31,064 nucleotides of DNA. Source: a virus. Within the stretch, counting starts at the first letter, position 1; each line of letters opens with the position of its first letter. The stretch covers positions 1 to 31,064 of the IMG/VR virus record IMGVR_UViG_3300036861_000376. The stretch is one strand, 5' to 3'. Below the pieces are notes generated by a model that saw only the letters and a list, made by a program, of their open reading frames with translations, searched no databases and was not told the DNA's origin. This document shows positions 1 through 31,064 of this stretch, piece after piece. The position numbers were made by a program, and so were the translations under genes.

Positions 1-953
1 ATACGCACCTCGTCACTCTGCACATTCCCGCACTGATCCTCAAGGTGATGCAGTAGCACGAGTCGCTGGTCCTGCCCCACAAGGTCGCGGTCAAACAGGG
101 CGGCCAGCCCCCGATTGTCTCTGAGTTGCAGATAGTCCATGCCCTCATAGCGGCCCATGAGTGTGAACTGGCGGCTGGGCTTGCGGGTGTAGTCGTCGAA
201 CCCACCGTCGATCCGGGCGTACTCGGTCGCAACGTTCTCCGGCGTGGCCAGCCCGAGGCCGATGATCGCGGTCAGCAGCCAGCCGAAATCTTTAAAACGC
301 ATGACGCGCCCTCCTGCGCGGGTGAGCCCTGACCTGCTGCTCGTGCTCGCATGCGGCGTGCCGTTCCAGAGATAGGGCGCGGGCACCTGATTGGGGACCA
401 GGCCTTGCTGATCCCCGTCGATATACGTCGTCGCAGCCAGCACGCCGTCCGCGCAGCTCTCCAGCTGCGCGCCGTCGATGTAAAAGGCAGCCGTGTTCGC
501 GCTGTTATCCTTCAGCACTTGCACAATCGCGGTCGTGGTGACCGCGGTAAAGAAGACAGTCGGGCGTTGCCAGCGGCTCGTCGCGCGAAACGTGGCGATC
601 CCCAGGCGCGTGCCGCTGCCGTTGACCACGCGGAACTGGTACGAGAGACCACTTTGCCCCCAGAAGTCAATCGACGCCGCGTACAGCGCGCCGTTCACGA
701 CCGTCCAGGTGCTCTGCACGCCCTCGTTGAGTCCGCCCGTGGGAGTGAGTTGCAGGCTGTACGCGCCCCGCGCTTGCTTCGCGGTCGTGCGCGTCAAGGC
801 TTCCGGCCCCACGGCCGCGCTCCAGGAGGTCGTGTTGGTTTCAAAACTGGGGTTGGTGATGATGTTCGTGCGCGCGAGCGGCACAACCACGCTAAAGACA
901 TCGTCGAGCTCGTAGCCCGTGCGGATGGGGGCCAGCACGCTATGGCTGCGCAT
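1..953 (-). CDS. Phage tail protein with carbohydrate-binding-like domain, cut by window edge
   Basis: An open frame runs from the ATG at 953 to the left edge without a stop (317 codons visible; the C-terminus is outside the window). Residues 28-165 begin with the 'TNIITNPSFE' signature that opens CBM4/9-like beta-sandwich (jelly-roll) domains in phage tail and fibre proteins, and contain the usual aromatic/beta pattern (STW, YxAS, FYIDGAQLE). Residues 179-206 (DGDQQ...YLWNGTPHASTS) resemble the linker that commonly follows this domain in siphophage tail proteins. The start lies 8 bases after the tape measure stop, the usual site of the distal tail or tail-tip protein. The ligand is unknown; binding of host surface glycan is inferred from the fold only. 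Confidence 0.75.
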   Translation of the reverse strand, partial: MRSHSVLAPIRTGYELDDVFSVVVPLARTNIITNPSFETNTTSWSAAVGPEALTRTTAKQARGAYSLQLTPTGGLNEGVQSTWTVVNGALYAASIDFWGQSGLSYQFRVVNGSGTRLGIATFRATSRWQRPTVFFTAVTTTAIVQVLKDNSANTAAFYIDGAQLESCADGVLAATTYIDGDQQGLVPNQVPAPYLWNGTPHASTSSRSGLTRAGGRVMRFKDFGWLLTAIIGLGLATPENVATEYARIDGGFDDYTRKPSRQFTLMGRYEGMDYLQLRDNRGLAALFDRDLVGQDQRLVLLHHLEDQCGNVQSDEVR

Positions 954-961
954 CGTTAGCA

Positions 962-3900
962 TTAGAGCATGCTCCAGACGATCGCCGCGCTTTGCTGGAT
1001 CGCGGCCGGTGTCATGTTGGTCTGCACCGGCATCGAGACGTGGCGCGAGTTGTCAATGTAGGTCGCCCCGCCGCCCGCTGCCGCTGCGCTCATTTGCGCC
1101 GGGCTGGCCACCGCCTGCTGCACGCGGTCGTTCGGGATGATCGTGCCGCTCTGTCGCGAAATGAACAGCTCCGGCCCTTTTTCGCCGACCGTGTAGGGGG
1201 TCAGCGCGTCGACCGGCCCGCCCGCGGCCCGGCCCTCGCGTTCGCCGCGCCGGTACTCTTCCTCGACGATGCGCCGCTCGGTCTGGGTGATTGTCGTGTG
1301 GACCTCGCGTGGGATCGACTCTAGCTCTTTGGTGTAGCTTGCCGCGTCGCCCTTGGCCTCTAAGAAATTGGTGACCGCGGTGGCGGTGTACTCCTTGGCA
1401 TAGTCGTCCATCGCGTGCTGGGTGTCCGCCGCCTGCTGCGCCTGGTCCTGCAAGGTCCCGATCAGCCCCTCGACCGAGCCGCTGCTGCTAGTCGCGAACG
1501 TATCGATCGAGCCGGCCATCCGCAGGAAGGTGGACGCAACGTTGTTCTCTTGCAGCCCGTACTCTGCGGCCAGCGCGTCGGTAATCTCGGCGGCCTTGTC
1601 TTTGGCAATGTTGCCGAGCTGCGCCTGCGCTAAGGTGTAGTCAATCAGCATCTGCCCCAGATGCTGGCGCTGCGCCGCCTGCTGCTGGGCGTAGGACGCA
1701 GCGGCGTTTTGCTCCTCAGTCGCATAGGCCGCCATCTCAGCCGCGATCTTTTCGTCAATCCCCTTCCGCTGCTCCTCGGTCGTGGCCTGTTGTTTTTCCT
1801 TTTCGAGCTCGGCGATCTTGTCTTTGTGTTCCGTCGCGCGGGTCTCAACGCCCGTTAAGAACTCACTTTGTGTCGAGGCGTAGCCCTGCACCGCCTCCTG
1901 CCCCTTGGCGTAGGTATCCTGGATCTGCTTGCCGAGCTTTTCGATATCCTCAGCCGTGAGACTCGCCTGAGCGCCCAGCCCCGCGGTCGCGTCGGTGGTG
2001 ACAGCCAGCTGGGTGGTTGCGGTCATGCTTGATGCAGTTACCTTGATAATCGCCTGTTCTTCATTCCGATACGCATCGGTGGCAACAATCAGCGCGTCCT
2101 TGTGGGCGTTTATCGCGGCCATTTCGGCGTTGTACTGCTCCTCACTTAGCAGCCCGGCCGCGCTCCGCCGCCCCAAGTCCTCGATCTCGCCCTGGATCAT
2201 GTCGCGCATCGCCTGGATATTGTCCGCGAACGGCTTCAGTCTCTCGGCTGCCGCCCCGGTCTGGCTACCGTAATTCTCGATCGCGGCCGCGCTGTCGTTC
2301 CACCACTGGCGCGACTCCAGCAGTTGCGTGGTCGAGCCCTTGACCGCGTTGTTGAACTTGTTGAACGCCAGCACGGTCACGCCGATCGCCGCCCCAATCG
2401 CGACATAGGGGAGCGCGGCCAAGGCGACCGCGCCGGCGTTGGCGACGATCAGGGGCGTCGCGAGCGCCACCCGTTGGGCGACCAGCGCCACGGCCAGCCC
2501 CATATTCTGGATGCCCCCGATCGCCGCCGCCCCGCTGGCCGCGGCATAGGCGACCGTTGCGGCGGTGATGCCGAAGAGCGCCGGGATCGCCAGGTCATTC
2601 ACGGTCCCAGCCAGCTTGGCCAGAAAGGTTTCGCCCTTGAGGGTTGCATCGGCGTACTCGGTAATCGCGTTCACCCCGCTGGCGAGCAGATTGACCAGCT
2701 TGGTGAGCAGCGGCAGCACCGCGCTTCCGACCGTGATCTGAAAGGCTTCCAGGCTGCCCATCAGATTATCGACCGCGAAGTTAAAGCCCCGCTGCTTCTT
2801 GGCGGCCGTCTCAGCGACGTCTGCCGCCTTGGCCATCTTGTCGGCAAAGGCGTCGTACCCGGCTGCCCCGGCATCGGCCAGTGCCACGGCCGCGCCCATC
2901 GCATCATTCCCAAAAATGGCCTGCAACGCTGCCGAGCGCTCGGCGTCGCTTAGGCCAGAGAGCGCACCCTGCAAAAGCTCAGCCGCCTTCTTATTTCCGA
3001 CAAAGGCGCCGTTCGCGTCATAAAACTTACTGGTGCCTTCGCTGGTTAGCAGATTGAGCTTGGCCATCGCGGCTGACGCGTCGGCGGTCGTCGGCTGCAA
3101 GCGGGAAAGGAAGTTCTTGTAGCTCGTGCCCGCCTCGGCCGCGCTCGCGAACGATGGACTGATCAACCCCATCGTGGTCACAAAGTCCGAGTAGACCACG
3201 CCGGTTGATTTCGCCTTGCCGCCGGCCGCCAGCAGCGCCTCGCCCAGCGTGTCGACATTCAAGGTTGAGGCACCCGCAGCCTTGACCAGCAGGTTCTGTG
3301 ACTCGGCCATGAAGCGGGTCTGCTCTTCGACGCTCGCGCCGACCGGCACGAAGGTACCGAGTTGTTTCACGGTCAGCTCGGCCGCATCCGCCAGGTCCAT
3401 CCCGGCCGCAGCGGCAAAGTTGAGACTGTCTCTGAGCGCCCCGCCGGCAATCACGGCCGGCTCGATCCCGCCCTTGGACAAGGCGATCGCGGCCTGCTGC
3501 ACATCGGCCGTTGAGACCGGCAGCTCTTTGCCCAGGCTGATGAACAAGTCCTTGAACGTTTCGAGCGACTGCCCGCCTTCCTCGAGGGAGTCACCAGCCG
3601 CAACCGCGAACTCGTTCATTCCGGCTTCGAAATCACCCGCGGCCTTGACCCCGTCGACGCCGAATTGCAAGAGCGCCTGCCCGGCCGCCATCGCCCCTTC
3701 GACCGCCAGTTCGCCGAGCTTCCGCATCGCGCCGATTGCGGCGTGCTCTATGGCGCCGAGCCCCTCTTCGGCGCAGTCGGTCGCGTGACACAGATCGCCC
3801 ACATCGTCACCCGCCCGCCCGGCCCCGCGCCCCAGGTCGTCGAGCTCGCGATCGGCCCGCCCGGCGTCATCCCCGAGCTCATCCAGGTCGCCCCCGGCCC

Positions 3901-4132
3901 GGCGCGAGTCGTCGCCGAGCTCGTCCAGGTCACCGCCAGCCCGCCCGGCCCCGCGTCCCAGGTTCAGCAGATCGCGCACGAGCGATGCCGCCTCACCTTC
4001 CAGCCCGTTCAGCGCGGCGACCAGCGACTGAGTTGCGGAGGCGAGTGCTGCCTCAGCGCTGACGACCTGGTGGAGGGTGGCGAGATATTCATCGGCGTCT
4101 TTTGCGACGAGTTTGACCCCGGTTTGCTGCAC
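962..4132 (-). CDS. Tail tape measure protein (TP901 type)
   Basis: At 1056 aa this is among the two longest genes here and sits directly after the G/GT chaperone genes, where tape measure proteins belong. It sets tail length and occupies the tail lumen. Residues 58-113 hold four 14-residue coiled-coil-like repeats; roughly 150-490 resemble the TP901 tape measure core (LNLLTSEG, DANGAFVG, LSDAERSAALQAIFG); about 530-605 is strongly hydrophobic, as in tape measures that insert into the host membrane; 750-840 is a charged coiled coil. The C-terminus has the recurrent tape measure motif GGPVD...YTVGEKGPELFI near residues 985-1005. The start is GTG with AAGGA 8 bases upstream, overlapping the end of the frameshifted GT frame by 44 bases. 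Confidence 0.93.
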   Translation of the reverse strand: MQQTGVKLVAKDADEYLATLHQVVSAEAALASATQSLVAALNGLEGEAASLVRDLLNLGRGAGRAGGDLDELGDDSRRAGGDLDELGDDAGRADRELDDLGRGAGRAGDDVGDLCHATDCAEEGLGAIEHAAIGAMRKLGELAVEGAMAAGQALLQFGVDGVKAAGDFEAGMNEFAVAAGDSLEEGGQSLETFKDLFISLGKELPVSTADVQQAAIALSKGGIEPAVIAGGALRDSLNFAAAAGMDLADAAELTVKQLGTFVPVGASVEEQTRFMAESQNLLVKAAGASTLNVDTLGEALLAAGGKAKSTGVVYSDFVTTMGLISPSFASAAEAGTSYKNFLSRLQPTTADASAAMAKLNLLTSEGTSKFYDANGAFVGNKKAAELLQGALSGLSDAERSAALQAIFGNDAMGAAVALADAGAAGYDAFADKMAKAADVAETAAKKQRGFNFAVDNLMGSLEAFQITVGSAVLPLLTKLVNLLASGVNAITEYADATLKGETFLAKLAGTVNDLAIPALFGITAATVAYAAASGAAAIGGIQNMGLAVALVAQRVALATPLIVANAGAVALAALPYVAIGAAIGVTVLAFNKFNNAVKGSTTQLLESRQWWNDSAAAIENYGSQTGAAAERLKPFADNIQAMRDMIQGEIEDLGRRSAAGLLSEEQYNAEMAAINAHKDALIVATDAYRNEEQAIIKVTASSMTATTQLAVTTDATAGLGAQASLTAEDIEKLGKQIQDTYAKGQEAVQGYASTQSEFLTGVETRATEHKDKIAELEKEKQQATTEEQRKGIDEKIAAEMAAYATEEQNAAASYAQQQAAQRQHLGQMLIDYTLAQAQLGNIAKDKAAEITDALAAEYGLQENNVASTFLRMAGSIDTFATSSSGSVEGLIGTLQDQAQQAADTQHAMDDYAKEYTATAVTNFLEAKGDAASYTKELESIPREVHTTITQTERRIVEEEYRRGEREGRAAGGPVDALTPYTVGEKGPELFISRQSGTIIPNDRVQQAVASPAQMSAAAAGGGATYIDNSRHVSMPVQTNMTPAAIQQSAAIVWSML
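3794..3961 (-). repeat. Four 14-codon repeats inside the tape measure gene
   Basis: Residues 58-71, 72-85, 86-99 and 100-113 follow one pattern, L-G-(R/D)-(G/D)-x-x-R-A-(G/D)-(G/R)-(D/E)-(L/V)-(D/G)-(E/D). Each unit is 42 bases. Such units can expand or contract by recombination. Confidence 0.8.
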
Positions 4133-4328
4133 CGCTCGTGTCCTTTTTTGGTCGATTGGCCCAGGCGTCCACTGCCTGGTAGCGCATTTCTATCCGGTAG
4201 GTGGCGATTAGCAGCGCCTGCTCATCGCTCTCTTTGGCGTCAAAGGCGTCCCAGTCCAACCCCCACCACTTGGCCGCGCGCACCATTTCATAGTCGCCAT
4301 GGAACGCAAAGGCCCCGCCCGGCGGGTC
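4089..4328 (-). CDS. Frameshift extension (T part) of the tail assembly chaperone
   Basis: This 79-codon stretch is open in the +1 frame relative to the chaperone gene that ends at 4327 and has no start signal of its own. Joined to the upstream frame it gives a 268-residue fusion. It is compact and globular-looking (WWGLDWDAF, DEQALLIATYRIEMRYQAVDAWANRP) with a basic tail (TRRKRRR), as in the T portions of lambda-like gpGT that bind the tape measure. It overlaps the tape measure start by 44 bases, the classical G/GT/tape-measure arrangement. The frame could be read alone from an ATG at 4415, but that product begins with arginine-rich out-of-frame sequence and lacks a ribosome site. Confidence 0.7.
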   Translation of the reverse strand, partial: DPPGGAFAFHGDYEMVRAAKWWGLDWDAFDAKESDEQALLIATYRIEMRYQAVDAWANRPKKDTSGAANRGQTRRKRRR

Positions 4329-4332
4329 AAGG
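4326..4332 (-). promoter_or_regulatory. Candidate +1 programmed frameshift site CCU-UGA-C
   Basis: The G frame ends ...GAG CCU UGA followed by C. UGAC is a weak terminator, and a proline tRNA on CCU can re-pair with CUU one base ahead, the geometry used by the prfB autoregulatory shift (CUU UGA C). The frame entered is exactly the open T frame. Shifting elsewhere in the overlap (4329-4415), including a -2 shift, cannot be excluded. Confidence 0.55.
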
Positions 4333-4896
4333 CTCGGACTGAACAGGTTCTTCCCGTGATACGTCGGCTGGAAACGTGGCAATATGCGCCTGGATCGCCG
4401 CCTCCTGCGGCGCATTGCGGTCGTAGACAGCCCGGATCAGTTCCGTCCAATCTTTTTCGCTGCCGATACACACGAAGGCGACATACACATAACGATCGTC
4501 ATAGGCGGTCAGATCAGTCCCAGTCTCGGCCGAAACGCTGCGCACCTGCGTGACCGCATCCTGGTCGATCTCTTTTTCGGTCACCACCACCCCGCGCTTG
4601 AGCACAATTTGTCGGATACGCGCATAGACTTCCGCGTTCACCTTATTCGTCCAATCGAGCAGCAGCTGCTGGTAGACCGGGTGGGCCGGGTTCGGGATCT
4701 TGATTTTGCCGTCGCCGTAGTCGACCTCCGACATGGGCGGCCTGGGCTCCTCAAACCCCGGCGACGCGATCACCTGCCGGCGCGTCTCGGCCCGCAGCAG
4801 CGTACTGACCTTGCGGATCTGGACCGTGCGGCCGGTGTCCGGGAAGGTAAACGGTTCGAGCTTTTCGGGTGGTGGGGTGCGGCCGTTCTGTGGCAT
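4327..4896 (-). CDS. Tail assembly chaperone (G-like)
   Basis: A 189-residue protein between the putative tail tube gene and the tape measure, the position of lambda gpG and relatives, which coat the tape measure during tail assembly. It starts at the ATG at 4896, because GAGGAG lies 7 bases upstream; a longer frame from GTG at 4911 would have its start overlapping that ribosome site. N-terminal residues PQNGRTPPPEKLEPFTFPDTGRT look like the beta-hairpin start common to such chaperones; the middle is helical and charged. The ribosome site sits in the loop of a perfect hairpin (4898-4914), described separately. Translation is probably followed by a low-frequency shift into the T frame. Confidence 0.75.
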   Translation of the reverse strand: MPQNGRTPPPEKLEPFTFPDTGRTVQIRKVSTLLRAETRRQVIASPGFEEPRPPMSEVDYGDGKIKIPNPAHPVYQQLLLDWTNKVNAEVYARIRQIVLKRGVVVTEKEIDQDAVTQVRSVSAETGTDLTAYDDRYVYVAFVCIGSEKDWTELIRAVYDRNAPQEAAIQAHIATFPADVSREEPVQSEP

Positions 4897-4897
4897 G

Positions 4898-4987
4898 GTT
4901 GTGCTCCTCACAACACTCCAGAAGGTACAGCGCGCGGCGTGCAGTGGAGTCCCTGCTCTTCGCCCCGTCGAGCTAGCCGCGCGCTGT
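4898..4987 (-). ncRNA. Structured intergenic RNA, copy 1 (after the putative tail tube gene)
   Basis: Read on the minus strand: a perfect 12-bp stem (4976-4987 with 4927-4938); inside it a hairpin GCAG/CUGC (4953-4956 with 4941-4944) with loop GGACUCCA (4952-4945); downstream UGGAGU (4920-4915) is fully complementary to ACUCCA of that loop, so a pseudoknot is possible; then a perfect 6-bp hairpin (4909-4914 with 4898-4903) whose 5-base loop is the Shine-Dalgarno AGGAG of the chaperone gene. A second copy with the same plan lies at 14056-14137. There is no U-tract, so it does not look like a simple terminator. Confidence 0.75.
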
Positions 4988-4995
4988 CATCAGAT

Positions 4996-6540
4996 CTAGT
5001 AGACCGGCGCCGCTCCCAGGTAGATCACCCCGTCTATTAGGCCGCCGCCGAGCCCGGCGACCGCCAGGTTATTGGCCGCAACCATCACGTCCGGGACATC
5101 CGGGAAGTCCAGCCGGTTGGCGCGCCCGAACGTCGGCAGCGTGCCGGGCAGCCGGCTACTGTTCGCCTCGGCCCAGACATTGCCGCCAAACGTAGTCTGG
5201 AAGATCGCCGCCGTGGGGCCGGTGCGCGTGGCCGCGATCCACAGACACTCGGCCGTGGCGGCAATGATGTCCTGGATAGCCGCGACCGCCGATCCCGGCA
5301 GGGTCAGCGTCGTCCAGGTTTCGCCACCATCATCGGTCCACTGCACCACCCCCGCGGCCGTGCCGACGTAGTACAGCAGGTTACTGAGCACCGCCACGGC
5401 GGTGAGTGTGCCAGTCACGTTCGTGGTGGTCGCCCGCCAGTGCGTGCCGCGATCGACCGACTTGATCACCGTGTTGCCGGCGCCGACCGCCACGTAGGTC
5501 GAGCCATTGCCATGCACGCGGTTGAGGTTCTGCGTGGTGGCATTCCCCGCGTCGAGCACGCTCACCCCCGCCAGGATGTTGGTCGAGACGTAGACATAGC
5601 CGCCATCGGCCACGAAGATCACCCGCATCGAGCTATCGACGTACAGGTCGTTGGGCGTCTTGGCCGCAACAAACCCGGCGGTCACCTTGGTCCAGGCCCC
5701 TGGCACGCCGGTGAGCTGGTTGATCGGACTGACGTAGTAGGCGTTCTCGGTTTTGGCTACCACCACCAGGTACTGCCCCACCACGTCGATCGCGGTCACC
5801 AGCACCCCCAGCCCAAGGCCCGTGAGTGCGCTTGCGGCCCAGCTCGCGCCGCCGTCGACCGAGTACAGCACCTTGCCCGCGACCGCGCTTGACCCGCCCG
5901 CCGTCTGCTGCAAGGCGTAGATCCACTGGGTCCCGTCGTTGGGCGGCCCGCACTCGCTGCACTCCTGGTGATTGCCGTAGGTGATGTCGATCACCTCGGT
6001 GGTCACATCCACGCTGGCCACCTCGCCGAGCGCGATCCCGCCCACGGTGTAGACATCGCCCAGCCAGGAAAACCCGATCTCGGTCGTCGACTCTTCCGAG
6101 CCGTCGAACGGCGTGCGGCCGGCGTAGGTCTTGTCGGCAGACAGCCCGCTGCCGAGAATGTTCAGCGTCGACCAGCCGTTGATCGGGTCGGCCGGGTCGC
6201 CACAGAGCCCCTCCGCCTCGTACACGTTCAGCGGGCAATTCAAGCGGAACTTGTGCCAGGGCACGCCACCAAAGCGCTGCTTGAAGGTGAGCGAAGCCGT
6301 GGGCATATCCGGCGCGTCGATCGCGATGCCGGTGCGCTTGAACAGGCCGCGCGTGCGCGGGTCGTTCACCTGGATGGGGTTGATACTGCCGCGATCGGGC
6401 CGGCTGATATCGCCAACCATCAGGTACTGCTCGTCCATCCCGGCGAAGCGCACGATGTTGCCGGGGCTGGGGCCGCCGCGCTGAGTAAAGGCGCGGATAA
6501 AGTTCTGGGTGAGCGTTTCGTTGGACTGCGTCTGTGTCAT
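4996..6540 (-). CDS. Putative major tail (tube) protein with Asp-box beta-propeller
   Basis: 514 aa. By position, immediately before the tail chaperone and tape measure genes, this is the tail tube locus, although I see no decisive tube motif. Residues 1-190 form a likely structural domain. From about 200 to the end the protein looks like a sialidase/BNR-type beta-propeller: Asp-boxes SVDGGASW (227-234), SVDRGTHW (361-368) and TDDGGETW (402-409), separated by regular hydrophobic blades (YLVVVAKTENAYYV, TYVAVGAGNTVIKS). Such propellers usually bind or display, rather than cleave, when the sialidase active-site set is absent. If this is the tube subunit, propellers would decorate the whole tail. 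The start has AAGGAGA upstream in a leader shared with the capsid gene. Alternative: a separate virion adhesin. Confidence 0.6.
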   Translation of the reverse strand: MTQTQSNETLTQNFIRAFTQRGGPSPGNIVRFAGMDEQYLMVGDISRPDRGSINPIQVNDPRTRGLFKRTGIAIDAPDMPTASLTFKQRFGGVPWHKFRLNCPLNVYEAEGLCGDPADPINGWSTLNILGSGLSADKTYAGRTPFDGSEESTTEIGFSWLGDVYTVGGIALGEVASVDVTTEVIDITYGNHQECSECGPPNDGTQWIYALQQTAGGSSAVAGKVLYSVDGGASWAASALTGLGLGVLVTAIDVVGQYLVVVAKTENAYYVSPINQLTGVPGAWTKVTAGFVAAKTPNDLYVDSSMRVIFVADGGYVYVSTNILAGVSVLDAGNATTQNLNRVHGNGSTYVAVGAGNTVIKSVDRGTHWRATTTNVTGTLTAVAVLSNLLYYVGTAAGVVQWTDDGGETWTTLTLPGSAVAAIQDIIAATAECLWIAATRTGPTAAIFQTTFGGNVWAEANSSRLPGTLPTFGRANRLDFPDVPDVMVAANNLAVAGLGGGLIDGVIYLGAAPVY

Positions 6541-6567
6541 GGGATGTTCTCCTTATGCGAGCATGCC
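6541..6567 (-). promoter_or_regulatory. Conserved translation leader of the putative tail tube gene
   Basis: Directly before the ATG at 6540 the RNA reads GGCAUG - 15-base loop with UAAGGAGA - CAUCCC, giving a hairpin with one C-C mismatch and the ribosome site in its loop. The same sequence plan (GGnAUGCU..C.UAAGGAGA.CAUCCC) precedes the capsid gene at 15567-15592. Here it overlaps the last codons of the upstream gene. Confidence 0.6.
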
Positions 6568-7833
6568 ACGTCTCAAAATGTGGTCTTTGGACAAACGCCA
6601 TGCCTGGACGTGGCCAAGCCGCGTCCCAAAGGGATTGTCTAAGTCAGCGCCCCCATGCTGATAGCGCTCGGTCGTCGTCGACTCCAGCGTCAGATCGATC
6701 TGCAGGTCGTGCAGCCGCTCGTTCGTCTCCCGGCACGCGCAGATGCGCCGCTTGAGCTCAGCCGCGGCGAGCATTGCGACCGCTTGCTGCCAGCGCCGGG
6801 CCATCTGGCCGTTCTCTAACGACGCGCCCGCCAGGTAGCGCAGCCGCACGCGATCGGGCTCGGCGTAGCAGCTATTGCAGCCCGCGCTACTCCACACGCC
6901 GTTGCTGAGCACCGCCGCGGCTGGTGTCACGAGCCCCAGCACCTTGTCACGAATGCCCGCCCGCGCAATCACCAGGCCCACCGTGCCAGGGTCAGTCGAG
7001 CCGCTCGAAGAGCAGCAGCACGCGCCCCAGCCGCCGCAGTCGCTGGTCTCGTAAATCAGCGTGGCCTGCGAGGTGTCGACGGTGTTCCCGGCCTCGTTCG
7101 TCGTGCGCTGATAGACCTCTAACGACGTGACGAAGTTCGCCGCATTCGTCGGGTTGATCGCATTCAAGACCGGCGCCTGGTAGAGGATCGGCCGGACGAC
7201 CAGCCACCTGCGGCCGACAATGACCACATTCCCACCGCTGATCGAGACCTGGATCGGTTGTATCCGCCACCTATCCCCCGTCGCCAGGTCGTCGAAGCGG
7301 TCAGCCGCGGCGAAGTAGACCGCGATCTGCGCCGGGTCGGTGACCGTGGTGGGCAGCGTGATGGTAAACGTATCGTTAAAGCCGGTGCCAAGGACATCGC
7401 TGTAGACCAGACCACCACCAACGCCGGTCGTCGCCGTGCCGATGAGGGTCAGTTGCTCGACCCCCAGCGCCTGAATGTAGCCCTCCGGCGCTTGCATTGC
7501 AACCCTGCGCCCGGTTGTGTCGATATTGCTGAAGCGGATCATCGACGGATCGTTAAAGCGCGGCCACGGCAGCGCGTCGCTGACCACATACTGCGGCGCG
7601 ACCCGGTACTGGAGGTACGTCAGCAGCTTCTCCTCAGCCCGCTCGATCGCGCGCCTGAGATCGTCGCGCCCGGCCGCGTCACTGCCCTGCCAGGAATATT
7701 CCAGCACCAATCCGCTGCACTTGGAGTTGATCGGCATCACGGCATTGGCGCCGCTGTCGGCCAGCCCCCAGAAGTGCCAGGGATGGAGCCCAAGTTCTTG
7801 CCTCCAGATATCAAGTGGCAGGAGTGGTGTCAT
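6553..7833 (-). CDS. Virion protein, possibly head-tail connector/neck
   Basis: 426 aa, unrecognised as a whole. Residues 53-80 (DLRRAIERAEEKLLTYLQYRV) are an amphipathic helix pair of the kind that starts gp6-like head-tail connectors, and the position just before the tail tube locus agrees. The centre is beta-rich. Two cysteine clusters stand out: GGWGACCCSSS near residue 270 and CNSCYAEPDRVRLRYLAG near 318-335, then a helical AMLAAAELKRRICACRE segment. The clusters could bind metal or cross-link the virion. It starts with ATGA overlap on a small membrane ORF upstream, and its final codons are part of the leader of the next gene. Function is inferred from position and helix pattern only. 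Confidence 0.55.
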   Translation of the reverse strand: MTPLLPLDIWRQELGLHPWHFWGLADSGANAVMPINSKCSGLVLEYSWQGSDAAGRDDLRRAIERAEEKLLTYLQYRVAPQYVVSDALPWPRFNDPSMIRFSNIDTTGRRVAMQAPEGYIQALGVEQLTLIGTATTGVGGGLVYSDVLGTGFNDTFTITLPTTVTDPAQIAVYFAAADRFDDLATGDRWRIQPIQVSISGGNVVIVGRRWLVVRPILYQAPVLNAINPTNAANFVTSLEVYQRTTNEAGNTVDTSQATLIYETSDCGGWGACCCSSSGSTDPGTVGLVIARAGIRDKVLGLVTPAAAVLSNGVWSSAGCNSCYAEPDRVRLRYLAGASLENGQMARRWQQAVAMLAAAELKRRICACRETNERLHDLQIDLTLESTTTERYQHGGADLDNPFGTRLGHVQAWRLSKDHILRRGMLA

Positions 7834-7913
7834 CGCGGCATACTCCAGAGCGCGAGCGCAGCAATCGCCAGGCAGAGCAAGGCAGCTAGCAGGATGTAAC
7901 GACGCTCAATCAC
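7830..7913 (-). CDS. Small single-span membrane peptide (27 aa)
   Basis: GTG-started frame filling the gap between two structural genes: it starts 3 bases after the LamG gene stop (7917) and its TGA overlaps the next ATG. It encodes a short basic N-terminus (MIERR) followed by about 20 hydrophobic residues and a basic end (MPR), i.e. one membrane span. No strong Shine-Dalgarno is visible, so expression would rely on coupling. It could be a chance frame, but the exact fit and hydrophobicity argue for a gene. Confidence 0.4.
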   Translation of the reverse strand: MIERRYILLAALLCLAIAALALWSMPR

Positions 7914-7916
7914 TGG

Positions 7917-8849
7917 CTATGTCCCCGCGAACGGATAGGTGCGGCCGTTGCCGCCGTTGTAGAGTGCCGACCGCTCGGCGGTGCTCAGCACTTTCTTCCA
8001 GAACCCGACCTCGTCGACCCGGCCGTCCATGAAAAACCCTGCCCCTGACCCGATCCGAAAGGTCTCTGTCCCGACAAAAACACCGGCGCTATGCGCGACG
8101 CTGTCGACCGGTCCGTCGTTGACCTGGACGTTGAGCGTGTTATTCACGCTGTCGTGCCAGCCGACGACAAAGTACCATGTGGCGGTTGCCGGCGACCCGG
8201 CCGTGTTCGCCACCAGCGCCACCGACGCGCTACCGTCGTTGGAGACCACAAAACGAAACCGATCGGACGAGTTAAAATATTCCAGCAGATACTCGCGCTG
8301 GCCCGCCGCGTTGAACTTTGAAACGAACGGCCGGCGGGCCGACTTGCTGTCGAGATACACCCAGGCGGCGATGGTAAAATCAATGTCGCCGCTCTGTAAC
8401 GAGGCATTTGACGCGCGACTCAGGCTCTCGCTATTTGCCGCCGTGAATTGCGCGGCATTCCCAACCTTGCCGGGGTTCTGTGTGACGGTATTGTTGTCGG
8501 TGAGGTCGTTTGCAGACGCCACAACCGCATCGGCGCGCGTGCCGCTGGCCTCCTCGAGCTTCCAGTAACTGATCAGCCCGGAGAGCAGCGCGAGCGACCC
8601 GCTCACAATGACGATCGGCAGCGCCGGGCCTCCCAGCGGCCGCGCCCCGCGCGCCCCAGGCGCGACCACGATCGGCACGGGCTCGTTCCCCTGGGTCGGC
8701 CGCCCGTCGCTGACCACGATCACTGGACGAGCGGGCCCGCCCTCAACTGGGCGCCCGTCGGTGACCACGGCCACGCGCAGCGCTGGCCCGCCATCGGCGT
8801 AGCGGTCGGTGACGAGTGTGACAGGAATCGCGGGTCCGGCCTGGGTCAT
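7917..8849 (-). CDS. LamG/concanavalin-like virion adhesin
   Basis: 310 aa from the ATG at 8849, chosen because GGGAG lies 8 bases before it and the ATG overlaps the preceding TGA; an ATG at 8864 has no ribosome site. Residues 4-84 are four to five imperfect repeats of a 'GGPALPVxVVSDGRP' unit of about 18 residues. Residues 92-308 are a laminin-G-like jelly roll (ISYWKLEE, DFTIAAWVYLD, FRFVVSNDG, WYFVVGWHD, GRVDEVGFWKKVLSTAE), ending in the usual LYNGGNGRTYPF. Such domains bind glycans or proteins on surfaces; in phages they are tail or capsid decorations. It lies between the glycan-synthesis genes and the connector-like gene, within the virion operon. Confidence 0.8.
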   Translation of the reverse strand: MTQAGPAIPVTLVTDRYADGGPALRVAVVTDGRPVEGGPARPVIVVSDGRPTQGNEPVPIVVAPGARGARPLGGPALPIVIVSGSLALLSGLISYWKLEEASGTRADAVVASANDLTDNNTVTQNPGKVGNAAQFTAANSESLSRASNASLQSGDIDFTIAAWVYLDSKSARRPFVSKFNAAGQREYLLEYFNSSDRFRFVVSNDGSASVALVANTAGSPATATWYFVVGWHDSVNNTLNVQVNDGPVDSVAHSAGVFVGTETFRIGSGAGFFMDGRVDEVGFWKKVLSTAERSALYNGGNGRTYPFAGT

Positions 8850-9154
8850 TTCTTGTGCTCCCATTTCTTGATGACGACAGTTCCAGCACTCAGCGCCAGC
8901 CAGGTGAGTGGCCAGGCGTACACGTCGGCGTAGCCCAGCACCGTGATAGCGATCGCGGCCGGCAGCGCCACCCAGAACGACACACAGATCGGGCAGTTGA
9001 GCCCGCGCCCCACCCAGGTCTGCTGATCGGGATCGAACGCCCCGCGTAGCTTAGTAAAGATCGCCCCCGGCCCTTCCTCCTCAGCGACCATGCGGCTGAG
9101 GCGGTAGACCGCGAGTGCGGCCACGAGAAAAGCGAACGGTTCAATCATGTGCAT
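8846..9154 (-). CDS. DUF1360 family membrane protein
   Basis: 102 aa with three likely membrane spans (about 4-20, 55-75, 78-95). The block AVYRLSRMVAEEEGPGAIF...LRGAF and, after it, GLNCPICVSFW with its CxxC is characteristic of the DUF1360 family, which is common next to phage and sporulation genes and has no established function. A second ATG two codons in could also be used. The start overlaps the aminotransferase gene, and the stop overlaps the LamG gene (ATGA), so it is translationally coupled to both. A holin-like or membrane-docking role is possible but only a guess. Confidence 0.7.
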   Translation of the reverse strand: MHMIEPFAFLVAALAVYRLSRMVAEEEGPGAIFTKLRGAFDPDQQTWVGRGLNCPICVSFWVALPAAIAITVLGYADVYAWPLTWLALSAGTVVIKKWEHKK

Positions 9155-10211
9155 GGACCCACTCCCGAATGGCTTTCGCGATATGCTCCCGGTCGCTATT
9201 ACTCACCCACCAGCCGACCGGGATGGCGACGTTGCGCGACGCGAAATGATCGACCCCGGGCAGCGGCCCGCTCGGAAACTGAAACGCTGCGTGCGTGTCG
9301 TTCCGTGTGTGTACCGGGCTAGCGGCAATTCCGTGGTCAGCCAGCCAGGAAATAAAGCCTTGCCGATCGTCCACCAGCAGGGTGTAGAGCCACCAGGCCG
9401 AGTGGTCATTCCAGATCGGCCGCGTGATGCCCGGCAGATCGGCCAGCGCGTGGTGGTAGTACAGCGCGTTGCCCCAGTGCGTGCCGAGTATCCACGGCAG
9501 CTCGGGGATGTTCGCCAGCCCGATCGCCGCCGCGATGTCGTTCATGTGGTACTTGTAGCCGACCTCCTGAATGTTCTGCTCGCACCGAAAGTCGGCTTTG
9601 CTGCGCCGATCGAGCCCGTACCACCGCAGCAGCCGCGCGCGCTCCAGCTCGTCGAGTGGGCACCATAGCGCGCCGCCGTCGCCCGTGGTCAGGTGCTTGA
9701 TTGCTTGAAAAGAAAAACAGGCATAATCCCCACCGATGCCGGCCGTGAGTGAGTGCGCCGCGTCCTGAATGACTGGCAGCCCGAACACTTTCAGGCTGTC
9801 GTAGTCACACAGCGCGCCGCCCCAATCGACGGCCATAATCGCCTTGACGTGCGGCGTAATCGCCAGCCGTTCGGCCACGCTGGCCGGGTCGATCAGCCCG
9901 GTCAAGGGATCGACATCCGCCCAGACCGGGCGCGCGCCGCGCCGCACAATCACGCTGTTGGTCGCGGTACAGGTGACTGGCGTGGTGATGACCGCGTCGC
10001 CAGGCCCCACGCCGATCAGGTGCAGCGCCAGGTCGAGCGCGCTGGTACAGCTGTTGGTCGAGATAGGCGGCTGGGGTGTGCTCAGCACATCTTGCAGCGC
10101 GGCCTCGAACGCCTCGACCTGCTCGCCCTGCCCGATGTAGCCCGATGCCAGCACTGCCGCCACGCGCTCAGCGGCTTCGTCACTCATCGCAACTTTGAAC
10201 AGCGGTATCAT
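9141..10211 (-). CDS. DegT/DnrJ/EryC1/StrS-type sugar aminotransferase
   Basis: 356 aa from the ATG at 10211, which overlaps the previous TGA; an upstream in-frame extension reads as arginine-rich antisense-like sequence and is rejected. PLP-dependent fold I: TNSCTSALDLALHLIGVGPGD (53-72) binds cofactor phosphate, QDAAHSLTAG (149-158) carries the pyridine-nitrogen Asp, and SFQAIKHLTTGDGG (167-180) carries the Schiff-base lysine K172. These enzymes aminate 3- or 4-keto nucleotide sugars. With the GNAT gene two places upstream it suggests synthesis of an N-acylated amino sugar (compare PseC/PseH or WecE/WecD). No dehydratase is seen in the window, so the keto-sugar would come from the host. Confidence 0.9.
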   Translation of the reverse strand: MIPLFKVAMSDEAAERVAAVLASGYIGQGEQVEAFEAALQDVLSTPQPPISTNSCTSALDLALHLIGVGPGDAVITTPVTCTATNSVIVRRGARPVWADVDPLTGLIDPASVAERLAITPHVKAIMAVDWGGALCDYDSLKVFGLPVIQDAAHSLTAGIGGDYACFSFQAIKHLTTGDGGALWCPLDELERARLLRWYGLDRRSKADFRCEQNIQEVGYKYHMNDIAAAIGLANIPELPWILGTHWGNALYYHHALADLPGITRPIWNDHSAWWLYTLLVDDRQGFISWLADHGIAASPVHTRNDTHAAFQFPSGPLPGVDHFASRNVAIPVGWWVSNSDREHIAKAIREWVHAHD

Positions 10212-10891
10212 TCGAGCCAGCCCTTTGCGAATAACTCGGTTGCGTTGGCGTTGTAGACCGCGTGCTGGGTGTAGGCAAGCGCGTTGTGGGCGTGCAGCCG
10301 GCGCCAGCCGGCTACCCCGCCACAGTGCGGAATGGCGTGCGTGTTGTGGACCTTGTCGACCGCCCACAAGAACACATCGTCATGGCACGCGATCGTCGTC
10401 TCGTTCCACCGGATGCCCTCAGCCACGTAGCAGGCCGTGCGGTGGGCAAAGTTGCCGGTGGTCAGCATCCGCATGTCGAGCGGGCAGAGCCGGTCCAGCG
10501 TCGACGCCTGGCCGTCTTCGAAGGTGTACCAGTCGCCGCGCGTCCAGTGCTCAGCCGGGTGCAGATCAAACCACGCGCGTACGGTGTCCAGCCAGCCGGG
10601 ATGGAACAGGTCATCATCGCAGAGATAGGTCACCACGTCGGCAGTGACCAGGCCCAGCGCCTGGTTGATCAGCCGGCCCAGGCGCGGTGTGACGAGTCGC
10701 TCCGCAGTGGTCATCTTTGGCGCATCCACAAAGCAGTAGGCTGGAAAGTCGGTCATCAGCTTGTGCGGGTCAAAGTCGCTGCCATCATCCACCAGCACCA
10801 CCTGGTCAGGCCCGGCCGCGAGACTGGCCAGCGCCTCGCGCAGCATGCGCGGCCGGTTGTAGGACAGGAGAATTGTGGCAACAGTCGTCAT
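10208..10891 (-). CDS. Family 2-like glycosyltransferase (GT-A)
   Basis: 227 aa. The N-terminus TVATILLSYNRPRMLREALASL and then VVLVDDGSD are the nucleotide-binding start of GT2 enzymes; TYLCDDDLFHPGWL supplies the metal-binding DxD. A later HDDVFLW segment matches the acceptor-side acidic motif. Transfers a sugar from a nucleotide donor to an unknown acceptor. Overlaps both neighbours by 4 bases (ATGA). Shorter than typical GT2 enzymes (about 250-300 aa) and with no membrane span, so cytosolic. Confidence 0.85.
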   Translation of the reverse strand: MTTVATILLSYNRPRMLREALASLAAGPDQVVLVDDGSDFDPHKLMTDFPAYCFVDAPKMTTAERLVTPRLGRLINQALGLVTADVVTYLCDDDLFHPGWLDTVRAWFDLHPAEHWTRGDWYTFEDGQASTLDRLCPLDMRMLTTGNFAHRTACYVAEGIRWNETTIACHDDVFLWAVDKVHNTHAIPHCGGVAGWRRLHAHNALAYTQHAVYNANATELFAKGWLE

Positions 10892-11313
10892 TTCTTGTAC
10901 ACCAGCACCGCCGTGCGGTCCTGCGCGTAGGCGATTTCATAGCCCGCCCGGAGCGCGGCGCGGATCGACGGCGTGTTATCCGCCAGAATCTCAGCCCAGA
11001 CATCGTCCGAGATAGCCAGCGCGAGCCAGCGGTAGATCCCAGTTCCGTAGCCCTGCCCTCGGTAGCGCGGCGCGACTGCGAGACTGCACCACCAGCGCCC
11101 GCCCTCCAGGCGCAAGAGCCCGTAGCCCACGTCGGTGTTGCTCTCACTGAACAGAAAGATCGGGTAATCGTGCGGCGCGCGAGCTGCCCACCACGCCCGC
11201 TGCTCAGCCGGCGTGATTTCGTGCGTGTCGCGCGTCATCCACTGCCGGCCGCTGTTGCGGATCACCCTTAGGGTTTCCACATCTTTCTCAGTGTGAACAG
11301 GTCGTGCGTTCAT
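10888..11313 (-). CDS. GNAT N-acetyltransferase
   Basis: 141 aa from the ATG at 11313, overlapping the upstream stop; a longer frame to 11361 lies inside the glycosyltransferase upstream. The acetyl-CoA loop is RYRGQGYG (83-90) after the beta-strand WWCSLAVAP; the C-terminal strand EIAYAQDRTAVLVYK completes the fold. The N-terminal part RVIRNSGRQWMTRDT...ITPAEQRAWW resembles sugar-acylating GNATs such as PseH, which acetylate the amine made by a DegT enzyme. In this operon that partner is the aminotransferase at 9141-10211. Assignment to a sugar rather than to a protein substrate is inferred from context. Confidence 0.8.
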   Translation of the reverse strand: MNARPVHTEKDVETLRVIRNSGRQWMTRDTHEITPAEQRAWWAARAPHDYPIFLFSESNTDVGYGLLRLEGGRWWCSLAVAPRYRGQGYGTGIYRWLALAISDDVWAEILADNTPSIRAALRAGYEIAYAQDRTAVLVYKK

Positions 11314-11888
11314 CGCGCCACCGCTATCACATCGTCGTACCAGGCTGGGCCAATTTGCCACTTCGCCAGGGTGCTTTCGATAAAGTCAAAGTCGCCACCA
11401 TACCGATCGCCCCACTTGCCCAGCTTCTCAGGAATATTCGGCGGCACAATGCAGTGCCCACCGATCGCACTCTCCACCGCCTCGTACCGCTCCGGCAGCG
11501 TGCGGCCGAGCCGCTGACAGACAAACTTGAACATCAGCGGCCGCCGCTCGTTCACTTGTTCCGCCCGATGGCGGATGATGTGCAGCGCCTCGGGTGTAAA
11601 CACATCGTCGTCGTCGATAAACACCAGATAGTCGCCAAGGGCCTGCGTCATCCCATAGTTGATCTGGCAATGCCCCCAGCAGTGATGGCCAGCGTCGAAC
11701 GGCAGAAAGCGGTACGGTGGTCCTTTGCCCTCGATCTCAGCTGCCAGCCAGGTCAATGGGTGGTCGTGCGTGTCGCCGATAATCAGCACCTCGTCACCGT
11801 CCGCGAGCTGCGGATCGATCGAGTCGAACAGGCGATGCAGCCCGTCGCCGTCCGGCGTCGGCACGATTATCGAGAGACGGCAGGCCAT
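11310..11888 (-). CDS. Family 2-like glycosyltransferase (GT-A)
   Basis: 192 aa. MACRLSIIVPTPDGDGLHRLFDSI opens a GT2 fold; INYGMTQALGDYLVFIDDDDVFTPEAL carries the DxD motif; the C-terminal third (HCIVPPNIPEKLGKW, DFDFIESTL) matches the acceptor-binding half. It overlaps the upstream glycosyltransferase by 22 bases and the acetyltransferase by 4, so the set is one translation-coupled unit. Acceptor and donor unknown. Confidence 0.85.
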   Translation of the reverse strand: MACRLSIIVPTPDGDGLHRLFDSIDPQLADGDEVLIIGDTHDHPLTWLAAEIEGKGPPYRFLPFDAGHHCWGHCQINYGMTQALGDYLVFIDDDDVFTPEALHIIRHRAEQVNERRPLMFKFVCQRLGRTLPERYEAVESAIGGHCIVPPNIPEKLGKWGDRYGGDFDFIESTLAKWQIGPAWYDDVIAVAR

Positions 11889-12514
11889 CCGAGTGCCCTT
11901 CGCTGCTCAAACAATTTCCGATCGCGCTCCGCTTTGGCGCGGCCTTCCGCATACACAGCATCGTCGGCTGCCCCAAAGTAGGGATGGTCGTGCGCCAGGA
12001 TAGACCAGGGCGCCTTGGCGTACACGTCGTCGGCGGTCGCCCGCTCGACGAGCTCATTGTCGCCGTAGCTATGGTCGTACCAGACCGGATAACCACCATA
12101 GCGCTCGAGCAGCGACCGGCTGATAAGAAAATGACAACTATGCTCGACCCCGTGCCCGTCGCCGTTGAAACCCACCAGGCCGTCGCCGTCGCCAAATGTC
12201 TGCTGATAGGCTTCTACTGCGCGTTGCAGCCACGGCCCAACCGGGATAAGATCGTTGGCGAGACTGGCGATCAGTAGCGCATCAGTGCGTTTGATAGCCC
12301 ACTGCATTGCCTGCCAATAGGTCAAGCGGTCGCTATCGTGGCAAAAGGTTTCAACCCCCATCTGGCGTAACTGCCCAAACCACTCAGCTTCACCGCGCGC
12401 CCCAACCGCGTACAGTCGCCACTCCACGTTGCCCGCCGTTGCGAGTAGTCGCTTGGCGTTGCGGATGGTCTGCTCGGCACGGCCCCGGCACGGCATGATG
12501 GCGGCGACGTTCAT
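11867..12514 (-). CDS. Glycosyltransferase-like protein (GT-A fold, atypical DxD)
   Basis: 215 aa. MNVAAIMPCRGRAEQTIRNAKRLL is a GT2-type start. At the metal site it reads LLIASLANDLIPVG, so the usual DxD is replaced by AND, and catalysis may be altered. Later HSCHFLISRSLLERYGGY and YGDNELVERA match the acceptor half of GT-A proteins. Overlaps both neighbours. It may be a divergent enzyme or a non-catalytic partner of the adjacent transferases. Confidence 0.75.
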   Translation of the reverse strand: MNVAAIMPCRGRAEQTIRNAKRLLATAGNVEWRLYAVGARGEAEWFGQLRQMGVETFCHDSDRLTYWQAMQWAIKRTDALLIASLANDLIPVGPWLQRAVEAYQQTFGDGDGLVGFNGDGHGVEHSCHFLISRSLLERYGGYPVWYDHSYGDNELVERATADDVYAKAPWSILAHDHPYFGAADDAVYAEGRAKAERDRKLFEQRRALGWPAVSR

Positions 12515-13548
12515 GGCTTGGCCAGCTCCACTTTCTTGGGCCTAAGCGCTTTTGTCGGCTCGGCGTCCGGTCTGAGCGCTTCGGGCGGCGGTACCGCCGG
12601 GTCTTGCTTCGGCACGATTCGGAGCGGCACGCGCTCGGCCAGCCAGGCCGCTTCGGCCTGGGTCACATCGGCGTAGCGGTGTTTGGCATTGTTGCCCAGC
12701 CGGATCAGCCGGTGCCCAAAGTCGAACGGGATCGAGCCGCGCTCCTCACCCAGGTACTGCACCCGCACCATGCCGCCCTCGACGTTGACCGGGTTCGGCT
12801 CAGCGAGATTGCCCACCGCCTGCCCGGCCAGCTTGACCAGCGGCGCGTCATCACCGCAACAGCTTGCCATCGGTATTACCCCTTGTTCGTTTCGGTAGTC
12901 TTTCCAGACCGGCTCCATCGTTTCCCTGTTGGGATAGAAGCGGGTCATCCGGTCGCCTTCCCAGACCCGGTAGACAAAGATCGGCTGATTGGTCCGGTAG
13001 CCGCAGATGCCTGCCTGCGCGAGCCTGAGATGAAACCGCCAATCCTCCCAGGCGTCGCCGCGCTCGTCCATCCCGCCGACCGCCCGGACGTGCTTGGCCG
13101 GGATCAGCGTCGTGATGACGTGGATGTTGTAGCGCGCCATGTTGGCCTGGACATAATCCGGCGCCCCGCGCAGCTCATACGCGCCGGTCTGCTCAAACGT
13201 GTAGCAGTCGCCGTAGACATAGCCGTGGCCGCCTTCGGCGTAGGCACGCAGCAGATGCTCGATGCCGCGCGGCAGGTAGTAGTCGTCGGCGTCCAGGAAG
13301 CTGAGAAACTGCCCACGCGCCTTTTCTATCCCCCGGTTGCGCGTTCTTGCCGGGCCGCGCCGCTCGCCGTCCGACTCCAGCACCGTGCAGCCGGGCAACT
13401 GTCCGATCTCTGTCTCCCCATCTGCAACCAGGATGGTTTCGCATAATGGCGCCACGCTCTGGTAGGCCACGCTGGCCGCTGCGACGCGGCAGTGCTCAGC
13501 GTGACGCGGGCCGACCGGGATGATGACACTGACGAGCGGCTTATCCAC
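12511..13548 (-). CDS. Family 2 glycosyltransferase fused to a small phage-type C-terminal domain
   Basis: 345 aa, GTG start with GAGGGAAG upstream, overlapping the previous stop by 8 bases. Residues 5-205 are a full GT2 domain: VSVIIPVGPRHAEHC, ETILVADGE, LSFLDADDYYLPRG (DxD at 86-88), and DERGDAWEDWRFHLRL (ED base region). Residues 225-345 are not glycosyltransferase: a CC pair at 230-231, then GMVRVQYLGEERGSIPF...YADVTQAEAAWLAE (259-305), which resembles small proteins encoded next to capsid genes in siphophages, and a Pro/Lys-rich tail. The fusion suggests that the enzyme docks on, or is packaged with, the virion. This is the first gene of the glycan island. Confidence 0.82.
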   Translation of the reverse strand: MDKPLVSVIIPVGPRHAEHCRVAAASVAYQSVAPLCETILVADGETEIGQLPGCTVLESDGERRGPARTRNRGIEKARGQFLSFLDADDYYLPRGIEHLLRAYAEGGHGYVYGDCYTFEQTGAYELRGAPDYVQANMARYNIHVITTLIPAKHVRAVGGMDERGDAWEDWRFHLRLAQAGICGYRTNQPIFVYRVWEGDRMTRFYPNRETMEPVWKDYRNEQGVIPMASCCGDDAPLVKLAGQAVGNLAEPNPVNVEGGMVRVQYLGEERGSIPFDFGHRLIRLGNNAKHRYADVTQAEAAWLAERVPLRIVPKQDPAVPPPEALRPDAEPTKALRPKKVELAKP

Positions 13549-13834
13549 GGCCGGGCTTCCCTCTCAGCAGCGGCACTTGCGGCAGGCCATTCTGCACACG
13601 CTGCTGTTGCGCCTGAAGCGCCAACTGGCGGGCTGTCGCCGCGGCGATCTCGTCGAGCTCCTCTTGCTTCAGGCGGTCGAGGTTCTCGCGCGCCGTGCCC
13701 TGGATCGGCCGGTAGACCATGTGGCCCTCTTCCCAATACGCCAGGGTCGTCTCTTCGGGCGCATCCTCGATCCGGCGAATGTCCTGCGTGCGAATGATGA
13801 GCGTGCCGTCGCTCGTTGTGAAGGTACTGAGCAT
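13541..13834 (-). CDS. Small capsid-adjacent protein, unknown function
   Basis: 97 aa. Starts at ATG 13834 with GGGGAGGG about 9 bases upstream, directly after the preceding stop. The N-terminal half is beta-like (TLIIRTQDIRRIEDAPEETTLAYWEEG), the rest a Gln/Arg-rich helix (EELDEIAAATARQLALQAQQQRVQ). It resembles small head-associated proteins in layout, but I do not recognise a family. It is followed with an 8-base overlap by the first glycosyltransferase. Confidence 0.65.
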   Translation of the reverse strand: MLSTFTTSDGTLIIRTQDIRRIEDAPEETTLAYWEEGHMVYRPIQGTARENLDRLKQEELDEIAAATARQLALQAQQQRVQNGLPQVPLLRGKPGRG

Positions 13835-13836
13835 TG

Positions 13837-14052
13837 CTATCGCCCTCCCCTGCTGAGGATGCGGCGATACCAGGGCTGCTCCCGAAAGCGTGCTTCCCAG
13901 CGCTGCCGCTCACGCTCAGCTTCCAGTTCCTTCCGCACAACGCGCTGCACTGCCGACTCAAGGTTCGGCGGCAATTCCGGCACAAAGTACATAGCCGGTT
14001 GCCTAAACCAAAAATCTAGCTGTTTGTTAAGGTCCGTTTGATTCTCAAACAT
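13837..14052 (-). CDS. Small helical protein downstream of the capsid gene
   Basis: 71 aa from the ATG at 14052, chosen because AGGAG lies 9 bases upstream in the loop of a hairpin; longer in-frame starts run through the structured RNA. Content: MFENQTDLNKQLDFWF, then a Pro-rich turn and a charged helix (VVRKELEAERERQRWEARF) ending RRILSRGGR. Unknown function; a capsid-decoration or head-completion role is possible from position. Confidence 0.6.
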   Translation of the reverse strand: MFENQTDLNKQLDFWFRQPAMYFVPELPPNLESAVQRVVRKELEAERERQRWEARFREQPWYRRILSRGGR

Positions 14053-14055
14053 CGT

Positions 14056-14137
14056 CTGTGTCTCCTCACAGCTCCATGTTGAGCGCGCGGCTGGCGGTGG
14101 AGTCCCCGCCTTTTCGGGAGCGACCCTAGCCGCGCGC
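14056..14137 (-). ncRNA. Structured intergenic RNA, copy 2 (after the capsid gene)
   Basis: Same plan as 4898-4987. Minus strand: 10-bp stem (14128-14137 with 14083-14092); inner hairpin GGCGG/CCGCC (14106-14110 with 14093-14097), paired differently from copy 1 but with the identical loop GGACUCCA (14105-14098); UGGAG (14076-14072) complementary to CUCCA of the loop; then hairpin CUGUG/CACAG (14067-14071 with 14056-14060) with the Shine-Dalgarno in loop AGGAGA. Base changes that keep pairing between the copies support a conserved RNA fold. Confidence 0.75.
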
Positions 14138-14146
14138 ATGCTCCTC

Positions 14147-15565
14147 TTAGCCGTTCGAGCCCGACTGCGGGTAGAAGTACGGCAGCGGGGTGTTGACGCC
14201 GCCACCATTGACGAAGTAGGTCTCATCGGTCATGGCGTCGCGCTCGTGGACAGAGATCGTGTAGCGCATGTTGGTGAATTTCGCCGCCAGGAACGGGGTC
14301 ATCAGAATCAGGCGCGGCCGCTCGACGATCTCGACCTGCACGCAGGTGTGGGTGGGCGACTGCCGGACCTGCAAGAAGCGCCCGTTCTGCAAAACGCTGA
14401 AGTAGCCCTGGGGCGCCATCGCGCTTGCGGCTGCGATCGCCTGCTCATTGAACGGGAAGTACTCCCAGAACAGCGTCGGCTCGCCGTTGGCGGTCAAGGG
14501 CACGAAGTGGATGTCGCTCTCATAGGTGCCCACGACGCCGCCGGCCGCCACTTCCTCGACCTTGGTGTCGTCGATGATGACCTCGTAGCGCTTGCCCTCG
14601 ATGAGCAGGTAGCGGCCCTGCCGCATGTCGTCGCGCATCTTGGTCATCTCTTCGGCGCTGGATGTGCGGATGATGGTGTTGGTCGCGCAGCCGACCGTGG
14701 CGTAGACACACGGCCAGATGTTGGTCAGCGTCCAGAACGCGCCGTAGCGCATCGTGAACGCCCACTTGACATCGAACCCGAGCTGCTCGGCGAGCCGCTC
14801 TAGGTTCGTGACGACATTGGCAAGGATGCCATAGATCGTGCTGCCGCTGCTGGTGGCGTTCGTGCCGTTCAGGTCGATCACGATCGAGTCGGCCGCGGGG
14901 CAGAGCACCCCGGTGATCGCGTCGCGCTTGCCGGTCGAGACCAGCAGATCGAGCCCGCGGTACTGCTGCCAGCCCGCGCTGCCGGCGGTCGTCTGCGGGT
15001 TGCCGGTGTAGATGTAGCGCGCGTAGTCGCGGAAGTAGCCGGTGTACAGCTCGGCCAGCTTCTTCTCGTACTCGGTCTGAAGCGCTTTTTGCCAGTTGAT
15101 TGGGCCGGGCGGCGTGTTGCCCTGCATGTCCGGGCTGCCGAACAGCACGTTATCGGTGAACTCGCCGCGGTTGACGATCTGCCCGGCATACTTGACGTTC
15201 AGCACCTGGCTCTCGCGGCCCTGCTGGCCAAACGGGTGCTGCTGCCGGCAGAGCTTGAATTGCCCCACCAGCGGCCACTCGGCGCAGGCGCCCGTGGGCT
15301 CGGTGCCGGTCGAGGCGGTCAGGCCCGTCAGGATGCCGAAGATCTCGTTGGTGTCGATCGAGGGCCTGACCGGCAGCCGCCCCGCCAGCCCGCGCGGCAT
15401 GATCATCGCGTTGACGATCTGCCTCGAGAGGCCCGGCGTCGCCAAGAGCCCGCCAGGGCCGTGCAACTGCGCGCCGGCGGAGGTGCCGGCGTCTTTGAAC
15501 GTGGACGCCATCGCATTGAAAAAGCGAATGGCATCAGGCGTGAGCGATGGCGTCAATCCTTCCAT
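14147..15565 (-). CDS. Major capsid protein (HK97 fold likely)
   Basis: 472 aa, immediately downstream of the protease/scaffold gene, as in HK97-type phages. The sequence is soluble, mixed alpha/beta, with a variable N-terminus and the C-terminal pattern of capsid proteins (HTCVQVEIVERPRLILMTPFLAAKFTNMRYTI). Segments GEFTDNVLFGSPD and FDVKWAFTMRYGAFWTLTNIWP look like E-loop and spine regions, though I cannot map them exactly. Residues 24-48 are nearly identical to residues 36-60 of the upstream protease/scaffold. The gene has a strong AAGGAGA site in a leader shared with the putative tail tube gene and is followed by the structured RNA copy 2. High expression is expected. Confidence 0.85.
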   Translation of the reverse strand: MEGLTPSLTPDAIRFFNAMASTFKDAGTSAGAQLHGPGGLLATPGLSRQIVNAMIMPRGLAGRLPVRPSIDTNEIFGILTGLTASTGTEPTGACAEWPLVGQFKLCRQQHPFGQQGRESQVLNVKYAGQIVNRGEFTDNVLFGSPDMQGNTPPGPINWQKALQTEYEKKLAELYTGYFRDYARYIYTGNPQTTAGSAGWQQYRGLDLLVSTGKRDAITGVLCPAADSIVIDLNGTNATSSGSTIYGILANVVTNLERLAEQLGFDVKWAFTMRYGAFWTLTNIWPCVYATVGCATNTIIRTSSAEEMTKMRDDMRQGRYLLIEGKRYEVIIDDTKVEEVAAGGVVGTYESDIHFVPLTANGEPTLFWEYFPFNEQAIAAASAMAPQGYFSVLQNGRFLQVRQSPTHTCVQVEIVERPRLILMTPFLAAKFTNMRYTISVHERDAMTDETYFVNGGGVNTPLPYFYPQSGSNG

Positions 15566-15566
15566 T

Positions 15567-15592
15567 GGGATGTCTCCTTACGTAAGCATTCC
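15567..15592 (-). promoter_or_regulatory. Conserved translation leader of the capsid gene
   Basis: Just before the ATG at 15565 the RNA reads GGAAUG - 14-base loop with UAAGGAGA - CAUCCC: a hairpin with one A-C mismatch holding the ribosome site in its loop. It matches the leader at 6541-6567 in sequence and layout. Here it is intergenic, so the match is not forced by coding constraints. Confidence 0.6.
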
Positions 15593-15608
15593 GTGTTTCG
15601 ATCAGCGT

Positions 15609-18473
15609 TTACGATTGGTTCGGGCTCTGGCCGTAGAGCTCCGGGAACGTCAAGGCACCCCAGCCAGCCCACGGCCGATCGGGTGTGCTCTCGACCTTTT
15701 GCTTATCGGGTTCTGCGGGCTGCTGCGGGCCGGCACTCTTCAGCGCGGCCTCGAGCTCTTCGGGCAGGATGGTCGCGGGCTGGCGCCCCTTGATCTCGGC
15801 GACCTCGGCGGCAAGCTCCTGCTGCTGCGCTTTGAGCGCGGTCAGCTCGGCCGCCCGTGCGTCGTCCTTGGTGGCGACCGAGCCGAACATGGATTTCATC
15901 TCATCCACGTAGCCGGCCATCTTGCCTGCGACGTCGAGTGCTTTCATCATCGGCTGGCTGGCCTCGGTCCAGGCCTCGATCAGCAGCGCCTTAAATTCGT
16001 CGCGGGTCAGGTTGCCGACGACCTCTTCGCCGCCCTCGTCCATGACCGGCTCGTCTTCGAGGAGCAGATCGTCGGCCTGCTCTTCGATAGCCGGCGCGGC
16101 TTCGGCCACGGGCGGTGGCGCGGCTTTGAGCGCGTACACCACACCGCCGATGGTGATTTCGTCCGGCGCGGCGGGCGCCTGCTCGGGTGTGTCGTCGCTC
16201 TTGAACGCGATGCCCTGCGCCTCCGCGCTCTTGTCGGCTTGCTGCGCTCCATAGAGTGTTTTTGCAGCGATCTCAGGCGGCACGCCTTTGCTGTTCATGT
16301 CTTCCAAAAAGGTCTTTGTCCGCTGGTCATATAGCTCCTGGTCCATGCGTCTCTCCTTGACGGTCAGGCCGGTGAACAAATTGCTCGCACGGCCATACTT
16401 GATAGGCACCGCACTGCGCTCAAAGCGCCGAATATCGCTAAACACCCCGCCCGCATCGGGCTGGTCGAGGGGGTGAAAAAAACCAGGGGAAAGCTCGTAC
16501 TCGGCCGCGCTGTCGGCAAACGCCCGGCCGAGCGCCGCACTCTTGAACGTACCGCTCTCGATTGACGTGCGGCCAATCACGATCGAGTAGTCACAGTCGC
16601 CGATGTCCAGGCCGGGCCCCCACGGCGCTACCGGGTCGAACGGATCCGGCTCACCGACGTGCCAGTAGCGCAGCGGGCCGTACATGCCCGTCGCGGTCAT
16701 CCGTGCCGCGTCCGCTTCCAACGCTTTGGTGCTGATGATCTCGCCGTCGCGATCGCGGTAGGCGGTCGTCGTGCGAGCAATCCAGCGGTAGGCGCCAGCG
16801 TGGTCCTTAAAGACGGTGAAGGATTTCTCGCTCGGCAGATCCATTTTTTCGGCCCGGTAGAGCGCTTTGAGCTTGTCGAGCGCCTGGGCCTTGTCCGGCC
16901 CCTGATAGGTGTTGCCCCGGTAGCCGCCGTGCAGCGCGGCCCAGGCTGCGCCCATCAGCCGATGATCGGGTTTTCCGTTGCGCTTGACCTGCAGGTGGTA
17001 CGTGCTGGGTTTCGCGCTGTCTTCGACGACCAGGTAATCGCCGGGGCTGCTGGCTTTCGTCGTGACGGCCCATGACTTGCGCTTGCCGCTTCTGGTCTCG
17101 TCTCTGGCCGCCTGGCGCGCCCGCGCTTCCTCTCGGCGCTTGTCCGACTCGGCCCGCCGCCGGTCGTTCTCGGCCCGACGTGCGGCGGCCTCAGCGCGGT
17201 TCTGTGCGACTCTGGCGTCAGTGGCCACGCGGCGCTGATCAGTCTCTGCCCGACGCGCCTGCTGATCAGCCCGGCGTGTCTGCTGGGCGTGCTCGCGCTG
17301 TTGCTGCGTGACCGTGCGCTCTGCGGCCCGCGCCTGCTGCGCCTTAGCGTCTTGCACCGCGGCGTTGTAGCCGCGCACATCGCCACGCTCCAGGGCGGAG
17401 AGCGCGCGCCGGCCTGCATCCGTCGCTTCGCCGCTCTGGACAAAGCCGAGCTGTGCGAGCTGGCCGACGTCGCCGGAGAGTGCGCCGCCCTCAGCCGCTG
17501 CGCGCAGGTTTGCCACGTCGTCCGGTTTCAGCCCGACCGCGGCCGCCGTCTGCGTCGCGCGCTGCGCACGCTCCTGCGTCTGCTGCGTGCGCTTCTCATC
17601 GGCGGTGGGCTTCTCGGGCTTGGCCTTGCCGCCGCCCCCACCGCCCTTGGGCTCTTTTTCGGGCTTGGCGGCAACGTCGCCGGCCTTGCTCAGCAGATCG
17701 CGCACCCGGCCCGCGTCGCCCCTGAGCGCCGCATCAACCGCGCCCCGGCCGGATGCGGTCAGGCGGTACGAGCCATCCGCCGCTAGTTCGGCCAGGCCGA
17801 GTGCCGCGAGCTTGGCACCGTTGACAGGCGCCAGTACATCGCCGGCCCTGGCATCGACCAGGGCATCACGGGTCTGGTCGTCCAGGCCAGCGTCGCTCAG
17901 CAGCTTGTCGCGCTGCGCACGTGCCTCAGCGTCCTGTTCCGTGCGCTTGGCCTCACGCTCTTGCTCGCGCTCTAGCTTCTTGGCATCCCGCTCGACCGCG
18001 CGCTGGGCATCGGTTTTCTTCGGTTTTGCGGCTGCCCGGCCCTTCCCGCCGCCGCCCTTCTTGCCGCCCTTGGGGGCAGCAGCAGGCTTCGGCGCGGTCT
18101 GCTTCGGCTGGTTTGAGAGCTTGGGGCCGCTCGCCGCCGCGCCGCCGCCGCCAGGGCAGGCGCCGTACTTGCCATGCACATTACAGAGATTGCCCCTGAT
18201 TCTGGTGATGCCCTGCCCGAACTCGCCGTCTTTCATGCGCAGTGCGCACGACTCACACGGGCTGGTCGCTTTCGTCCGCCACTTCGGCTGGCGTCGCGCC
18301 ATGCCCGGCGTCGCGAGCAACCCGCCAGGGCCGCGGAGCGAGGCCCCCGCGGCCGTGCCAGCGTCTTTGGAGGCGGGCAGGCTACTGTAGCCGCGCATAT
18401 GCGCCCAGCGTTTGGCGAACGGCTTCTTGTTCGCGAAGGCCCACTTCCATTGTTTTTTCGAGCGCATCGGCAT
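15609..18473 (-). CDS. Prohead protease / scaffold fusion with long N-terminal extension
   Basis: 954 aa. Residues 7-30 (KQWKWAFANKKPFAKRWAH) are a motif often seen at the N-terminus of phage proteins; 36-60 repeat the capsid N-terminal segment; C73, C76, C97, H100 and C106 form a likely metal site; 110-460 are Ala/Arg/Gln-rich low-complexity helix. Residues 478-540 (DYLVVEDSAKPSTYHL..., GAAWAALHGGYRG) match a module common in phage head proteins. Residues 560-700 resemble the XkdF/S78 prohead protease, with H605 (RYWHVG) and S662 (ELSPGFF) as likely catalytic residues. From 715 an acidic region and coiled coil (ATKDDARAAELTALKAQQQELAAEVAEIKG) looks like scaffold. Typical proteases are about 200 aa. 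The ATG at 18473 has no good Shine-Dalgarno; ATG 18467 is an alternative. Confidence 0.82.
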   Translation of the reverse strand: MPMRSKKQWKWAFANKKPFAKRWAHMRGYSSLPASKDAGTAAGASLRGPGGLLATPGMARRQPKWRTKATSPCESCALRMKDGEFGQGITRIRGNLCNVHGKYGACPGGGGAAASGPKLSNQPKQTAPKPAAAPKGGKKGGGGKGRAAAKPKKTDAQRAVERDAKKLEREQEREAKRTEQDAEARAQRDKLLSDAGLDDQTRDALVDARAGDVLAPVNGAKLAALGLAELAADGSYRLTASGRGAVDAALRGDAGRVRDLLSKAGDVAAKPEKEPKGGGGGGKAKPEKPTADEKRTQQTQERAQRATQTAAAVGLKPDDVANLRAAAEGGALSGDVGQLAQLGFVQSGEATDAGRRALSALERGDVRGYNAAVQDAKAQQARAAERTVTQQQREHAQQTRRADQQARRAETDQRRVATDARVAQNRAEAAARRAENDRRRAESDKRREEARARQAARDETRSGKRKSWAVTTKASSPGDYLVVEDSAKPSTYHLQVKRNGKPDHRLMGAAWAALHGGYRGNTYQGPDKAQALDKLKALYRAEKMDLPSEKSFTVFKDHAGAYRWIARTTTAYRDRDGEIISTKALEADAARMTATGMYGPLRYWHVGEPDPFDPVAPWGPGLDIGDCDYSIVIGRTSIESGTFKSAALGRAFADSAAEYELSPGFFHPLDQPDAGGVFSDIRRFERSAVPIKYGRASNLFTGLTVKERRMDQELYDQRTKTFLEDMNSKGVPPEIAAKTLYGAQQADKSAEAQGIAFKSDDTPEQAPAAPDEITIGGVVYALKAAPPPVAEAAPAIEEQADDLLLEDEPVMDEGGEEVVGNLTRDEFKALLIEAWTEASQPMMKALDVAGKMAGYVDEMKSMFGSVATKDDARAAELTALKAQQQELAAEVAEIKGRQPATILPEELEAALKSAGPQQPAEPDKQKVESTPDRPWAGWGALTFPELYGQSPNQS

Positions 18474-18480
18474 GGCAACA

Positions 18481-18520
18481 AAGAAAAAGGCGCCGACATC
18501 CTTCGAAGGATGTCGGCGCC
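18481..18520 (-). terminator. Strong Rho-independent terminator before the protease gene
   Basis: A perfect 32-bp palindrome (18489-18520) centred on TTCGAA is followed on the minus strand by TTTTTCTT (18488-18481). It ends only 8 bases before the protease ATG, so transcripts from the terminase-portal side should stop here unless antiterminated. No promoter fits between it and the gene. Confidence 0.85.
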
Positions 18521-18532
18521 AAGCTCGACGGT

Positions 18533-18651
18533 GCTAGCGACACTCGACCGCTAACGGCTCAATTATGCGACCGGCCTAGGGAGACGGGGTTAAGCAGTTG
18601 GCGCACTACCGCACGGACAACCGCCCCCATCGATCGGTAGTGCTAGGCCGG
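18533..18651 (-). ncRNA. Structured RNA leader upstream of the terminator
   Basis: Minus strand, 5' to 3': stem A pairs 18643-18651 with 18571-18579 (9 bp, perfect) and includes the stop codon of the zinc-ribbon gene; inside it stem B pairs 18635-18642 with 18604-18611 (8 bp, perfect); then stem C pairs 18549-18555 with 18533-18539 (7 bp, one G-U that would be a C-A mismatch on the plus strand, so the minus RNA is the likely folded strand). The terminator hairpin follows at once. The plan is that of an attenuator or riboswitch; no known class is recognised. Confidence 0.6.
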
Positions 18652-18858
18652 CACAAGGTCACTATACACTACTGATAGTTCGCTGTCAATCTTTCTGACC
18701 GGCTTCCAGATTTGACGCGCGCCACACCCACTACAACGCAGCGGAATTGGCTCATCCGAGTACGCGCCCTCACCCAGAACGAAGAGCAAACGTGCGCCAT
18801 TGGTCAAGCCCAGATGACGATGACAGCACCGGCAGCGATATGGTCTGTACTCGCTCAC
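18643..18858 (-). CDS. Small zinc-ribbon protein (Com-like)
   Basis: 71 aa with two CxxC pairs, C9/C12 (YRCRCCHRHLG) and C42/C45 (LRCSGCGARQIW), spaced as in one zinc ribbon. Phage Mu Com, a translational activator, has a comparable small two-knuckle layout; whether this protein binds RNA is unknown, but its gene ends inside a highly structured RNA region, which makes that worth considering. Overlaps the upstream gene by 4 bases (ATGA). Confidence 0.65.
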   Translation of the reverse strand: MSEYRPYRCRCCHRHLGLTNGARLLFVLGEGAYSDEPIPLRCSGCGARQIWKPVRKIDSELSVVYSDLVPA

Positions 18859-19223
18859 GTCATCACCTTCAGCGTCACCCGGCTGTGCTGCCGGCTCCAG
18901 AGCAATTTCACCCGCCGCGTATAGTTCGGCCCGTCGTAGTTCGCATGACGCGACGCCAGGCGCAGCTGCTGCGCGAGCCAGGCGCTCGCGGTCTGCCAGT
19001 CGGACCGGAGCGCGAGCAGGAGCAGTTCCAACAGCGTGCCATTTCGGGCAGCCAGGTCCGGCCTATCCGGCGGCATGAGCGCGCTGGCTACGACCCGATC
19101 GGGCCAAATGTCGAGCGCAAAGCCCTCGCTGGCGCCGATCGTGCGCTGCCCATCGTCGGACTGCGACCAGACCAGGCTGGCCGGCGGCGTGCTGAAGAGA
19201 TCTTGTAGCTCAGCGGTGGTCAT
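18855..19223 (-). CDS. Unknown protein of the head-tail joining region
   Basis: 122 aa from the ATG at 19223, which overlaps the previous TGA; an ATG at 19244 is less likely. Composition is mixed with a central Leu-rich helix (TLLELLLLALRSDWQTASAWLAQQL) and a basic C-terminus (YTRRVKLLWSRQHSRVTLKV). Its place after the gp10-like gene suggests tail completion or a tail terminator, but no motif proves it. Confidence 0.6.
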   Translation of the reverse strand: MTTAELQDLFSTPPASLVWSQSDDGQRTIGASEGFALDIWPDRVVASALMPPDRPDLAARNGTLLELLLLALRSDWQTASAWLAQQLRLASRHANYDGPNYTRRVKLLWSRQHSRVTLKVMT

Positions 19224-19432
19224 ACCGGCGGCTGACCTTCCCATGGATCTTCCCCACCAATCTCCACAACGAGTGCCTTGATCTGCTCTGATAACTTTCG
19301 CAAGCCCTTTCGTAGTTGGTCAACATGAAATGCTGGCGGCATAGCGAGCTTTGACGCCGCGATAAGGTTATCGGCCTCGTCTGCGAGCTGGCCTAGTCGC
19401 TCGATCTGCTCCTCAACCACTACTACTGCCAT
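19220..19432 (-). CDS. Small helical protein, unknown
   Basis: 70 aa from ATG 19432 with GAGGTG 6 bases upstream, sharing one base with the preceding TAA (TAATG). Almost wholly helical (VVVVEEQIERLGQLADEADNLIAASKLAM, QLRKGLRKLSEQIKALVVEIG), so a short coiled-coil protein. Overlaps the next gene by 4 bases. Confidence 0.6.
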   Translation of the reverse strand: MAVVVVEEQIERLGQLADEADNLIAASKLAMPPAFHVDQLRKGLRKLSEQIKALVVEIGGEDPWEGQPPV

Positions 19433-19905
19433 TATGACACCTCGCTGTCTATCGCCCGCTGGAAATTCGTCGCCGCCTGGCGGTCCCATTTTTGTGCAAT
19501 GACCGTATCCCACTCGCGCGCCCTGGTTCCTGGGTGATGGACGCGCCGGGTGGTCACCCGCACGTTGCCCCGCCGGCCCGGCCCGCTCGCGATCGAGCGT
19601 GGCAAGGTCTTGGACTGGAAGGGTGTGTTGAAGACTAGCACCCGCCCCCGGCGCGGCACAATCAAGTGCGGCCGGGTGCCCTTGTTCAGCCGCCCGTAGT
19701 TCTCGTCGTTCGTCCCGATCTCGCGCTCGTACGGCGTTGGACTGTTGATGGTGAAGTCGGGCCTATCCCGCCACGTCTGCGCAGTCACCTCGAAGTCGAC
19801 CTTGATCGCCAGCGCCGTGGCGTTCAGGGTGTTGGTGATGACGCGCGCCATGCTCTCAGGATCAACCGAGAGGCGGCGCGGGATGATGGCGCGCGATTTA
19901 GCCAT
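19432..19905 (-). CDS. HK97 gp10-like tail-completion / head-tail joining protein
   Basis: 157 aa. The pattern of a helical N-terminus, then YGRLNKGTRPHLIVPRRGRVLVF, then VHHPGTRAREW and a C-terminal helix is characteristic of the gp10/minor tail family that joins tail to head; the 'G-T-x-P-H-x-I-x-P' and 'V-x-H-P-G-x' motifs are both present (about residues 76-85 and 121-126). It lies after the portal and minor head genes. Starts at ATG 19905, 2 bases after the stop of the inserted GIY-YIG gene. Confidence 0.78.
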   Translation of the reverse strand: MAKSRAIIPRRLSVDPESMARVITNTLNATALAIKVDFEVTAQTWRDRPDFTINSPTPYEREIGTNDENYGRLNKGTRPHLIVPRRGRVLVFNTPFQSKTLPRSIASGPGRRGNVRVTTRRVHHPGTRAREWDTVIAQKWDRQAATNFQRAIDSEVS

Positions 19906-19907
19906 AG

Positions 19908-20552
19908 TTAACTCTCAAATAATGGGCCATTATTAAGGGCAAGCGCATCAACTAAATTTATTTGTATATCTAAGAGTTCTCGTTGCTCACTGACTGTTTT
20001 AGGCCTAGAAATATCTCTATATTTCCACAACTCAAATATAACAGCAGGGTTTAATTCAAACCACTCATCACCAGTAGCATCGTCTTTTATTCGCACTCGT
20101 TCAAATAATCGATGTATCCATGCCTCAATCCATGACAAACTACCAGACTTGATTACATGGATTGGCACGAGAGGATATCCAGCCCCACATCTTAACTGTC
20201 TAAATCGAGTAGGTATATCGTCTGAAATACCTATTTTGTACCTATTAGGAAATAATGATATCGGCAAGGTGCTATCCCACTCATTACAATACAAAATGTA
20301 TATACCTTTATTAGGAAAGGCCATCGATTTGACCGTATCACCCCATCGATAGGCCCAAATTGCACGCCTTATCTGTTCTTTATCAACATCACTAATATCT
20401 CGCACTTCTCCCAGATCAGATCCGGCCGACTCAAGAAGCCAAATTGTCCTGATTGAAATCGTTGCCTCGGCAAGGAACTTCCATTGAAGTCGCTTCAAAT
20501 CGGCAAGCGCCTGCATATACTCAGTATTGGGATCGGAATAAAGAAAGCTCAT
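19908..20552 (-). CDS. Free-standing GIY-YIG nuclease (T5orf172/MUG113-like), copy 1
   Basis: 214 aa. Motifs in order: GIY at 83-85 (NKGIYILYC), YKIG at 105-108, arginines at 116/118 (TRFRQLR), likely metal-binding Glu143 (WIEAWIHRLF) and DEWFEL 162-167. The N-terminal 80 residues are helical and unknown; a DNA-recognition domain is not obvious. The gene is clearly more AT-rich than its neighbours and uses A/T-ending codons, so it is a recent arrival. It sits exactly between two structural genes, overlapping the upstream stop by 4 bases, as phage homing endonucleases often do. Confidence 0.78.
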   Translation of the reverse strand: MSFLYSDPNTEYMQALADLKRLQWKFLAEATISIRTIWLLESAGSDLGEVRDISDVDKEQIRRAIWAYRWGDTVKSMAFPNKGIYILYCNEWDSTLPISLFPNRYKIGISDDIPTRFRQLRCGAGYPLVPIHVIKSGSLSWIEAWIHRLFERVRIKDDATGDEWFELNPAVIFELWKYRDISRPKTVSEQRELLDIQINLVDALALNNGPLFES

Positions 20553-21112
20553 AACTGCAACACCCCTTCCCGAATATGCACCGGCGACCAGTCGCGCTCA
20601 CGCTGGATGCAGGTTTGACACGAGTCATCTTTGCTGCGCCGCCACCATGCGTCATAGTCGCCCTTATCCTCATCCACCGTCTGCACCTCCCACGCGCATC
20701 CGCAATTCCCAAAACACTGGGTTCCTTGCGCGGGCATCGCCGGCAGCGGCAACATCTTGACCTTGCCGCGCCAGTAGGGCACCTTGATGCTATTGGCGTA
20801 GCTGGCGGCTCGTGCGTTCCAGCCGTTCTCCCACCTCTTGCCCGATTGGATCGATAGCGCGAACTGCCCCAGGAACCTCAGCTGCACCGCGACGTCTTTG
20901 GCAATCGCCGCCGTCGCCGCCGCGCTCAGCGTATCGACCCCGGCGCCGGCCATAAACGCTGCCGTGTGGTAGCGCGCGAGCTGGCGCGAAAGCTCCTGTT
21001 GCCACGCGGCGACCTGTGCCGGATCCTGTTCCAAGGCGCCGGTCGCCTGCTGAATGAGCAAGGTCAGGCGGCGAATGAGATAGGGTAGCGGGCCGGATGG
21101 CTGCTCGCTCAT
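20549..21112 (-). CDS. Minor head protein (phage head morphogenesis family)
   Basis: 187 aa. Helical N-terminal part (YHTAAFMAGAGVDTLSAAATAAIAKDV, QLRFLGQFALSIQSG), then NARAASYANSIKVPYWRGKVKMLPLPAMPAQGTQ and a cysteine-rich C-terminus with C133, C137, C139, C165 and C168 (GNCGCAWEV, SCQTC). This resembles the C-terminal half of SPP1 gp7/Mu F-like head morphogenesis proteins, where the cysteine segment follows the portal-binding helices. It would lie next to the portal, but a GIY-YIG gene now separates them. Shorter than typical F-like proteins (about 300 aa). Confidence 0.7.
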   Translation of the reverse strand: MSEQPSGPLPYLIRRLTLLIQQATGALEQDPAQVAAWQQELSRQLARYHTAAFMAGAGVDTLSAAATAAIAKDVAVQLRFLGQFALSIQSGKRWENGWNARAASYANSIKVPYWRGKVKMLPLPAMPAQGTQCFGNCGCAWEVQTVDEDKGDYDAWWRRSKDDSCQTCIQRERDWSPVHIREGVLQL

Positions 21113-21771
21113 AGCAAATCAAGTAGTGAGTGTTGTGTAGCCTCAGAACGCGGCGGCTCCAAAACTTTAATCGAGAATAACCAATGCAAATCTTCAATTG
21201 CTAAATCAAAATACTCGTGGTTGGGATACTTGCGGCAATGACGATACCTTTCATGTAAAAACCGTTCACACCAATCCAGATCGGATGTCTCAATGACATG
21301 CAATAAGGTCAGTGACGGTGCAGCACAAGTATGCTTCGCTATTCGGCGCGGAACAATTTCAGCTTTACCTATCTTATATCCCTCATAAGGATGATGATAA
21401 ATATAAATCCCAGTTACAGGAAAAATGAAGCCCTCTTTTAACCTTTCTATGTCTAGCTGATCCTTAAAAAATAACGCACCCGTACACTTAGCCCACTCGT
21501 TTACTTGCTCAAACAGTATGCCAGTGCTCTTTTCAAAATCCTCCCTTTGCTGATCGGTTATATCCATTGGACTTATGCAGAGCATATTTAATACGTGGTC
21601 AAGGAACTGACTAAATTGCCTTTTATGTAAACGAACATAATAACCACACTGCGGGCAGTAATCGGCGGTCCCAGGCGCTGTTTCTCCACAACTATTACAC
21701 TTATATACTTTTTCCTCAACAAATTCTTGAAAGGTTAGCCATAATACATGATTACGAGCATAAGGGTTCAT
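21109..21771 (-). CDS. Free-standing GIY-YIG nuclease with N-terminal zinc ribbon, copy 2
   Basis: 220 aa from ATG 21771; an in-frame ATG at 21783, inside the portal gene, is possible, and GGAAG lies 12 bases before 21771. Zinc ribbon: C25/C28 and C39/C42 (CNSCGE...YCPQCGYY). Helical linker to about 115. GIY at 121-123, YKIG at 132-135, RR at 142-143, Glu169 (WCERFLHERY), EYFDL 186-190. AT-rich like copy 1 and unlike the surrounding head genes. The shared YKIG layout places it in the same T5orf172-type group, but the N-terminal domains differ, so the two probably arrived separately. Confidence 0.78.
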   Translation of the reverse strand: MNPYARNHVLWLTFQEFVEEKVYKCNSCGETAPGTADYCPQCGYYVRLHKRQFSQFLDHVLNMLCISPMDITDQQREDFEKSTGILFEQVNEWAKCTGALFFKDQLDIERLKEGFIFPVTGIYIYHHPYEGYKIGKAEIVPRRIAKHTCAAPSLTLLHVIETSDLDWCERFLHERYRHCRKYPNHEYFDLAIEDLHWLFSIKVLEPPRSEATQHSLLDLL

Positions 21772-21772
21772 A

Positions 21773-23419
21773 TTATCGATCATGCTTCCTGGCCTCCCTG
21801 CCCAGTTTGCGCGCACTATCCAGTTCCTGCTTGAGCAGCGCCAGCGCATCGTCATCTTCCTTGTCGTCTTTGTAGGTTATCCCAATATAGATCGGATTTC
21901 CGTCTTTGTCATGGCCAATGAGCCTATGCTGTGTGATGGTAATTCGATCCTTGGTCGCCGTCGCCATCCCTGGCTGCGGCTTGGGCGGCACGGTCGGTGC
22001 GCTCTGGAGCAGCGCCAGCGCGGCCGGGTTGTACGCGGTCTCGCCTTGCGGCTTCTCATCGTCCGAGATCTGCCCGCCGGCCGTCGCGTCATTCTGGAGC
22101 AGCTCCTGGGGCAGATCCTCGCTATCCACCGCGAGCTGGCGCGCGATCGCCGGGTTGATTTCACCTGAGTCAATCTGCACCTTACGGGTATCGGCGCGGA
22201 GCTTCTTGACCTCAGCGTGGGCCTTCTGGTCTCTGAGGTCGTTCTCATCCTCAAAGAGCAGCTCGGTCGTCGCCGGTAGCACGCGGTCACTGGCCGTCTG
22301 CTCCCACCACTTGAGAAAGGCGGGCAGGCTGCCGGCGCCCTTGGCCGCCTCGTCCAGGATAACCGTCTGCGTGCCCGTTCCCAGGCCCTGCCCGCTCAGC
22401 GGCTGAATGTCTTGCACCGGCACGCCCAGCGCGTTGGCGTAGATCAGATAGCCATTGTCGCGCTCATCCTTGGGGACAAACTCGGCGAGCAGTTCTTTCA
22501 GCCTGACCTCGACCAGGCTGATCGGCGTGTCCGAGGGGATGGCGCCCAGGATTGTGCCCAGGTAGTAGAGCAGACCCTTGGCCTGGGCCTCGGCCTGCCC
22601 CGCGCGGATGATGCCCTGCAAGGTCGGGTCGCTGATGCCCTGGATGAAGGCCAGCTTATTGGCCCCGCCGCCGGTCAAGTTCTCGAACACCAGCTGCTCC
22701 ATCGCGGCGAGCTTGGCGATCGTCGGGTAGGCCCGATCGGCCGCGCACTCGCCGACGCCAAACAGCTCAGCGCGTGGGCTGGGCTGGTCTGCATACATCA
22801 GCACCTGGTCCCAGCGCAAAATCTGCTGCACGCCGCTCACCGGCATGTAGCGCAGCGGGTAGGCCAGGTTGCCCGTACGCACGCAGCGGAGTGAGTCCAG
22901 GTGGTAGAGCCCGCTGATTTTGGCGCCCGGCCGCGAGCGAGTGACCGCGGCCTCCGCAAAGCCACCGGTGTCTGCCCCGGCGATCGTCTCTTTCACGCGC
23001 ACCTTGATGGTCTCGTCGTCGTCGCGCCGGATGCGCACAAAGATGCCGTTGTTGGTGGTGGTGAGGTCGCGCATCACTTTGAGCGCGAAGGGCACCCAGC
23101 CCTCGCCGCCGTTCGCGCGCTTGAAGAGCTCCTGCGAGGCTGAGACGCGGCGCTTGCTGTCCTCACTGTCTTTGATGATGTAGCCGTGCGCGGCGAACTT
23201 GGTGGCGACTTTGGCGACCGCCGCGCCCCACATTGCCTCACGCTTGGTCGTGCCAGAGAGCACCCAGTCGCGCCGTGGCGAGTAGTAGGGCGGCAAGTCG
23301 GTGTAGGTTGGCGGCGACATGAGGTAGGGCAGCGCGACCTGAAAGAGCACGCCCGACGAGGGATAGTCCAGCGTGTCGCCCTTGATGGCGGATGGGAGCT
23401 GTCCGTTGCCGTTGGTCAT
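21773..23419 (-). CDS. Portal protein
   Basis: 548 aa after the large terminase gene and one small ORF, the standard portal position. Forms the dodecameric DNA entry ring of the capsid. Supporting patterns: N-terminal YYSPRRDWVLSGTTKREAMWGAAVAKVATKFAAHGY, a beta-rich clip region (NGIFVRIRRDDDETIKVRV; LRYMPVSGVQQILRWDQVLMYAD), the stem and hinge (AMEQLVFENLTGGGANKLAFI), and a C-terminal helical region with ENDLRDQKAHAEVKKLRADTRK and a Pro-rich tail. The C-terminus is followed within 1 base by the inserted GIY-YIG gene. Confidence 0.87.
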   Translation of the reverse strand: MTNGNGQLPSAIKGDTLDYPSSGVLFQVALPYLMSPPTYTDLPPYYSPRRDWVLSGTTKREAMWGAAVAKVATKFAAHGYIIKDSEDSKRRVSASQELFKRANGGEGWVPFALKVMRDLTTTNNGIFVRIRRDDDETIKVRVKETIAGADTGGFAEAAVTRSRPGAKISGLYHLDSLRCVRTGNLAYPLRYMPVSGVQQILRWDQVLMYADQPSPRAELFGVGECAADRAYPTIAKLAAMEQLVFENLTGGGANKLAFIQGISDPTLQGIIRAGQAEAQAKGLLYYLGTILGAIPSDTPISLVEVRLKELLAEFVPKDERDNGYLIYANALGVPVQDIQPLSGQGLGTGTQTVILDEAAKGAGSLPAFLKWWEQTASDRVLPATTELLFEDENDLRDQKAHAEVKKLRADTRKVQIDSGEINPAIARQLAVDSEDLPQELLQNDATAGGQISDDEKPQGETAYNPAALALLQSAPTVPPKPQPGMATATKDRITITQHRLIGHDKDGNPIYIGITYKDDKEDDDALALLKQELDSARKLGREARKHDR

Positions 23420-23614
23420 TTAATCCTCGTGTAAGTGTAGGGCCATCACCCGCCACACGAACTCATCACGGGATGGCCGCGCCCAGTGACTGCCGCTCCA
23501 CGTAAAACCGAGCGCCTCAAGGCGCACGGCACAGCGGCGCCCGGTGTAATGCGGCGCATAAAACCACCGACGATACAGGGCCAGCGCCGTCGCGCGTTTG
23601 AGGAGCTCGCTCAT
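23420..23614 (-). CDS. Small protein between terminase and portal
   Basis: 64 aa, rich in aromatic and basic residues (RRWFYAPHYTGRRCAVRLEALGFTWSGSHWARP). ATGA overlap with the terminase stop and its own stop abuts the portal ATG, so it is almost surely translated. No family recognised. Confidence 0.6.
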   Translation of the reverse strand: MSELLKRATALALYRRWFYAPHYTGRRCAVRLEALGFTWSGSHWARPSRDEFVWRVMALHLHED

Positions 23615-25023
23615 ACCTCGTGTCTCCGCGTCCAGGCCAGATAGCGCAGCGCGTCTGGGCCGTGGTTGAGGGCATCGATCGGGACCCCGTCCGGGCCGTT
23701 GCGGTAGCTGGCCAGCTCGTAGCGCAGCTGCACGCAGCGCGGATGGACGCGGATGCGCCGCACGCCGTTCAGGTCCGGCGCGAGCATCCGCCGGGTCGCC
23801 TTCACACTCTCGTCGATGCGGTGGGGCTTCCCCTGCGTGTACACGCCCGCCAGATGCAGCCGGCCGCGCAGCTCGGCCGCCGCACTGTCGACCGCGGCAT
23901 ACGTCGGTACCGGGTAGGGCAGCGCCTGGACCTCAGCGATGTGATCGTCGCTCAGCTTCTTCACCGCGTAGCTTTCATAGAATACATCGAGGTGCCCGCC
24001 GCTCTTCTCTTGAATAAGCAGAAACACCCGCGGTGAGCTGGTCGCGGTATAGTGCCCGACCTTGGGATCGAACGTGCCTTCGTAGCCGTCGTCGATTGCG
24101 TAATAGACCGGGCCGCCGTCTGGCACATACTCGGCCGCCTCGGTCACATTGCCGTCGTCGGGGCCGTCGCTCCAGATATCATACACCAGATCGGTCGCCG
24201 CGGTGAAGGCTTCCAGGTCGTTGGCCGGGTACTCGCGGTAGATCGTCGCCGTGTCGCCGCCCGACTCGGTCAACTTCTGGTCTCTCCAGTTCGAGCCGCG
24301 ATCGGGCCGCGCGAACCACGGCAGAAACACCGGCGTGTAGCCGTTCGTGCCCGACAGAGAATGCTGCCAAAACTGGTGGTAGGCCGAGCCTTGCCCATCG
24401 GCGGATGAGATGATGAAGAGCTTGCCGCCCGCGTCGATCGTCGGCTTGACCGCGGCCAGCGTCTCGCGCGGCCATTGCATAAACGCCCATTCATCGAGCA
24501 GCACCAGCGCACCGGTAAAGCCACGGCCAGCGTTCTTCGTCGCTGCCAGGCTCACCACACTGCTGCCGTTCGCCCATGCCAGATCGGCAGTGTTGTCTTT
24601 GATGAGCCGTGAAAACCACGCCCGGTCCTGATGCTGATGATACATAAAACTCATGCGGTGTACCAGCTCGTCAGCGTCGTCTTGACTGCGACTGAGACAG
24701 AGCACCGGGTAGCCGGGATACAGCGCGCAGCGGCGCATCGCATACAAACACGCCAACCAGCTAAGCCCAACCTGGCGCGACTTGAGAAACGCAATGAGCC
24801 GTTCGCGCTCCATCGTGGTGAGTGCTTCAGCTTGTGCTGGCCAAAGCACGAACGGCACATGCGCAACCTCCGCACCCGCGTCGTTAGGTACTTCGATCCG
24901 TGTGCGTGCGGCAAAGTCAGCAAGTGGCAACGCGCGCAACCCGATCTGTTTGACGCGCTGCCGCCGCCGCAGTTCGAGCTCAGCTTCTGCTTTAACTTTC
25001 AGTGATGGCGCGTAACTCATCAT
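23611..25023 (-). CDS. terL: Terminase large subunit
   Basis: 470 aa packaging motor ATPase and nuclease. ATPase: adenine/Q-motif region FVLWPAQAEAL (58-68), Walker A KSRQVGLS (81-88, the deviant form usual in terminases), Walker B LVLLDEW (173-179, catalytic E178), coupling motif IISSADG (204-210). Nuclease: YAIDDGY (308-314) with D311/D312, AAVDSAAAE with D379, and NHGPDALRYLAW with D457, an RNase H-like acidic triad. The gene starts at ATG 25023 or 25020, overlapping the small subunit by about 30 bases, with no strong Shine-Dalgarno. Confidence 0.95.
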   Translation of the reverse strand: MMSYAPSLKVKAEAELELRRRQRVKQIGLRALPLADFAARTRIEVPNDAGAEVAHVPFVLWPAQAEALTTMERERLIAFLKSRQVGLSWLACLYAMRRCALYPGYPVLCLSRSQDDADELVHRMSFMYHQHQDRAWFSRLIKDNTADLAWANGSSVVSLAATKNAGRGFTGALVLLDEWAFMQWPRETLAAVKPTIDAGGKLFIISSADGQGSAYHQFWQHSLSGTNGYTPVFLPWFARPDRGSNWRDQKLTESGGDTATIYREYPANDLEAFTAATDLVYDIWSDGPDDGNVTEAAEYVPDGGPVYYAIDDGYEGTFDPKVGHYTATSSPRVFLLIQEKSGGHLDVFYESYAVKKLSDDHIAEVQALPYPVPTYAAVDSAAAELRGRLHLAGVYTQGKPHRIDESVKATRRMLAPDLNGVRRIRVHPRCVQLRYELASYRNGPDGVPIDALNHGPDALRYLAWTRRHEV

Positions 25024-25420
25024 CGCTCAGTCTCGACACGTCGATATGCCCAGAGTGCTTGACGTCCGACCGCTCGCGATACTTCTCGGGCCGGGCGGCT
25101 TTGAGCCGAAAGATCAGCAGCGTGTCGCTGTATTCGCGAATGCTGCCGACCTTCTTGCCGCCCTGGTAGACTGGCTTGAGCGTGCCGGTGACCGCGCGCC
25201 GGTGTGCCTCTTCTTCCATCACATCGGCGGCGGCTTCTAGGGCCATGTCCCAGTCTGCTGCGAACGCGGCGTCTTCGTCGCGAGTCTTGTACGCCGTCGT
25301 GCGTCCGATCTTCGCCTTCTTGCACGCAGTGGTCACCACGCCCGACGACGCCAGCGCTTTCAGGAAGACAGCCTTCCAGTCGCCTTTTTCTACTGTTCGC
25401 ACTGTTCGCGCGGTGGTCAT
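24992..25420 (-). CDS. terS: Terminase small subunit
   Basis: 142 aa from ATG 25420, right after the stop of the upstream membrane gene; an ATG at 25444 would add 8 residues. Residues 13-50 form a helix-turn-helix (FLKALASSGVVTTACKKAKIGRTTAYKTR, DAAFAADWDMAL), the centre EEEAHRRAVTG...VYQGGKKVGSIREYSDTLLIFRLKAARPEKYRER is the recurring small-terminase signature, and the C-terminus is charged. It recognises the packaging site and recruits the large subunit. Confidence 0.9.
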   Translation of the reverse strand: MTTARTVRTVEKGDWKAVFLKALASSGVVTTACKKAKIGRTTAYKTRDEDAAFAADWDMALEAAADVMEEEAHRRAVTGTLKPVYQGGKKVGSIREYSDTLLIFRLKAARPEKYRERSDVKHSGHIDVSRLSDDELRAITES

Positions 25421-25421
25421 C

Positions 25422-25586
25422 TCACCCCAACCTGAGTGGCCCAATCAGCCCCACGAGCGCAATCAGACTCAGCGCCAGCCAGAGCGCGATCCAGTGGCGC
25501 GTCGACCAGCCGACGATCAGCTGGTAGATCAGCGCCGCAACCGCGCCGGCGACCAGCGCCTGCACTAAGGGATAGGCTATCTCCAT
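25422..25586 (-). CDS. Two-span membrane protein, candidate holin
   Basis: 54 aa from ATG 25586 with GGAGG about 8 bases upstream. Two hydrophobic segments (about 8-24 and 32-50) separated by a short basic/polar turn (GWSTRHW). Size, topology and position between the coiled-coil membrane protein and terminase fit a class II-like holin, but holins cannot be assigned with certainty by sequence. Confidence 0.55.
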   Translation of the reverse strand: MEIAYPLVQALVAGAVAALIYQLIVGWSTRHWIALWLALSLIALVGLIGPLRLG

Positions 25587-25587
25587 A

Positions 25588-25686
25588 TCACTTCCTCCGA
25601 TACAAATAGACCTCGTAGGACACAACCCCGACAATGATGGCCAGGAATGCCCCGCCAAAGAGCAGCAGCGCCTGCCGGTCGGTCAC
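25588..25686 (-). CDS. Small single-span membrane protein (32 aa)
   Basis: GTG start whose first bases overlap the previous TGA (GTGA), stop 1 base before the next ATG. Short polar start (MTDRQ), a hydrophobic span of about 20 residues (LLLFGGAFLAIIVGVVSYEVY) and a basic end (YRRK). The tight fit in the lysis cluster and the exact span support a real gene, possibly a holin partner. Confidence 0.55.
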   Translation of the reverse strand: MTDRQALLLFGGAFLAIIVGVVSYEVYLYRRK

Positions 25687-26162
25687 TTGAGCAACAGCGC
25701 CAGGACGCCGAGCGCGAGCACCACCAGCACGACGGCGAACAGCCGCACGGCCGCACGGAGCGTGCTCACATCCCCCTCCAGGCCGCGGTCGTCGTCATTC
25801 CCGCGCGCCCCGGTGACGACGTGACGGAGCGCGTCATGCTCTTTTTGCAGCGCGGCCAGGTCGTTCTGCACTTTGTTTGCCAGCCGCAGTGTCGAGCCGA
25901 GCAGCCGATCCATTTCGCCGAGCTGTCGCCCCGCCCGCTCAATCTCGGCCATCGCCCGCGAGTAGTCCGTGCGCAGGCCATTGATCGCCGCCTCGATCGC
26001 CTGCATCTGCAGATCGATCTTGGCGAACTTCTCCCCGCCGCGCGTCAGGCGCCGCTCATGGTCGCTCAGTTGATCTGAGGCGCGCTGCGATGAGAGCTGG
26101 TAATCGCGATTCAGGATCATGAACGCTTCTTTTAGGTTCGCCTGTGCCGGGTTGTCGTTCAC
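25683..26162 (-). CDS. Coiled-coil protein with C-terminal membrane anchor
   Basis: 159 aa. Residues 8-118 are a continuous charged coiled coil (KFAKIDLQMQAIEAAINGLR, MDRLLGSTLRLANKVQNDL), followed by a Gly/Asp linker and one membrane span at 139-158 ending in KLLL-type residues. Such tail-anchored coiled coils occur in phage lysis clusters. Neighbours are a second small coiled-coil gene upstream and two tiny membrane genes downstream, all overlapping by 4 bases. Confidence 0.65.
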   Translation of the reverse strand: MNDNPAQANLKEAFMILNRDYQLSSQRASDQLSDHERRLTRGGEKFAKIDLQMQAIEAAINGLRTDYSRAMAEIERAGRQLGEMDRLLGSTLRLANKVQNDLAALQKEHDALRHVVTGARGNDDDRGLEGDVSTLRAAVRLFAVVLVVLALGVLALLLK

Positions 26163-26395
26163 TCGCCAGCCTGCCTTTCCAGCACGTCCAGGCGCCGCTC
26201 CGCCTCATTCAGGCGCTCGGTGTAGGTGCGGATGACGCCCAGCGCGCCCGACGCGCTCTGTACCGTCGCCTCGCTCCTAATCTCTTCCAGCCACGCGCGC
26301 ACGGCCGCAAGGAACTCATGGATCTCCGCTGTCCGATCGGGCAGAAACACGGCAACGGCGTTGACGAGGCGGTCAGTGGGACTAATCTCGCTCAC
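26159..26395 (-). CDS. Small helical protein of the lysis cluster
   Basis: 78 aa, mostly amphipathic helix (AEIHEFLAAVRAWLEEIRSEATV, RLNEAERRLDVLERQA). Overlaps both neighbours by 4 bases. May pair with the membrane-anchored coiled-coil protein encoded next; no family recognised. Confidence 0.6.
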   Translation of the reverse strand: MSEISPTDRLVNAVAVFLPDRTAEIHEFLAAVRAWLEEIRSEATVQSASGALGVIRTYTERLNEAERRLDVLERQAGE

Positions 26396-27414
26396 CTGAG
26401 CACCCCGCTTTTCATCCCGCGGCAGTACGCACTCACAACCTTCGGGTCAAACGAGGAGCCGGCGCCCGCCTTGATTTCTTTCACAATTTTGGCCACGGGC
26501 CAGGCCGCCTTATACGGCCGATCGGACGCGAGCGCGTCATGCGTGTCCGCGACGGCAAACACGCGCGCCGCCAGCGGGATGCCTTCCCCAGCCAAGCCGC
26601 GTGGATACCCGGTCCCATCCCACCGCTCGTGATGGCAGTAGGGGATTTTGCGGGCTTCCTCAAGCAGCGGCACGCTTCTGAGTGCCTCAACGGCATAGAT
26701 TGGGTGCATCCGCATCCGGGCGCGTTCCTCGTCGTCGAGTGGACCAGGCTTATGCAAAATAGCGTCAGGGACGCCCATCTTGCCGATGTCGTGCAAGAGC
26801 GCGCCGCGGCGGTAATCCTCCAATTCGCCGTTTGACACGCCCAGCATGCGACCGAGCCGGACGGTCATCAGCGCAACGCGGCGTGTGTGACCCTCAGTCT
26901 CCTTGTCACGGAGATCCAGGAGGTACACGAAGCCCTCAACCAGCGCGTCGATCGAGGCCAGCAGCGTCGCGTGGGACGCTTTCAGCGCGACGTGCGAGAG
27001 CTGCAGCGCAATGTCAGCGGCATGCCGCGCCGCCCGCACGGCGGCGTCGGCCAGCTCGCGCGAGAGCGCCGGCAAGAGGCGCGCAGTTGCGCTCTTGAAG
27101 ACCACATCATTGGCGCCGGCCCGCATCAGCTCCACGATCTTTTCCTCTCCCACCGTGCCGGTAAGGACGATGCACGGGATGTCCAGGTCGCGCGCGCGAA
27201 TGATTGCCAGCGCGGGCATGGCGCCGAACGACGGCAGGCTGTAGTCAGCAATGCAGGCGTCCCAGTCAGCACTGTCGAGCGCGGCGATAAGATCTGCCTC
27301 GGTCTCCACCCGCTCGATAAGCGGGACGTAGCCGCCGAGCGTGAGCTGGCGGGACAGCAGCGCGGCGTCGTCCGGGCTGTCTTCGACCAGGAGCAAGCGG
27401 AGCGATGTTGGCAT
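26392..27414 (-). CDS. Response regulator receiver + HD-GYP domain (c-di-GMP phosphodiesterase-like)
   Basis: 340 aa. Residues 5-120 are a receiver: acidic pocket E11/D12, phospho-acceptor D57 (CIADYSLPS), T85 (IVLTGT), K107 (VFKS). A helical linker (125-155) leads to an HD-GYP domain at about 156-335: EGHTRR (174-179), HD at 208-209 (LLHDIGKMGVPD), HPIYAVE (237-243), HHERWDGTGYP (261-271). HD-GYP enzymes hydrolyse c-di-GMP. All key residues are present, so activity is plausible. The gene is coupled by overlaps to the coiled-coil gene and starts 1 base after the endolysin stop, so it is part of the late lysis unit, not stray host DNA. No cognate kinase is visible; host phosphotransfer would be needed. 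Confidence 0.9.
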   Translation of the reverse strand: MPTSLRLLLVEDSPDDAALLSRQLTLGGYVPLIERVETEADLIAALDSADWDACIADYSLPSFGAMPALAIIRARDLDIPCIVLTGTVGEEKIVELMRAGANDVVFKSATARLLPALSRELADAAVRAARHAADIALQLSHVALKASHATLLASIDALVEGFVYLLDLRDKETEGHTRRVALMTVRLGRMLGVSNGELEDYRRGALLHDIGKMGVPDAILHKPGPLDDEERARMRMHPIYAVEALRSVPLLEEARKIPYCHHERWDGTGYPRGLAGEGIPLAARVFAVADTHDALASDRPYKAAWPVAKIVKEIKAGAGSSFDPKVVSAYCRGMKSGVLR

Positions 27415-27415
27415 G

Positions 27416-28108
27416 TCATTGCACTAATTCCAATCCTGCCAGCGGTGTCCAGGTACCATCGGCGAGATGCCCCCAGCCCTGGACTGTCTCACGTATCCCG
27501 TATTCCGTGTAACTGTTGAGATAGCCCAGCTGCGTGCCGTTCGGCTTGTCGTAGTACGGATGGCGCGGCAAGCGGTAGCGCGGCACGGGCAGCCGAGCTT
27601 GCAGCGTGCGGCGCACGATATTCATGTCGATCTTATTGCCGGGGCACGATTTGTTGGCCAAACATTCTCTGTGGCCATGCACCTGGCTGACCGGGATATC
27701 CCCCCAGCGCATCAGGAGTAAGACCACGCCGTAGACGAGTTCGGCGACTTTCGCGGGCCAGGGCTCCACGTCATAGTCGCCGACGACCTCGACGCCGATG
27801 TGGCTGACGTTGCACGCGCCGGCGTGGATGCCAGGCACAGCGAGGGGCGTGCCGGCCCAGATCCCGTCGTTGAACGGGCCAGGGGTGAGCGCGGCGAGGA
27901 ACAGGTGTGGGCCGGCTGACCAACCTTTTTGCTCGTAGGCTTCGCCCATACTTTCCATTGAGCGATGGCCAGCCCACTGCGCGCGGGTCGGTTTCCAGGT
28001 GTGGTGCAGAGTCACGCCTTTGATCCAGGAGGGTTTGACAAACGGAAGGAGGGCCGATTCGTAATCAGCCAGGGTGGGGTAGTGGTGAATGTCCCATGCG
28101 AAGGTCAT
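27416..28108 (-). CDS. Endolysin: N-acetylmuramoyl-L-alanine amidase (Amidase_2/PGRP fold)
   Basis: 230 aa. Zinc ligands: H35 (VTLHHTW), H146 (VHGHRE) and C155 (SCPGNKI), the set used by T7-lysozyme-like amidases. HIGVEVVGDYD (103-113) is the conserved strand, and WAGTPLAVPGIHAGACN the substrate groove. Residues 175-230, after the catalytic domain, form a small beta-rich tail (YYDKPNGTQLGYLNSYTEYG, VQGWGHLADGTWTPL) resembling an SH3-like wall-binding domain. It has no signal peptide, so release would depend on a holin. First gene after the putative late promoter; its ATG directly follows a GCGCC/GGCGC mini-hairpin. Confidence 0.92.
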   Translation of the reverse strand: MTFAWDIHHYPTLADYESALLPFVKPSWIKGVTLHHTWKPTRAQWAGHRSMESMGEAYEQKGWSAGPHLFLAALTPGPFNDGIWAGTPLAVPGIHAGACNVSHIGVEVVGDYDVEPWPAKVAELVYGVVLLLMRWGDIPVSQVHGHRECLANKSCPGNKIDMNIVRRTLQARLPVPRYRLPRHPYYDKPNGTQLGYLNSYTEYGIRETVQGWGHLADGTWTPLAGLELVQ

Positions 28109-28128
28109 TGCGCCCTACGGCGCGGCCT

Positions 28129-28215
28129 GGGGTCTAAGCTCTTTCAGTATAGCACAGTTGGTCAATATGGTAAGATGAGGAGAAGCAAAAGCGAGACAGC
28201 GGCCGGGGTCTAAGC
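28129..28215. repeat. Direct repeat pair GGGGTCTAAGC
   Basis: The 11-mer occurs at 28129-28139 and 28205-28215, each preceded by CGGCC(T). One copy lies in the putative late 5' leader, the other in the loop of the terminator hairpin. They may be binding sites for a late regulator or attenuator parts. Confidence 0.4.
28146..28165 (-). promoter_or_regulatory. Candidate late promoter (extended -10)
   Basis: On the minus strand TGC-TATACT (28154-28146) is an extended -10 matching consensus at 5 of 6; no good -35 lies 17 bases upstream (a TTGACC at 28165-28160 is too close). It would start transcription about 35 bases before the endolysin ATG and drive the long late operon. Confidence 0.5.
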
Positions 28216-28240
28216 AGCACCAGGCAGTGTCTCGCTTTTG
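28186..28240 (-). terminator. 13-bp stem hairpin between surface protein and endolysin
   Basis: 28228-28240 pairs perfectly with 28186-28198 (AAAGCGAGACA type stem) around a 29-base loop. The U-run is short and inside the stem (CTTTTGCTTC), so termination is plausible but not textbook; the stem is symmetrical and could act on both strands. Confidence 0.55.
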
Positions 28241-28257
28241 TCTGGGCAAAGGGAGGA

Positions 28258-29115
28258 TTATTTCGGTTTTACGGACCAATCGCCATCGGCCTGGACTTCC
28301 CACAGGCATGGGCCGTCCCTGAAGCTGGCGACGACCGAGCCTTCAAACGCGCCGATCTCGTTTGCGACAAAGTCCTGACCACCTGCGCAGATGAGCTGAA
28401 CGATGAAGTTACGCTTCCCGGTATGCTTCAGGTTGTATGGCACGTTGCCGGTTTTGGTCGGTTCAAAGACACCGCTTACGTAGTCGCCATGCCCCTCGAT
28501 GCCCTGCGCGGCGCCAGACTCTGGGCCGATCGGCTCGATCGTCACCGTCCAAGCGCCGTCCGCGTTGATCTCAAGATACCATTCACCCTCACCAAACATC
28601 GGCCGAATGCCGGTGTAGTTGCCGATCGTGTTGACCAGGAAGTCTTTCTTATCGTCCGGCCCGTATGACTGGACGATGAAATTACGCGATCCCTTGTGCG
28701 TAAATGTCACCCGGTTAACCGCTGCCGGCAGCCTAAACGGATCGGTGACCGTTTTACCCTTACCGCTCAGCACCACCGGCTCAGGGGCTGGCGTCGGCGT
28801 CGCAGTGGGCTCCGGTGTTGCGGTTGGTTGGGGTGTGTTCGTCGGAGCCGGTGTATCGGTCGGAGCCGGTGTATCGGTCGGCTTAGGCACGTCGGTCGGA
28901 GCGGATACACCGGTAGAGATGGGCTGCGCGGTCGCCTGAGCAGCGACAGGGACGCCCGTTACTTGTGCAGCTGGTGCGTTCACAATCGGAGTGGTGCGTG
29001 GGGACAACGCCGTAATTGCAAGGGATGCGACGCAACAGAAGGCCAGAAAGCCGCCTACGCTCAGTACCGCTTTTCCGACCCACCCACTCTGCCAAAACGC
29101 GCGCAGGCGCTCCAT
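28258..29115 (-). CDS. Membrane-anchored stalked surface protein with two beta-domain repeats
   Basis: 285 aa. Residues 14-37 are a membrane span after a short basic N-terminus. Residues 72-112 are a Thr/Pro stalk (repeated TPAPTD units, encoded by 18-bp tandem repeats), as in Chloroflexota exported proteins. Two homologous domains follow (about 117-193 and 207-284), each with an F-x-P start, a H-x-G-x-R-N-F-I-V-Q strand, a GGQDF/KKDFLVN strand, and W-x-L/V-x-A-D-G-x-W at the end; C243 and C270 could bond in the second. Ribosome site AGGGGG before ATG 29115. The product is likely displayed outside the cell, e.g. a lysogenic-conversion or superinfection-exclusion factor, but this is inference. 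Confidence 0.7.
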   Translation of the reverse strand: MERLRAFWQSGWVGKAVLSVGGFLAFCCVASLAITALSPRTTPIVNAPAAQVTGVPVAAQATAQPISTGVSAPTDVPKPTDTPAPTDTPAPTNTPQPTATPEPTATPTPAPEPVVLSGKGKTVTDPFRLPAAVNRVTFTHKGSRNFIVQSYGPDDKKDFLVNTIGNYTGIRPMFGEGEWYLEINADGAWTVTIEPIGPESGAAQGIEGHGDYVSGVFEPTKTGNVPYNLKHTGKRNFIVQLICAGGQDFVANEIGAFEGSVVASFRDGPCLWEVQADGDWSVKPK

Positions 29116-29154
29116 TCCTACCCCCTGTCGAAGATTACGAGAACATTGCTACTA

Positions 29155-29179
29155 TCGAAAAGAGCGCTTGACCCGCTCT
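29155..29179 (-). terminator. Small hairpin with U-run upstream of the surface-protein gene
   Basis: Minus strand AGAGCG - 7-base loop - CGCTCT (29179-29161) followed by TTTT (29160-29157). It may stop transcripts coming from the regulatory region. Its loop contains the -35 of a plus-strand promoter candidate. Confidence 0.4.
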
Positions 29180-29196
29180 GGGAGCTATGGTTTAAT
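29168..29196 (+). promoter_or_regulatory. Promoter-like sequence, plus strand
   Basis: TTGACC (29168-29173), 17 bases, TTTAAT (29191-29196): 5 of 6 at both boxes with ideal spacing. What it would transcribe is unclear; the only plus-strand frame after it starts at 29518. Confidence 0.4.
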
Positions 29197-29372
29197 AGTC
29201 GTCCGACGTAGAACATATATGCTATTTATGAGCAAATGCACAGATGACAGAATGTTTATGCCTCAATCGCCGGATGGCATATTGACTATTCAGTGTGGCG
29301 GGCGTAAGATACTTTTGTTTTTCCTGACATCGCACCCCTGCCGCCCCCATGCAGCGACGGCCCTTTTGCTGT

Positions 29373-29419
29373 AAAAAACCGAACCCCGGCAGTGTGACGG
29401 TCGGGCCACACCACCGGGG
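29373..29419 (-). terminator. Rho-independent terminator of the repressor gene
   Basis: Minus strand: CCCCGG ... CCGGGG outer stem (29419-29414 with 29389-29384) with an inner GTGTG/CACAC helix, then TTCGG and six T (29378-29373). It lies about 165 bases after the repressor stop. Confidence 0.8.
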
Positions 29420-29517
29420 AACACTCGCACGAGTCTCTGGAGTATACCACACCAGAAGCGTGCAATTGCATTTCGCCCGGCCTCGCCTGTGGGGCCCATG
29501 TGCAGCAGGTGGTTTGT

Positions 29518-29721
29518 ATGGATTACGATCAGCGTCGCTCGCTCGCTTTGCGTCTTATCGACGCCGCAGTTTACCCCATCCGGCTTATGCTCCAAGGCCA
29601 CCACGCAACCGATCAAGAGTCTCCAGATACGCCACCACCGCCCGCACATCGTCAGGATGTAGCTTTAGCAGATAGCCGACAATCGGCTGAATCTCAGGAA
29701 TACGATTCCCGAGAGAGGTAA
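29518..29721 (+). CDS. Doubtful small ORF opposite the repressor gene end
   Basis: 67 codons from an ATG with AGGTGG 6 bases upstream. The first 22 residues (MDYDQRRSLALRLIDAAVYPI) look protein-like, but from 29585 on it lies antisense to the repressor gene, and its Gln/Asp/Pro-rich end looks like an antisense reading. Listed because of the ribosome site and the promoter candidate upstream. Confidence 0.22.
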   Translation: MDYDQRRSLALRLIDAAVYPIRLMLQGHHATDQESPDTPPPPAHRQDVALADSRQSAESQEYDSRER

Positions 29722-29968
29722 GTTGCCGCGCAAGGTCGTCAGGTGTGCCGGGTAGACCCAGCTCGATCCCGGCCATTTCGATGACCCGCCACAGCGGAAG
29801 CTGATACGCTTTTGCAATCTTGTCCAGGGTTTCTAGCTTTGGAAACTCGGTGTTTTGTTGACCAATGATATTCTCAAGCGACCCGCGCGAAACCTTTGTT
29901 TTCTCCTCCAGGTCTCGATAACTGCTCTCCTTGAGTTTACCAGCCAGAAAGTCTGCAAGGTCGGACAT
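29585..29968 (-). CDS. XRE-family helix-turn-helix repressor
   Basis: 127 aa from ATG 29968, with GAGGG 5-6 bases upstream; longer in-frame starts run through the promoter region. Residues 15-62 are a XRE HTH: SSYRDLEEKTKVSRGSLENIIGQQNTEFPKLETLDKIAKAYQLPLW, with recognition helix near 27-36. Residues 75-127 are a helical C-terminal domain (QPIVGYLLKLHPDDVRAVVAYLETLDRL), probably for dimerisation; no protease-type autocleavage domain is present. It is divergent from the RHH gene across overlapping promoters, the layout of a lysogeny switch. Its transcript ends at the terminator at 29373-29419. Confidence 0.88.
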   Translation of the reverse strand: MSDLADFLAGKLKESSYRDLEEKTKVSRGSLENIIGQQNTEFPKLETLDKIAKAYQLPLWRVIEMAGIELGLPGTPDDLARQLTSLGNRIPEIQPIVGYLLKLHPDDVRAVVAYLETLDRLRGGLGA

Positions 29969-30009
29969 TACACCCTCTGTCCTATACGTAAGCATATCGA
30001 CCCTCCAAC

Positions 30010-30038
30010 AGTATACGACGAAAATACCCACTTGACAA
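30010..30038 (-). promoter_or_regulatory. Repressor promoter (minus strand)
   Basis: TTGTCA (30038-30033), 17 bases, TATACT (30015-30010): 5/6 and 5/6 matches at ideal spacing. Its -35 shares bases with the -35 of the rightward promoter. Confidence 0.75.
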
Positions 30039-30060
30039 CTAGCCACTAATAGGTTATACT
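30032..30060 (+). promoter_or_regulatory. Rightward promoter of the RHH operon
   Basis: TTGACA (30032-30037), 17 bases, TATACT (30055-30060), nearly perfect sigma70-type consensus. The next base begins the 16-bp operator palindrome, so the start site (about 30067) lies inside that operator. Confidence 0.85.
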
Positions 30061-30086
30061 GTCTTATCAGTAAGACGAACGACGTA
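30061..30086 (+). promoter_or_regulatory. Operator copy 1 for an autoregulator
   Basis: GTCTTA-TCAG-TAAGAC (30061-30076) is a hyphenated palindrome with 6-bp arms, followed by GAACGACGTA. It abuts the -10 of the rightward promoter. Copy 2 is at 30256-30281. Confidence 0.65.
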
Positions 30087-30098
30087 AGGACAAGACAC

Positions 30099-30302
30099 AT
30101 GACCAATGTAGGCGAAAACAAATCCATCTGGTTCGATGAGCAGACGCTGGCCCGCCTCGATCAGATCGTCGCCGAATACAAGCGGCGCACCGGCGTGCAG
30201 CCCAGCCGATCGGCGGTGGTGTGCCGAGCGGTCGACGCTCTTTTTTTGGCCGAGTGTCTTACTGATAAGACGATCGACGTAGCTGAACGACAAACCGCTT
30301 AG
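30099..30302 (+). CDS. Ribbon-helix-helix DNA-binding protein (CopG/Arc type)
   Basis: 67 aa. KSIWFDEQTLARLDQIVAEYKRRTG (8-32) gives the beta-strand and first helix, and QPSRSAVVCRAVDALFLAE (34-52) the second helix with the conserved SRSxxxxxAV; RHH proteins bind palindromes as dimers of dimers. Ribosome site AAGGA 9 bases before the ATG. A 16-bp palindrome lies in front of the gene and, in reverse orientation, at its 3' end (codons for CLTDKT), so autoregulation is likely. First gene of the rightward operon. Confidence 0.82.
   Translation: MTNVGENKSIWFDEQTLARLDQIVAEYKRRTGVQPSRSAVVCRAVDALFLAECLTDKTIDVAERQTA
30256..30281 (+). promoter_or_regulatory. Operator copy 2 inside the 3' end of the RHH gene
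   Basis: GTCTTA-CTGA-TAAGAC (30256-30271) is the exact reverse complement of the copy 1 core, and is followed by GATCGACGTA, which differs by one base from the flank of copy 1. The centres are 195 bases apart, before the next gene at 30324. Confidence 0.6.
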
Positions 30303-30323
30303 CACCATCAAAGGAGCCACCCC

Positions 30324-30896
30324 ATGCTTGCTGTTGACTTTGAGAAAGAAATCCGCTACAGCCGAATCACCCGCGACTTTGATCTCTACATCGATGGCCA
30401 ATACGTCGGCAGCCGATCGAGCTACCACGAAGCAGAGGTGGCCCTCGATGAAATTATCCTCGACAAGCTCACCCACGGCGACCACCTGACCGCCACCCAG
30501 CTCGACGGTGGCGACCCCGAGGCGGTCAATTGGTCGATCCGCGATATCCCCGACGAACCGCCACCGGATGACGCGCCAGGTTCTGACGATGAAAACGGCA
30601 CGCCGCATGCTCAGTATTCCACCGATGCATGCCCCTCATGCGGGGCTCAGCTCGACTGGCAAGGCCCCGGCCTGTGCGCTGTCTGTTGGGAGGCTAGTAA
30701 GGTACTCCCTGCCATCCGCTGGCTTCGCCCAAAACATTACCAGCGCTTTGCCCTCCACATTGGTCGCAGTCATCGCCGCCGCACACGCCGCAGCCGCAAA
30801 ACCCAGCTCGCCTACCTGCTGATGCGCTACCGCGTCAATCACTGCATCCCTCCACTCTTTCTGCGCGCCGACTTTGCCGCCCGCAAAGGCCTGTAA
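30324..30896 (+). CDS. Unknown protein with C-terminal zinc ribbon
   Basis: 190 aa with AAAGGAG 8 bases before ATG. Residues 1-50 are beta-then-helix (IRYSRITRDFDLYIDGQYVGSRSSYHEAEVALDEIILDKL), a fold-like block often seen as a small domain in phage early proteins. 75-98 is an acidic, Pro-rich linker. C103/C106 and C118/C121 (CPSCGAQL...LCAVC) form a zinc ribbon, and 145-165 is very basic (GRSHRRRTRRSRK), suggesting nucleic-acid binding. Second gene of the rightward operon. Role unknown. Confidence 0.7.
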   Translation: MLAVDFEKEIRYSRITRDFDLYIDGQYVGSRSSYHEAEVALDEIILDKLTHGDHLTATQLDGGDPEAVNWSIRDIPDEPPPDDAPGSDDENGTPHAQYSTDACPSCGAQLDWQGPGLCAVCWEASKVLPAIRWLRPKHYQRFALHIGRSHRRRTRRSRKTQLAYLLMRYRVNHCIPPLFLRADFAARKGL

Positions 30897-31064
30897 TTTG
30901 TAGAAAGGAGGCCCACCCATGCAGCGCCCGCCGTGCGGGGAACAGGTGACTCCCACGTCGTAGCCCTGGAAAGCGCATCGGATGAGAAAGGCGCAACCAC
31001 ACACCCCGTAAAACGCCAACCGAGGGGCCGGGCGTTAGGGTTGCCCGGCCCCACAATTACCACA
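30897..31064 (+). other. Right-edge intergenic stretch with mini-ORF and hairpin
   Basis: AAAGGAGG (30903-30910) precedes an ATG at 30920 that opens only a 13-codon frame ending TAG at 30961. Downstream a perfect 10-bp GC hairpin (31024-31033 with 31043-31052) has no U-run after it. It could be a leader-peptide attenuator or the start of an intergenic control region; the window ends here. Confidence 0.4.

Follow-up and report, generated by a model that had tools for sequence, protein, structure and literature searches.

The int-alpA RNA in a phage structural operon: a loop with two complementary partners and a candidate translational switch

What is the structured RNA that precedes two genes in the structural operon of a phage, and what may it do for them? 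The question arises from a 31,064-nucleotide stretch of viral DNA (positions 1 to 31,064 of IMG/VR record IMGVR_UViG_3300036861_000376), which we analyzed at its full length and refer to as the window. An earlier sequence-only reading, made without database searches, described nested stems, a loop, a complementary UGGAG(U) and a second hairpin with AGGAG, and reported the same layout again at 14056-14137. All of these parts were found, on the minus strand, and the coordinates of every part bear out the repeated layout (Table 1).

Two int-alpA copies in the window

A cmscan search of the window against Rfam 15 returned exactly two matches, both to the int-alpA family (RF02996), with scores (Table 1) exceeding the gathering score of 35.8 bits. 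As in the family, the core of each copy folds into a three-way junction of helices P1, P2 and P3 with the junction elements CUAG and CGAAAAG, the latter being CGAAGAG in copy 1. Seven relatives identified in this work (L065, L066, L039, L148, L155, L308 and L316) likewise score above the RF02996 gathering score. Since its core is a known Rfam family, the window RNA does not represent a new class, and the sequence-only reading was wrong in stating that no named RNA family has this layout. The Rfam consensus contains a loop, CCuU, and a tail, aAgGG, that are mutually complementary; thus, the pseudoknot sequence is already present in the family as such.

The window copies differ from the Rfam entry in that Rfam types the family as “Gene; sRNA”, with a model that ends before hairpin P4, segment B and the start codon (see below), and in that they lie in a structural operon and not beside an integrase or alpA gene. 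Proximity to these two genes is the eponymous context of the family and not a structural criterion. In the wider set of RNAs described below, the gene ahead of the RNA encodes an integrase in 18 of 110 cases, and a search for AlpA among the downstream-gene families of this set yielded no match. A literature search for the function of int-alpA, which did not cover the original family description, retrieved a mention in a presence table and no function. The apparent novelty lies in the extended architecture, in which one loop has two alternative partners that co-vary, together with the resulting model of a switch acting in cis.

Table 1. Coordinates of both int-alpA copies and of adjacent genes in the window
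Feature	Coordinates	Strand	Remarks
Copy 1, whole element	4987-4898	minus	AUG 4896 next
Copy 1, int-alpA core	4928..4986	minus	RF02996 36.6 bits; model R1 50.2 bits
Copy 1, P1	4976-4986 with 4928-4938	minus	
Copy 1, P2 hairpin	4962-4973	minus	
Copy 1, junction GAAGA	4957-4961	minus	
Copy 1, P3 hairpin	4941-4956	minus	loop L3 = GGACUCCA
Copy 1, L3 pairing segment ACUCCA	4945..4950	minus	complements A; 4 nt (CUCC) complement GGAG of SD
Copy 1, segment A, UGGAGU	4915..4920	minus	L3 pseudoknot partner, 6 bp with ACUCCA; abuts P4
Copy 1, P4, GUUGUG-AGGAG-CACAAC	4898..4914	minus	perfect 6-bp stem; SD in loop, 4904-4908
Gene after copy 1, 189 aa	4330..4896	minus	ORF, AUG 4896; between 514-aa gene and tape measure
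Copy 2, whole element	14137-14056	minus	AUG 14052 next
Copy 2, int-alpA core	14083..14137	minus	RF02996 39.0 bits; model R1 55.7 bits
Copy 2, P1	14129-14137 with 14083-14091	minus	
Copy 2, P2	14116-14126	minus	
Copy 2, junction GAAAA	14111-14115	minus	
Copy 2, P3	14093-14110	minus	loop L3 = GGACUCCA, as in copy 1
Copy 2, L3 pairing segment CUCCA	14098..14102	minus	
Copy 2, segment A, UGGAG	14072..14076	minus	L3 pseudoknot partner
Copy 2, P4, CUGUG-AGGAGA-CACAG	14056..14071	minus	5-bp stem; SD in loop, 14062-14066
Gene after copy 2, 71 aa	13840..14052	minus	ORF; 55-60% identity to post-RNA gene in L066 and L068
Gene before copy 2, putative major capsid protein	14147..15565	minus	named from position, no profile hit

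The 514-aa gene before copy 1 had been labeled a tail tube gene; its product gave no tail-tube match and weak BNR repeats only, and the label is thus unproven. The 189-aa product of the gene after copy 1 matched nothing in Pfam or PHROG and had no direct relatives in viral contigs; from its position only, a putative tail assembly chaperone is suggested. Two overlapping minus-strand ORFs (4327-4911 and 4089-4415), which separate copy 1 from the tape measure gene, look like a candidate frameshift-derived pair of tail assembly chaperones, and the tape measure protein carries tandem acidic repeats (DDLGRGAGRAGGDLDELGDD...) near its N-terminus (3750-4060, minus strand). Between the two copies, the structural operon houses a sugar-gene island (9141-13548, minus strand) with a DegT/DnrJ/EryC1 aminotransferase and at least three family-2 glycosyltransferases. 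Elsewhere on the minus strand, two related T5orf172/MUG113-domain (GIY-YIG-like) proteins are inserted among head and portal-region genes (19908-20552 and 21109-21855), and a response-regulator receiver domain is fused to an HD-GYP-type HD domain (26392-27414).

P1 is practically identical in both copies (GCGCGCGGC/GCCGCGCGC), and only P2, P3 and the Shine-Dalgarno (SD) hairpin P4 differ between them, with pairing kept. The covariation that the sequence-only reading saw between the copies therefore holds for these three helices and does not extend to P1, so that the two copies on their own make thin covariation evidence. Folding energies of single sequences were modest (z of -2.4 and -2.6 for the two copies, and -0.8 for the copy 1 core folded alone). 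The minimum-energy folds of single copies provide weak evidence, and the comparative evidence is decisive.

Covariation of the core and of its loop with two partners

Relatives were collected by DNA pattern scans, two of viral contigs and one of GTDB genomes, which yielded about 130 distinct RNAs, and by covariance model searches and inspection of annotated phage records, which added 44. With P1 and P3 required, parsing of the pattern-scan results gave 151 distinct RNAs, 138 of them tied to a start codon. About 45 of 60 loci from the first pattern scan were chance matches and were removed by requiring the stems; an Anaerolineae locus, L136, was rejected, its genome containing no covariance model match.

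In an alignment of 106 RNAs, pairs of P1, P2 and P3 were formed in 90.5% of cells, compared with 66.6% after shuffling. The covariation score was 0.536 against 0.128±0.009 in shuffled alignments and at most 0.106 with the partners slid. The sequence-only reading had named a lack of covariation in homologous phages as a refutation, and this outcome did not arise. As judged by these compensatory changes, the element is a conserved structured RNA with a P1-P2-P3 three-way junction that spans phages. Conservation of CUAG, CGAAAAG and part of P3 is partly imposed, these having been fixed by the search patterns; members found by covariance model vary at the junction (GAAGA, GAACA and GAACG). P3 varies freely in the window clade and in the set found by covariance model (GCAG/CUGC, GAUAG/CUAUC, GCCGG/CCGGC and UCCCG/CGGGA). 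Of the P2 loop, a small number of types recur, namely NNNC-GACG-GNNN, GGG-UAGCU-CCC, NNN-CGGCCA-NNN and GGCCCGCGAACC; this suggests binding of some partner by P2 or its participation in a tertiary contact.

Directly 3′ of P1 lies segment A, complementary to the P3 loop L3, with which it would form a pseudoknot. L3 is often complementary also to segment B, a second copy of A located in or beside the SD sequence in the P4 loop. For example, loop ACCUUCA is accompanied by A UGAAGG and B UUGAAGGAG, loop AUCGUCA by UGACGA and GACGAGG, loop AUCCGCA by UGCGGA and GCGGAGG, and loop AUCAUUAA by UUAAUGAU and UAAUGAGG. The significance of these matches was assessed by permutation, the loops being swapped among RNAs. 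For 86 distinct loops, the longest complement in A averaged 5.26 nt with the RNA's own loop and 3.38±0.10 nt with permuted ones, and that in the SD region B averaged 4.87 and 3.75±0.09 nt, respectively (0 of 10000 permutations in either case). Among 27 loops unlike an anti-SD, the B match reached at least 5 nt in 59% compared with 13%. In 69 of 171 RNAs, A and B contained the same L3-complementary 5-mer, compared with 10.5 (at most 20) for permuted loops, and the shared cores were varied (GAAGG, GACGA, GCGGA, GAUGA, AGCGA, AAUGA, UACGA, AGGAU and others). The result was replicated with the 44 RNAs obtained outside the pattern selection (4.70 vs. 3.41 nt for A and 4.68 vs. 3.82 nt for B, both 0 of 20000).

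The sequence-only reading had proposed that the loop may pair either with the decoy A or with the ribosome site in the second hairpin; L3 is indeed complementary to both, and covariation across phages lends support to both. L3, A and B change together across phages, and this covariation supports two pairings that would be mutually exclusive. In the window itself, the L3:B match comprises just 4 nt (CUCC:GGAG), as any SD would give, and the claim for copies 1 and 2 therefore rests on the family. Dual pairing is not universal, since in a subgroup of five RNAs (L147, L162, L219, L229 and L249) the match to A is 7-8 nt and that to B only about 3-4 nt. In 20 of 171 RNAs neither partner matches at 5 nt by the matching rules applied here, parsing errors explaining some of these cases.

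The P4 stem is at least 5 bp long in 79% of RNAs, compared with 27% after shuffling, and mostly ends 0-4 nt upstream of the start codon; 86 of 115 P4 loops contain or adjoin an SD-like 4-mer. The distance from the end of P1 to the start codon has a median of 31 nt (10-90% range, 29-37), and of seven annotated records, five have a CDS annotation that starts within 4 nt of the match end. On the other side, a stop codon is found no more than 15 nt before P1 in 73 of 124 cases. Neither the sequence before P1 nor that following the cargo gene yielded a conserved motif when searched, apart from some U-runs.

Distribution and exchange of neighboring genes

Covariance model R1, searched without a fixed pattern, retrieved copies in 31 of 274 genomes from the class of Comamonas, in 7 of 190 from the class of Devosia and in 4 of 198 from the phylum of an Actinobacteria MAG (L109), each tally including the known positive used as the center, as well as in 1 of 201 genomes from the phylum of L136 (Chloroflexota). 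About 11% of the sampled gammaproteobacterial species genomes contain int-alpA. Most phage records carry one copy and a few carry two. An enterobacterial form is found in late operons of E. coli prophages (e.g., L262 and L263), between lysis genes or the Rha regulator and a DUF551 gene, and 50 of 5,426 complete E. coli genomes contain a close match to it.

Genes behind the family RNAs are nearly all different and include those for DUF1376 replication proteins, endonuclease VII, HNH and GIY-YIG proteins, methyltransferases, tail proteins and ORFans, while the genes ahead include, besides integrases, HTH regulators and capsid genes. Among 197 pairs of near-identical RNAs, neither flank was shared in 81%, the upstream flank only in 13% and the downstream flank only in 3%. 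Since flanks are mostly unshared even between near-identical RNAs, the device appears to be gene-agnostic, with genes being exchanged behind it.

Searches with the window capsid protein retrieved relatives with 64-85% identity (81-85% and 64-65%). Eleven of the contigs carrying them extend past the capsid gene, and in six (L064, L065, L066, L068, L070 and L073) the stop codon of the capsid gene is followed directly by the RNA. The remaining five (L063, L067, L069, L071 and L074) instead show a plain hairpin of 10-14 bp at this position and lack a second SD hairpin. Searches of INPHARED phages with the window capsid protein and with the L003 leader gave no match.

A candidate switch, its alternatives and known systems

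Because the loop, as comparison with about 170 relatives suggests, can pair with a decoy or with the copy of that decoy at the SD site, the RNA is probably an on/off valve for the next gene. On balance, and with modest confidence, we favor the view that the int-alpA element is a cis-acting, gene-agnostic translational switch located in the leader of the following gene and present about once per phage. In one state, L3 would pair with A in a pseudoknot, leaving the SD free of L3, and the 30S subunit would open P4 and start translation; in the other state, L3 would pair with B and lock the SD. It is this difference in SD access that would make the leader a translational switch in cis. Mean predicted energies of L3:A, L3:B and 16S anti-SD:B, calculated for isolated duplexes with no pseudoknot model, are -7.8, -8.1 and -8.0 kcal/mol, respectively. 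Since these values are similar, an outside input of modest size could tip L3 between A and B. Candidate inputs would be a protein, from the phage or its host, and a small molecule, either of them acting at the conserved junction (UA / GAAAA / CU); alternatively, the input might come from ribosomes that complete translation of the upstream gene 5-15 nt ahead of P1. In the window, the copies would control the 71-aa gene behind the putative capsid gene and the probable tail assembly gene behind the 514-aa gene. The genes so regulated are unrelated, and the device would thus work on any gene placed behind it. Overall, the interpretation given in the sequence-only reading is partly supported.

A broader reading, which we put forward only tentatively, is that phages and prophages of gamma- and alphaproteobacteria, and more rarely those of Actinomycetota and Chloroflexota, widely use int-alpA as a gene-agnostic translational switch, in which one loop would choose between the decoy and the ribosome-binding site upon a signal of the state of infection. 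Since unrelated cargo genes are exchanged behind it, the RNA might then mark the entrance of a cargo slot.

Alternatively, the dual complementarity could serve to keep translation constitutively low. In this case, the pseudoknot, together with P4 and L3:B pairing, would hold the next gene low and uncoupled from the upstream one, with no switching. The fixed place of the RNA between the stop and start codons, the very diverse and often accessory genes behind it, and the ability of P4 alone to hold the SD fit such an insulating leader, which would, however, need neither segment A nor A and B copies that co-vary with L3, and whose needs are exceeded by the conserved junction; we regard it as unlikely. 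We give about the same low credence to a strict riboswitch, in which a small molecule bound at the conserved junction would favor one pairing. A junction with an alternative-pairing platform over the SD is the layout of several translational riboswitches, and int-alpA combines such a platform with a three-way junction and near-invariant unpaired residues. Yet the downstream genes share no metabolic function, and the invariance of CUAG and CGAAAAG is the partly imposed one described above, with some positions varying in members found by covariance model.

Protection of the upstream mRNA, raised in the sequence-only reading, receives indirect support from the plain hairpin found at the same place in five of the 11 capsid-relative contigs. 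The structure would block 3′-5′ exonucleases or be cut to separate the messages, and its closeness to the upstream stop codon and the more frequent sharing of upstream than of downstream genes between near-identical RNAs agree with such a role. This explanation leaves the covariation of A, B and P4 with L3 over the SD unaccounted for and has to accommodate upstream genes as diverse as integrases and HTH proteins; we consider it improbable. Still harder to sustain is a small RNA acting in trans, whose exposed L3 would pair with SD regions of other mRNAs. The Rfam type and the often anti-SD-like L3 speak for it, but the geometry relative to the start codon is strictly that of a cis element, complementarity of loops to their own B exceeds that of the loops of other RNAs, and the usual single copy per phage, together with the unrelated partner genes of near-identical RNAs, argues against a gene-specific trans regulon. 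Least credible of all is an intrinsic terminator or antiterminator, or a DNA recombination site, for despite the strong GC-rich stem and the unshared flanks, which could mark borders of exchanged DNA, most copies have no U-run after P1 (nor was one found when copies 1 and 2 were inspected for a GC-rich stem followed by a U-run), and a DNA site would not be expected to show compensatory changes in all helices.

With the switch model, an Rfam family typed as sRNA and of unknown function gains a testable job and a larger structure that includes the pseudoknot, the decoy and the SD hairpin. Should switching occur, the element would be a general control valve for accessory and structural genes of phages and a portable regulatory part.

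Sequestration of the SD by a pseudoknot is known from the translational riboswitches preQ1-II, SAM-II and glutamine/Downstream-peptide. Like these, int-alpA combines an aptamer-like junction with a loop that pairs to the SD region; unlike in these, there are two alternative partners for the loop, nearly identical to each other, of which the first is a decoy and the second lies at the SD; moreover, the regulated genes are without a common function, and int-alpA has no known ligand. Phages also employ simpler devices: homing endonuclease genes of T4 and other phage accessory genes are preceded by hairpins that sequester the SD. Like them, the int-alpA element places a hairpin over the ribosome site of accessory genes, which are often nuclease genes, but instead of standing alone the hairpin belongs to a junction RNA that is conserved across phages and has alternative pairings.
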